Source: Corallium rubrum
Taxonomy: Eukaryota > Cnidaria > Anthozoa > Scleralcyonacea > Coralliidae
DNA: 64,000 nucleotides
Assembly (NCBI GenBank): GCA_964035015.1
Contig: OZ035997.1
Coordinates: forward strand, 16,227,467-16,291,466
Direction of reading: 5' to 3'
Below the pieces are notes generated by a model. The model made no database searches. It was not told the origin of the DNA and saw only the letters and a list, made by a program, of their open reading frames with translations. Below, piece by piece: positions 1-64,000 of this stretch. The position numbers and the translations under genes were made by a program. The first letter of the stretch is position 1; each line of letters begins with the position of its first letter.

Positions 1-283
1 TGTTAATATCGCAACAACGAGCCTTAAAGATGGGAGATTTTTCAATATTTTTTGTTCTTTTTACCTGTCGTCTCTTGAATTTCTTTAAGTGCCAAATTTT
101 TTTAAACTGTACAATCTTGACAAAATGCTTCAGAAAACATTTTAGTGCAAAATAAGTAATTTTATAAGTCTGTACACATGGTTCTGTTAATACAGCATCA
201 CTAAATTTAATCTTTAAAAAACAATTAAAAAGCTACACTGAGCTTGTTCTTAAACGGCGTTCAACAAAATTCACCGATGGAAC
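1..283. other. Left flank, no feature seen
   Basis: AT-rich sequence outside the Polinton. I see no coding signal, repeat unit or RNA gene here. It is the left side of the locus into which the 235-bp MITE and then the Polinton inserted. Confidence 0.6.
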
Positions 284-289
284 CACAGG
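284..289. repeat. Polinton target-site duplication, left copy (CACAGG)
   Basis: CACAGG lies directly outside the left TIR and is repeated exactly at 29347-29352 outside the right TIR. Six-base duplications are the hallmark of Maverick/Polinton integration. Confidence 0.95.
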
Positions 290-706
290 AGTAGTATAGG
301 ATATGGGGGTACCAGGCCAGTTTATTTTGGGTGCTACGACAGGGATGCCTCTCCTCCCCGAGGCACAGACGCCATTTTTGCTCTCTAACAGGGCTGTTTT
401 TATTCGGACTATTGCACAAATTTTCGCGCGTCTAGGTACCGTCACCTTTTTCCGGTAGATGGTACCGTCACATTTTAAAGTGGCCGGCAAAGTTACTTTT
501 CACCATGCCATGGTACAATGGCTTTTATTATTAGTGTAATCGTCGCCCGAGCTGAGTCTGAAGACAGTGGCAAGCTGAGTCCGAAGAATGCAGCAAGGTT
601 GTTGGTACTGTCACTTTTCCGCTAAGTTGCCATTATTTGGTTCCGTCTGCTGGCCCTGCCGTTGGTCAGGTCGTGGCTAGTCCCTCGGGGCGTAACTAGG
701 GCAAGT

Positions 707-723
707 CACAGGCGAAGCCTGTG
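707..723. repeat. Stable hairpin CACAGGCGAAGCCTGTG in the TIR
   Basis: A perfect 7-bp stem closes on a GAA loop. The core GCGAAGC is known to form an exceptionally stable DNA mini-hairpin. The mirror copy is at 28913-28929. Confidence 0.7.
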
Positions 724-862
724 GCAAGTCCTAGTGTCGCCCCCTATAGGACTGGCCCGAGACTTGGAACGCGGCTTAGAACTTTATTTGTCACCATCTG
801 CTGGCCCTGCCGTTGGGTAGGCAGCTTGGCACTTTTAGTCGAGTGATATACGAAATAATCTA

Positions 863-920
863 GGGAGAATTATGAGCTGGCGACAGGCGACAGCCTGGAG
901 AATACCAGCTCATTTCTCCC
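863..920. repeat. Cruciform-forming inverted repeat in the TIR
   Basis: Nested stems: GGGAGAA (863-869) with TTCTCCC (914-920), ATGAGCTGG (872-880) with CCAGCTCAT (905-913), and an inner CAGGC/GCCTG. The mirror copy is at 28716-28773. It accounts for the apparent open frame that starts at 872. Confidence 0.7.
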
Positions 921-3867
921 GGTTGTGTATCGCCGATACCATAACTTTTCCCATACCTTGGTACCATCACTTTTCCGTAAGTTGTCCTATCGGAGATTAC
1001 ACCACTGGGACCGAGGTTTGGTCAAACATATGGGCCATCCGGTCTCGCCCCCAACTCGCAAGCCGAGCCCTTAGCAACTGCAAGTTCCATCGATCTTCCA
1101 AAATACAAGTCTTCACAGAATCCAAGTCAGATTTTATGAAGTAGTCCGCAGACTTAAAGAAACCTCCTTTTGCCTGTACGGAGAGAAATATGTCAAATGC
1201 CGGTGTTTTTAAAGCCCTATATTAACAGCCTATACTAGCATAAGAGAAAATTGCCGATTTCAGTCGGTTTAGGCACTAGCGCCACCTTTTTCACTCAGAA
1301 AACGCCCAACCACATTTATAAAACCACTCGTCCAAGGGCCTTATGGAATTATGTCCATAGGCATAGCTACTAACACCGTCATTGAGTATATACCTCTTAT
1401 CGTCAAAGCAGCTTAGCGATATTTTGTTGACTTCGTAGGATCCCAGCTGATGGTAGACACTTCTTATAGTTTTCATTTTATGTTTTAGCTGCTTTTGCCC
1501 CAGTAGCGTGTCTTTATAGTCGTTATGTTTTATGTCCTTACTTATAACAACCTTCTTGATTCCCTTAGCCTTCTTGTCTCCTTTATCATTGTCTTTTGTG
1601 TAGGAGTACATATTACTCTTCAACCCTATGAACTCAATGATAGGTACCCCAGCTGCCTCATCGTTCATCTTGCCTATAACTTTTTTGTTCTCTGTGAAGT
1701 GATATTCAGAGTTCACCGGGTAGTCGCTATTATCAAACTTGTCACGGTCAGATTGAAAGTCCTTGTAAACATCCCCAGCAGATATCTCGTATAGTAGGCT
1801 ATCGGTGTCAGTGAAAAGTAGCTTAGCCTTAGAACCATACAGACTTCCTATGTATCTGTAGTGGAAGTCATACATCAAGGTCTTAGACATGTCAAGTATA
1901 CACATCCCAACGAAGGCAGGTCTGTTGAGTGTTAGACATTCTTTAATTTTGTGTACAGCGACCAGGTTCTCGTTGAATATTTTACTACTCACGAATGTTG
2001 GCTTGGAGGTCAGTTTCATTAGTTTGTATGGACTAGTCACAAGCCTGACGTCAACCCTTTTCCTGAGGTTTTCCATGGTCTTGCCGAAGATGCTGTTGTT
2101 CATGAGTTTGAAGAAGTCTTTCTCAAACGCATTCCTAGCATGGGCCCTCTTATCAGTATTATAGTCGATGTACTGCTTTAGCCATGGGGACTGGTCAAAT
2201 TCCAATACCCTATGTATTTTCTTTAGCTTCATCCCTAGCTCCAGGTATAGACGTAGGTTCCTGTAATGCAGAACGTACTTACTTTTATCCATAAGGTTTG
2301 GTATTAGTTTATGCACTGTTCCTATGTGGATGTTATACTTGTCTTTTATGTCCCGGCAATAGTCTGACAACATATCCGATTTTACTTTGAGCTTTTCTGG
2401 GGCTAGAGGAAAGTCATTATGTTTTTCATGAAGTTCGTCCGGATACTCCAGATCAACCTCAAGTATAAGTCCACTGTCAGACTCGTCACCATACTTACTC
2501 AAGTCCACTGTGTCAACGTCCTCCAGCCACTTGAATCCGCCGGTCGGTAGGTACTGACTCATGGCCCATCCGTAAAGGTTGTTAGCATCCAGGTACATAA
2601 GGTACTTGCTAGGCAGCTTTTCATCATATTTTTTCATGTACTTGTTATTAGCCATCCCATACCTGTTAGCTATGTATGACGTGCCGCCCCTCATACCCTT
2701 TTCGATGAACTGGAACATATTTATATCAGTCATCAGTTCGATTTCCACGCCAGTCATTTTTAGCATCGCATCCCAGGACAATCCAGGACTTGAGAAGTAG
2801 TGACATGGGTCCAGCTTATAGTACTGCAGGCAGGTCTTCCTGAAGTTTTCAAAAACATCAGCCAGCAGCAGCACATCTGACTTCATATACAAGTCATGGT
2901 ATTCTCCCATATTACCCAACCTGAAGGTTCTCCAGACCTTATGGGCATGTGCATAGTCATCCTCAGAAATGTGTTCATTATTCAGGGCGCTATAGAACTC
3001 ATCCTTGGTTGGTAAGCAGGTGTCCTCAAACTTTTCGAAGCTGCTCATATAGTCGTATGGATAAACTCCCTTGCGAGTCATAAGATCAAATTTCTCACCC
3101 CTAAACTCCTCAGACGTTATCACGAAAGCGTTCCTAGGTAAGTTTTCAACAAGTCGTCCTAGGGCGCTGGACATGAACTGGAGACTATCTATGAATACTA
3201 GATGTCGGCCCAGCATGAATGACATATACTTCTCCATGTTGTTAGGTATCACATTTATATCCATTCCGAATTTACCTATCTCCTGCATTATGAAGTGGCT
3301 GTCATAACGCCTTAGATTATGAAAGATTACTGGTACTTTATCAGTAATTCTGTAAATCATATTACATTTGCTATGGGCTGATCCCCTATATTTCCCGGTG
3401 ATGTGGCAGTGGTCTCTGACCCTTACGTCTGAGTCCACATAACTCTTATTACATATGTGACACTTCTCTGATTTTTCATATTCATCCATTTCATCCTTAG
3501 TCATTGTCATATCTTTATTGAATGATTTCTCCTTCACACTCTGACAGTAGGCCACCTCCTTCAGCATCTTTTTCATAAACTTATAGACAGCCTTCTCACC
3601 TCTGTAGACCTTAACCGGTTTACTAAAGCTATCGTCAACACAGCATACCACCTTATATGAGAATCCACAGTCTACATGCCTCTGATACTCTTGTGTGTAG
3701 GACTTACTATCATCTTTGCTAGGTGTGTTATTATGCATCACCAGGGCTTCGAAGTCAGCATATATAACGAAAGGTACCTCAAGCTGCTTACGGTGGTTGA
3801 TGAATGTGAGTGTGTTCTCACCCTCCTTAGGCATCTTTATAGCCTGTTTACCATTCACCACAATACA

Positions 3868-4235
3868 GTTCTCACCAGGCACGTAGCCAGGATTTTGAAA
3901 GGGGGGAGCCGAAATCAAACTAAATTTTTAGGGGGGTCCGGGGGCATGCTCCCCCGGGAAATTTTGAAATCGAGAGTCGCTGAAATGCCATTTCCTGGCT
4001 TTTGGAGGAAGATTTTACAGACTCGAACGTTAAAAAACGTCATATAAAATACTCAAAACACGCAAACGTCATATACATACTCAAAATGCTTACACTCAGT
4101 AGATTGAATACAGTTTATTTCCTGACACAATTGATATTGCATCAGTTTTGTAGTTATATGTCTGTCGTTTTATATCAAAAGGGGGGGAGCCGCGGCTCCC
4201 CCGGCTCCCCCCCTGGCTACGTCCCTGGTTCTCAC
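3868..4235. repeat. 8-bp target duplications (GTTCTCAC) around the hAT MITE
   Basis: GTTCTCAC occurs at 3868-3875 and 4228-4235, immediately outside the MITE. The duplicated bases are polB coding sequence, so the insertion happened after the polymerase gene existed in this copy or its parent. Confidence 0.9.
3876..4227. mobile_element. hAT-type MITE (352 bp) inside polB
   Basis: The terminal inverted repeats are CAGGCACGTAGCCAGG (3876-3891) and, inverted, CAGGGACGTAGCCAGG (4212-4227), with one mismatch. CAGG-type ends and an 8-bp duplication are hAT features. The interior has runs of G and C next to both ends. No transposase is present. Insertion plus duplication is 360 bp, a multiple of three, but the MITE contributes stop codons in the polymerase frame. 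Confidence 0.9.
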
Positions 4236-5239
4236 TATGGGCTGACAGTATAGCATATGAGCTGAAGCATTGTAGGCAATGCATGCAGAAATGCTTTCTC
4301 TCCTTATGCTTAGTCTTTAGGTACATAAACTTGTTAAAGTCCTTAATCAGCACATAATGCCTATCAATCAGCAGTAGGTTCATGCAGCTCTCATGCTTTT
4401 CCTTTGACACATATATTGGGTAAGTCTGCCCACCCTCATACCCAAACACATTTATGCGTATGTTATTTTGCGTCTCTATCTTACTGTACTGTCTTGTTTC
4501 TACTGGGAATTTCACACCAGTGTAGTCAAGAGTAGGTAGTAAGGTTTTATCAGTTTTCTTAACTCTCTCTGGGTGTTTATTCTGTGGGTTTAGGTATCTA
4601 ATATGACACCATCTGAAACACTCGTTATCACTGTTCTTTATGTTTATAAGTCCCTTTGCAGGGTTCCTCAACTCTTTAGGAAGTTCTACATAACTGCTAC
4701 CCTGTAATGGACTATAGGCTACCACATTAAGATAATGACTCATGATTTCATCTATGACCCAGCCACTGCCTTCAGAGGTCCATGACTCGTATAGGTTCAG
4801 CATATTCTTTCCTCCCACTGCTGCTAGGGACTCCAGGTGGGCTTCTGTCTATGGCTACAGCGGCTTTACTCCCAAAGTAGACATCCTTGAAAAGGAAATC
4901 ACCATTATTTTGTTCCTTCTTCAACTTTATCTTCAGCATTTCCGCAAACTTTATTCCACCAATATCCTCCATCTCAATTTCGAGCACTCTGCATACTAGG
5001 CTTCTTGTCTGATCTATTTCAGACTCAGGATCACCTCTGTCTATGATACTAATTTCCATACCTCTAGTATAACCCTTAAGAGCCCTTCTAGCCTCAACAA
5101 CTCCCAGCTCATCATGCAGATCCTGTCTACGTCTCGCTAACGTATCAGCATCTGATGATATCTCTTCAAGTGGGTTTATTTTCTTAACCGTTCTTGACAT
5201 ACTAACATCTGGAGTTATTTCTTTAAGTGTCCTCGACAT

Positions 5240-5300
5240 ACTATATCTGTATATTTTTTATTAAATAATTTAAACGCACTATATCTTCTATAGTAATTAT
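5240..5300. promoter_or_regulatory. Divergent intergenic promoter region between polB and a small gene
   Basis: This 61-bp AT-rich gap separates polB (minus) from a small plus-strand frame. It holds TTTAAACGCAC, identical to a half-site of the palindrome at 16314-16372, and TATA-rich sequence on both sides. Promoter function is inferred from position and the shared motif. Confidence 0.45.
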
Positions 5301-5480
5301 ATGGAAGATGTAGTATTTGCCAGAATCTTAAGGATCCGTAAGCAAGTGGAAAAACTAGTAGATGAAGTTTTTAATTTAATTGAGATGGAGAGGGAACTTG
5401 TGGATAGATATATTAAGTTTCTGAAATGTCTTTGTTGCGGAACTTCCTACCGCAGTACCTACATTTTACTCTTGACTTAG
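5301..5480 (+). CDS. Small hypothetical protein (59 aa), coiled-coil-like
   Basis: An ATG frame running divergently from polB, beginning MEDVVF and rich in charged heptad-like sequence (RKQVEKLVDEVFNLIEMER). Its 3' third overlaps the nuclease gene on the opposite strand (5413-5480), which lowers confidence. It resembles the 67-aa frame at 16411-16614: both begin MED, both are short and helical, and both follow a TTTAAACGCAC motif. I do not recognise a family. They may be two members of one small regulatory gene family of the element. Confidence 0.4.
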   Translation: MEDVVFARILRIRKQVEKLVDEVFNLIEMERELVDRYIKFLKCLCCGTSYRSTYILLLT

Positions 5481-5736
5481 ACATATACTCATCAATACAC
5501 CTATGTATCTCATCATAACTGTTAGACACTAGGGTCCTATATCCATTGTCGCTCAGGGTATCTATGAATGACTTCTGCCTGTCTGAAAAGACCCCCATAC
5601 CATTCGGAGTCTTTAGCTCTATAGCTAGACCAGAGTATTCCTTATGCAGGTTCCCTATAATGATATCAGGTTGCCCGCCTCTATACCCCTTTTTCCAGCT
5701 AGTTATCCTTTTTGATTTTGTGTCCTGATTTTCACC
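5413..5736 (-). pseudogene. BRO-N/VRR-NUC gene, C-terminal part (VRR-NUC nuclease domain)
   Basis: This is the 3' portion of a gene whose 5' portion lies at 15807-16284, on the far side of the Tc1-type array. It encodes a PD-(D/E)xK nuclease of VRR-NUC type: GGQPDIIIGN supplies the catalytic Asp and GLAIELKTP the Glu-x-Lys. It ends with a CRYCGRKF zinc-ribbon-like stub. Codons are in phase across the insertion: the upstream part has 478 nt and one TA copy completes 160 codons before 107 codons plus stop here. The break is therefore a clean transposon insertion, not decay. Such nucleases occur in phage and virus repair or resolution; the role here is inferred. Confidence 0.8.
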
Positions 5737-5738
5737 TA

Positions 5739-5992
5739 CAATCAGTGACAAAACTGTTCGGGCAGCACTCATTTTCACAGCAATTACACCCCCGCGCCCC
5801 CTTTCAATGTTGTGTCAGGGTAGTGTAACATACCTGCCGAACTCGATACGTCCTACTCAAAACGTGCTATCAGGGAGCAACATTGCTTAGGGGGAGAGGG
5901 GGGAAATTCGTTCACTCAGCGACTTTTTTATTTACAAGAATTAGTTTTAATAGATTTTTTCAGAGTGCCCGAAGAGGTTTTGTCACTGATTG
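5739..5992. repeat. 254-bp TIR-bounded segment (copy 1 of 6)
   Basis: It begins CAATCAGTGACAAAACTG and ends with the near-inverse GTTTTGTCACTGATTG, so it has the form of a stand-alone MITE. Copies also start at 7702, 9665, 11627, 13589 and 15551. The last one forms the right end of the array. The unit can therefore be read as a composite: two direct 254-bp MITE copies flanking a 1708-bp core. Confidence 0.8.
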
Positions 5993-6101
5993 TCTCAGTC
6001 TAAAAGTCATAACAAACTTAGAGTTTTCTTCTCACTTTCGCCGCATTTCGTTATGGAAAGGATGAATATCTGAATTACTGATTGTATCACAATGTTTTAC
6101 G

Positions 6102-6439
6102 GTGCAATGTAGTACTTTCGATACACAAATTATTGCCTGGCACGATTTTCTTCCGATGCTTGAGGGCCCATTAGTTCACATACTTGCGCCGAAATCACAT
6201 TTTACGAAGGATACGGTTTTCGATAGCGATATACCCATCTTTTCTACAAGCAAGCATCAGCTGGTTTTTGTCAAGAATAGTCAATTGATGTGGATATGAT
6301 GTCAGTTGGATGGAAGGTGTTCAATTTCAATAGGCAAATACCACCGTCACAACAAAAGGAAGTGGTAGCATGTCCAGCTTGCTTCGCCCGTTTAGTTCTC
6401 GATTGTGAAGCTTCAACATCAGTTTCTGAAGCTACATGA
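6102..6439 (+). pseudogene. Fragment of a second mobile-element protein, possibly helicase-like (unit 1)
   Basis: Two overlapping frames read as one degraded product: the first (6102-6299) contains HDFLPMLEGPLVHILAPK and DSDIPIFSTSK. A frame change near 6280-6299 leads to DVDMMSVGWKVFNFNRQIP and a CPACFARLV cysteine pair, ending at the TGA at 6437. I recall similar sequence in repeat-encoded proteins of cnidarians, where the DTPIFATS-type block may be the sensor part of an SF3-like helicase; that is memory and inference. Copies in the other units are at 8065-8402, 10027-10364, 11989-12326 and 13951-14288. Confidence 0.35.
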
Positions 6440-6510
6440 CTTATGAAATGTAGGCTGCACATGTGGCAAGACATATAACCACAACTTAATGTAAATACCG
6501 CAGATATTAT

Positions 6511-6762
6511 ACACGCTACCACATGCTACCACACGCAACCACTGTCATTCAATAAAAGGCATAATATGTCCTTATATATTCCCTCGGTGGTAGCATGTGG
6601 TAGCATGTCGTAATTTGCGTTTATTGTAAACTTCTCTGCAAAGATGTTTAGTTAGTAATGATGACAATGTCATAGAGCCACTCGCATCATTAGTTGTGCT
6701 GTAACTTAAAATATATTGTATATTTTTACATATTATCTTAATGGTTGCGTGTGGTTGCGTGT
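6511..6762. repeat. Iteron-like 10-bp repeats (seven per unit)
   Basis: Three contiguous decamers of form ACAYGCWACC lie at 6511-6540. Two inverted copies GGTAGCATGT lie at 6589-6608 and two GGTTGCGTGT at 6743-6762. Both plus-strand pairs are followed by a similar CRTAAWTTGCG. Directly abutting decamers match one helical turn, as in Rep-protein or transposase binding sites. The same cluster recurs in all five units. Confidence 0.7.
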
Positions 6763-6872
6763 CATAAATTGCGCTTTATATTAATTTGATACACTTCCGC
6801 ATAAACATCTGAGAATAGCAGAACAAGAACATTGTTTATGAGGACATTTATTAACAGTATAATGTATTTCAT

Positions 6873-7523
6873 TTAATATATATTACGATGACCATTACAT
6901 TTACAAACACTTTTTATTCTGTGCGGCATGCTGGCTATTGTTTTATCGATGCATTCTTTTGAAACAGACCAGATATTGCGTTTCACTCTGTCGACAAATT
7001 AATCCCATGTTTCACGATTGATATTTTTCTGTTTGACCTCTGCATCCAGTTGTTTGCGCACTGTATGGAAAACATTTTCAATAGGATTCAGGTCAGGGGA
7101 CCTAGCCGGTATCACTTGCATTGTCGCCTTCTTCCGACTGTTGTAGAAACCATAGCCTAGCTTTCTTATGTACCTAACGAAGGTCCGATAACTTGCCCAG
7201 TTTATGTGTATTCCACTGGTTTGAACCACCTCCATCACGGTAAAGTTCGCATCTGTCTCCCTTAATATTTTCACGGCACGCTGTAACCTTCGCTTATCGC
7301 GCTCATTTAAAATTTCAGGACGACCAACAGCCTTGGAAAAAGTTTTATTGTATTCTTTGTCTCCTCTTTCCTCTGCCTTCTTAATCACATCAAAAACACT
7401 TGATTTTGAAATCTTTGCTATGGATGCAATTTTCCGTTGAGAATACTTCTTCTCATGCTTCAAAAGTAAAACTAATGCCCGTTGCTCGGGCCGTAACGGC
7501 TTGCGAAACACCATTTTGGTCAT
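6873..7523 (-). pseudogene. Tc1/mariner-type transposase, internally deleted and with premature stop (unit 1)
   Basis: Read from 7523, the first 100 or so residues form two helix-turn-helix regions (RPEQRALVLLLKHEKKYSQR..., then RPEILNERDKRRLQRAVK). Sequence then jumps from YGFYNSRKK to PARSPDLNPIENVF, the block around the last acidic catalytic residue. The region holding the first two catalytic aspartates is missing, roughly 150 residues by comparison with the family. A TAA at 6999-7001 then interrupts the frame. A family-like C-terminal tail (FVDRVKRNIWSV) continues open to a stop at 6873. The protein would be DNA-binding at most. All five copies share both lesions, so amplification came after inactivation and needed activity in trans or recombination. 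Confidence 0.85.
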
Positions 7524-7701
7524 TGAATTAATTTTAATTCATCACTATGACGTCATGTAATGAATGTCTTACAAAAGATGTTAGTTGGATACATGCAATA
7601 TACTCTGTATAGTCATATCACCCATTTTTGTGTGCATTCACATCATATAGGCAATGCAGTAAGCGAAACACTTCCGAATATTCCCCCAAAAATATCGCAG
7701 A

Positions 7702-9664
7702 CAATCAGTGACAAAACTGTTCGGGCAGCACTCATTTTCACAGCAATTACACCCCCGCGCCCCCTTTCAATGTTGTGTCAGGGTAGTGTAACATACCTGC
7801 CGAACTCGATACGTCCTACTCAAAACGTGCTATCAGGGAGCAACATTGCTTAGGGGGAGAGGGGGGAAATTCGTTCACTCAGCGACTTTTTTATTTACAA
7901 GAATTAGTTTTAATAGATTTTTTCAGAGTGCCCGAAGAGGTTTTGTCACTGATTGTCTCAGTCTAAAAGTCATAACAAACTTAGAGTTTTCTTCTCACTT
8001 TCGCCGCATTTCGTTATGGAAAGGATGAATATCTGAATTACTGATTGTATCACAATGTTTTACGGTGCAATGTAGTACTTTCGATACACAAATTATTGCC
8101 TGGCACGATTTTCTTCCGATGCTTGAGGGCCCATTAGTTCACATACTTGCGCCGAAATCACATTTTACGAAGGATACGGTTTTCGATAGCGATATACCCA
8201 TCTTTTCTACAAGCAAGCATCAGCTGGTTTTTGTCAAGAATAGTCAATTGATGTGGATATGATGTCAGTTGGATGGAAGGTGTTCAATTTCAATAGGCAA
8301 ATACCACCGTCACAACAAAAGGAAGTGGTAGCATGTCCAGCTTGCTTCGCCCGTTTAGTTCTCGATTGTGAAGCTTCAACATCAGTTTCTGAAGCTACAT
8401 GACTTATGAAATGTAGGCTGCACATGTGGCAAGACATATAACCACAACTTAATGTAAATACCGCAGATATTATACACGCTACCACATGCTACCACACGCA
8501 ACCACTGTCATTCAATAAAAGGCATAATATGTCCTTATATATTCCCTCGGTGGTAGCATGTGGTAGCATGTCGTAATTTGCGTTTATTGTAAACTTCTCT
8601 GCAAAGATGTTTAGTTAGTAATGATGACAATGTCATAGAGCCACTCGCATCATTAGTTGTGCTGTAACTTAAAATATATTGTATATTTTTACATATTATC
8701 TTAATGGTTGCGTGTGGTTGCGTGTCATAAATTGCGCTTTATATTAATTTGATACACTTCCGCATAAACATCTGAGAATAGCAGAACAAGAACATTGTTT
8801 ATGAGGACATTTATTAACAGTATAATGTATTTCATTTAATATATATTACGATGACCATTACATTTACAAACACTTTTTATTCTGTGCGGCATGCTGGCTA
8901 TTGTTTTATCGATGCATTCTTTTGAAACAGACCAGATATTGCGTTTCACTCTGTCGACAAATTAATCCCATGTTTCACGATTGATATTTTTCTGTTTGAC
9001 CTCTGCATCCAGTTGTTTGCGCACTGTATGGAAAACATTTTCAATAGGATTCAGGTCAGGGGACCTAGCCGGTATCACTTGCATTGTCGCCTTCTTCCGA
9101 CTGTTGTAGAAACCATAGCCTAGCTTTCTTATGTACCTAACGAAGGTCCGATAACTTGCCCAGTTTATGTGTATTCCACTGGTTTGAACCACCTCCATCA
9201 CGGTAAAGTTCGCATCTGTCTCCCTTAATATTTTCACGGCACGCTGTAACCTTCGCTTATCGCGCTCATTTAAAATTTCAGGACGACCAACAGCCTTGGA
9301 AAAAGTTTTATTGTATTCTTTGTCTCCTCTTTCCTCTGCCTTCTTAATCACATCAAAAACACTTGATTTTGAAATCTTTGCTATGGATGCAATTTTCCGT
9401 TGAGAATACTTCTTCTCATGCTTCAAAAGTAAAACTAATGCCCGTTGCTCGGGCCGTAACGGCTTGCGAAACACCATTTTGGTCATTGAATTAATTTTAA
9501 TTCATCACTATGACGTCATGTAATGAATGTCTTACAAAAGATGTTAGTTGGATACATGCAATATACTCTGTATAGTCATATCACCCATTTTTGTGTGCAT
9601 TCACATCATATAGGCAATGCAGTAAGCGAAACACTTCCGAATATTCCCCCAAAAATATCGCAGA
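7702..9664. repeat. Array unit 2 (1963 bp)
   Basis: Same content and order as unit 1, with six G in the G run. No other difference was noticed. Confidence 0.9.
8836..9486 (-). pseudogene. Transposase remnant, unit 2
   Basis: Identical translation to the unit 1 copy, with the same internal deletion and the same premature TAA (8962-8964). Confidence 0.85.
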
Positions 9665-11626
9665 CAATCAGTGACAAAACTGTTCGGGCAGCACTCATTT
9701 TCACAGCAATTACACCCCCGCGCCCCCTTTCAATGTTGTGTCAGGGTAGTGTAACATACCTGCCGAACTCGATACGTCCTACTCAAAACGTGCTATCAGG
9801 GAGCAACATTGCTTAGGGGGAGAGGGGGAAATTCGTTCACTCAGCGACTTTTTTATTTACAAGAATTAGTTTTAATAGATTTTTTCAGAGTGCCCGAAGA
9901 GGTTTTGTCACTGATTGTCTCAGTCTAAAAGTCATAACAAACTTAGAGTTTTCTTCTCACTTTCGCCGCATTTCGTTATGGAAAGGATGAATATCTGAAT
10001 TACTGATTGTATCACAATGTTTTACGGTGCAATGTAGTACTTTCGATACACAAATTATTGCCTGGCACGATTTTCTTCCGATGCTTGAGGGCCCATTAGT
10101 TCACATACTTGCGCCGAAATCACATTTTACGAAGGATACGGTTTTCGATAGCGATATACCCATCTTTTCTACAAGCAAGCATCAGCTGGTTTTTGTCAAG
10201 AATAGTCAATTGATGTGGATATGATGTCAGTTGGATGGAAGGTGTTCAATTTCAATAGGCAAATACCACCGTCACAACAAAAGGAAGTGGTAGCATGTCC
10301 AGCTTGCTTCGCCCGTTTAGTTCTCGATTGTGAAGCTTCAACATCAGTTTCTGAAGCTACATGACTTATGAAATGTAGGCTGCACATGTGGCAAGACATA
10401 TAACCACAACTTAATGTAAATACCGCAGATATTATACACGCTACCACATGCTACCACACGCAACCACTGTCATTCAATAAAAGGCATAATATGTCCTTAT
10501 ATATTCCCTCGGTGGTAGCATGTGGTAGCATGTCGTAATTTGCGTTTATTGTAAACTTCTCTGCAAAGATGTTTAGTTAGTAATGATGACAATGTCATAG
10601 AGCCACTCGCATCATTAGTTGTGCTGTAACTTAAAATATATTGTATATTTTTACATATTATCTTAATGGTTGCGTGTGGTTGCGTGTCATAAATTGCGCT
10701 TTATATTAATTTGATACACTTCCGCATAAACATCTGAGAATAGCAGAACAAGAACATTGTTTATGAGGACATTTATTAACAGTATAATGTATTTCATTTA
10801 ATATATATTACGATGACCATTACATTTACAAACACTTTTTATTCTGTGCGGCATGCTGGCTATTGTTTTATCGATGCATTCTTTTGAAACAGACCAGATA
10901 TTGCGTTTCACTCTGTCGACAAATTAATCCCATGTTTCACGATTGATATTTTTCTGTTTGACCTCTGCATCCAGTTGTTTGCGCACTGTATGGAAAACAT
11001 TTTCAATAGGATTCAGGTCAGGGGACCTAGCCGGTATCACTTGCATTGTCGCCTTCTTCCGACTGTTGTAGAAACCATAGCCTAGCTTTCTTATGTACCT
11101 AACGAAGGTCCGATAACTTGCCCAGTTTATGTGTATTCCACTGGTTTGAACCACCTCCATCACGGTAAAGTTCGCATCTGTCTCCCTTAATATTTTCACG
11201 GCACGCTGTAACCTTCGCTTATCGCGCTCATTTAAAATTTCAGGACGACCAACAGCCTTGGAAAAAGTTTTATTGTATTCTTTGTCTCCTCTTTCCTCTG
11301 CCTTCTTAATCACATCAAAAACACTTGATTTTGAAATCTTTGCTATGGATGCAATTTTCCGTTGAGAATACTTCTTCTCATGCTTCAAAAGTAAAACTAA
11401 TGCCCGTTGCTCGGGCCGTAACGGCTTGCGAAACACCATTTTGGTCATTGAATTAATTTTAATTCATCACTATGACGTCATGTAATGAATGTCTTACAAA
11501 AGATGTTAGTTGGATACATGCAATATACTCTGTATAGTCATATCACCCATTTTTGTGTGCATTCACATCATATAGGCAATGCAGTAAGCGAAACACTTCC
11601 GAATATTCCCCCAAAAATATCGCAGA
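9665..11626. repeat. Array unit 3 (1962 bp)
   Basis: As unit 1 but with five G in the G run, which removes the small plus-strand frame that starts there in units 1 and 2. Confidence 0.9.
10798..11448 (-). pseudogene. Transposase remnant, unit 3
   Basis: Same translation and lesions as unit 1; premature TAA at 10924-10926. Confidence 0.85.
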
Positions 11627-13588
11627 CAATCAGTGACAAAACTGTTCGGGCAGCACTCATTTTCACAGCAATTACACCCCCGCGCCCCCTTTCAATGTTG
11701 TGTCAGGGTAGTGTAACATACCTGCCGAACTCGATACGTCCTACTCAAAACGTGCTATCAGGGAGCAACATTGCTTAGGGGGAGAGGGGGAAATTCGTTC
11801 ACTCAGCGACTTTTTTATTTACAAGAATTAGTTTTAATAGATTTTTTCAGAGTGCCCGAAGAGGTTTTGTCACTGATTGTCTCAGTCTAAAAGTCATAAC
11901 AAACTTAGAGTTTTCTTCTCACTTTCGCCGCATTTCGTTATGGAAAGGATGAATATCTGAATTACTGATTGTATCACAATGTTTTACGGTGCAATGTAGT
12001 ACTTTCGATACACAAATTATTGCCTGGCACGATTTTCTTCCGATGCTTGAGGGCCCATTAGTTCACATACTTGCGCCGAAATCACATTTTACGAAGGATA
12101 CGGTTTTCGATAGCGATATACCCATCTTTTCTACAAGCAAGCATCAGCTGGTTTTTGTCAAGAATAGTCAATTGATGTGGATATGATGTCAGTTGGATGG
12201 AAGGTGTTCAATTTCAATAGGCAAATACCACCGTCACAACAAAAGGAAGTGGTAGCATGTCCAGCTTGCTTCGCCCGTTTAGTTCTCGATTGTGAAGCTT
12301 CAACATCAGTTTCTGAAGCTACATGACTTATGAAATGTAGGCTGCACATGTGGCAAGACATATAACCACAACTTAATGTAAATACCGCAGATATTATACA
12401 CGCTACCACATGCTACCACACGCAACCACTGTCATTCAATAAAAGGCATAATATGTCCTTATATATTCCCTCGGTGGTAGCATGTGGTAGCATGTCGTAA
12501 TTTGCGTTTATTGTAAACTTCTCTGCAAAGATGTTTAGTTAGTAATGATGACAATGTCATAGAGCCACTCGCATCATTAGTTGTGCTGTAACTTAAAATA
12601 TATTGTATATTTTTACATATTATCTTAATGGTTGCGTGTGGTTGCGTGTCATAAATTGCGCTTTATATTAATTTGATACACTTCCGCATAAACATCTGAG
12701 AATAGCAGAACAAGAACATTGTTTATGAGGACATTTATTAACAGTATAATGTATTTCATTTAATATATATTACGATGACCATTACATTTACAAACACTTT
12801 TTATTCTGTGCGGCATGCTGGCTATTGTTTTATCGATGCATTCTTTTGAAACAGACCAGATATTGCGTTTCACTCTGTCGACAAATTAATCCCATGTTTC
12901 ACGATTGATATTTTTCTGTTTGACCTCTGCATCCAGTTGTTTGCGCACTGTATGGAAAACATTTTCAATAGGATTCAGGTCAGGGGACCTAGCCGGTATC
13001 ACTTGCATTGTCGCCTTCTTCCGACTGTTGTAGAAACCATAGCCTAGCTTTCTTATGTACCTAACGAAGGTCCGATAACTTGCCCAGTTTATGTGTATTC
13101 CACTGGTTTGAACCACCTCCATCACGGTAAAGTTCGCATCTGTCTCCCTTAATATTTTCACGGCACGCTGTAACCTTCGCTTATCGCGCTCATTTAAAAT
13201 TTCAGGACGACCAACAGCCTTGGAAAAAGTTTTATTGTATTCTTTGTCTCCTCTTTCCTCTGCCTTCTTAATCACATCAAAAACACTTGATTTTGAAATC
13301 TTTGCTATGGATGCAATTTTCCGTTGAGAATACTTCTTCTCATGCTTCAAAAGTAAAACTAATGCCCGTTGCTCGGGCCGTAACGGCTTGCGAAACACCA
13401 TTTTGGTCATTGAATTAATTTTAATTCATCACTATGACGTCATGTAATGAATGTCTTACAAAAGATGTTAGTTGGATACATGCAATATACTCTGTATAGT
13501 CATATCACCCATTTTTGTGTGCATTCACATCATATAGGCAATGCAGTAAGCGAAACACTTCCGAATATTCCCCCAAAAATATCGCAGA
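11627..13588. repeat. Array unit 4 (1962 bp)
   Basis: Like unit 3, five G in the G run. Confidence 0.9.
12760..13410 (-). pseudogene. Transposase remnant, unit 4
   Basis: Same translation and lesions as unit 1; premature TAA at 12886-12888. Confidence 0.85.
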
Positions 13589-15550
13589 CAATCAGTGACA
13601 AAACTGTTCGGGCAGCACTCATTTTCACAGCAATTACACCCCCGCGCCCCCTTTCAATGTTGTGTCAGGGTAGTGTAACATACCTGCCGAACTCGATACG
13701 TCCTACTCAAAACGTGCTATCAGGGAGCAACATTGCTTAGGGGGAGAGGGGGAAATTCGTTCACTCAGCGACTTTTTTATTTACAAGAATTAGTTTTAAT
13801 AGATTTTTTCAGAGTGCCCGAAGAGGTTTTGTCACTGATTGTCTCAGTCTAAAAGTCATAACAAACTTAGAGTTTTCTTCTCACTTTCGCCGCATTTCGT
13901 TATGGAAAGGATGAATATCTGAATTACTGATTGTATCACAATGTTTTACGGTGCAATGTAGTACTTTCGATACACAAATTATTGCCTGGCACGATTTTCT
14001 TCCGATGCTTGAGGGCCCATTAGTTCACATACTTGCGCCGAAATCACATTTTACGAAGGATACGGTTTTCGATAGCGATATACCCATCTTTTCTACAAGC
14101 AAGCATCAGCTGGTTTTTGTCAAGAATAGTCAATTGATGTGGATATGATGTCAGTTGGATGGAAGGTGTTCAATTTCAATAGGCAAATACCACCGTCACA
14201 ACAAAAGGAAGTGGTAGCATGTCCAGCTTGCTTCGCCCGTTTAGTTCTCGATTGTGAAGCTTCAACATCAGTTTCTGAAGCTACATGACTTATGAAATGT
14301 AGGCTGCACATGTGGCAAGACATATAACCACAACTTAATGTAAATACCGCAGATATTATACACGCTACCACATGCTACCACACGCAACCACTGTCATTCA
14401 ATAAAAGGCATAATATGTCCTTATATATTCCCTCGGTGGTAGCATGTGGTAGCATGTCGTAATTTGCGTTTATTGTAAACTTCTCTGCAAAGATGTTTAG
14501 TTAGTAATGATGACAATGTCATAGAGCCACTCGCATCATTAGTTGTGCTGTAACTTAAAATATATTGTATATTTTTACATATTATCTTAATGGTTGCGTG
14601 TGGTTGCGTGTCATAAATTGCGCTTTATATTAATTTGATACACTTCCGCATAAACATCTGAGAATAGCAGAACAAGAACATTGTTTATGAGGACATTTAT
14701 TAACAGTATAATGTATTTCATTTAATATATATTACGATGACCATTACATTTACAAACACTTTTTATTCTGTGCGGCATGCTGGCTATTGTTTTATCGATG
14801 CATTCTTTTGAAACAGACCAGATATTGCGTTTCACTCTGTCGACAAATTAATCCCATGTTTCACGATTGATATTTTTCTGTTTGACCTCTGCATCCAGTT
14901 GTTTGCGCACTGTATGGAAAACATTTTCAATAGGATTCAGGTCAGGGGACCTAGCCGGTATCACTTGCATTGTCGCCTTCTTCCGACTGTTGTAGAAACC
15001 ATAGCCTAGCTTTCTTATGTACCTAACGAAGGTCCGATAACTTGCCCAGTTTATGTGTATTCCACTGGTTTGAACCACCTCCATCACGGTAAAGTTCGCA
15101 TCTGTCTCCCTTAATATTTTCACGGCACGCTGTAACCTTCGCTTATCGCGCTCATTTAAAATTTCAGGACGACCAACAGCCTTGGAAAAAGTTTTATTGT
15201 ATTCTTTGTCTCCTCTTTCCTCTGCCTTCTTAATCACATCAAAAACACTTGATTTTGAAATCTTTGCTATGGATGCAATTTTCCGTTGAGAATACTTCTT
15301 CTCATGCTTCAAAAGTAAAACTAATGCCCGTTGCTCGGGCCGTAACGGCTTGCGAAACACCATTTTGGTCATTGAATTAATTTTAATTCATCACTATGAC
15401 GTCATGTAATGAATGTCTTACAAAAGATGTTAGTTGGATACATGCAATATACTCTGTATAGTCATATCACCCATTTTTGTGTGCATTCACATCATATAGG
15501 CAATGCAGTAAGCGAAACACTTCCGAATATTCCCCCAAAAATATCGCAGA
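13589..15550. repeat. Array unit 5 (1962 bp)
   Basis: Like units 3 and 4, five G in the G run. It is followed by the terminal 254-bp segment. Confidence 0.9.
14722..15372 (-). pseudogene. Transposase remnant, unit 5
   Basis: Same translation and lesions as unit 1; premature TAA at 14848-14850. Confidence 0.85.
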
Positions 15551-15804
15551 CAATCAGTGACAAAACTGTTCGGGCAGCACTCATTTTCACAGCAATTACA
15601 CCCCCGCGCCCCCTTTCAATGTTGTGTCAGGGTAGTGTAACATACCTGCCGAACTCGATACGTCCTACTCAAAACGTGCTATCAGGGAGCAACATTGCTT
15701 AGGGGGAGAGGGGGGAAATTCGTTCACTCAGCGACTTTTTTATTTACAAGAATTAGTTTTAATAGATTTTTTCAGAGTGCCCGAAGAGGTTTTGTCACTG
15801 ATTG
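15551..15804. repeat. Terminal 254-bp segment closing the array
   Basis: Sixth copy of the MITE-like segment, with six G as in units 1 and 2. Its last base abuts the right TA (15805-15806), beyond which the BRO-N coding sequence begins. Confidence 0.9.
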
Positions 15805-15806
15805 TA

Positions 15807-16284
15807 GGCCTGGTATGACCACAGCGTTAGGATGGTACTTTTTTATATATCTGATCACCTGATGATGTAGGTCAGTCTCATTCATAAGTGACAGCTGGTT
15901 ACCAATAAGCCTAGGTGCTATATACTGTCCGGTTTTTCTTATTGAGGGTAGAACATCTCTGAACACCCAGTTCCTAAACCTCTTTGCTATAGGTAGTTTG
16001 GATGAGAACACCAGACTATATACTCCAGGCTCATTTATCTGGTAAATCTGAGAAGCCCCACCCTGAGGCCTCTCAGAATGTGACATTTGACAGACCCCCC
16101 GTTTTGGGGGGTTTGCTGCTTGCATCACCTTTTTCTTACAGTCAGCATCAACGTGATCACGGATAGCATTATCCGGCCTCCTGTAACCAAGCGCCTCAGC
16201 AACGTCTTTTCCCCTGAACCATATCTCATCACCATCCTTTTGTGTTCTGATTATTTTATCACCAAAACTGAATGACTTGATCAT
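15807..16284 (-). pseudogene. BRO-N/VRR-NUC gene, N-terminal part (BRO-N domain)
   Basis: The first half of the split gene. Residues about 1-115 form a BRO-N (baculovirus repeated ORF) DNA-binding domain: IWFRGKDVAEALGYRRPDNAI near the start, then YQINEPGVYSLVFSSKLPIA and RNWVFRDVLPSIRKTGQY. A linker with HHQVIRYIKKYHPNAVVIPG begins the nuclease domain and is cut by the array; the rest is at 5413-5736. The start ATG (16284) follows CCTATAGT, matching the start context of other genes in this element. BRO-N fused to a VRR-NUC nuclease suggests a DNA-binding repair or resolution enzyme. The fusion is seen directly; the function is inferred. Confidence 0.8.
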
Positions 16285-16410
16285 ACTATAGGTGTATGTA
16301 TTTATAAAACTTATTTAAACGCACCTGACCCGCTATCATCACATTTTCTATATCGGGTCAGATGCGTTTAAATGGGTCCACCATCTAAGTTTATTTTCTA
16401 CACATCCTAT
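16285..16410. promoter_or_regulatory. Divergent promoter with operator-like palindrome
   Basis: Between the BRO-N gene (minus) and a small gene (plus) lies an inverted repeat: TTTAAACGCACCTGACCCG (16314-16332) and CGGGTCAGATGCGTTTAAA (16354-16372), 19-nt arms with one mismatch and a 21-nt spacer. TATA-like TTTATAAA lies at 16302-16309 towards the BRO-N start. Placement between divergent genes suggests an operator or bidirectional promoter. The half-site recurs upstream of polB. Confidence 0.55.
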
Positions 16411-16614
16411 ATGGAGGACATAGAGCGTGTCATAGGAAATCTGGTTGATAAAATATGTGAGTCGGAGGGGAAGGTACCTGACAGAGAAATAGATAGAATG
16501 ATGAGAGAGTTAATAGATCTTAATAGTCTTTACACAAGGCTAAGACGTAAAAAATCTAAACATAAAAAACCCCGGGTTTACTCACCCAGGTACCAGCCCT
16601 ATATAGGAAAGTAG
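16411..16614 (+). CDS. Small hypothetical protein (67 aa)
   Basis: The start at 16411 is chosen because TCCTAT precedes ATGG, like other genes here, and because the longer frame from 16372 begins inside the palindrome. The product starts MEDIERVIGNLVDK, is helical and charged, and has a basic tail (RLRRKKSKHKKPR), so it could bind nucleic acid. It resembles the 59-aa frame at 5301-5480 in its start, length and upstream motif. No known family is recognised. It ends six bases before the end of the convergent pseudo-nuclease gene. Confidence 0.5.
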   Translation: MEDIERVIGNLVDKICESEGKVPDREIDRMMRELIDLNSLYTRLRRKKSKHKKPRVYSPRYQPYIGK

Positions 16615-16619
16615 GTCGG

Positions 16620-17384
16620 TTATGGACAGTCCTCTTCGCAGAACTTAGGTAGGCGGTCACCATGATCAAACTCCCCCCTCATATACTGATCAATTATGTC
16701 AGTTATGTCCTGATAGTCCAGGGACGCTATGGTTATGTACGGCCTTTTAGCCATATTAAGTAGGTGATGAAACTGACTGTAGCTTAGACTGGATAGGTTG
16801 TAACACTCTGAGGATTCACTTAACCATATCGCCAACCCATTGTGTATAGCGCTCTTTGAGAATATGGTAATGTCTGGACCGGACTCGGACCCAAACGTTG
16901 GTATTATAGCTGCATACTTATACTCCCTCATAACAAATCCTACAACGTCATATAGCGTGTCAATATCAATGGAGGTTAATGGTGTCCTCTCACGCCTTTC
17001 GAAGGGATTAATCACACCAAGACGGTTCAGGCCCTTTATAAGATCTAACTGTCTACTATCCGTCACGTAATCACCCGAACCACCCGGGTGGTATAACGAC
17101 AGGTAATACGTAAGGGCAGAGCGTAGGTCACCATAGTCATCAGATACTTTGACAGCATGTCCTGACATCACGAACCTATCCATTTGATCCATCCTATAGT
17201 CTGTTATCTTTGACGTCACCCACATTGATAACCCCGTGTAACCACCCCTCCTCTCAAGTATTATGATGTTGGGTAACCCAAGACCTTTACCGTCCGTAGA
17301 CCTTGCTGTGAATAATACCTCTGGATGATACTTCTCTATATAACTGACCATCTCACTAACGACTTTCCTATAGCGACTGACCAT
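16620..17384 (-). CDS. Double VRR-NUC-like protein with degenerate catalytic residues (254 aa)
   Basis: Two tandem domains each follow the layout of the VRR-NUC domain encoded next door. Domain 1 (about 11-97) has SYIEKYHPEVLF, then GLPNIII at 37-42 and GLSMWVT at 51-57. Domain 2 (about 143-236) has SGPDITIF at 168-175 and GLAIWLS at 183-189. In the intact neighbour the same blocks read GQPDIII and GLAIELK. Domain 1 has thus lost Asp, Glu and Lys. Domain 2 keeps the Asp (171) but lacks Glu-x-Lys. Both keep the following helix-strand pattern. This looks like duplication with loss of catalysis, perhaps a regulatory or DNA-binding partner of the active enzyme. The frame is open and starts in TAGTATATGG context. 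Confidence 0.75.
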   Translation of the reverse strand: MVSRYRKVVSEMVSYIEKYHPEVLFTARSTDGKGLGLPNIIILERRGGYTGLSMWVTSKITDYRMDQMDRFVMSGHAVKVSDDYGDLRSALTYYLSLYHPGGSGDYVTDSRQLDLIKGLNRLGVINPFERRERTPLTSIDIDTLYDVVGFVMREYKYAAIIPTFGSESGPDITIFSKSAIHNGLAIWLSESSECYNLSSLSYSQFHHLLNMAKRPYITIASLDYQDITDIIDQYMRGEFDHGDRLPKFCEEDCP

Positions 17385-17409
17385 ATACTAGGTGTATAAA
17401 ATTATTTCT

Positions 17410-17934
17410 TTAAGTGTCCTCCCACTTCAGGAACATAGGACATCTGCAATCAATGTCCCAACCCAGCTCCCTATATACAGATCCGAACAACCGATCATCA
17501 AACATGTTCTTACTATATCCGTCACACATGTCACTGACGTCTGTGAGTAGTGTTAGTCCTCTGCGACTTGCCAACCTTATTATATAGTAGTTATACCTAC
17601 TTACATTTTTTCCTATCAGGTTAAGTCTCATCAGAACTGACACAACCTTTATGAAATCAGCTGTCAACATTCTTTCATCAGAACTATTAACAACTCCTGC
17701 TATCCTTCTAGCAAACCACTTACTTCTCTTATGAACAGTCTTACTCTTGCTCCACGACATTAGATCCAACTCTGGTACAGGTACTGTGAAAGGCCCCTGT
17801 AGACCACATGACGTGCAGGTTGGGAAACCATGACAGTTTATACGTTGACCGCCACAGTCGCATGTGTACATCTCATCGATTCTCCTGAATCTTCGCTCCA
17901 CATAGTCTTCCCTTCTACCCATATAATATAGCAT
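17410..17934 (-). CDS. Zinc-ribbon protein, possibly VLTF3/TFIIB-like transcription factor
   Basis: The N-terminal part has a four-cysteine zinc ribbon, CDCGG at about 25-29 and CTSCG at about 40-44. It is followed by an HKRSKWFARRI segment and a helical region with cysteines again near the end (DCRCPMFLKW). A ribbon followed by a basic-aromatic KR..F motif and helices recalls viral late transcription factor 3, which occurs in polinton-like viruses and large DNA viruses. I cannot confirm homology by eye, and a TFIIB-like or unrelated ribbon is possible. ATG at 17934 or, in better context (CTATATTATATGG), 17922. If it is VLTF3-like, it would be a natural partner for the shared start-site motif. 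Confidence 0.5.
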   Translation of the reverse strand: MLYYMGRREDYVERRFRRIDEMYTCDCGGQRINCHGFPTCTSCGLQGPFTVPVPELDLMSWSKSKTVHKRSKWFARRIAGVVNSSDERMLTADFIKVVSVLMRLNLIGKNVSRYNYYIIRLASRRGLTLLTDVSDMCDGYSKNMFDDRLFGSVYRELGWDIDCRCPMFLKWEDT

Positions 17935-17993
17935 AGGAATATATCTTTAAATAAGCCATGCCCTATGTGCTATGAAACCCACAGAGACTCCTG

Positions 17994-18353
17994 CTATAGC
18001 AACAAACATTGCCTAGAAGGCTTATAGAAGTCTCCAAGTTTAGGTTCACCCCTGAAGGTCATACCATTTGAGGTGTATGTTCTCAGCTTATCCAAGGCCC
18101 TGTTAGTGGCATTTATGTCGGCGTTGGCATCACTTAACTCTGCTCTAAGTTGAGCCAACCTATCCTTATGTCTTATCTCATTCTCGTAGAATGATTCCTT
18201 GGCTGCTGCCAACTTCTCCATGCTTAGGTTATGTCTCTTAATTTCCTTCTCATATCCAGTGTGGTTAAGCTTATTAAATAGGAAACCTGCCCCAGCAAAA
18301 CTTAGTGCAGCGAATGTTGTCTGAAGAGCTCCACCTGCTAATGCTCCTGCCAT
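17994..18353 (-). CDS. Polinton membrane/coiled-coil protein (119 aa)
   Basis: Residues 2-26 are hydrophobic and glycine/alanine rich (GALAGGALQTTFAALSFAGA), compatible with a membrane segment. Residues about 34-90 are a charged, heptad-like helix. The C-terminus has GEPKLGDFYKPS, a tail I recall from proteins of other invertebrate Polintons. Function unknown; virion membrane-interacting or scaffolding are guesses. It lies in a tight run of leftward genes. The start lies in ACATTATATGG. Confidence 0.65.
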   Translation of the reverse strand: MAGALAGGALQTTFAALSFAGAGFLFNKLNHTGYEKEIKRHNLSMEKLAAAKESFYENEIRHKDRLAQLRAELSDANADINATNRALDKLRTYTSNGMTFRGEPKLGDFYKPSRQCLLL

Positions 18354-18363
18354 ATAATGTTAA

Positions 18364-18597
18364 CTAGGTATTCTTGAAGGGGTCCTCAGGTATGTATTTC
18401 TTCTGCTGCAGGTATTTTACAGTTAGTGTTGATGCTGTGATACCAACTGCTAGCTTCACATATGACTTTACACTTTCAGCCGATGTTAGCGGCTCCCTAA
18501 ACAGCTTCTTACTAGCCATGCTAAATAGTACAACTCCTACCGTAACTAGAACAGCGTCGAATCCTTCGTTCATAAGTTCCTTCCTCTGAGCCGACAT
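18364..18597 (-). CDS. Small two-segment membrane protein (77 aa)
   Basis: Two hydrophobic stretches (about residues 14-29 and 46-61) flank a short polar loop with a KKLFREPL motif. The end YIPEDPFKNT is polar. Length, layout and position between other small membrane genes fit a conserved Polinton protein; function unknown. The ATG follows CACTAGTAGT. Confidence 0.65.
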   Translation of the reverse strand: MSAQRKELMNEGFDAVLVTVGVVLFSMASKKLFREPLTSAESVKSYVKLAVGITASTLTVKYLQQKKYIPEDPFKNT

Positions 18598-18615
18598 ACT
18601 ACTAGTGATATTTAG

Positions 18616-18971
18616 TTACAATGTCTCCAGATTACTAGTCTCTGCAACTGGCTCAGCTGTGGGTGTGACAACAGCAGCGGCTACCACTTCCCTCCTATCA
18701 CTCCTCCATGAAAAGTACAGTGACATGCCCGCCACCAGAAGTCCTGCTAGTCCTAACATATATCCATTAGAAGGTAATGACCATGAGGAATCTGGCTCCT
18801 CCATCTTTATCCTTTCCTTCATCTTCTTTTCCTTTGCTGCTTTGGATATTGCTGCCAGCCTCTTACCTGCCTCTATACACGTTTCGGATATTTAGTCTTG
18901 ACATCAGTAGTGATCTTGGGGTCTTTGCTGTCAGACATCTTATAGGTTACTACAGGTTTGCTGTCAGACAT
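18616..18971 (-). pseudogene. Single-pass membrane protein gene with a frameshift
   Basis: The start lies in a 33-nt tandem repeat, each copy reading ATGTCTGACAGCAAA (18971, 18938; a third copy lacks the ATG). The first frame runs to KTKYPKRV and a TAG at 18873-18875. In another frame the sequence continues EAGKRLAAISKAAKEKKMKER, then a membrane segment (YMLGLAGLLVAGMSLYFSW) to 18616. The point of change reads CGTGTATAGAGG, which looks like gain of a TA dinucleotide. I recall KRV-EAGKRLA-type proteins in other Polintons, which supports one broken gene. Programmed frameshifting or a sequence error are alternatives. Confidence 0.65.
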
Positions 18972-18994
18972 CTTATAGATTACCTCAGGTTTAC

Positions 18995-19945
18995 TTACCG
19001 TCTTGCTGTCAGATACACTGCAGATACCGCTAAGATAACTGTGAGATACTTACCAGTAAATACTAGAACATCTCCACCAGCCTCCTCAATATCTGACCAT
19101 GGTATACTTACCTTAGCTGGGTTAAGCTTCTCCCACTTTCTCCTCTTCTTCCCAGCATGTATCACATCTGAGCCTCCTCTTGTTAGTCCAACTGCTAGCC
19201 CTGTGACTACCGCCGCTATGCTAAGACCAATACCCAATATCACACCAGCCTTCTTCACAGTCCTTCTAAACATCTTTCTCTGCCACTCATCATATAGGTC
19301 CCTTATATCGCCTCTAATAATCTTAGTATCAGTATCTACAGACCTGTCAGCTGTCTCGAACTCACGATTAAAGTACCTAACTCTGTAGTCGGAAGCAGTA
19401 CCTGGTTTTCTCTCAATACTTAGGATTTCTCCGTCAATAAGATAGTCTATGAAATCGGGATCAACACAATCCCCAATATTCAGAATGTTAGTGAAAAGAT
19501 CAATAACATACTCATGGACCCGTCTTCTCATTACTGAATCCTCATTATTAAGCATTATGTTAACACTTTCGTCATAATCTACAGTATCTGGCTGATTATC
19601 AGTTCTGAAACCCCAGTCGTCCCATTCTAATTCACTAACATGACCGCTCTCATTATCATCAACCTTATTATTATCTAACCTATCCATTTCAATATACTCA
19701 TGTGCTGTGTTAGTGTCACGTCCAGCGATCCTGCTCGGTCTTCTCTTATCATATTCTTCATAGATGTTTAATGGTGCTTCCTCAGCGACACGGATCTCAT
19801 TACCAAAACGGCTCACCTCGTAATTAGGGCCTGCATTAGTTCCGCCGAAATCTGTTTCTTCAGTTTTAGGTTCATCATTGGGAACCTCATAGTCACCGTA
19901 AGCGCTATCTCTAGCATTCATTTTAATCTCCTCGAAGCCCGCCAT
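18995..19945 (-). CDS. Acidic protein with two C-terminal membrane segments (316 aa)
   Basis: Residues 1-130 are acidic and probably disordered, with repeated Tyr/Glu/Asp motifs. About 130-232 looks folded (VHEYVIDLFTNILNIGDCV). Hydrophobic segments lie at about 233-256 and 293-314, separated by a basic loop (GKKRRKWEK). A type of structural membrane protein is likely; I do not recognise the family. Its start overlaps the end of the upstream gene by 23 bp, suggesting co-transcription. Its end overlaps the first repeat of the downstream gene's start region. Confidence 0.65.
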   Translation of the reverse strand: MAGFEEIKMNARDSAYGDYEVPNDEPKTEETDFGGTNAGPNYEVSRFGNEIRVAEEAPLNIYEEYDKRRPSRIAGRDTNTAHEYIEMDRLDNNKVDDNESGHVSELEWDDWGFRTDNQPDTVDYDESVNIMLNNEDSVMRRRVHEYVIDLFTNILNIGDCVDPDFIDYLIDGEILSIERKPGTASDYRVRYFNREFETADRSVDTDTKIIRGDIRDLYDEWQRKMFRRTVKKAGVILGIGLSIAAVVTGLAVGLTRGGSDVIHAGKKRRKWEKLNPAKVSIPWSDIEEAGGDVLVFTGKYLTVILAVSAVYLTARR

Positions 19946-20300
19946 AATACTCCGATGATTTCATATATGCATGACCTCTGTAGACCCTACTGTACCTGTC
20001 CTTTATTTTCCTCTCCAGCGGCATTGTGCTGTCATTTATTATATTGTCTACCATGGTCAGATTGCTAAACATTGTGGATCTGTCAAACTCAATACCTCTG
20101 AGGTATCCTTTGATGGTGTTTAGTGACTTTGTATAGCTCTTGTATGCCACCTCGCACTGACTTACTTTCTCCGCTATTCTCTTATTCTTGATATACCCAT
20201 GCATAAGAAGTCCGACAGCACTTATAGATAATGTAGCGAATCCACCTAATGCGCTAAACGCCCCGCCAGCAACAGTCAGGAATATAGCAGACATGTTCAT
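19923..20300 (-). CDS. Small membrane/coiled-coil protein (125 aa)
   Basis: The N-terminal hydrophobic stretch (about 5-35, SAIFLTVAGGAFSALGGFAT) is followed by a helical charged region with tyrosines. The layout parallels the 119-aa protein at 17994-18353, so the two may be distant paralogues. Function unknown. Confidence 0.6.
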   Translation of the reverse strand: MNMSAIFLTVAGGAFSALGGFATLSISAVGLLMHGYIKNKRIAEKVSQCEVAYKSYTKSLNTIKGYLRGIEFDRSTMFSNLTMVDNIINDSTMPLERKIKDRYSRVYRGHAYMKSSEYYGGLRGD

Positions 20301-20325
20301 GGTAAGATTGATCCTAGAGAGTCTC

Positions 20326-20469
20326 TTAAATTGCCACTGGTAGCAGGTAGCAGGTAGCCATCATGTGGTAATGCTCGTAAAGTGATTTTAACATCTCAAC
20401 CTCTCCCGGGCTCAGCTTATCAGATATATGGTTGAATCTTATTATACTCTTCTCTCTGTTAAGTGTCAT
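20326..20469 (-). CDS. Small hypothetical protein (47 aa)
   Basis: A short frame filling an otherwise empty gap between leftward genes: MTLNREKSIIRFNHISDK, then LSPGEVEMLKSLYEHYHMM. The amphipathic helical pattern and its fit in the operon-like run support it, and the ATG context GTTAGCTTATG partly matches the shared start motif. No family is established. Confidence 0.45.
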   Translation of the reverse strand: MTLNREKSIIRFNHISDKLSPGEVEMLKSLYEHYHMMATCYLLPVAI

Positions 20470-20483
20470 AAGCTAACCCCGAT

Positions 20484-21065
20484 TCAGACTGGCTCGTAGA
20501 ATGCTACAGTTAGGCAACTCTCATTACCACTAGTCAGTCCAGTTATTGTTGGGTAGATGTAGCCGACAGATGGTTTATTACTGGCCTGCTGTGCTGAGAT
20601 AGTGTCTTTCACATAAAAGTCGTGATTCACAGGTATAGACCAGTGACCGCTATAATGCCTGTCTGCGTTTCCTAGGGTAAGTGTACCAAGTAGCTCAGAA
20701 CCTTGTGTTGCTCTGTAGGTAACATAGTACAGCCGGTACGTGACCTGCACTACGTTGTCAGGCACGACGCCATCTGTGTCGAACGAGTGGCATAATATTC
20801 TTATCATAGTGTCCTTACTTACTGGGAAGGTGTTACCGCCGAGCGCTTCCGGCGTTCCACCAATTGCTGGATAGTACCAGGCCATTGTGGCGTTAAGTCT
20901 GTAATTTTCCTTCTTAGCGAACTTTTCTATGGCATACTTTTTATTTATCAGGTGGTTGTCATCAGTGGCCGGTATGCTTTGAGTTATCCTGAAATTTTTC
21001 ATGTCAATGTCGTCAGTGACTTCATTACTTCCTGGTGACACTGAGTAACCTAAATTCAGGCTCAT
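20484..21065 (-). CDS. Fibre- or attachment-type protein (193 aa)
   Basis: The N-terminal part has DMKNFRITQSIPATDDN followed by NKKYAIEKFAKK, the layout seen in shaft or tail-fibre proteins of phages and viruses where a short repeat precedes the head. The rest is rich in beta-prone, aromatic and Ser/Thr sequence with no hydrophobic segment, consistent with a globular beta-rich head. It is the first gene of the leftward block, facing a capsid-type gene across the divergent promoter. The call is based on sequence style and position. Confidence 0.5.
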   Translation of the reverse strand: MSLNLGYSVSPGSNEVTDDIDMKNFRITQSIPATDDNHLINKKYAIEKFAKKENYRLNATMAWYYPAIGGTPEALGGNTFPVSKDTMIRILCHSFDTDGVVPDNVVQVTYRLYYVTYRATQGSELLGTLTLGNADRHYSGHWSIPVNHDFYVKDTISAQQASNKPSVGYIYPTITGLTSGNESCLTVAFYEPV

Positions 21066-21113
21066 ATATTAGGGTATATAAGCCTGCTTACTGCGTAACC
21101 ACCCACGGCAGCT
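21066..21113. promoter_or_regulatory. Central divergent promoter with TATA box
   Basis: This gap separates the leftward and rightward gene blocks. GTATATAAG (21074-21082) is a good TATA box for rightward transcription. The minus-strand start is preceded by CCTAATATATG. It is the only point where the two blocks diverge in the right half of the element. Confidence 0.55.
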
Positions 21114-21812
21114 ATGGGTAGATGTTACCATAATATGATCTATACTATGAGGAAACTAACTGTGCTGATAGAAGGATCGTATAAGGTGATCAGATTGGAG
21201 GAGCCTATAATGACAGGGAAAAATCCCCATATTCTGCTGAAGAAGGCTTACATAATGTGGGAGTACTATAATGTATCCAGCAGTAAGGGCAACTACTATG
21301 TTCACAATAAGAGGGTGAACAAATTCCTTGGGGATGGTTATTATACATTCCAGGATTTTAAGAAGATACTTGAGGGGAACAGCGGGGTTACATTAACACT
21401 TAGTAAACCAGAGGCTAAGTGTACGATGGTGACCGACAGTAGCACGACGCTAGTACTGCATAACAACTTAGCATCTTTACTAGGATTCAGCACCCGTATA
21501 TTCTTACCAGGTAGTAGCACAAAGAGTGGTCTGATAAATGTGAATAATGGACTGAAGTACTTGGTGGTGATGTGTAATGTGATATCCACATCAATGAATT
21601 TATACAATGGAAGGAAGAGTAATACCCTAGTGAGTCTTCCAGTAACTAGTGAGCAGCCGCTGTTCGGTTCAACACAGTCATTTGTTGACATTGAGACTGA
21701 GCTTGAAATTGGTAAAGGTGTTATAAATGAGTTGGAATTCCATGTAACAGATCAGAACGGAAACCCGCTGAATGGTTTTGGGAGCATGTTGCTGGAGCTG
21801 TACATCTCGTAG
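21114..21812 (+). CDS. Conserved Polinton structural-type protein (minor capsid candidate)
   Basis: A 232-aa beta-rich protein without membrane segments. The end ELEFHVTDQNGNPLNGFG then MLLELYIS has the strand-loop-strand look of a beta-sandwich virion protein. First gene of the rightward block, upstream of integrase. Alternative starts are the ATGs at 21135 and 21147 (the latter in CTATACTATG context). A penton/minor capsid (single jelly-roll) role is possible but not shown. Confidence 0.55.
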   Translation: MGRCYHNMIYTMRKLTVLIEGSYKVIRLEEPIMTGKNPHILLKKAYIMWEYYNVSSSKGNYYVHNKRVNKFLGDGYYTFQDFKKILEGNSGVTLTLSKPEAKCTMVTDSSTTLVLHNNLASLLGFSTRIFLPGSSTKSGLINVNNGLKYLVVMCNVISTSMNLYNGRKSNTLVSLPVTSEQPLFGSTQSFVDIETELEIGKGVINELEFHVTDQNGNPLNGFGSMLLELYIS

Positions 21813-21817
21813 AGTAT

Positions 21818-22906
21818 ATGGACAATGACATAGAATTGGAACAGGGGCTTAGAGATATATACTATAAACCGGCAACTGGTTACCAGTCATCTGAGAGACT
21901 TTACCAGAAAGCATTGGCTGATGGTCTCCCCGGTGTGAGTAGGAAGAAGGTCACTAAGTGGTTGAAATCGCAGGACACTTTTACACGGTACAGGAAAATA
22001 GTTGGCAGGCATAAGTTTAGGTAGACCAGGGTTTACTACCTTGGTGAGCAGCTACAAATGGATCTTGTTGATATGGGTAAGTATGGGAATAAGAACGGGG
22101 GATACCGTTGGATACTGACAGCTGTTGAAATCCTAAGTAGATATGCCTTTGCAATCCCTGTGTATAGGAAAGACACCGGAAGCATGACCAAGGCGGTAAC
22201 GTTGCTGCTTAAGAAATTTGATAAGCGTTTCGGAGCGGATCCAGAACTGGTGCAGTTTGACGACGGTAAGGAATTTTACAATGTTGGGGTGAGGTCCTTA
22301 CTGGAAGGAGTTGGTGCTAAGTTCTTTAGCACCCTATCGGATAAGAAGGCTGCTATTGTGGAACGGTTTAACAGAACCCTCAAGACGGCTATGTGGCAGT
22401 ACTTCTACAGTAAGGGAACATATAAGTGGACTGATGTTCTAGACTCGCTGGTTAGCAATTACAATAACAGTAAGCATAGAACTATACTGATGAAACCGGT
22501 TAATGTGAATAAAAGTAACGAGGCTGAAGTGTGGAACACCTTATTTGGCCACACATCTGGAGAGTACCCTCTAGCTAAACTTAAAGTTGGTGACACTGTA
22601 AGGATAAGTAAGTACAAAAGCATATTCACTAAAGGTTATGAGGCTAACTTCACAGAGGAACTGTTCAAGGTGACGAAGGTAATCCGGGGTGACCCAAATG
22701 TTTATGAAATAGCGGACTTAGAGGGCGAGCCGGTAATTGGGAAGTTTTATGAAGAGGAGCTAAGTGCTGTTGTTAAGAGGGATCATGTCTATAGAGTAGA
22801 GAAAATACTGAAGAGGAAAAAGAAGATGGCTCTGGTGAAGTGGCTCGGGTATGATAGCAAGCATAATAGCTGGGTACCTGAGAGTGATATCCAGAATATT
22901 AACTAG
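21818..22906 (+). pseudogene. int: Retroviral-type integrase with chromodomain, interrupted by one TAG
   Basis: The N-terminal segment (21818-22021) is the Polinton integrase pre-core region (YYKPATGYQSSERLYQKA). TAG at 22022-22024 stops it, but the same frame stays open to 22906. The core shows MDLVDM (first Asp, 22058-), QFDDGKEF and VERFNRTLK; the second Asp and the Glu are 33-34 residues apart, as in D,D-35-E enzymes. The C-terminus is a chromodomain (YRVEKIL...VKWLGY...WVPESDI). The integrase joins element ends to the target, giving the 6-bp duplication. With one nonsense codon and no other lesion, inactivation is recent, or the stop is read through. Confidence 0.9.
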
Positions 22907-22909
22907 TGT

Positions 22910-24526
22910 ATGGCAGCACGTGGTGATATGTTTCATGATTATGAGATGGAAGAAGTGTACCCCGAATATGGTGAGATGGATCATGATCAGCTGATGGAGA
23001 ATCATAACCTCCTATTAGATATAGACGAACCCTCTAAGGATGAGCTTGCTAGGCTCGAGTATGTTAAGAGTCTTATTAATGATATCCCTAATCCTAGGAC
23101 AGCATGGATTGACACAGACATTAACAGTAGAGGAGACTTTGCTACCATCAGGGAAGTTGGTACCGCTGATAATATTAGTAAATATGTTAATACGTTAGTT
23201 ACTAGAAGTGGTGCCTTCAGAAAAGAAGTTGCAAATTACAAGCGTATAAACACGGTCAGACTTATTAAGTCATTCATAGCTATAACTGATGGTGATAATG
23301 TGAGGCCCCTACTAAATAACAGGCCCGGTAACAGAATAATCAGTGGCGTTACTTTCTCAAGAGGGGGGTCTGTCAAACTTGGTGGTCTCACAACTACCCT
23401 AAGTTACAATGGCGTAGACGTTAGGGAGATTAACACAACCAAGTATGGCACTGACGGTAAACCCATCGTCAGGAGTTTTAATGTTGGCCTTGAGGTTGAG
23501 GCTGAGTTCAGTTCTTTAGTCGCTGATACCCTTAGGATCACAAGAGACTTAGCGGAGTCGTTATCAAGTGATACAGGATCAAGCCTGGAAGCTGCTATGG
23601 ATGTGGTTGATGAGTATCAGGAAGACCCAGTAGTGGCGGATACTGATCAAGCACGTGAGATGAGGACACTTATTGATAGGAATTCTGAGAGGGACCTTAA
23701 CAGAATTAATAAGGACTATCAGAACCTAGAGCCAGGGGAAAGGGTAGGTAGACTTATGAAGATCATTAATGACCCCAACATTTTTGACGGAACTGGTAAT
23801 GATCCAGTTAATCTACCTGATAGTGTGACCGGTGATATAGTCGAGTCCTCCGTTTCAGAAATTAGTAGGAGGTTACATGAACTGGCTGGGGAGTTTACAG
23901 AGCAGGATATCAGGGAGTTCACAGGGATACTGGACCCTAGGGGGGATGCTGACATCAGGATAGCGGCACTGGACCAGACTGCTGGTGAGTACGGACTTAA
24001 GGCTCTGAGAGAGACTGACCCGCTGAGGGAGCAACTTTATAAGAATATCCAGAAGACTGCAGAGCTAAAGAGCGATTTTATACGTGTTACTGAGAAACGT
24101 GGTGTTCCTGTCTACAGTGACGCTATTGCAGTGTTTGAGGAAGAGGTTGATGGTAATGAGAGTATAGAGGATCTGTCTAGGTTAGAACGCTTTAAGGAGT
24201 GGATGAAGGAGAACTGGCTTAATGCGACATCATTTGCTGTGGCTGTGGCTTCCCTTCTAACGACAATAATACTTGGAACACGTACTGTTATTAAGAAGGG
24301 CGCCAACGCTGTTGGATCATTTGGACGGTCAGTTTATAATGCCTTTAGGAAGTTGGCGAAGAAACTTGGTCCGGTGTTGGGTCCTATGATTACAGCCTTA
24401 GGTAGTCTGATTCTCAATCTTCTGAAGTATGGTGCTATGGGGCTGGCCTGGTTGGCTAGCAATCTGTGGGTGTTGGTTCTGGCAATTGTATGGATGGCTT
24501 ATGACAGATATGGAAAAAAGAAATAA
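22910..24526 (+). CDS. Large Polinton membrane protein, PX-like candidate (538 aa)
   Basis: A long soluble region (1-435, acidic, largely helical, with RTAWIDTDI and VNTLVTRSGAF near the start) ends in two or three hydrophobic segments (about 440-457, 492-510 and 513-530) separated by a basic stretch (TRTVIKKGANAV). Size, position between integrase and capsid, and hydrophobic tail suit the PX protein described for Polintons; function is unknown. It starts three bases after the integrase stop in CTAGTGTATGG. The frame is open. Confidence 0.6.
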   Translation: MAARGDMFHDYEMEEVYPEYGEMDHDQLMENHNLLLDIDEPSKDELARLEYVKSLINDIPNPRTAWIDTDINSRGDFATIREVGTADNISKYVNTLVTRSGAFRKEVANYKRINTVRLIKSFIAITDGDNVRPLLNNRPGNRIISGVTFSRGGSVKLGGLTTTLSYNGVDVREINTTKYGTDGKPIVRSFNVGLEVEAEFSSLVADTLRITRDLAESLSSDTGSSLEAAMDVVDEYQEDPVVADTDQAREMRTLIDRNSERDLNRINKDYQNLEPGERVGRLMKIINDPNIFDGTGNDPVNLPDSVTGDIVESSVSEISRRLHELAGEFTEQDIREFTGILDPRGDADIRIAALDQTAGEYGLKALRETDPLREQLYKNIQKTAELKSDFIRVTEKRGVPVYSDAIAVFEEEVDGNESIEDLSRLERFKEWMKENWLNATSFAVAVASLLTTIILGTRTVIKKGANAVGSFGRSVYNAFRKLAKKLGPVLGPMITALGSLILNLLKYGAMGLAWLASNLWVLVLAIVWMAYDRYGKKK

Positions 24527-24541
24527 GATATAACTTAGTCT

Positions 24542-25777
24542 ATGTTGCAGGAAGATAGAATCACTCCAAGCTACAAACTAAAGAAACCGGACAGTAGTAA
24601 GAAAGGCACTAGGAGAGTAGTCGATGTGACATTTAACCCAACACATATATCCTCTGGTCAGGACCTGTATGTAAAGCTGTCGACACTACCAGTTAATCAT
24701 GTACTAATTCCTGGCAGTAGGATGCTTACGTTCACCCTGAAAAATGGCAACAAGGAGTCATACCATCAGAACAACCTTAAGTCCACCCTGTTTAAGCAAG
24801 TAACCCACAAGCTTAATGGGGAAATATACAGGGATCTGAATGAAGCCCATGTTCTTAGGTGTTATGAGGACCTGTGGTCTAAGTCAAAAAGGGTTGGAAA
24901 AATTGATCAGGGTCTTGGTGGGAGTGTGAACCTTGCTAAGCTAAGGAGTCAGGACGCTAGTGGTGATTCTAGCGTTGCTGGTGATGCTCTTGTAAATGGT
25001 ATCTATGGTGACAGGTTTACAATACCTATTGATGATGATTGGCTTAGTGAGAATGGAGCTATCTATCCCCAAGCACTGCAGAACACCCATGAAACCATAC
25101 TAAAGATTAACACACCAGCTAACGTGTTACTCCCCGGTGGTAGTGGTAAGGCTGTGCCAGGAAGCTTTAGACTTGATAACCTTAAGTTGAGGTATGAGAC
25201 AGTTGAGAATGAAATGTTAGCGGGCGAGGTTGAGGGAATTTACAGTAGGGGAAAATCTTCCTACTACAGTCACGCCACCCTAGTTAAGACCTTCCCAGTT
25301 ACTGCTGCTAGCACAAAAATTCATGAGAATGTGAACTTACCAAGGAAGTCCCTTAGAAATATCGTGATGATCTTTAAGAGAACTACTGACGGAAGTGAGT
25401 CTTTCTACTACCCATCTATCGAAAGTGTTAAGATAAGCTTCCAGGGCCAGCCAAACTTCCTTTATACACAGTCGATGAAGAAGTACGATTTCTTCAGTGA
25501 GGCCAGTCGGGTGTTCTTCCCAAGTGATGACAGGTTTGATAGGAATGTTAGTGAGGCGAGTTTCTTCAGTGATAAGTTTGCCCTGGTCTGTGACTTCTCA
25601 ACAACAGCGTTAAAGAGGGTACAGGGTCAGGGTGTGAGGCTAACTGATACACAGAATGGAATACTTATCGAGGTTGAGAAAAGTGCTGGGACCACTGCCT
25701 GTACCTGCTACCTTTACGTGCTGTCGGATGGGTTAATAAACCTGGCTAATGGCCAGCTTCAGTCTATTCAGTATTAG
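24542..25777 (+). CDS. mcp: Major capsid protein (411 aa)
   Basis: Recognised by family resemblance to Polinton double jelly-roll major capsid proteins: VDVTFNPTHISSGQDLYVKL at the start, LNGEIYRDLNEAHVLRCYEDL, YGDRFTIPID, then NGAIYPQAL, and LPRKSLRNIVMIF in the second half. No membrane segment. Length is at the short end of the family (usually over 450). Intact frame, located directly upstream of the packaging ATPase with a 3-bp gap. ATG context CTTAGTCTATG. Confidence 0.8.
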   Translation: MLQEDRITPSYKLKKPDSSKKGTRRVVDVTFNPTHISSGQDLYVKLSTLPVNHVLIPGSRMLTFTLKNGNKESYHQNNLKSTLFKQVTHKLNGEIYRDLNEAHVLRCYEDLWSKSKRVGKIDQGLGGSVNLAKLRSQDASGDSSVAGDALVNGIYGDRFTIPIDDDWLSENGAIYPQALQNTHETILKINTPANVLLPGGSGKAVPGSFRLDNLKLRYETVENEMLAGEVEGIYSRGKSSYYSHATLVKTFPVTAASTKIHENVNLPRKSLRNIVMIFKRTTDGSESFYYPSIESVKISFQGQPNFLYTQSMKKYDFFSEASRVFFPSDDRFDRNVSEASFFSDKFALVCDFSTTALKRVQGQGVRLTDTQNGILIEVEKSAGTTACTCYLYVLSDGLINLANGQLQSIQY

Positions 25778-25780
25778 TGT

Positions 25781-26377
25781 ATGGATCAGCCGGAGACTAT
25801 TCTGATAGTTGGGCCATCTGGATGTGGTAAAACTTACACATTGCTTAACGAAATACTTTCTGTAGAGTATAGTAAGTACTTTGACTTTATCATAATACTC
25901 TGTCCTACACTGTGGATAAATACGACATACCTAGACTGGGGATATCTTAATAGCGACCCAGATGTCATCGGACTTAGCATAAGTCCAGATAGACTAGACC
26001 CTGTTATTGAGGCCGTAGTAAAAATTTACTCCGGATCTAAGACTGCTGTAATAGTTGATGACATGAGTAATACAGGTGACCAACATCTTAACGACGGCAT
26101 GCTGGCTTTTTTATCATACAGTGGCAGGCATCATAATATCACATTGTTCATTATAACGCAAAAGTTAAACAGTGTCGCGACTGGTATAAGGGACAACACC
26201 ACCAGACTGTTATTTTTCAGTACGCATAACAGGAGAAGTATGAAGGTGCTAAGGGATGAGTTTTTTGGACATATAGCAGACGATGAAATGGAAAAGTCTA
26301 TCATTGCGCAGCTTGCCACTGGTAAGTACCTTGACATTAAACTCAGTGCGCAGCCACCAACCTATGAGGTTAAATGA
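25781..26377 (+). CDS. FtsK/HerA-type genome packaging ATPase (198 aa)
   Basis: Walker A GPSGCGKT at residues 11-18, Walker B AVIVDDM with acidic residues 93-94, and a polar motif ITQKLNSV downstream, as in the A32-like packaging ATPases of Polintons and related viruses. It would pump element DNA into capsids. The frame is open and directly follows the capsid gene; the start context is TTAGTGTATGG. Confidence 0.9.
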   Translation: MDQPETILIVGPSGCGKTYTLLNEILSVEYSKYFDFIIILCPTLWINTTYLDWGYLNSDPDVIGLSISPDRLDPVIEAVVKIYSGSKTAVIVDDMSNTGDQHLNDGMLAFLSYSGRHHNITLFIITQKLNSVATGIRDNTTRLLFFSTHNRRSMKVLRDEFFGHIADDEMEKSIIAQLATGKYLDIKLSAQPPTYEVK

Positions 26378-26392
26378 AACATAACCTAATGT

Positions 26393-26920
26393 ATGCCTAA
26401 GAGGGAAGGTAAGCGCAGTAAAAATGAGCCAGTTGTTATTGAAGATGAAGCTATCGAAAAACTAGTTGATGAGCTACAGGTTGCGGAAGAGAGTATTGCT
26501 AAAACTGATGAGCATAGCGCAGACACCAGGCGTGAGGAACTTATAGTTGCGTCTGATGATGGGTACATTACCCAGAAGTCCGGACATATAAGGAAATGTA
26601 GTGAGAAGACATTAGACAAAATTTATAAGGTCTATGAAGCTAAAAGGAAGAAGGACGCAGACGGGTTCCTAACAGATTTACTAATAAGTCAGTTCTCAAC
26701 AATGCTTGGTGGCCTTGACGCAATTGAGGATCCTGTTGCGCTAACAGATGAACTTAAAAATAATGGCATACTGAGAAAAGATGTTGAGAGTATTATATCA
26801 GTAGTTAGCCCATACATACCCCTAATAGGATTACTTGGAGGTGTTGCCATAACTGGTAAGCATATACACCAGCATAAGAATAGTACACAACCTATAATAT
26901 ATGAACAGGACCCTAAGTAG
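26393..26920 (+). CDS. Conserved Polinton protein (175 aa), helical with C-terminal hydrophobic segment
   Basis: Acidic N-terminus, then GHIRKCSEKTLDKIYKVYEA and FLTDLLISQFSTMLGGLDAI, ending in a hydrophobic stretch (PYIPLIGLLGGVAITG) and a basic tail. I recall the TDLL/LGGLDAIE region from other invertebrate Polintons. Function unknown. The ATG follows CTAATGT. Its end overlaps the next gene's start by 20 bp. Confidence 0.65.
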   Translation: MPKREGKRSKNEPVVIEDEAIEKLVDELQVAEESIAKTDEHSADTRREELIVASDDGYITQKSGHIRKCSEKTLDKIYKVYEAKRKKDADGFLTDLLISQFSTMLGGLDAIEDPVALTDELKNNGILRKDVESIISVVSPYIPLIGLLGGVAITGKHIHQHKNSTQPIIYEQDPK

Positions 26921-27125
26921 ATTCTTCGCTAAGTACCCATATGCTGACAAAAGTAAGTTTATAACTAGCTCGGTTTTTGGTAGGACAGAGCCAGGCGTGT
27001 TCTTCGGACCTGTCGGTGCTGATGGCACATACATCTACACCGAGGACCGGGAATTCAGGAGTAGTGAGAACTACACCAAGTACCTCACAATAGATAAGCC
27101 ACCGCCAAAGTTCCCAAAAATATAG
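26901..27125 (+). CDS. Small hypothetical protein (74 aa)
   Basis: Starts MNRTLSRFFAKYPY, with VFFGPVGADGTYIYTEDREF in the middle and a proline-rich basic end. The downstream broken gene continues in the same frame after the TAG at 27123-27125, so this may be a separate gene or the first part of a longer one. No family is recognised. Confidence 0.45.
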   Translation: MNRTLSRFFAKYPYADKSKFITSSVFGRTEPGVFFGPVGADGTYIYTEDREFRSSENYTKYLTIDKPPPKFPKI

Positions 27126-28315
27126 TTAGGTGGTGGTACCGTGCAAAAAGTCCAGGGAAAAAGACATTGGGAGAAGGGCATTGAGGGAAAACACGACTTC
27201 TCATAGTTCACATACCTATCAGAAAATGTTATAGACTACGACCTTAACAATTTCAGGGTCTATGTTAACGACCATAACTTCTTCATGTCTAAGTTACCAG
27301 TTCTGAACCCAGGAAACAGGACTGATATTGCTGTATGGTGGAATAACAACGAACCTTACTACCAGCTAATCTTCGCCGTCTACCTAAGTACGTACTGTTG
27401 TGGCGTTGGGGTTGAGCATCTAAAGTTTCCGATGATGTTTATCCAGTGGTTACGTCTATTATGCGCTTCCATGTGTACTTCACTACCCGACGTATACTAA
27501 GGCGCCTTATAAAGGAAAAGAAAAGTGACCTAATGAGGGAATTTGGTGCTGGTAAGGATGTAATCGACAATATGGAAAATATACCTAGAGAGAAAAAGTT
27601 CCTTATTAACCCACATTCTGGCCAGCATCATGACCGAGCATTTAAGGAGTGGATGTGGAGACTTAACCCTGATTATAGAACACACTACAGAAGGTTCATA
27701 CCACTTAAGACAAATGGTTTTACCAGGATAGGGCTCCAATATCTAAACGAGTCTATAGAGGCTTATGTCTATGCTGTCCTAGGCTCTCAAGCTAAAACAA
27801 GGGTAAGTATTGTTAAGAAGGGTGCTGGAAGTCTGGAGTCACAACAGGAATTCAGAGTCCTCGTAAATGACGCCGTCGTTAACTACTCTGTTAGCACTTG
27901 GATTCTGAATATGAACAGATCAATATCAGATACTAACGTCACCCAGAACTTGGCTATAAGTCCTGACACATGGTTAGTGCCAGGGTCGCTCACAATACTG
28001 AAGACAAAAATCATCGGATATAACAACTTACTCAAACACGCGTCTGATGCTATGAAATTTGGTATTAACTCTAAAGTAAACTACCAGCGGGTTGTCCATA
28101 GGCAACCAAAGAAGCTACACCAGGAATATGTCCCACATCTGGAAACATTAGATGAGGAACCTCATAAGGAAAATGCAGCCGTCCATGCACCTGGTACAAA
28201 CACTGATAATGTAGCCATCCATACACCTGGCACAAACACGACGGATAATGAGCTGGGGATTATATTAGTTGTGACGGCCGTGGCCGGATATCTGTTTAGT
28301 AAAAACGTTCTGTAG
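27126..28315 (+). pseudogene. Last rightward gene, broken by TAG and a frameshift
   Basis: Coding-like sequence begins near 27141 without an ATG, meets TAG at 27204-27206, continues open (DYDLNNFRVYVNDHNFFMSK, NRTDIAVWW, VEHLKF) to about 27437, then carries on in another frame (YFTTRRILRRLIKEK, EKFLIDP-like KKFLINPHSGQHHDRAF, ESIEAYVYAVLG) to 28315. The tail has two copies of PGTNT and a C-terminal membrane segment (IILVVTAVAGYLF). I recall related genes in other Polintons but not a function. It ends 7 bp before the right TIR. Confidence 0.6.
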
Positions 28316-28322
28316 TGAACGG

Positions 28323-29346
28323 GTGGTTGGGCGTTTTCTGAGTGAAAAAGGTGGCGCTAGTGCCTAAACCGACTGAAATCGGCAATTTTCTCTTATGCTA
28401 GTATAGGCTGTTAATATAGGGCTTTAAAAACACCGGCATTTGACATATTTCTCTCCGTACAGGCAAAAGGAGGTTTCTTTAAGTCTGCGGACTACTTCAT
28501 AAAATCTGACTTGGATTCTGTGAAGACTTGTATTTTGGAAGATCGATGGAACTTGCAGTTGCTAAGGGCTCGGCTTGCAAGTTGGGGGCGAGACCGGATG
28601 GCCCATATGTTTGACCAAACCTCGGTCCCAGTGGTGTAATCTCCGATAGGACAACTTACGGAAAAGTGATGGTACCAAGGTATGGGAAAAGTTATGGTAT
28701 CGGCGATACACAACCGGGAGAAATGAGCTGGTATTCTCCAGGCTGTCGCCTGTCGCCAGCTCATAATTCTCCCTAGATTATTTCGTATATCACTCGACTA
28801 AAAGTGCCAAGCTGCCTACCCAACGGCAGGGCCAGCAGATGGTGACAAATAAAGTTCTAAGCCGCGTTCCAAGTCTCGGGCCAGTCCTATAGGGGGCGAC
28901 ACTAGGACTTGCCACAGGCTTCGCCTGTGACTTGCCCTAGTTACGCCCCGAGGGACTAGCCACGACCTGACCAACGGCAGGGCCAGCAGACGGAACCAAA
29001 TAATGGCAACTTAGCGGAAAAGTGACAGTACCAACAACCTTGCTGCATTCTTCGGACTCAGCTTGCCACTGTCTTCAGACTCAGCTCGGGCGACGATTAC
29101 ACTAATAATAAAAGCCATTGTACCATGGCATGGTGAAAAGTAACTTTGCCGGCCACTTTAAAATGTGACGGTACCATCTACCGGAAAAAGGTGACGGTAC
29201 CTAGACGCGCGAAAATTTGTGCAATAGTCCGAATAAAAACAGCCCTGTTAGAGAGCAAAAATGGCGTCTGTGCCTCGGGGAGGAGAGGCATCCCTGTCGT
29301 AGCACCCAAAATAAACTGGCCTGGTACCCCCATATCCTATACTACT
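28323..29346 (-). repeat. Polinton right terminal inverted repeat (1024 bp)
   Basis: Reverse complement of 290-1313 with one difference found (28579). Because the left TIR encodes the end of polB, this copy holds the same final codons without the rest of the gene. Confidence 0.95.
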
Positions 29347-29352
29347 CACAGG
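29347..29352. repeat. Polinton target-site duplication, right copy (CACAGG)
   Basis: Identical to 284-289. It is also the first six bases of the MITE interrupted by the Polinton. Confidence 0.95.
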
Positions 29353-29581
29353 GTGCTCAATTTGGCAGTGTGACTTAAGAAAATCAAATAATTAAACTTA
29401 GTTGAACTGGAACAAATCACTTTGAACAATTTGATTCCTTCCAGTTTATAAATAACACTAAATGACTTTCATTTGGATTTACACGAAGTATCTTCAAATT
29501 TTTCAAAGTGATTTGCTCCAGTTCAAGTAAGTTTAATTATCTTATTTTCTTTAGTCATACAACCAAATTGGGCACCCTGTG
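29347..29581. mobile_element. Palindromic MITE (235 bp), the insertion site of the Polinton
   Basis: Ends CACAGGGTGC...GCACCCTGTG. Arms continue as long inverted repeats (29388-29431 region against 29498-29545), so the whole element folds back. The Polinton inserted six bases inside its left end. Pre-insertion flanks would be ATGGAAC on the left and ATAGAAC on the right, a near-perfect 7-bp duplication; this and the ends hint at a hAT-like MITE. Confidence 0.75.
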
Positions 29582-31025
29582 ATAGAACGCAAGATATGCT
29601 AGCAATGAATATGAAGAAAAGATGTTGCATGCTCATATGATCATGTGTCTTTTTAGACAAACCCATCTAGAAGACCAGACCTCTACTCTCATAAATTTAT
29701 GATGGGGCTATTACAATGACTACAAAAAGTGGAGATAACGACGTGAATGGGGATGGAACCTATTGGGAACAGCAGCAAAGCCCATCTGTCTAGTTGTAGC
29801 ATGATGACGACCTGATGCAATGAGGGCCTGCCGAGGAGGCTTGGATCAAGAACGAAATGGACAAAGGAACTGAACAAGCTTATCATGAAGTGCTATTTGA
29901 TGAGTGATCCAAGTAAAAGGAAGTTCAGAAAAAGGTTGAACATTTGGAATGAGATTGGTGTGTTTGAGTTGACTGAACAAAAGCTTGCCGGTCAAGCACT
30001 GGCAATTAGAAAGAATGGATGGTTATCAGATGTGGAGATTGAAGAGATTAAGAGAAATATAAACCAGCGAGATTAGGAAGGAGACACTACGGCAAGTGAA
30101 GGTAGAAATGTCAGGGCGCCGGAAGTAGACGGAGATGAAGGAGAATCAATGAATGAAGAAGCAAGGAGTGCATACGAACGGGGGAAATATATCAAAAGCA
30201 TTGAAGAAGAAATGAAAAAAGATGGGTTGGGAGAGGAACAAATAAGAATAATGAAAATGGCGAGAGAAGAATTAAGTAAAGATAAAAGTTATTAAGCCAC
30301 CAAACCTGAGATATGTGGACCGGAAGAAAATCAGGGAGAAAACAGCAGAACTGGATAAAATCTTGGAATATATACGGGTAAATACCTTGGAGGAGATGAA
30401 CAATGTGATGAATACAGCAGGAAACGTAGTAACGAAGTTATTATGGGTAAAAGAATAAACAAGAAAGGCAAAGAAGGAGCCATGGTGGAAGAGGTGAATC
30501 ATGGGACAAAGAAATGCAACAAGGAAAGACACCAGCAAGTTGCGGTATATGAAAGAGGGAAAAATAAAGAAGGTTGAGGTGATAAATAGGTTGGAGAAAC
30601 AATACAACCTAAGAAGAAAGGGATTAAATTTAGTTATAGAAGAATTGAAGCAGAGAGTGACAGCGAAAACAGCAAAGATAAAAAGATATGAAAGCAGGAT
30701 AGATCAGTTTAAGCAGAACAGGATGTTCCAGAACAATCAGAAAAAACCCTGTTTGAACAGATTGAGAGCCAAGAGAAACTAAAGGATATTACACCGGATG
30801 ACGAGGAACGTAAAGGGTTTTTGGACGGAATTTGGAATGAAAGAGTGAGTCATAATGAGAAAGCTGAATGGCTCGGAGGAGTAGAGAGAGAATTAAAAGA
30901 CGTAGCCAAACAACAGGACATCAACATTACGCCAGAATTGAAAGCAGATTGGAAAGCCCCTGACCCAGACGGGTCAAGGATTCTGGCTGAAGCATTTCAA
31001 ATCGATTAGAACAGTACTGGCCTCA

Positions 31026-32040
31026 GTGTTGAACGAGAGTTTAGACCGACAAGACATACCGGACTGGTTGGTAAAAGGAAAAACCTCATTGATAATTAAG
31101 GATAGGGAAAAAGGAAATGTGGTTAGAAACTTTCGCCCAATAACGTGCCTACCACTAATGTGGAAATTACCTACAGGGATGTTGGTGGACGAAATGTATG
31201 AACACATGAACAGTGCAAACTTGTTACCACATGAGCAAAAAGGATGCAGAAGAAATGCGCGGGGAATAAAGAATCGGTTGCTTATAGATATAAGATGGTG
31301 CTGAGGAATTGCAAGGAGACAAACCGACCTGGCTATGGACTGGTTTGATTATAAGAAGGCATATGATAAGTTACCACACTCATGGATCAAGACGTGTATG
31401 GAAATGTTTAGGGTGGCGGATAACATAAGATCGTTAATAGGGAGTAGCATGGAGAATTGGGAGACAGAACTAACGTCGAGTGGAGTAGAATTAGGAAAGG
31501 TAAAGATAAGGAGAGGGTTATTTCAGGGTGACAGTTTGTCACCGTTACTGTTTGTACTAACGATGATACCCCTAACTGTTGAGAAAGGCCAAAGCTGGAT
31601 ATGATTTGGTGAAGAAACAAGGAGTGATAAATCATTTGTTATTTATGGACGACTTGAAAGTGTATGGAAAGACGGAGAAACAACTTGAGACATTAGTGAA
31701 TACGGTTAGGGTTTCAGCTCTGATATTTGTTGAAATTTTGAATTACGAAGTGTGGGATGCTAGTGATGAGGAGAGGAAAGTATATACGGAGTGAGGGAAT
31801 TAAAATGCCAAATTAATGATGAAGAGATAAAGGAAGTAGATCTTAATAGGGGATATAAGTATTTGGGAGTAGTAGAAACAGACGGAATAAAAGATACAAA
31901 GATGAAGGAGAAAATAGAAAAGGAATACTTCAGAAGAATTAGGAAAGTTTTGAAATCGAAATTAAATGGGATGAATTGTATTCCAGCCATAAACTCAAGA
32001 GCTGTATCCATTATACGGTATGAAGCAGGTATCATCGAAT
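31026..32040 (+). pseudogene. Reverse transcriptase domain of the R2-like LINE
   Basis: Successive frames show NFRPITCLPLMWKL, DYKKAYDKLPHSWI (catalytic Asp region), FQGDSLSPLLFVL, then LLFMDDLKVYGK, the FxDD catalytic motif, and GYKYLGV. Frame breaks occur near 31305, 31580 and 31720-31795. Confidence 0.85.
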
Positions 32041-32674
32041 CATTACCAGAAATTTGGGACAAGATGGTGGCGCGCGTGCGTATTAACGATCATAATAACG
32101 GCGATTCTCAACAGTAAATAATAAGGAGAGCACATAATAATTCAAATTTTGCTTAAACGGTGACATATTTCTTCTTTGCCCGACTCCATTTGACTTAAGC
32201 ATGGACGAAGGAACAGTTATAACTAAATAACGTTTGCTTACTTCGACGACAAAGTACTTCCCTAGCTCGTCTTATTTTTGCACTGAAAGCGCCACTATCC
32301 ATAGTGTTAGCCATAGTAATCTTTGCAAACAGGTTCTAGAAATTGGCCAAATTGACCACAAACGTTACGGGCGATGCGAAGTGCGCGACTCGCGTTGCAT
32401 TCGGCATGAGTCAGTCTACTTCGAGAGCACATAAAGGTCCTCATTTGTCTCTGGCATAGTACTTCCAAAAGCGTTTGAACTTGCTTGATTTCACAGTCCT
32501 TTTCGTGCACGATTTAGGCGAATTCTAAAGAACTCAATGACCTGAATAATGAAAAACACTAGACTACAGTAGAATCACACTCATTAGAAATTCTAGAATA
32601 CATAATTACATTTTTAGGCGAATATAGCCGCTGACTGAGAGTAGCGGCACAAATGACCCAAATTTCTGGTAATG
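32041..32674. mobile_element. MITE (634 bp) nested in the LINE reverse transcriptase
   Basis: Perfect 18-bp ends CATTACCAGAAATTTGGG (32041-32058) and the inverse (32657-32674). LINE coding sequence stops at the left edge and resumes at the right edge (WTKEEVKRLHRKTRKLL). I could not define a clear target duplication. No transposase is visible inside. Confidence 0.8.
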
Positions 32675-33136
32675 TGGACAAAAGAAGAAGTGAAAAGGTT
32701 ACATCGAAAGACAAGGAAACTACTAACAGTATACCAAGCATTCCATCAACAGCGTGATGTGGATAGATTGTATGTAATCCTCTTTGATTAATGCGAGGAG
32801 AACGGGAGAAAGATGATAAGTCGTTTGGAGGATTGTGTAGATATTGAAATTAATAGCTTGTGGAAATATGTGATAGAAAGTGAAGAAAAATTAATGACTG
32901 CAGTGAAAAATGAAGATATACTTGAAGAAGGGAAATACAAAGCGAAAGTGCAAAGAGAGAGGCAAGACAAATAAAGATGAAGAAAAGTATGAAGGAAGAG
33001 ATGAGATGAGATGAGCGGGCATGGGATTGGCTGAAGAAAAGTGGTCTGAAGAAGGAAACGGAAGGAATGATAATGGCTGCCCAAGAACAAGCAATTAGAA
33101 CCCTGTATATCCGCAAAGTTATAGATAAAGAAGAAA

Positions 33137-33961
33137 TTGATGGGAAATGTCGCGTATGTGGGGACAATAGCTCATGTCCTGGCAGAGTGTAGGATGTTGG
33201 CACAAGGACAGTATAAGAACTGGATACAGGATAAGGTCGTACAGGTGATAGATTGGAAATTATGTAAGAAGTATAAGCTGCCGGTAAAAGAAAAATGGTA
33301 TGAACATCGAATTGATAGTGTGTTAAAATGTGATAAAGTGAAATTACTTTGGGAAGTGAAAATTCAGACAGACATAGTGATAGAGCACTCAAGACCTGAT
33401 ATACTACTGGTAATGTACAAAGAAACAAGAAAGTGGTTTATTGTTGATGTGGCGTGTCCTTTTGATACAAGAGTGAAAGAAAAAGAGAAAGAGAAAATAG
33501 AGAGATACCAGGATTTGAAGAGGGAAAGAAAAAGAATCTGGCAATGTAATGAAGTCAACATCATACCAGTCATAATTGGAGTATTGGGTACTGTAACTGC
33601 CAGTTTCAATCAGTGGATAAAGAAGTTGGATCACGACAAAGTATGCCTGAACCTTCATTGGACACTATGTAGAAAGTATGGCTTAGAGGTCAGTGACAAA
33701 TGGTACCAGCACAAAGCGGATACTGTAGTAGAGAACGAGAAGACCAAAATCCTATGGGACTTCAATATCCAAACGGATCGAGAGATCCAGCACAGAAAAC
33801 CAGACATTGTCGTAGTGAACAAGGAGAAAAACGAGTGTACGTTCATAGATGTGGCAAACCTCGGCGATCACAATCGGGAGCAGAAGAAATTAGAGAAATT
33901 AAACAATTACTCTGAACCGAGACTGGAAGTAACTAGAATGTGGAACAAAAGGACGGTATAG
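33137..33961 (+). pseudogene. Duplicated restriction-like endonuclease end of the LINE (274-aa frame)
   Basis: Two homologous halves: KKYKLPVKEKWYEHRIDSV...RPDILLV...KWFIVDVACPFD, then RKYGLEVSDKWYQHKADTV...KPDIVVV...CTFIDVANLGD. Each has the PD...(D/E)xx arrangement of the R2-type endonuclease. A VVPIIIGALGS segment after the second half (33960-34000) repeats IIPVIIGVLGT after the first. The long open frame is unusual in an otherwise decayed element. It probably arose from tandem joining of two 3' ends. Confidence 0.65.
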
Positions 33962-34175
33962 TGGTACCAATTATAATAGGTGCATTAGGCTCAGTACCAA
34001 AGGATCTACAGTCCTATTTCAAGCGTCTAGATATTACACATGATTTGAACATCCTAAAACATTTGGTGCTACTAGGCACAGCCATGCAACTTTCTACGAA
34101 AGGTACTGTCGATGAATTGAAGAACGTCAGAAGTACTCACTGGCTTAAGTTGAATAAACCTGTCAGTGAGGATTA

Positions 34176-34187
34176 AAACAACAACAA

Positions 34188-34221
<34 letters not shown>

Positions 34222-34251
34222 AATAATAATAATAGTAATAATAATAATAAT
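34176..34251. repeat. Microsatellite tail (CAA)n then (TAA)n
   Basis: Trinucleotide tract directly after the LINE 3' region, likely its tail or expanded from it. Confidence 0.85.
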
Positions 34252-34380
34252 TTAATCACTTCCTATGAACGTCAGCATATCGCAATAGCTACTGCGAAGT
34301 TTAAAATACATAGTAGTTTGTTAGCCTATGCTAAAAACTATCTCATCATCATTTACAACTTAATGATTTAAAGCAGTAGA

Positions 34381-36080
34381 TCAGACCAATAACAACTTTC
34401 TCCAAATATAATTATGTCTCCAAATATAGTTTGCCATTATTACATTTGAAATCGAGCACCAACTGAGCAATAATTTTAAGGTATCTTTCTCAATGTTCAA
34501 TCTTCTCAAGTCCTTGTACACGCTGTGACGGCGGCAGCCTAACGCACCAAAACATAACACCACTAGACTAACATTCCATTCACGAGAAGAAGTCACATAG
34601 CCGCTGATAATGGCGCATTTTAGAATCATACGCTACTTCAAAGTACAGATCGAAACACATGGTTACTTCAACGATCACAATCTCACGAGCGACTGCATTC
34701 ACAATGACAATGTCCAGTTTTTGAGCTGGAATTTCTATTAGTCCTTCACGAAGCTCGGGTAAGATCGATTCAAACAACTTGTTGGTAAATAGTCGAGTCG
34801 CCGGTTGCTGGCAGAAATTTCACCAAGCAGTTTATTTACAATACGATCACGGCGTCCGTTATAAAAATTTCGGAACTCATGACAACCATTGAAGAACGGC
34901 AGAAGGGGCATGTTGGATTGTTAGTTCTATTCCAGAAATGTGTTGTAAAGTTTGTCGGCAACAAACTCTACAGAGAGTCTCGCCTCTACAGTGAATTTTA
35001 CAAGATAATCACTGATCGACCAATTATACAAAACTGAATGCGATGCTTTCACTACGATGTTACCCATTCCAGGAAAGGAAAGGTCCAGGAAAGGTCCCTG
35101 GAAAAGGTCAGGAAAGGTCCCTGCAGACTCAACTGCATTGCTTTTACAAATCACAACATCACGTTTAACTGTAAGGTTGAAGAGAAACTTTTGCAGCAAA
35201 CATGTTTCGTCAACAAACTCTTCTCCAACCATTACTTTCGCCTTCCTTCCCATCACGATACACAACATTTACATCTAGTTTCCTTGCGTATCTTAACATG
35301 TCAGGCCAGTCAGACTGACATCCAAATGTGTTAGTACTGTTCAGATATCCATCCCTCTTTAGTCCATAGCCAAGGACATTTATTGCATCATCAGTCAGTT
35401 CAACACCTCTCTTTCCCATATGCAAGCTTGGAAGACCCTCTAGCAATATTGAGAAACTGTTCAACTTCATGGTTAAGCATTTTAATAAGAAACGCCAATC
35501 TCGTTGTTCTATAAACATCTGAGACACGCTTAATACCAATGCCACCATATTCACGCGGGAGGAAGATAACGAGCTGCGTCGTTGATTTGTACAGTCCATA
35601 CATGTCTCGTACTGTATCTGTAATTCGTTGATCCATTTCTAGGAGCTGCTGTTCTGATAACCGAGTGTTATAAAAATGATGACGAATTCTTGAAAGCGCC
35701 ATGTTATTAAAGGCAATAGCTTTCAATGACAATGGCAAATCACATGCAGCTATTTTCTCAAGCATTCCGTAGTACTCATCGATAAATTCTATCACCTGCT
35801 CTTTATCCTCACCCGACAATGATAATGATTTTCCAAGATATTTATAATTATATCGTCTGCCATAAACACCTAACCGTTGATCTTGTACTGTAATTACTGG
35901 TTTTCTATAACTTTTTCCCTTGTACCAATTATTACCCGATCTTCTCGAATACGGTACTGCACACTTGCTTGGTTTCACCTCTAATCCCGCTTGATTCATT
36001 ACACTTTCACTGGAGTCAAACATATGTTAGATAACTAATGCTTCATATTGCACAACCGCTATATCATCAGCAAACGCTTG
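34381..36080 (-). pseudogene. Second R2-like LINE fragment, 5' truncated
   Basis: On the minus strand, FADDIAVVQYEA near 36075-36040 is the reverse transcriptase FADD motif. It is followed by KPSKCAVPYSRRSG, YNYKYLGKSLSL and a long downstream region (35400-36023). Frame breaks follow (35210-35599, 34927-35268), then an endonuclease-like piece KLDIVIVNAVAREIVIVEVT (34580-34777). No upstream reverse transcriptase is visible. It differs in sequence from the plus-strand LINE, so it is another family or lineage. Confidence 0.7.
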
Positions 36081-36479
36081 CACAGAGAATCGGACCAGAT
36101 GCTGTTAAGTTGTGACAATGAGTAATTTTATGACATTAGAAAAAAAAGAAGCCTTGGAGGGCCAGGTGGTTTTGAAGTTTATTTTCTTGTCCAGAGTTGA
36201 AATCTTTGAGAACTTCCTTTTAGGGTTAGGGTTAGACATCAGTTCATCAATAAGGAAGATCAGCTCAGATTTATGTTGTTGGTTAGACATATTAAAGTCA
36301 ACATATTTTCTTAAGTATCGAAAACAGTCCTCCAATTTTAGTAGTAGGTATTAACTCATTGTTAATTAGAAGTTTCGGTAAATACTGGATTGATTTTGTT
36401 ATAGTTTTCTTGATACCAAAGGTACTACATTTGTCAACCCTGATAATCATATTGGACCATTGGCACAGATGGAGAAACG
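36081..36479. other. No feature recognised
   Basis: AT-rich spacer between the LINE fragment and a SINE-like repeat. A short GGGTTAGGGTTAG near 36222 is too small to be telomeric. Confidence 0.5.
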
Positions 36480-36790
36480 ATTTAGAAGATGTTAGTTTTC
36501 TGATTCTTGACCATTAATGACTCTAAACTAACCTTATTTATACTGGATAACTCTATCAGTTATACAGTATCTAAACTGCTTTCCTCAGAGGTCCAGTAAG
36601 GGCCCACCCTCATTGGTCCAGCGTTACTACAGGAGGAAACCAGAGTACCCGGAGGAAACCTGTGGTGTTTGGTAGAGTCAAACTGGAAGCACTCTTCTCA
36701 CATGCGGCCAAGGTGAGTGCACCGTGCAGGAATCGAACCCGGGTCGCAGAGGTGAAATGGGGGCATGTGGGTTGGTAGGTACAAAAAATA
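36480..36790. repeat. SINE-like repeat with tRNA-type B box
   Basis: Shares TCATTGGTCCA...CTACAGGAGGAAACC and GAGTCAAACTGGAAGCACTC with the inverted copy at 47395-47840. On the minus strand CCCGGGTTCGATTCCTGC is a pol III B box. The rest of a tRNA fold is not clear here. Confidence 0.6.
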
Positions 36791-37412
36791 TTATTATATG
36801 GATTGTTTTCACTCACGCGATCGGTGGCCCCGTTGAGGTGGTGAAACAATACGAAATGTTTGAATACGAATAGAGTTAAATCATGATTCCCATAGGATAA
36901 AGGTTGTGCACCAACCACCATTTCATTGTTTCTGTGCACCAATATCGCCGCCGTGCATGACGTCAGATGAAAACCAAGAGTTAGATGTTACTGCAATCAA
37001 CATGGCAGCTGTGTCTTTGTTCTCTAAATCTCAGTGGACTGATTGCAAACCACCAATAAGCTTTCTAGTAATATAAACTAAATTTACAAAGTAGAATTAG
37101 TTTAGCCTAGATAGAAGCAAATCTTAACGTGGATTTGAATCTTCTTTTGCGGCCGGGGAAAGTGTTTCGTGACACGAGTTCGCCTGGTTAGCCGGCCTGA
37201 CCTGGCTCATGCATGTAAACATGCAGCCCTTAATAATCAACTGGGCAAAACGTTTTAATAAGCTTTTAAGTGTTTTGTTGTTGTAGGTGATTATTATTTA
37301 GCTACATGTGGGTTATTTTTTGTTATGTTTGTTTGTTTGTAATGTAAATGCGCCCCATGCATGCAGCTATAAACCACTTCTCTTTGGGAAACGCCTTGTA
37401 TTTATTAATTAA
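36791..37412. other. No feature recognised
   Basis: Mixed-composition spacer; no convincing frame or repeat seen before the pentanucleotide satellite. Confidence 0.5.
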
Positions 37413-37839
37413 TTATATTATATTATATTATATTATATTATATTATATTATATTATATTATATTATATTATATTATATTATATTATATTATATTATATTA
37501 TATTATATTATATTATATTATATTATATTATATTATATTATATTATATTATATTATATTATATTATATTATATTATATTATATTATATTATATTATATTA
37601 TATTATATTATATTATATTATATTATATTATATTATATTATATTATATTATATTATATTATATTATATTATATTATATTATATTATATTATATTATATTA
37701 TATTATATTATATTATATTATATTATATTATATTATATTATATTATATTATATTATATTATATTATATTATATTATATTATATTATATTATATTATATTA
37801 TATTATATTATATTATATTATATTATATTATATTATATT
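37413..37839. repeat. Pentanucleotide satellite (TATTA)n, about 85 copies
   Basis: An uninterrupted 427-bp tract of the 5-bp unit. The open frame across it is an artefact of the repeat. Confidence 0.98.
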
Positions 37840-38257
37840 GAGAAATTATGGTGAGATGCCGTCGTCCGGTTGCAGTAAATCTACAAAGCCTGAACAAACG
37901 TTAATTTGTATACACTCTTTACATGGGTTTCTTTCTTGGGAAGACAAAATATACAAAGTATTGGTGGCTATCAGCAATTCTCAACTGCAAAGATGAACGT
38001 GCAAACGCCTAATTATGTGTTAAAACACTGTCCGCTTGCTAATATGTACGTGGACATGCATGCGCTCGTGATTAATATTTCGACGTGTCGTCATCAACTA
38101 CACTAAACTTTAAATACTTTTGCAGGAAATGGGTTGCTTGATGGCTAACCAGTTATTTTCTAACGCTTGATCAAGGAATTTATTGACACGTGATTATATT
38201 CAGCCGACTATATACGCCGATATCCATCTAAGGGCCTGTTTACATGAAGCGGATTGA
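37840..38257. other. No feature recognised; one MITE-like end
   Basis: The only noted motif is GTTTACATGAAGCGGATTGA at 38239-38257, which resembles the ends of the MITE at 46543-46899. Confidence 0.4.
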
Positions 38258-38367
38258 GGCCCCGTTTACACTAGACCAAAATATCCGGATTCACATTGTT
38301 TTTCATCCTCATGGGAATAAAAAACAATGTGAATCCGGATACTTTTGCTCTAGTGTAAACGGAGTCT
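38258..38367. mobile_element. Short palindromic MITE (about 110 bp)
   Basis: CCCCGTTTACACTAGA...TATCCGGATTCACATTG folds with CAATGTGAATCCGGATA...TCTAGTGTAAACGGAG, leaving a 20-30 nt loop. It abuts the left target duplication of the foldback element. Confidence 0.7.
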
Positions 38368-38371
38368 GGGT

Positions 38372-38380
38372 GATCAAGTC
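38372..38380. repeat. 9-bp target duplication GATCAAGTC, left copy
   Basis: Identical to 46506-46514 at the other end of the foldback element. Nine-base duplications are typical of Mutator-type transposons. Confidence 0.85.
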
Positions 38381-38481
38381 ATAGATAATGGAAGGGGAAC
38401 TGGATAGGAAACTGGTTGTCTGGAAAACGCGGACACGGACAGCGGACATCGGACAGCGGACAGCGGACAGCGGACACCGGA

Positions 38482-38722
38482 CAGTTATGGAAAAGACGGG
38501 CAGTTATGGAAAAGACGGGCAGTTATGGAAAAGACGGGCAGTTATGGAAAAGACGGGCAGTTATGGAAAAGACGGGCAGTTATGGAAAAGACGGGCAGTT
38601 ATGGAAAAGACGGACAGTTATGGAAAAGACGGACAGTTATGGAAAAGACGGGCAGTTATGGAAAAGACGGACAGTTATGGAAAAGACGGGCAGTTATGGA
38701 AAAGACGGGCAGTTATGGAAAA
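38482..38722. repeat. 19-bp minisatellite, left arm (13 copies)
   Basis: Unit CAGTTATGGAAAAGACGGG with G/A variation at one position. Because 19 is not a multiple of three, all three frames stay open and give repetitive YGKDGQLWKRR frames, not genes. Confidence 0.95.
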
Positions 38723-38813
38723 TTCTCAAGATTTTGGGTGAAGGAAAATTCGAGTGCAGAATATATACATTTTAAGACCAGACCGGGACCAGTTGCGAAA
38801 AATGTAACTACAC

Positions 38814-38887
38814 AGGCCTTCCGTCAGGAGTTGAACCCACGACCTTGCGATTCTAGTGCAATGCTCTGACCACTGAGCCACGGAGGG
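38814..38887 (-). repeat. tRNA-like SINE head, left arm
   Basis: On the minus strand: acceptor-like CCTCCGTGGCTCAGTGG (A box), anticodon-arm-like GCACTAGAATCGC, B box GTGGGTTCAACTCCTGAC and a matching 3' stem. The paired copy is at 45661-45734. Confidence 0.65.
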
Positions 38888-39114
38888 CGTTGCCGAGAGC
38901 TTGATCGCGAGTTCTGTATATATTAAGGTGGTAATGCCAGGAGAGAATTGGGTATATTATAAGTTATATATGGAAAAGACGGACAGTTATGAAAAGCGAC
39001 TATACATGCATGCAGACAGTTACGAACTGGCTTACTTTTAACTTTCCTCTGTAAACTGTGTGGGCGAAAGGGACATTCTAGTGTTTTCGGGAAAATACTT
39101 ATCATGTGCCAAAC

Positions 39115-39880
39115 TTAATGCATATTAAGTTCGAGGTTCGACAAATTAGGTTCGACGTTGGTTTCAAACGTCGAACCTAATGGTCGAACTTAATTAATGC
39201 TAGGGGTGAGCATTCGTTGGTTTTGGTCAGTGGTGAACTACGCGAATCATTTGTGTCTCACAAGTAACATGACGGTTAGGATAAAAGTCTTATTTGGATT
39301 AGGTTCAGTTCTAGGTTGAAAATACATTAGAATGAAATTCCAATTAAGAATTCAACTGATGCTTATTTAGCGAGACATGAATAATGTAGCATACCTGTTG
39401 TCAGCATGTCAGTTAAATGCGACGCTCATCTCTACGCGCCGTTCGATTGACTTCTTCATCTTCTTCGAACTCAGCGCATCGCGGTATATAATATATACTG
39501 GTGCGCTACAAGTTATGCACTTATATTTCGTAATTTGTTCACAACACAAGCAAACAGTAATGAGCTCTTCTCGTGTCCATATTTATTCGAAAAGACCGCC
39601 GTGCGTAATAAGTTTCATGTTTTGAGCTCGCATTGCAGCGAGAAAACTAGACAAATAGTCATTTGTATTAGGTTCGGCACATGATAAGTTCGACGTTTAA
39701 AACCACATCGAACCAGATCGAGTCGAACTTAATGCATTAAGTTCGACCGAGGCGGTCGAACTTAACATTAGGGTCGACCTTAATTAAAAGCGTCGAACTT
39801 AATAGTTTCAAACGTCGAACTCATCATGTATTTAATACCTTAACTTTTATTCGGTTCGGCACATGATAAGTTCGACGTTT
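39115..39880. repeat. TTCGAC-rich palindrome cluster, left arm
   Basis: Many copies of GTTCGACGTTT/AAACGTCGAAC and GTTCGAACTTAAT-type words in both orientations. These include a perfect 26-bp palindrome at 39722-39747 centred on AATGCATT, and two copies of TTCGGCACATGATAAG. No coding sequence. The right-arm counterpart is 44660-45430. Confidence 0.75.
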
Positions 39881-40139
39881 AAACCTTATTAGTCTTTATA
39901 CTTTGTGGCAAGCTGCAAAGCGGTATTTATGGACCAAGGAAGTGCAGTATATATGGTGGTTGTAATACAACGATACCAATTTTTAAACTTCTTTTTCAAA
40001 ATCAAATAGTATACTTTTAACTGTTGTTTGTCCAGCCAAAATCACATGGTTATGGACATGGTGCACATTATCCACATTTAACCATAAAATTGATTTTGTT
40101 GTTGGCAATTAAAGAGACAAAGATGCGTCGGCATGGGGT

Positions 40140-40410
40140 AGGGATAAAACGCGGATGCGGATGGCGGATGCGGATGGCGGATGGCGGATGAGAAAAGGCG
40201 GATAGAGGATAAAACGCGGATGAGAAAAAGCGGATAGAGGATAAAACGCGGATGAGAAAAGTCGGATAGAGGATAAAACGCGGATGAGAAAAGGCGGATA
40301 GAGGATAAAACGCGGATGAGAAAAGGCGGATAGAGGATAAAACGCGGATGAGAAAAGGCGGATAGAGGATAAAACGCGGATGGGGGATAAAACGCGGATG
40401 GGCAAAATAA
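40140..40410. repeat. 32-bp minisatellite, left arm
   Basis: Unit GCGGATGAGAAAAGGCGGAT plus AGAGGATAAAAC, about seven copies with few changes. It generates non-genic repetitive frames on the minus strand. Confidence 0.9.
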
Positions 40411-40478
40411 CGTGGGAACATAAAATAAAATCATATTAGATATAAAACCCTAAGAACCGATTTTTCATGATGTCTTAC

Positions 40479-40560
40479 ACTGCTAGCGGGATTTGAACTC
40501 GCACCTTCGGGATTCCGGTCCGCCGCTCTAGGAGGCGAGTTATATCCAACATAAGTGCAC
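40479..40560 (-). repeat. Second tRNA-like segment, left arm
   Basis: Minus strand carries TAGAGCGGCGGACCGGAATC and a B-box-like GCGAGTTCAAATCCCGC. The paired copy is at about 43840-43925. Likely tRNA-derived; amino-acid identity is not assigned. Confidence 0.5.
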
Positions 40561-40614
40561 GAGATATTCTCGGGACAACTTAACGCTTATATCCGTGAGG
40601 ATGTGCAGTGTTTC

Positions 40615-41276
40615 TCGTACTTTATCTAGCTCTGTATTTCTCGTACTTTATCTAGCTCTCGTCCGTTACTCTGTTCCCATGAACTCGCTTACGCATCGTA
40701 AGTCTGGGCTCCACAGTCTGTCAACCTTATCAAGCGCACGGAACGCGTCCAAAGACGCGCATCAAAACATATAATGGATCTACCCTTCTTCTGTGACATC
40801 AGTTATAACCATCGTCTCTTAACGTTAAATCTACTTCCTTTATGTTACTGGCACGAATACCTTGACATGTTGTTCCTTTTCGAATCAAATCGTAACATTA
40901 TTAACTTAAGCAGTGACATAGCTACTATACCAGAACCTCAAAATTCAAATAGACCCACACGATCAGCAAACCCAAACTGTTTACAATTTCAGACAACAAA
41001 ATGTAAAACATCTTAACTATGAAATGTATAACTTTAAAAGACTTTAAAAAAGGACTATATAATTACTATATTTTAGCACTAGAACACTGTTTTAATGCAG
41101 ATGATCAACGGACATGGAAAATGCAACAAAGCGCGTGATCTAACTAAGCTATATTTGTTGTAATCTTTAGGGACCGCAGTAATTGGCGTAAGCTGTTGCG
41201 GTTGCCCTGCCAGTTGTTTGTGTCGATGTCTGTACGTATTGTTTGAGTATGGCAAAGCAAATAAAATAAAATAAAT
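40615..41276 (+). mobile_element. 5'-truncated LINE 3' end inserted in the left arm
   Basis: Absent from the right arm. Includes a decayed frame (40774-41016) with LNLLPLCYWHEYLDMLFLF, resembling CR1/L2-type LINE C-termini. A 3' region with a GGCAAAGCAAATAAAATAAA tail follows. The break point sits between GTGCAGTGTTTC and ATATAACCCTGTAG, which are adjacent in the right arm. Confidence 0.65.
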
Positions 41277-41394
41277 ATATAACCCTGTAGATATAAAACG
41301 AAAGAGAAAGAGAATTTAAAATGTCGGAAGAATTCAAAGTTTAATACGCGTCACATGCCTAAAACATAACCCCAACTCTAAACATAACCTGTCC

Positions 41395-41800
41395 GTAGGT
41401 TGAAGAATCCTCCTGATTTACATAAACTTTAGCTTTGATTTTCTCGGCATAGACAACGTTATTTTTCAAACTTACTACGCCAATCAACTTATCAAATGGG
41501 TCGTTTTTGAGGCTATTTAACTACATTCGCAGTACGTGTTTTATCAGATCTAAAACACTCGGCTATCGCCTCGTGTTTTTAATCTGATACAACACTGCTG
41601 CTCATATGTTTTAAATGATTACTTAAACAATCATATAAAATAAATGTACACATATACACACATACATGTAATGTTTACAACATGAGCGGCCGTGTTGTAT
41701 CGAATATACAATCACGAGCCGAAGGCGAGTGATTATATATTCGATACAACACGGACGCGAATGTTGTAAACAGCTTAAAACACGCCGAGTCTTTGATGTT
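41395..41800 (-). repeat. Dispersed repeat copy 1 (empty-site copy)
   Basis: Minus strand matches 62320-62822 (shared words include TTTGAAAAATAACGTTGTCT and GCAGCAGTGTT). It lacks the 290-bp MITE found in the other copy and so shows the empty site. A hairpin at 41689-41754 (26-bp arms around GAGCCGAAGGCGA) lies beside it. Confidence 0.7.
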
Positions 41801-41875
41801 AATATGAGTAATATTTGTTCAGATTAATTCAGAAAAAGCTCAATTTCAATGTTTTAGAGCGGAGATAGTGACCTG

Positions 41876-41901
41876 ATATACAACCACTAGTGGTTGTATA
41901 T
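41876..41901. repeat. Perfect 26-bp palindrome
   Basis: Centre ACCACTAGTGGT with ATATACA arms, followed by a related ACCACGTGTGGT. A small part of the repeat-rich loop. Confidence 0.8.
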
Positions 41902-41999
41902 GTGATACAACCACGTGTGGTTTGTATCAGATATACAACCTCCTTCACGGTCATGATTTCTTTTGTGTTTTCTTCATGAATTATTAATGAGTGTTTTAA

Positions 42000-42350
42000 T
42001 ATGTATTTACATCAAGGAAACGACTTCTCTTTTCTCAAACTGCTACCTCTAAGTGCTCTAAGCTACTGGCATGAATATCTCGACATATTTTTCTACAAGA
42101 TATAACTCATGGTATCAACATTCTGAAAAAAAATATCCAAGCAACTCTTCAAAATCATGCACAGACAAACAAGATCATCTAACACCTCTACCTATCAAAA
42201 ATCCTATACAATTCGGACAACAAGAATCTGGAACACACTACCCAAATCCCATTACAAGGAAAACTATCACACCAACTAACTTTAAGCACTTACTATTCAA
42301 AATAATTACATCTTGGTATTGCGAAATACTTATAACATAGACAATCCACG
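42000..42350 (+). pseudogene. Second CR1/L2-like LINE 3' fragment
   Basis: YWHEYLDIFF near 42065-42095 parallels the fragment at 40774. A frame at 42071-42340 shows SGTHYPNPITRK and KHLLFKIITSWY. Decayed and truncated. Confidence 0.5.
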
Positions 42351-42499
42351 GATATGGAAGAGCGTTTGTCTTACAAACTCACTATCATGTTGTTTTTAAA
42401 ATATTGCATGTCATATATGTGTAGGATGTATTTTGATGTCCGTCTTTACTACCGTCTTGAAGTTATTTACTGTAACTTCAAGATTTTTACAATCAATCA

Positions 42500-42502
<3 letters not shown>

Positions 42503-42571
<69 letters not shown>
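42503..42571. repeat. (TA)n microsatellite
   Basis: Pure TA tract directly before the palindrome at 42572-42661. Confidence 0.95.
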
Positions 42572-42575
<4 letters not shown>

Positions 42576-42596
42576 GATTAGGGTCAACAGCCAATA

Positions 42597-42636
<40 letters not shown>

Positions 42637-42661
42637 TATTGGCTGTTGACCCTAATCAATT
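42572..42661. repeat. Perfect 90-bp palindrome with TA core
   Basis: Arms AATTGATTAGGGTCAACAGC... flank a central TA tract and repeat exactly inverted. It will form a hairpin. Confidence 0.9.
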
Positions 42662-42668
42662 TATATAT

Positions 42669-42770
42669 GGAGGGCCTGTGTAGTTGCATTTTTCGCAACT
42701 GCTCCCGGTTTGGTCTTAAAAATGTATATATTCTACACTCGAATTTTCCTTCACCCTAAATCCTTAGAAC
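42669..42770 (+). repeat. Truncated SINE tail
   Basis: Repeats the region after the tRNA-like head (GGAGGGCCTGTGTAGTTGCA ... CATGCT) found in full at 42946-43052, without the head. Confidence 0.8.
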
Positions 42771-42787
42771 ATGCTGTGTAATCGAGT

Positions 42788-43051
42788 GAAATGCCTAATA
42801 TCAGTTATAATATACCCAATTCTCTCCTGGCATTACCACCTTATTATATATACAGAACTCGCGATCAAGCTCTCGGCAACGGCCTCCGTGGCTCAGTGGT
42901 CAGAGCATTGCACTAGAATCGCAAGGTCGTGGGTTCAATTCCTGCCGGAGGGCCTGTGTAGTTGCATTTTTCGCAACTGCTCCCGGTTTGGTCTTAAAAA
43001 TGTATATATTCTACACTCGAATTTTCCTTCACCCTAAATCCTTAGAACATG

Positions 43052-43052
<1 letters not shown>
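42788..43052 (+). repeat. tRNA-derived SINE, full copy in the loop
   Basis: Leader (ATACCCAATTCTCTCCTGGC), tRNA-like head 42881-42953 (A box TGGCTCAGTGG, B box GTGGGTTCAATTCC, acceptor stem CCTCCG/CGGAGG) and tail ending before a TA tract. Loop CTAGAAT would give anticodon AGA, but this is a repeat, not a tRNA gene. Confidence 0.7.

Positions 43053-43107
<55 letters not shown>
43053..43107. repeat. (TA)n microsatellite
   Basis: TA tract at the SINE end. Confidence 0.9.
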
Positions 43108-43112
<5 letters not shown>

Positions 43113-43690
43113 AAATAAATATATCTATATATAGAAGAGACTTATGCCTATATTAAATATACAGTTCATGATTCCGATGCAATAACAAAGGGAAAAGGTT
43201 TAAATTTACCACTTATATATAAACTTATTAACTTTCCGTTTGCATGCGCGTTCTTAACAACAAGAGGAAATGCAGAACTTTATTGATCAGTCTGATCATT
43301 CGAGAAATTTCTGGTTCTCACCGAAGGAAGTAACGGCCTAAACAGAACGCTGGCTACGAATGAAGCGTTGCCGGACGGACTCCCAATGCCATTATATAGC
43401 GACTTCACATTGAAACGTCGGCAAAACCACCAGCAAAAATAACACCGGATTAAAGCTAATTAGCCAAAAGCTGTCGATGACTGATAAAGTAAAGAACTAC
43501 GAACAGTGCCATATTAAATGTGCGTGTTGTAAAAACCCTCTGATTCATGCCACAATGAGAACAGTACTGTGCTTTCTAATCTACAATCTCGTAAATTCGT
43601 AATATTATTTGGGTCGTTAGCGATGTTTAGTCAGTAGATATAGACAAACTCTAAATTTTGAAAAACAGCTTGCCTTCGATAAACCGCACC
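43108..43690. other. Foldback loop remainder, no feature seen
   Basis: Single-copy-looking sequence between the SINE tail and the right arm. No frame or repeat recognised. Confidence 0.5.
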
Positions 43691-43839
43691 ATGTAACGCG
43701 TATTAAACTTTGAATTCTTCCGACATTTTAAATTCTCTTTCTCTTTCGTTTTATATCTACAGGGTTTTATATGAAACACTGCACGTCCTCACGGATATAA
43801 GCGTTAAGTTGTCTGTTGTCCCGAGAATATTTCGTGCAC

Positions 43840-43925
43840 TTATGTTGGATAGAACTCCGCTCGCCTCCTAGAGCGGCGGACCGGGATTTGAACTCGTACC
43901 TTCGGGATTCCGCTAGCAGTGTAAG
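43840..43925 (+). repeat. Second tRNA-like segment, right arm
   Basis: Counterpart of 40479-40560. The CCTAGAGCGGCGGACCGG region is kept, but bases between it and the B-box-like part differ from the left copy, so one copy is rearranged. Confidence 0.45.
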
Positions 43926-43989
43926 ACATCATGAAAAATGTTCTTAGGGTTTTATATCTAATATGATTTTATTTTATGTTCCCCACGTT

Positions 43990-44370
43990 ATTTTGCCCAT
44001 CCGCGTTTTATCCTCTATCCGCCTTTTCTCATCCGCGTTTTATCCTCTATCCGCCTTTTCTCATCCGCGTTTTATCCTCTATCCGCCTTTTCTCATCCGC
44101 GTTTTATCCTCTATCCGCCTTTTCTCATCCGCGTTTTATCCTCTATCCGCCTTTTCTCATCCGCGTTTTATCCTCTATCCGCCTTTTCTCATCCGCGTTT
44201 TATCCTCTATCCGCCTTTTCTCATCCGCGTTTTATCCTCTATCCGTCTTTTCTCATCCGCGTTTTATCCCCTATCCGCTTTTTCTCATCCGCGTTTTATC
44301 CTCTATCCGCCTTTTCTCATCTGCCATCCGCCATCCGCATCCGCCGTCCGCCATCCGCATCCGCGTTTTA
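43990..44370. repeat. 32-bp minisatellite, right arm
   Basis: Same unit as the left arm, inverted, about ten copies. Confidence 0.9.
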
Positions 44371-44659
44371 TCCCTACCCGTGAAATAGTCTGCTGACTTT
44401 TAGGTGTGAAAAACAGTGACAGTTCGGCGGCACGCCGAAACCTTTCTTGCACATCATTGGTTGCTTCGTTATGTCGGGAAATACCACGAACGACAAAGTG
44501 ACATTGTGCACCGGATATCTTTGTCTTTTCAGTGAAGAAACTTATAGACTTTAGACTATTGTATATAGTATATTCCTTATGGCGAACGCGGAGTTTCCAC
44601 AAGTTCTTTTATGATGGCTGGTGTCTTCAGTATCCCGAAACTTTGCCACAAAGTATAAA

Positions 44660-45430
44660 GACTAATAAGGTTTAAACGTCGAACTTATCATGTGCCGAAC
44701 CTAATAAAAGGTATTAAATACATGATGAGTTCGACGTTTGAAACTATTAAGGTCGACCCTAATGTTAAGTTCGACCGTCTTGGTCGAACTTAATGCATTA
44801 AGTTCGACTCTGGTTCGATGTGGTTTTAAACGCCGAACTTATCATGTGCCGAACCTAATACAAATGACTAGGCTATTTGTCTAGTTTTCTCGCTGCAATG
44901 CGAGCTCAAAACATGAAACTTATTACGCACGGCGGTCTTTTCGAATAAATATGGACACGAGAAGAGCTCATTACTGTTTGCTTGTGTTGTGAACAAATTA
45001 CGAAATATAAGTGCATAACTTGTAGCGCACCAGTATATATTATATACCGCGATGCGCTGAGTTCGAAGAAGATGAAGAAGTCAATCGAACGGCGCGTAGA
45101 GATGAGCGTCGCATTTAACTAACATGCTGACAACAGGTATGCTACATTATTCATGTCTCGCTAAACAAGCATCAGTTGAATTCTTAATTGGAATTTCATT
45201 CTAATGTATTTTCAACCTAGAACTGAACCTAATCCAAATAAGACTTTTATCCTAACCGTCATGTTACTTGTGAGACACAAATGATTCGCGTAGTTCACCA
45301 CTGACCAAAACCAACGAATGCTCACCCCTAGCATTAATTAAGTTCGACCATTAGGTTCGACGTTTGAAACCAACGTCGAACTTAATTTGTCGAACCTCGA
45401 ACTTAATATGCATTAAGTTTGGCACATGAT
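44660..45430. repeat. TTCGAC-rich palindrome cluster, right arm
   Basis: Inverse of 39115-39880, with the same perfect palindrome around AATGCATT near 44783-44808. Confidence 0.75.
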
Positions 45431-45660
45431 AAGTATTTGCCCGAAAACACTAGAATGTCCCTTTCGCCCACACAGTTTACAAAGGAAAGTTAAAAGTAAG
45501 CCAGTTCGTAGCTGTCTGCATGCATGTATAGTCGCTTTTCATGTTTCTCCGTCTTTTCCATAACTGTCCGTCTTTTCCATATATAACTTATAATATACCC
45601 AATTCTCTCCTGGCATTACCACCTTAATATATACAGAACTCGCGATCAAGCTCTCGGCAA

Positions 45661-45734
45661 CGCCCTCCGTGGCTCAGTGGTCAGAGCATTGCACTAGAAT
45701 CGCAAGGTCGTGGGTTCAATTCCTGACGGAAGGC
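45661..45734 (+). repeat. tRNA-like SINE head, right arm
   Basis: Inverse partner of 38814-38887; A box GGCTCAGTGG and B box GTGGGTTCAATTCC visible. Confidence 0.65.
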
Positions 45735-45833
45735 CTGTGTAGTTACATTTTTCGCAACTGGTCCCGGTCTGGTCTTAAAATATATATATTCTGCACTCGA
45801 ATTTTCCTTCACCCAAAATCTTGAGAATTTTTC

Positions 45834-46239
45834 ATAACTGCTCGTCTTTTCCATAACTGCCCGTCTTTTCCATAACTGTCCGTCTTTTCCATAACTGCCC
45901 GTCTTTTCCATAACTGTCCGTCTTTTCCATAAATGCCCGTCTTTTCCATAACTGCCCGTCTTTTCCATAACTGCCCGTCTTTTCCATAACTGCCCGTCTT
46001 TTCCATAACTGTCCGTCTTTTCCATAAATGCCCGTCTTTTCCATAACTGCCCGTCTTTTCCATAACTGCCCGTCTTTTCCATAACTGCCCGTCTTTTCCA
46101 TAACTGCCCGTCTTTTCCATAACTGCCCGTCTTTTCCATAACTGTCCGTCTTTTCCATAAATGCCCGTCTTTTCCATAACTGCCCGTCTTTTCCATAACT
46201 GCCCGTCTTTTCCATAAATGCCCGTCTTTTCCATAACTG
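45834..46239. repeat. 19-bp minisatellite, right arm (about 22 copies)
   Basis: Same unit as the left arm, inverted, but expanded (22 against 13 copies) and with an extra ATAAATG variant. The arms have changed copy number since they were duplicated. Confidence 0.95.
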
Positions 46240-46505
46240 TTCGGTGTCCGCTGTCCGGTTTCCGCTGTCCGGTGTCCGCTGTCCGCTGTCCGCTGTCCGC
46301 TGTCCGCTGTCCGCGTTTTCCAGACAACCTAGGAAACTTACGAAACCGGAAACGATGTTTGCACAACTTGCTATGGTAATTATACACTTATAAGGGCCTA
46401 ATCGCACAGCAATGGTTGATCCTGGCCATGTGGGACCACCTATTAGGTGCAAGCATCGTTTCCGGTTTCGCAAGTTTCCTATCCAGTTCCCCTTCCATTA
46501 TCTAT

Positions 46506-46514
46506 GATCAAGTC
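46506..46514. repeat. 9-bp target duplication GATCAAGTC, right copy
   Basis: Exact match to 38372-38380. Confidence 0.85.
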
Positions 46515-46542
46515 AAATCTCCCATGTTTTTTCCCCTTGTTG

Positions 46543-46899
46543 TGTTTACATGAAGAAGATTGAAGGTTTTCCATCTGATCGAAACGAACGGCTGAAGTCA
46601 ATCCACGCCGCATTCAGTGGAGTGGATTGACTTGAGATTCCAACAAGGATCGACTTGAATGTCTCCAATCTGATTCATGTAAACACGGTTTGATTTGAAA
46701 ATGACTTGATATTGCACGAGTGAAGTTGGTGCGTGTCGTGCTAAATGGCAGACAGGGAAGCACAAAAAATAGTGTTCCAAAACCGAAAACAATGTTCCAA
46801 GCAGATTGGATTCCCCATGTAAACATGCATGTCTGGATTGACTTCACTCGCGTTTTCCCATCCGATTGGACAGTCAATCCACTTCATGTAAATAGGGCC
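46543..46899. mobile_element. MITE with TTTACATGAAG ends (about 357 bp)
   Basis: Left end GTTTACATGAAGAAGATTGA and right end TCAATCCACTTCATGTAAA are inverted. Internal inverted copies of GTGGATTGAC also occur. No coding sequence. Confidence 0.65.
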
Positions 46900-47394
46900 G
46901 AATAACAGTGACATTAATCGTACACGATGGATTGGTATAGTCTTTTACGTGTTATTGGTCAGTAATGTCGCTGGCAAGTATCTTGATATTATATACACTT
47001 ACAATCGCACACGCCGTTAATAGTTGTGTTGATATTTAATACCTGAAGAGACTCGACATATGAACGCTGTGTACAAATGTGGAAATACGTTAATAAATAC
47101 AGGCAATCGTGTTTTGTTATTGCAAATTGTGTTTTCTATCGGAGAATTGGATTGTGCTTTGACTTTTGTCTGTGACCAATGTGTTTAATAGACTTTAGAT
47201 CTTAGCACTGCATGTGACAACCTGCGTATGTATTGCAAAACACCTTCACCTACTATATATAGCACTGTGATTTTGCAGTTCTTTGAAGTTTTTATGGCGA
47301 TAATGTAACAAATGTATTAAACAATAATAATAATATATTAATGATTGTCAGTTGTTTGCTGTACAAGCTGTGTTAGTTGGTAATACTCAGAAAA
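46900..47394. other. No feature recognised
   Basis: AT-rich sequence without repeat or coding signal. Confidence 0.5.
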
Positions 47395-47840
47395 ACTCTG
47401 CCGAGCTCTAAGCGGGTCTCGAACCCGCAACCTTCTGAACGTTAGCCAGACCGACGCTCTAACCGCGATCGGAAATTGTTAAACCTTCCAAAATATCTTC
47501 AATGAACTTATGGAAGTACATTTTCTTAACTCTTAAGTATATTTCGACATAATGAAGTTCTTTTATTCCTCTTTTCAATATTACTACCGCATTGGTCGCA
47601 CGTGGAAAAGAGTGCTTCCAGTTTGACTCACAGTAAACACGCATTTTCCCCGGCCACTTTGGTTTCCTCCTGTAGTATTATTGGACCAATGAAGAATGAC
47701 CCTTACTGGTCAAGAATGACCCTAAAGGTCCTTCAGAGAGAATAGTTTAGATATAACTGATAAAGATATCTATGAGTATAAATATAGTTATAACTTAGTT
47801 AAAAGATTTAGTCGTAATTAGTTATCCAGTAATATATAAG
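47395..47840 (-). repeat. SINE-like repeat with tRNA-type head
   Basis: Minus strand: GGTTAGAGCGTCGG (A box), an anticodon arm TCTGG-CTAACGT-TCAGA and GCGGGTTCGAGACCCGC (B box and T arm), at about 47405-47475. The body to about 47840 matches the copy at 36480-36790 in inverse orientation. The tRNA-like part could give anticodon AAC, but weak acceptor pairing argues for a SINE rather than a tRNA gene. Confidence 0.6.
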
Positions 47841-48133
47841 TAAATAACCTTTTATTTTCATTTTTATGCATGCTTGCATGTACGTGCTTGTTTATAATTC
47901 ACTTTTCTCCTCAAGATAGAATACATTATTTTATGTAAAAATATATTTTGCATGATCAAGTTCCACTTCATACATTGAACCTATATTGTATTGCCAAAGT
48001 TATAAATATCAAATATCATAATCTTAGGAATACAAAAATATATCATCTTGTATTAATCCAAACTTTTTGTCTGAAACATCAATATGCAGTGCTCGTTTTG
48101 AAGTGTTACAATTCAGGTTATTGTCATGCGTAG

Positions 48134-48468
48134 AAAGGTGTGGTTTATATCCAAAAACGGATTTCCATGATAAGTATATTCTCTTGTCTAGAGCGGATAT
48201 CAGTTTACAACGTGTAGGTGAAACAAAGTCATACAGTATGCTGCAGATTAGTGATGAAGTTTATGAGAGAAGAAAGGCGTTGGAGAGCACTGAACGTTTG
48301 CTGATATATTTCCCGGTATTGTATAGCTTACCAAACGTATCAAAATCTTGTTGTCTCCTTCGCATGAACTCCGACAGTACTGTAAACCGGCTTGCAACAC
48401 TGCAAGAAATGGGAATCTTGGAAGACAAAAGATTTTCGAAACTGACTTCTGTGACAGTGGAGTATAAG
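48134..48468 (+). other. Possible exon of a host gene
   Basis: An open frame (48067-48486) has protein-like composition (VERCGLYPKTDFHDKYILL, then ISDEVYERRKALESTERL). It ends at a good donor, ATAAG|GTAATG (48468/48469), and has acceptor-like CAG at 48116 and TAG at 48133. No ATG is needed for an internal exon. I do not recognise the product. There is no second exon I can link to it, so this is weak. Confidence 0.25.
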
Positions 48469-48583
48469 GTAATGCAGTTAATGTGATTCCTTCACACGAT
48501 AACTTCGTTACGATTAAAGAAGAATGTAATGTTATACATAGAGTATTTCCTCATTTTCTCCAGCTATCTATGTACTATGATAT

Positions 48584-48584
<1 letters not shown>

Positions 48585-48629
<45 letters not shown>
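48585..48629. repeat. (TA)n microsatellite
   Basis: TA tract within AT-rich sequence. Confidence 0.9.
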
Positions 48630-48632
<3 letters not shown>

Positions 48633-51600
48633 TTTGCACTCCAGACAATCTCGGCAGACAACACTGAATCTTGTATAGACTCAAAAACTATCACGCATTA
48701 CGTACTTCGTCTTTCAATAAGTTTTCATCGAAATAAACTATACCAGAATGAAATAAAGATTAAGAATAATTATATACTGCAGACCTTCTATCTTGAATTA
48801 TTCGTGGGCCAGAAACGTGCGAACTTCCGTGTTCATACAATATATATTAAACGGAACAGAACTCAAGAAATCTCTACTAAGCCCAAGGAACGAAATGCGA
48901 CATAAGAAAAGCAGTCTCTTCCACATAGAGGACAAACACTTACAAAATTAATACATATACACTGTCATAATGTATGCAATAAACAGATTATTCAATTTAG
49001 TAAACGTGTACCACTAGTGAATATATTCGCGACAGCATGACCGCATTCTGAACAATCTGAACCTAAATTGAATCAGTATTAATCAGCTCTTACATACATT
49101 AGCTTCTATACTGGAATAAACCATCATCTATTGGACACCTTTTAAAATAGCAATCCAGACACTATGGTCTTGCAATTTGCTGTTAGTTTGTGCGTCGTGA
49201 TCAGAGGGTGGAACAACTTGGAATATCTTCTAAACTACTTTAAAATCTATTGTGCTATTGTGTGCTAATGCATAGGTATAGCCGTAATGGTTCGTGGTCA
49301 CTATGATGGTCTGTCTATATATTAAGGCCATGTGTGTCAGTAGATAATAGAACAAGCGCCAGTTATTTCGTTGTTCCTCACATTTTGTTTTATACTTTAT
49401 ATCATTATACCCATATATAGACTCATATATATCATATATAGCCAAGGTATATTGATGAACTACAATGCAGATGTATATGGAAAGTGAGAAAGAAGAGAAA
49501 GACAAGGGCAAGAAAGAAAAAAAGAAAGGCAAGTTGCGTTCAACAAATACTTCTACCTCTGCAGGCCTAGAAATTTTTGTTACTGGAAATTAAAGCGATG
49601 TACATGCACGCCATTCTTTGACTTTGTTCCCACCCCATTCAGAATGTTGCTTCTCAATTTTCATCTAGGAAAATACCTTCATTCACGACAGGCAGATAAG
49701 ACAAATACATAAAGCAGTAATTTACCAAACACTATAAGAAATCTGTTGACGAATTTTGTGTATTCTTTTATTCTTTTATACACCGAAATGGCATCATTTA
49801 TCAAAAGAAAATTATTGCACCTGATTTGATCTCGTGGTATACTCGACATCAGAAGAAAAGACTGATAGCAAGGGGTTCGACAGCGCTAACCGTAGATCCG
49901 AACTTGTAGTATTTTATTACAGGTTCGAAACTACGGATCTTGCTGTTTGTCTACTATACTCAACTAATAGAGATGCATCTCTGCTGTAACTGTAAAAGCA
50001 GAGCAGAGCAGAGAAGAGCAGAGCATGGTGTAGCAAATTGCAATGCTATTTCAAAACTACTTGTCAGAGATGATGGAGGTATTTATATATATACAATTGT
50101 ACATCCATGTACCATATTGAGGTATACGAATCGCTATTTGAATCTACTTTAAAGGCAAGCCTACAATTATAACTGTTCAATAGAATCAGAAGTGTTAAGA
50201 CCAGTAAGGATTATCCCTTTTATTCAAAATCTAGCTTAGCCCACATGGCGTCGCTGTATTTGAACCTATACTAAAATGGAAGCCTGTATAAATTGCATGT
50301 TAAATACAATCAATAGTGCCAACTGGAGCATCTATCAGCTTACAATAGCTAACGTCAGACGATTTACTCGTCAAGAAGAGATGTCCCATGCAAAAAGATG
50401 GAAATTAAAAATTTATATAATCATGTACTTTATTGCTCCTTTCCTTCCCATCATCGCCATTTGGATTTACCAAGAAAAGTGAAAACTAATATAAAAATTT
50501 TAAGAGAAGGTAAATCTGGTACTGTGACTGATAGAATCAAAACTAAAAACATATAAATGTGCAATTATGAACAGGTTCTGTATTATTTTCTTGCCATGCC
50601 AAACATTGTGAATTTGCAGATATCGACCTCAGTATCAATCGCGCAGTTCTTATAAACGCTGAATAAAGAAGAGGAATTCTTACATTTCAACACGACAACG
50701 CCCTGGTCTAAATCGATATACTGAATTGTTTTACCATAACATAACATAACATAACAGTCTAATAACGATATTTACTTAAATTTGTTGAAAAATTCATCTT
50801 CCCTTCAACGATATTATTCAGAAACGCATGCACGAATCTGTGTGACACAGTATATCTAATTTTGGTTGTATGTTATGTATTATAGATATTTACATGTATA
50901 TCTACGGTTATCCGCTCCATTTCAAACCAAACAGTTGATTTTTGAACAATAAGTACTGGTTTAGAGGTGCCGTGCGATGTGGTGCTTTAACCCATCGACA
51001 AATAAATGGTAAAATAATAGTAAGTTACTGACATTCTACGCTAAGGTATAACTTGAAGGCGTTTTTTACATTATATTGATTTTAAATATTTTCTTTATGC
51101 TGTAGTTTTATGATACGGTAGAATTTAATAATTTATTGAGAAGGTTACTCAAATAGCCTATAGAATCTAAACACATAGTTTTAAAATTTCTGCATTGGAA
51201 TATTAAATGAAGTATATTTACCAACTTCAGTAGCAGGCAACAAAATTGGTTTCGCAAGTAAATAATTAATATTGTTAAACATTATATTACTGACTTTCAT
51301 AAGACTTATACAGCCTTCTATTATTGCTTTGTTATACTATTTTATTTATTCATATCTAGCAAGAATATTTTACTGTTTCATTCATTAAACAGAAAACACG
51401 CTCTTTGCATGTGAACAGTACCTTAGCTTGTCAACTGATAAAATGCAGTAATTATATAACTTGCAGATAAAGCATTTTATTTCATAAAGCAGGTAAATTT
51501 ACTTCTTAATTTCTAAATAAAAACCACATAAACTAACAACATTTCTTATTCAATAATTACTGCGTTGAAAGAAATCTAATAAATTGGACTGATATATGAA

Positions 51601-54600
51601 GCACATTTCTGGTGACTCCAAAGCGTTTATTTAAGTATGTACATGTCTGAAAAACTTAAATGATCAGCCAGATTTGAAAGATAACCTCATGCAAAGCAAC
51701 TCAAATACTACATATAAAAATATGAAGCTAATTTTAAAAGATAAAATTGAGAAGAAAAATCTGAAAAATTCCAGAACTTTTAAAAGACATTTTCTAATAC
51801 TAGTGCAGAGCAGGCAACATCGATTGAAAACAGAAATAGATCTGTTAAAGCTGAGCCAATGGCACTAACGCGTGCACGAACACACGTGAGCATGCAACAC
51901 GAGCGGTTTTATGCAAATCAGATAGATTGAGATCTATGATTTTTTAACCTAGCATTGACATTCGTCTTCTTCACTTGCATAATATCAAGATGAAAACAAA
52001 ACATAACAATTCTGTTGTAGCACTAATAAAAAATGTTCAAATGTATTAATCCAACAACTAAAGCTGAGGCAATTTATCCCTTTTTATGTAATATAGTTGA
52101 AGCCAAAATGGACCAGTGTAGTCCACGACCATTTTTGTACAAATTGTTATTTTTGTAGCCATAATATGCGGTCAACATTTCGCAAACAAAAATCATGTCC
52201 ACAAAAATAATTCTACATTTAGATTAATCAGACAAAGAGTATGGATTTAATTACTGAACAGAGTCTTTTAGTCTGCATCTTAAGTGCAAGTGAAGGATCA
52301 TTATCAGCAGTTGGCATCATTTTTATGAGCTCATTTAGAAAACAGTAAAAAGGCTAATATAATTCTTAGAACTACAACTTGGCAAAGTTCCAAATAGCAC
52401 AGTTTCTGTATATAGTTCGTCAAGGATACTCTGTATGTTTTGTATGTTCTGCACGGGATCGATTGGCTATACAGTATATAACGCGGGTTTTCTAATTAGT
52501 TCAATTAAACTCAGATAACTGTATATTGTTTTTGTTAAACGATCTCAGCAGAGATCGAGCAAGTTTGAAGGTAACAAAGATAACTAAAATAATTCCACAG
52601 AAGATTGCACTACACATATTTTGTCAAAATCTAAGAGTTTCCTCAAATGCTTGACAAATTGTCATGGCAGTGACAACGGATCGACAGACGTTGAGATGTT
52701 TCGCTTAGGTTCGGATTGCAGGAGCCATTATCTGTGTTTGGATTGATAGATTGCGTATATAGTCTCGTGTTTGCAAGAAGTGGTTTAATGTTACTAGATT
52801 AATACACTCAAGTGCATGTCGTGACTTTCAACGACCCTAAGGATTTTGTTCAACGATTCTTTCAATCCTATAATATTCTTTGCTCAATCTAATAATATTC
52901 ATCCATGAAATTAAGCAACTCTAATTTTTTAAACGATGAATTACTCAGATGGAAAACTCATTTTTGTTCAAAGCTAAGACTCTTCAAAAATCTCTTCTGT
53001 ACACACTGGATATCAATTGGCATTTATTAGCATGTTATGCATGAAAGGTATAGCATACTACGTATATACGCACATGCAGGCAGTGTCGAAAAACAAATTA
53101 AAAATATGTAATAAAAGTAGTGTGCTGCGTAGGCAGTGTTGAAACAAAAATCGATTAACCCGGTTGGTAACGTTTCCGGCTATAAGGCCTTATCAGCCTA
53201 CTAAATAATACGCTTAGTTTAATTCTTAAAGTGACTGATATGAGTAAGGCGTTTATACATACGAGATGTCGTAAATATAATTAATTTTTCAAATAGAACG
53301 CCAAGCAATTCTGCAAAGGAACATCTATCTGATAATGACGGCAATTAAGCTTCGTATCCTGTTTTAAGTTGAACAATTTTCAACAAAGATAATCGAATGA
53401 GTCGGCCTTCAGTAGCATATTGTAGATAAGGAAGGGTTTACTATAAGCCAATTTTTTTAATATATAAATGTCAAGCCTTCGATCATATATCCTATATATA
53501 TATCAATATATAATAATTATCTCTGTTCTGTTGTGCAGCGGAGGTGTGACGTGGTGGATATAACGTCACTGTCTTTTGCTGACAAAGAGAAGGATTTGAT
53601 AATCTTTCCTGACAAAACATATGTTTGAAAATTTTGAATTGGTTTGTTGTTCTTCTTCTTTTTAATAATCTTGTTTCCATCACTGAACAATTGATGTAAT
53701 TATATGCTGATACTTATAAAGGCGGCTATATAACAACATTTAAATTATACTTAGTTATTGTGGAACGAAATGACGAGTAGACAATCTAACACGTTACTAG
53801 CCGGTATTGCCCATTTGGCAACTTATTAATCTTAATCTGTCTAAGGCCAGATAGATGATCTTCCGGAAGTCCGGACCGTAAAGAGTTAACGAAGTTTCAT
53901 GTTACAGAAGTTCATCGTTTATGAGCGGTAGAAGAATCCAACTGATGCCGAGAAACTTTGTATACCGTAGTTATACAAACGATGAAAGAAACTATGATAC
54001 TACCGAGATAAATTAAGACACATAACGTATCCTATAGTCGGATATTTACACGAATACTGCATGGTATAAACGGGCCATTATTTAATAATTCAAGCGTCAC
54101 TAGCCGTAAACGGAACAGGATCTACAAGGGAGTGATTCGAATCTTCGAAACCGCAAAATCACAACTCTTATATTGCAATTTACAACTGTAAGTATATAAT
54201 TAAAATTTAATGAAGAATATTCATGTATATTGTATAACAAAAACTATTCGTTCTTAGTTCCATTCTACTAGAAACAGATGATCTAAAAAGGCATGTTTGG
54301 CTGTTAATTATCTTTATAAACCTCAATACAGTACAGCATACAATTTTCTCGTAATGCTGAATAGGTGCATGTTTTATACCCTTTTTCATTTTCACATGTC
54401 AACTCCTCAGTTGCTTCTTCAGTTGCTGTGTTTTAAAAATAGCCTAGTCCAAACTTTAAAATCAATCTTTCTCACACTTCTAACCTGCGGCACAACATAT
54501 GATATCCACACGGCATGATGAAAACTTGAAATATACCGCGGATACCACAATTTTCTTCATGTAATACAATTGAATGCATTTTGCCTTTGGTATTCAAATT

Positions 54601-55522
54601 TGCGTTTGCGTTTGATGACTATCAAGGTAATAGCTTGAACAACGATTTCATTCATACTGCTAAAATCACGTTAAATTAAATATAGACCATGCATCAGTTT
54701 TATTAGCCAATCTGCAGCATGCATGCGCGGTAAGAATTAAGACTCACAGTATGACTGAGTTAATAATTAAATTTAACTTAACTATACACAGCTAGCTAGC
54801 GTTGTTATGAAAAGAAAATTACTGACTATTTAATTATTCCAAAATCGGTATTGTGCAAAATATCCAGAAAAATATGTTCAAATAATTCCCTGTATACCTT
54901 AGTATTCTACCTCGCTCCACATGCGCTACTCTTATCTCACCGCCATCCAAACTATAACAGCAGTGTTTGGTTATTTTTACCGTACTTCAACAAGCACAAA
55001 CAAGTTAATAGTTCTCAAATAAAGTTCCACCCCCACTATGAAAGTGATAACGACAACTGCATGTTTATATCACAGGATAGTACTTCAGGGAAATTGCTGA
55101 TACATATCATAGACTCAATTGGTTCTACAAATCAGTATATGCCAAGTTATCCTGCACATGATAAACGTTCTACTAGAAACAGTTCAACAACTCAGTATTT
55201 GCTTGCATGCCGTCTTAAGATGAGCCAGATATTTGTTCGCCAATTTCAAAAACCGAAAACATGCAGCGTTGAAATTACCTTGAATACATGGAATATCTAT
55301 ATAAGAGTTAATTACCGAGAAGGAGGTAACTAATGGAATATATAGCTGTATATATATTTATATAATGAAGTCGTCTGCGTTCATTCATTGGCTAGGTTGA
55401 ATATATAGATACTGAATAAGTAATAGTTTTGAAACTCATGAAATATTAACAATGTGAAATATTAACAATGGTGTATGTATATGTTGTGACTATACTTATA
55501 TCAGCGGAGTCCTTTTACATTT
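48630..55522. other. AT-rich non-coding stretch
   Basis: I see no confident gene. Minor items are an imperfect foldback around 49878-49946 (CCGTAGATCCGAAC / GTTCGAAACTACGGATC), a short GAGCA repeat near 50000-50025 and ATAAC repeats near 50733-50754. A 160-codon frame at 54851-55333 has no recognised motif. Confidence 0.5.
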
Positions 55523-55531
55523 AGTTATATC

Positions 55532-55752
55532 ATAGATAATGAAGTGGAACTGGTTAGGAAACTTACGAAACCGTAAACGATGTTTGCACAACTTGCTATG
55601 GTAATTATACACTTATAACGGCCTAATCGCACCTAACGGGTGCATTAGCTGCTTATAAGTGTATAATTACCATAGCAAGTTGTGCAAACATCGTTTCCGG
55701 TTTCGTAAGATCATTTTAAGTTTCCTATCCAGTTCCCCCTTCCATTATCTAT
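55532..55752. mobile_element. Palindromic MITE, same family as the foldback ends (221 bp)
   Basis: Ends ATAGATAATG.../...CATTATCTAT-type, with long inverted arms (GAAACCGTAAACGATG and its near-inverse). Flanks AGTTATATC and GGTTTTATC match at 7 of 9 positions, consistent with an aged 9-bp duplication. Confidence 0.75.
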
Positions 55753-55761
55753 GGTTTTATC

Positions 55762-57303
<1,542 letters not shown>

Positions 57304-57312
57304 TTATTTATT

Positions 57313-57406
57313 TATTTATTCGGTAGACTTGCTGTGCTACTCGGAGTTTCACGCAGTAAAGCGATCGTGAAACTCCGAGTAGCACAGCAAGTCTACCGAA
57401 TAAATA
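57313..57406. repeat. Perfect inverted repeat, 40-bp arms, 14-nt loop
   Basis: Arm 57313-57352 (TATTTATTCGGTAGACTTGC...) pairs exactly with 57367-57406. It sits between two long TA tracts, like the palindrome at 42572-42661. Confidence 0.95.
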
Positions 57407-57487
57407 TTATCCGCTCTACCGGTAATGGTATTGAGCGCTCTAAAACCATTGACAAGTCCTGTAACCACTTTGTTACAGTCAATTCTC

Positions 57488-57489
<2 letters not shown>

Positions 57490-57561
<72 letters not shown>
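57490..57561. repeat. (TA)n microsatellite
   Basis: TA tract ending in CACACACA. Confidence 0.95.
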
Positions 57562-57569
<8 letters not shown>

Positions 57570-60414
57570 TACATCCTACTGAAATACGCGTGCATGGGTT
57601 CAACCGTATAATCATCAACCTTAGCTTTTAATTAATACATAAGTTAGTGTACAAGATTTCTTATACCAGCTGTTAGAGCAGTTATATAATTTTCTTCAAA
57701 CTTCTTCACTGTCATTTAATTTCAGTTACTAAAGACTGTCTATGTCATTCGTATGCAGGATACAGTAAATTTAGCTAAATGGATCTTGTTGAAGTGGGAA
57801 TGCATGGCATGATTAGTTCACTATATAGTTCAGTCAAAAAACAATCGATTGAGTATATCGCTCACAACACAGAGATGCTTTAACATACCATTTATCAAGA
57901 CTGTTCTACACTATATTATTTTAACTTATTGATTTACGTTTGCAACCGAAGCAACGACGTAAAGCAATGCATGTGCGAGCAGGCATGGTGTTATGACAGA
58001 ATATTGCAAACGTCTGTTAAACTTAAATTATTATTGGTATGGCTCTGGTATAATCTGTTCTGCTCATCTAGGCAAGAAACTCTGGACATTGTCAGCTACA
58101 GAGAGTTCCAAGATTAAGTAAAATTAATATTGTGAAATGATTCGACACACAAACAGATGGACGTAATTATATATGTGCTATTATGCATGAGCTGTATCTT
58201 CAACAGTATTTTTTATATTTAGTTTATTTAACCCTTGTACTGTAGATCGTTGCCATTTTGTAACTTTATTATCTTAAGATGCTGATATATAGTCAGACAT
58301 GCAGTTTAGTATCGACTGCTCGTGAAAAGCAAACTTCTCAGCGCGGTAACAAGCCAAGTCAAGGGTTATCGTTCACTTGTCATTCCTAAACTTCATTGTT
58401 TTACTCTGGCTAACATCAGACAATTCTAACCGCCCAGCCCAGGGAAAGATGCCATGACGAGCTTGGGAATAGAGAGTTAATAATTCCATAATAATTTATC
58501 TTATTTCATTTATTTCAGAATATTTTTCTAAAGATTGTCTGCTACACTGACCAATTTTGCAGGTACGCATAACATAAATTCATAAAGTAATTGATATTGA
58601 GGTCATTGGCATTTGCTATAGACCATGCACTTGCGCTTATTCCCTTGGTGGAGGACACATGCTTATAAACTATAGAAATTTCATCATTATTTTCTCTGTT
58701 GAACGTCGGAACTTTGAAGATGCACCGTTTTGACGTCATCTGCAAGAGATCTATAACAGTATGACTCATTTCCATCGGCATCAGTCAAAATTGCTCCTTA
58801 TACTCTCCATATCAACCTTGGTAGTTAATCATCAACAAATTTTGCAGTTCAATCCGACCGAGTCTTTATGAACGCCTCGTGCTCGGTATAAATAATATCC
58901 TGAAGATTTGGCCCTAATTGTCTATGCCCCTATGGTGACATTCGTCTATGTTTTTGATCAACGAGAGCCTTCAACTCTTTTAGTTTCATTACATTTTACA
59001 ATTGCAGGTAGGACTAGCGAGATGCCGTATATAGAATAATCAAAGTAATGTGCAGCGTAGGAAGTATGGAAACACAAATCGAAATATAGTAAAAAGGCCC
59101 TTCGAACCGTTAGACTTCTGCTTTCCGTGTTCTTCCGTTTCGATTTGTAAATAAAACATTCGTGTATATTATATATAATCAAAATCTGTTAACGTTCTTA
59201 TATGTGGTGGCGCGCTCCAAAGATCTATAAGGCATATCGCTGCATGTTAACCATACCCTGCTGTACAATACGTACTCGAGGAATGTATAGGTTTTATTGT
59301 CCGTTAGGCTTGTTCATTTCTGAGTGTGCACTATTTTGTAGTTGCATTGTTTTTAAATGATATTGCCTAAAGTTTGAGAATCAATGCACTGTTGACTTCC
59401 AAAATGCACTGCTATAAAAACATATTTATGCAATATCAATATCAATAACTGAATAATTTTATTATATTCGAATTTATACTTGGATTTCGATAACTGAAAA
59501 TTTTCTTAGAAAAGAAAAGATAAGATTTTATAAGAATAGAGTCTGTCAGATCTATTACTAAAGAAAAAGCTGGCGAGTTTACATAAGTAAGATATATTTG
59601 GTTATACATTTACATTATACAGTTCAATACATCGTTCAAGTATAAAACCATCTTCCTTCTCTTTTATACTTGACTCTTGGCAAACATTGAAAATAATTTC
59701 TTTAACAATTTATAATAGTTTAAAATGAATATTTTACATGTATATTTAACTCCTTTTTGCCCAGAGGGTCTATTACCTCAGATTCACCGCTGAGTAGACC
59801 AATCAGAAAGCTGGAAAGCCTCTTTTCCACTGTGAAATTATACTAAAGGCTTGTATGCCTATATAGGTCGCCTATAGGAAGTGTTCCAATTGCCTATAGA
59901 AACCTGCATGATCCTATATAGGTTGGCCTATAGACTGTTGTATAGGTAAACCCACAGACTTTTTTGTTAGGGAGTTTTGGGTTCGATTATGGTGGATCCA
60001 ACTATATAAAAAAACATATTCAATTATAATAAAGTAGTACATTAGAAAATTTCATGTAAGAAAAAATGCGTTCATGGATACTGAGAAGACAACATGTATG
60101 CAGCACATTAGAAAGGGATTAATTTTCACCAAAAGAGTCCAAACCTAAAGTGGCATATCAAAAAATATTTCATGATACAAAATAGAACTGTAACAGAAAG
60201 ATATTCTATTGTATAAAGTTGTACTTCCTTCACTCAATTAATTCAATTAATTCACTCAATTAACTCTTTCTTGTCCGAATTGGTCTTTAGTATTTTATTC
60301 TGGCTAACGCCAGACGATTTTATTCACCTCTGGGGAAGCCCCCGGACAGGAATGAGTTATAAACTATCTCTTTAAAGTAATTTCAGACAATGAAATATAT
60401 ATATAGTATTATAT
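57562..60414. other. AT-rich non-coding stretch
   Basis: No gene recognised. Six CCTATA/TATAGG words cluster at 59858-59947. CTGGCTAAC-CAGAC-type sequence near 58405 recurs near 60300 and, more weakly, near 50350, suggesting a degraded repeat. Confidence 0.5.
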
Positions 60415-62060
60415 AGAGAGATTCACTCGTAATAAAGTTGATTTAGTGCATATATTGGACATAAATTATACTTTAATAAAGGGGAGACATTAGCAAGCTG
60501 AGACTTAACTTAAATAAAGGTAGCGCATTAGAATAAGACTCAACTCATGTAATAAAATAAACACATTAGAAAGAGAGTCTATCATGTAATAAAATAGACA
60601 CATTAGAAAGATATTCTATCATGTGATAAAATAAACACATTAGAAAGAGATTCTAAAGTCTAATAAAAATAGCATATTAATTACAAAGACATTCAATAAT
60701 TGTCGACTCATGTAGTAAAATAAACACATTAGAAAGAGATTCTATTATAGTCTAATAAAAATAGCATATTCAACTGCAAATCAGACAGATTAGAACGAGA
60801 TTCTTCTTTAATAAAGATAGCAGATTAGAAAGAGATAAGTTCAACTGTAATAACGTGAGATCATTAGACCGAGATATAGTTACTTTCTAGTAAAAATACA
60901 CGACAAAAGACTCAACTGTAATAAAAATAGCATATCACAAAGAGATTCAACTGTAATAAAAGTTAGCTCATTAGATCGAGATATAGTTACTTTATAGTAA
61001 AAATAAACGACAAAGACTCAACTGTAATAAAAATAGCATATTACAAAGAGATTCAACTGTAATAAAAATAGCATATTACTAAGAGATTCAACTGTAATAG
61101 GGTTAGCTCATTAGATCAATCGATATACTTTACAATAAAGGTTCAGGACAATAGTAAAAAAATGAAGACAACTGTAATAAAGGTAGCAGATTACAAAGGG
61201 ATTTAACTGTAATAAAGTTAGCCCATTAGAATAGATGAAGACTATACTTTCTTGAAGACCAGGCATATAGCATGAGAGTAACAAAAGTAGCGTATTAGAA
61301 AATGGTTTACTTCAATAAAGGTTAGTATTATAGAGAGATTCACTTGTAATAAAGTTGACGTACGTATATATTGGACATAAATTATACAAAGGGAAGACAT
61401 TAGCAAGCTGAGATTCAACTTAAATAAAGGTAGCGCATTAGAATAAGACTCAACTTATGTAATAAAATAAACACATTAGAAAGAGATTCTATCATGTGCT
61501 AAAATAAACACATTAGAAAGAGATTATAAAGTCTAATAAAAATAGCATATTAGTTACAAAGACATTCGATAATTGTCGACTCATGTAGTAAAATAAACAC
61601 ATTAGAAAGAGATTCTAGTCTAATAAAAATAGCATATTAGTTAGTACAAGACATTCAATAATTGCTTATCAGACAAAGATTTTACTGCAAAAGAATTAGA
61701 TTGTAATAAAGGTGGCGTATTAGAAACGTTTTTACTGTAATAAAGGTAGTAAGAAAGAGAGAGTAACTGTAATCAAGTTAAACTATTGGACAGAGTTTAT
61801 GCGTTAAAAATTTAAAGGTACAACATTTTAAAAGAGACTCAACTATTAGTAATTGTAGCTCATGTATTTACAAAGTGATTCCAATGTAATATAAGTATCA
61901 GATTGGAAAAAGACTCAACTATTTTTAAAGATAGCACAAAAGAGATCTTATACTGTAATGCAGATAGCATTAAATCAGAAGACATACTATATTGTAAAAA
62001 ATTGCATTGCTTCCTAAGGTATTGTACTATAATAAAGATAACAAGCACATTACAAAAACA
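60415..62060. repeat. Degenerate satellite, about 37-40-bp units with a larger duplication
   Basis: Recurring words are ATTAGAAAGAGATTC, ACTGTAATAAA and AATAGCATATTA, at loosely regular spacing over 1.6 kb. A block of about 300 bp starting at 60415 is repeated from about 61325 (both contain GACATTAGCAAGCTGAGA and GGTAGCGCATTAGAATAAGA), giving a higher-order level. Confidence 0.8.
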
Positions 62061-62319
62061 CTCATAGATAAGGAACGTTACAAATATTTTGTAATATTAA
62101 CAAACAAATTACAGACTATGGCTATTAACAAACAAATTACAGACTTATGACTAATTTTTTGTTGAGGAAGAAATATACTATATATAGCAACATATTTAAC
62201 ATGGTAAATGCATAACAAAGCTTAGAAACATATAGTAACTAAGGGAGATCAAAATATTTAAATATACTAAGTGATATCATTGTAAAAAGTAATTTAATTT
62301 CAATATTATGAAATTATTT
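62061..62319. other. No feature recognised
   Basis: AT-rich spacer with a short direct repeat (AACAAACAAATTACAGACT) near 62100-62140. Confidence 0.4.
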
Positions 62320-62822
62320 TTTAAGTAATATTTAAAACATGAGCAGCAGTGTTTTATCAGATTTACTGTCGGGGCAATAGAAGCGTTCCTAAAATAATTG
62401 TGCAATTCATTTGTTCAAATTGATCAATTCATTTGATGAACTTCCTTTTTATTATTGCTAAACTTCCTGTTTTGAATTTGATTGGTTCCTGGTTTTTGAA
62501 TAACCAATAAGAAAAAGGATTATTTGCCAAACACCAATCAAATTCGAAACAGAATTCAAAACAGGAAGTTTAGCAATATTTTCATCAAATGAATTGTTCA
62601 ACGTGAGGAATACAACTGCACAATTATTTTAGGAACGCTTCTATTGCCACGACAGTAAAACACGAGACGATAGCCAAGTGTTTGAGAGCGGATAAAACAT
62701 GTACTGCGAATGTTTGAAATAGCTTCAAAAACGACCCATTTGGTAAGTTCATTGGCGTAGTAAGTTTGAAAAATAACGTTGTCTAAGCCGAGAAAATCAA
62801 AGCTAAAGTTTATGCAAATCAG
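62320..62822 (+). repeat. Dispersed repeat copy 2, carrying a nested MITE
   Basis: Inverse of 41395-41620 outside the inserted 62366-62655. The two copies together define the insertion exactly. Confidence 0.7.
62366..62655. mobile_element. Foldback MITE with TA duplication (290 bp)
   Basis: Ends CTGTCGGGGCAATAGAAGCG and inverse CGCTTCTATTGCCACGACAG. TA lies on both sides (62364-62365, 62656-62657). Most of its length folds back (AAACTTCCTGTTTTGAATTT and inverse). The TA target suggests Tc1/mariner mobilisation. Confidence 0.85.
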
Positions 62823-62936
62823 GTTTCTTTATCAGATACAAAACCACGGACATGGTACTGATTTCCTTTGTGTTTTCCTCATGAATTATTGAGTTTTTGA
62901 AATATGTTTTAAAATGGCAAGGACAGCACTAACCGT

Positions 62937-62938
62937 AG

Positions 62939-62975
<37 letters not shown>

Positions 62976-62998
62976 AATGATAATGATGATGATGATCA
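62937..62998. repeat. (GAT)n microsatellite
   Basis: Trinucleotide tract with a few AAT-type changes. Confidence 0.95.
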
Positions 62999-63252
62999 AA
63001 TGAATACACAAAACACCTAGTGTAAATTTTTGTTCTCAAGTAATGAAAGAGTTTTGTAAAAGCTTGTGTGAGTACGAAGCGTACGATTTACAGTCGCCAT
63101 TCTAGGTAGAGTACTTGTATTTTGTCCAGTAAGTTCGATGTTTATGTGTGGTAGTGGGCGCTTGCAAGAAGACCATTAAAGCTAAAAATAGTGTTGAAGT
63201 ACTAGACTTATACATAGTGCACGAGTTAAGGATTTACTTTATTATACTTTAA

Positions 63253-63757
63253 CCCTATCCAGACTGGGGGGGGGGGGCGGAAAGAGCCCGCGCTGAATTT
63301 AAATATGTATGGGCTTTATATGTGGAAAATTTGGTGAAAAAATATTACTCCAAAAAAAGTTACAGCGGAGTCGTGAACACCTACCAACACTAAATTTCAG
63401 CCAACAATTTTTATAATGCTTGCTTTTATAATAGTTACAATAAAAGTAAGCACTTTTTAATAAAGAGAAACTATTTTTTTGATATACTACCTTTTTTATG
63501 TTAACAAAACAATAAGAAAAATTTTTTTGGAAATTCTAAAAATCCTGGGTGTTTGCAATTAATGACGTCATAATGACGTCATAATTTGTCGCCATGACAA
63601 CATAAGTGTAACACATACTTGAACAAGGCATACCATCCACCTGTAATTCGTCGAAATACACCAAATGGTTCAGGAGATATTCACCGCGGGCACTTTCCGC
63701 CCCCCCCCCCCCAGTCCCAGAAGTCCAGAAGTAAAAAAAAGCCCAGTCTGGATAGGG
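63253..63757. mobile_element. piggyBac-type MITE (505 bp) with TTAA target
   Basis: Ends CCCTATCCAGACTGGG (63253-63268) and exact inverse (63742-63757), flanked by TTAA at 63249-63252 and 63758-63761. TTAA plus CCC ends are piggyBac features. G and C homopolymers follow the ends. Two TGACGTCA sites occur in the middle (63563-63581). Confidence 0.85.
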
Positions 63758-64000
63758 TTAAATAAGAATTTTGCCTATGTACTTGTTGTTGTAAAATGTC
63801 GTGTAGACTATAGCTTAAATTCTCTAATCCCAGGAAATTTGAGGGACACTGACTCTCAGACAATTTTTGAGGGACACTGACGACTCTTTCTAAAGTTTTT
63901 GACAGGGTAGGTGAAAGGGGGGGGGGGGGGGGGAGAGTGTTTCGAGATTGTAGAAAAAATTGCTGGTCATTTTGTTCTCTTCTACTGCCCTCCACTGTCC
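63758..64000. other. Window end, poly-G tract only
   Basis: A run of about 17 G lies near 63918-63934. Two copies of GAGGGACACTGAC lie at 63841-63880. No coding signal. Confidence 0.5.

What the first reader, a model, noticed from the sequence alone, without database searches (positions are those of the whole stretch)
16620..17384. A double pseudo-nuclease beside its active relative
The 254-aa protein contains two tandem copies of the VRR-NUC layout found in the neighbouring BRO-N/VRR-NUC gene. Domain 1 reads GLPNIII/GLSMWVT and domain 2 SGPDITI/GLAIWLS, where the neighbour has GQPDIII/GLAIELK. Catalytic residues are lost in both domains while the frame remains open. An inactive duplicated nuclease kept next to an active one in a virus-like element suggests regulation, dimer partnering or a decoy role. 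I know of no described Polinton protein of this kind.
Basis: partly seen in the sequence, partly recalled or inferred. Interest (0 to 1): 0.75.

Follow-up and report, generated by a model that had tools for sequence, protein, structure and literature searches.

The report
Tandem dead-nuclease gene family in Polintons
A virus-like mobile element carries a protein made of two fused copies of a DNA-cutting enzyme domain in which, in every copy examined across one genome, a key cutting residue of both domains has been replaced by the same amino acid (tryptophan), so the protein seems to have been kept as a non-cutting tool that changes fast between otherwise similar elements.

The parts
16620..17384 (-). 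Tandem pseudo-VRR-NUC gene, 254 aa
16992..17384 (-). Half 1 (residues 1-131): degenerate VRR-NUC; N39/W55/T57 in place of D/E/K
16620..16991 (-). Half 2 (residues 132-254 and stop): degenerate VRR-NUC; D171 and Q204 kept, W187/S189 in place of E/K
17220..17222 (-). Codon of W55, the tryptophan at the former ExK glutamate of half 1; W in 82 of 82 rows
16824..16826 (-). Codon of W187, the tryptophan at the former ExK glutamate of half 2; W in 82 of 82 rows
15812..16284 (-). BRO-N part of the neighbouring BRO-N/VRR-NUC gene, cut off by the transposon array
   Evidence: (Bro-N E 2e-26)
5413..5736 (-). VRR-NUC and zinc-finger-like part of the same neighbouring gene; residues D, E, K and Q present
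   Evidence: (VRR_NUC E 4.9e-8 on the ORF 5413-5778)
5739..15811 (.). Five head-to-tail Tc1/mariner-like copies (period 1,962-1,963 bp) plus a partial one, splitting the neighbour
   Evidence: DDE_3 E 6.2e-6, below Pfam's own cut-off
16372..16614 (+). 80-aa opposite-strand gene between the tandem gene and BRO-N, present in 40 of 40 loci
17410..17934 (-). VLTF3-like gene upstream (weak Pfam match, E 0.089), present in 40 of 40 loci, in some of them broken
17994..18353 (-). 119-aa gene upstream, present in 40 of 40 loci
290..29346 (.). Polinton, terminal inverted repeats matching exactly over the first 767 bp, target duplication CACAGG (284-289, 29347-29352)
   Evidence: integrase with chromodomain, A32 ATPase
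24542..25777 (+). Putative capsid gene used as the yardstick of element relatedness (no Pfam or PDB sequence match; named by its place beside the A32-type ATPase)

Best explanation
A Polinton lineage has kept a protein of two fused VRR-NUC domains in which the metal-binding ExK glutamate is replaced by tryptophan in both halves (shown). Without that glutamate, and mostly without the lysine, it should not cut DNA (inferred). Its median charge is negative where that of its active relative is positive, and its alleles occur with unlike BRO-N and VRR-NUC versions (shown). The most likely working mode: the two halves form a rigid, tryptophan-plugged pseudo-dimer that acts by binding, probably to a protein outside its own operon, either a host factor (a nuclease or DNA-repair protein that attacks the element) or a rival element's factor. 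Conflict with that target drives the fast divergence and the swapping of alleles (inferred). My confidence is about 0.95 for the conserved tandem pseudonuclease; the figure below is for the conflict-driven binder. I lowered it from 0.45 to 0.43 after correcting the test of coupling to VRR-NUC.
For: VRR-NUC identity of both halves: family profile vs VRR profile, hhalign 98.6%, E 5.8e-16; aligned to half 1; only PDB sequence match of the family profile at E<=10: 4qbl VRR-NUC, E 0.0069. Dead sites conserved: W55 and W187 in 82 of 82 rows, two of only five columns without any change (R28, L52, W55, W187, Q204). In 125 metagenomic VRR-NUC relatives the residues E-D-E-K-Q are kept in 123, 125, 123, 124 and 123 (found by word matches, so biased to similar motifs). 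Selection: pooled pN/pS 0.63 (bootstrap 0.56-0.71) over 19 disjoint pairs, against 0.34 for the BRO-N region, 0.22 VLTF3-like, 0.22 for the 119-aa gene. Divergence out of step with the element. No coupling to BRO-N: Mantel rho 0.02, p 0.40, 41 loci; coupling to VRR-NUC 0.33, the same as to the VLTF3-like gene (0.33) and below the 119-aa gene (0.42). Charge: median pI 6.05 over 62 rows against 9.2 for the neighbour's VRR domain.
Against: No target is known and no experiment was possible. The neighbour's BRO-N and VRR-NUC also have mosaic histories (median pS 0.39-0.46 where the flanks have 0.09-0.17), so exchange is not unique to this gene; what is particular is its amino-acid divergence. Pooled pN/pS is below 1 and only 3 of 27 disjoint pairs exceed 1, so positive selection is not shown. 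The tandem distance does correlate with VRR-NUC (rho 0.33, p 0.002), though no more than with unrelated neighbours. Some copies are basic (pI 5th-95th percentile 5.3-8.7). The window's terminal repeat type is shared at 98-100% by four elements, the window's among them, and two of the other three carry tandem alleles of 98% and 90%, so a link to the termini is not excluded. A deep, functionally silent diversification would look similar.
Confidence: 0.43

Rival explanations
1. Regulatory partner of the neighbouring BRO-N/VRR-NUC: the dead halves pair with active subunits through the conserved beta-sheet interface and hold the nuclease in check or place it on DNA, as dead subunits do in XPF-ERCC1 or FANCM-FAAP24 (XPF-ERCC1 is recalled).
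For: Same strand and directly downstream in the loci read (BRO-N in 39 of 40, VRR-NUC in 38 of 40); the neighbour's catalytic residues are present; bacterial and phage VRR-NUCs are dimers (PMC4103454, passages); acidic tandem and basic VRR domain; correlation with VRR-NUC distance, rho 0.33.
Against: Fourteen pairs with near-identical BRO-N and VRR-NUC have tandem proteins a median 51% apart (0.4-72%); no coupling with BRO-N; the correlation with VRR-NUC is no higher than with the VLTF3-like gene. A partner bound only through the conserved core would escape this test.
Confidence: 0.24
2. Non-catalytic DNA-structure binder: an intramolecular pseudo-dimer that recognises four-way junctions, flaps or the element's ends and protects them.
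For: VRR-NUC dimers bind four-way junctions (PMC4103454); the FANCM pseudonuclease domain binds DNA (PMC12263834, one passage); the beta strands around the dead site are among the best conserved parts.
Against: Median pI 6.05 and net charge -3.5 against +7 for the active VRR domain; helices and linker vary more; the same terminal repeat (98%) occurs with a 53%-identical tandem allele, and for alleles of 94-96% no such repeat was listed nearby (only 40 of 233 candidates were scored there).
Confidence: 0.17
3. Still a nuclease: the active site has moved or works without the usual glutamate.
For: 17 of 82 rows keep both D and K in half 1; half 2 keeps D in 70 of 82 and Q in 82 of 82; migrating residues are known in the superfamily (recalled).
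Against: The ExK glutamate is W in both halves of all 82 rows; half 2 has K in 0 of 82; half 1 has no glutamate at the first motif in 62 rows (3 have D, 4 a gap).
Confidence: 0.07
4. Virion or nucleocapsid protein exapted from a nuclease, as in TTV1 TP1.
For: Precedent in PMC4625639 (abstract).
Against: Mostly acidic, fast-evolving, divergent between elements with near-identical capsid protein, and placed on the strand opposite to the putative capsid gene.
Confidence: 0.05
5. A decaying gene or coincidental ORF without function.
For: Relaxed pN/pS of 0.63; 7 of the 149 matched stretches contain a stop and others are partial; the copies read were chosen without stops.
Against: Five unchanged residues over 82 rows down to 26% identity, pN/pS bootstrap interval excludes 1, two folded VRR-NUC halves.
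Confidence: 0.04

Closest known systems
VRR-NUC (PF08774) nucleases psNUC, stNUC, saNUC and FAN1 (PMC4103454, passages read)
   Different: ExK glutamate is W in both halves; lysine mostly lost; two domains in one chain; mostly acidic; no Pfam match
BRO-N/VRR-NUC fusion of the Oxyrrhis marina Polinton-like virus (PMC12721341, passages read)
   Same: Same fusion of domains as the active-type neighbour here
   Different: No tandem pseudo-VRR-NUC is mentioned in the passages I saw
CidB/CinB of Wolbachia (PMC12687446, passages read)
   Same: Several PD-(D/E)XK domains in one protein, in CidB without intact catalytic motifs while the fold stays
   Different: Bacterial, other domains, paired with CifA; homology beyond the fold was not tested
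TTV1 TP1 nucleocapsid from Cas4 (PMC4625639, abstract read)
   Same: Viral reuse of a nuclease that lost catalytic residues
   Different: Split Cas4 and a virion protein, in an archaeal virus
Hypervariable regions of EMALE virophages (PMC10945749, passages read)
   Same: Gene versions that differ between otherwise similar integrated elements
   Different: There the primase/helicase versions change together with the terminal repeats; here no strict link to the repeats was seen

Membership tests
VRR-NUC domain family (by descent and fold) | Sequence profile match of each half | tested here: met
   hhalign 94.3% and 94.8%; hmmsearch above 20,000 shuffles each; the Pfam model itself gives no hit for P0001 or for seven divergent copies
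[quoted passage not shown]
Active VRR-NUC nuclease | E-PD-ExK-Q catalytic residues | tested here: not met
   W at the ExK glutamate in both halves, 82 of 82 rows
Active VRR-NUC nuclease | DNA cleavage | not testable with these tools
   needs purified protein
Dimeric VRR-NUC resolvase | Two domains paired through the beta-sheet | not tested
   two domains in one chain are shown; their packing was not modelled
Polinton/Maverick element | Integrase with chromodomain, A32-type ATPase, long terminal inverted repeats, 6-bp target duplication | tested here: met
   the polymerase is recognised only by eye (recalled motifs; Pfam gave no polymerase match) and lies in two frames
Wolbachia CifB pseudonucleases | Homology to CifB nuclease domains | not tested
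   used only as a functional analogy

The most novel reading that the evidence does not exclude
The tandem pseudonuclease is an allelic recognition locus of Polintons: each allele blocks or recognises rival elements or host factors, balancing or conflict-driven selection keeps many old alleles in one genome, and the tryptophan-plugged dead site is part of the binding surface. This would be a self/non-self or counter-defence system built from a dead resolvase-type domain.
Probability: 0.2. Interest if true: 0.88.

Novelty: new variant of a known kind. Interest (0 to 1): 0.72.

Why it matters
Dead enzymes kept by viruses often mark conflicts or regulators. Here one genome supplies scores of natural alleles of a dead nuclease next to its live relative, in a group of virus-like elements whose accessory genes are poorly understood. 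It makes a direct question testable: what does a Polinton gain from a nuclease that seems unable to cut, and why does this gene differ so much between elements whose other genes are nearly the same?

Tried and rejected
Homologues outside this genome: none scored in the protein database with P0001, none in IMG/VR with P0001 or the family profile, none in GTDB genomes (where only one peptide pattern could be used); one phage match at E 5 with P0001, not followed, and none with one divergent copy. The collections are mostly prokaryotic and viral, so this does not show that the family is confined to one species. Searches with the putative capsid and ATPase proteins in IMG/VR also gave nothing.

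Order of events: I first took the shared W as a sign that inactivation preceded duplication. With all columns the halves join (94/94), but without the PD and ExK columns half 2 joins the active neighbours (51/98) and neither arrangement is rejected (p-AU 0.41 and 0.28). So one inactivation or two is unresolved.

Coupling test mended: two loci (L077, L080) whose fetched stretch lacks the VRR-NUC part had been matched to the tandem gene instead; without them the correlation with VRR-NUC rises from 0.23 to 0.33. The 26% at the low end of VRR-NUC identity has the same cause; without these loci it is 73-100%.

Literature: searches 'VRR-NUC + Polinton', 'VRR-NUC + catalytically inactive', 'Polinton, Maverick, BRO-N, nuclease', 'VRR-NUC, FAN1, dimer, Holliday junction', 'adintovirus', 'Bro-N + VRR-NUC', 'pseudonuclease', 'polinton, inactivated, nuclease, domain duplication' and 'polinton + hypervariable': no listing that I saw describes such a protein. 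Only open-licence papers are held, and I looked inside seven papers (passages or an outline with abstract). In the preprint on animal virus gene transfer (PMC11071296, passages) 'vrr' occurs 0 times.

A whole-genome count of the neighbour's VRR-NUC gene was not obtained.

Full report
What is there. The window holds a Polinton from 290 to 29346, with terminal inverted repeats that match exactly over the first 767 bp and a 6-bp target duplication CACAGG, a chromodomain integrase and an A32-type ATPase. On its minus strand lie, in order of transcription, a 119-aa gene, a VLTF3-like gene (weak match, E 0.089), the 254-aa gene of the finding, and a BRO-N/VRR-NUC gene; an 80-aa gene lies on the opposite strand between the last two. 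In this copy the BRO-N/VRR-NUC gene is split by about 10 kb of five head-to-tail Tc1/mariner-like units, which the finding does not mention.

Not a decayed enzyme. The same 474-Mb genome gives 149 matches at E<=10, a lower bound; 7 of the matched stretches contain a stop and some are partial. I fetched 80 regions, picked among near-full-length matches without stops and not at random; one holds two copies, so there are 81 copies plus the window's own: 82 rows. The ExK glutamate is tryptophan in both halves of 82 of 82 rows. Five columns never change: R28, L52, W55, W187 and Q204. The lysine position varies (half 1: T 49, K 17, S 10, others 6; half 2: S 53, G 14, others 15), and the PD aspartate is kept in 54 of 82 (half 1) and 70 of 82 (half 2) rows. 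The adjacent BRO-N/VRR-NUC, found in 38 of 40 loci fetched with flanks, has E in 38 of 38, K in 38 of 38, Q in 38 of 38 and D in 37 of 38 rows that could be read at that position. So the loss of the metal ligand is a fixed property of the copies read, next to an active-type relative. Copies not fetched were not checked.

Selection and exchange. Over 19 disjoint pairs from 38 loci, pooled pN/pS is 0.63 (0.56-0.71) for the tandem gene, 0.34 for the BRO-N region, 0.22 for the VLTF3-like and the 119-aa genes and 0.47 for the 80-aa gene. In an earlier set of 27 disjoint pairs of the tandem gene single pairs range from 0.10 to 1.82, 3 of 27 above 1. Among the 46 linked ones whose capsid protein is at least 98% identical to the window's, the window's own included, the tandem protein is 27-100% identical, median 52.5; without the window's own it is 27-96%. 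Some of these matches cover only part of the protein. Over 44 loci, identity to the window is a median 94% for the 119-aa protein, 93% VLTF3-like, 85% VRR-NUC, 82% for the 80-aa protein, 68% BRO-N (43 loci) and 51% for the tandem protein. In four loci chosen because they were divergent, the DNA match runs at 78-93% up to the fourth base of the gene and resumes 21 to 61 bases past its end; in 32 of 44 loci at least 90% of the gene still aligns as DNA. Where the flanking genes differ little (pS 0.1-0.2, 142 pairs) the tandem gene's median pS is 0.50, so its alleles are older than their surroundings; BRO-N and VRR-NUC show the same (0.45, 0.39), so exchange affects them too. The halves of the tandem gene appear to have been exchanged separately now and then (8 and 3 of 3,321 pairs).

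What it probably does. Three facts guide the choice. First, it lacks the ExK metal ligand in both sites. Second, its median pI is 6.05 (62 rows, 5th-95th percentile 5.3-8.7) against 9.2 for the neighbour's VRR domain, so the positive charge that surrounds VRR-NUC active sites (PMC4103454, passages) is not kept overall. Third, its alleles are not specifically coupled to those of the neighbour: Mantel rho 0.02 with BRO-N (p 0.40) and 0.33 with VRR-NUC (p 0.002), against 0.42 with the 119-aa gene, 0.40 with the 80-aa gene and 0.33 with the VLTF3-like gene (41 loci, L077, L080 and L103 left out); 14 pairs from 12 loci with near-identical BRO-N and VRR-NUC have tandem proteins 0.4-72% apart, median 51%, and 3 of them under 10%. 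The window's terminal repeat occurs at 98-100% in four elements, the window's included; the others have tandem alleles of 98%, 90% and 53%, while for the alleles of 94% and 96% no such repeat was listed nearby (read from the tables, only 40 of 233 candidates scored). This leaves a binding protein whose target lies outside the operon as the best guess, with conflict as the driver; the target is unknown.

Compared with the known. PD-(D/E)XK pseudonucleases exist: CidB/CinB (PMC12687446, passages), TTV1 TP1 (PMC4625639, abstract), and a pseudonuclease domain in FANCM (PMC12263834, one passage). [quoted passage not shown] 19 of the 120 listed relatives in the protein database carry both Pfam domains, so the fusion is not rare. 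A tandem VRR-NUC with tryptophan fixed in both dead sites was not found in the searches listed under Tried and rejected. I therefore call it a new variant of a known kind: VRR-NUC by descent and fold, not an active-type VRR-NUC. Whether the halves arose by duplication after one inactivation or lost their sites separately is unresolved.

Noticed in passing
window 5739-15811: Five nearly identical head-to-tail copies of a 1,962-bp Tc1/mariner-like element inside one gene; a tandem array of such copies is unusual and might be partly an assembly effect.
   Followed up: partly
window 16372-16614 (+): An 80-aa gene with a basic tail, opposite strand, present in 40 of 40 related loci with pN/pS 0.47; no convincing family match.
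   Followed up: partly
L103 1998-3710 (-): Two divergent tandem pseudonuclease genes (44% and 36% identical to the window's) side by side in one element.
   Followed up: no
window 290-1313 and 28323-29346: The terminal repeats seem to come in types: only four elements were listed that share the window's at 98-100% over the 1,001 bases searched (40 of 233 candidates scored).
   Followed up: partly
window 15812-16284 and related loci: The BRO-N domain of the neighbour is more variable (median 68% identity) than its VRR-NUC part (85%), as if the two were exchanged as separate modules.
   Followed up: partly
window 1291-4818 (-): What looks like the polymerase region lies in two open frames with a short stretch between them that may be a small insertion; Pfam reports an Endonuclease_7 match in the larger frame (E 1.3e-6).
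   Followed up: no
window 29346-29582: An 89-nt inverted repeat pair at the right border suggests that the Polinton landed at the edge of a small repeat element.
   Followed up: no
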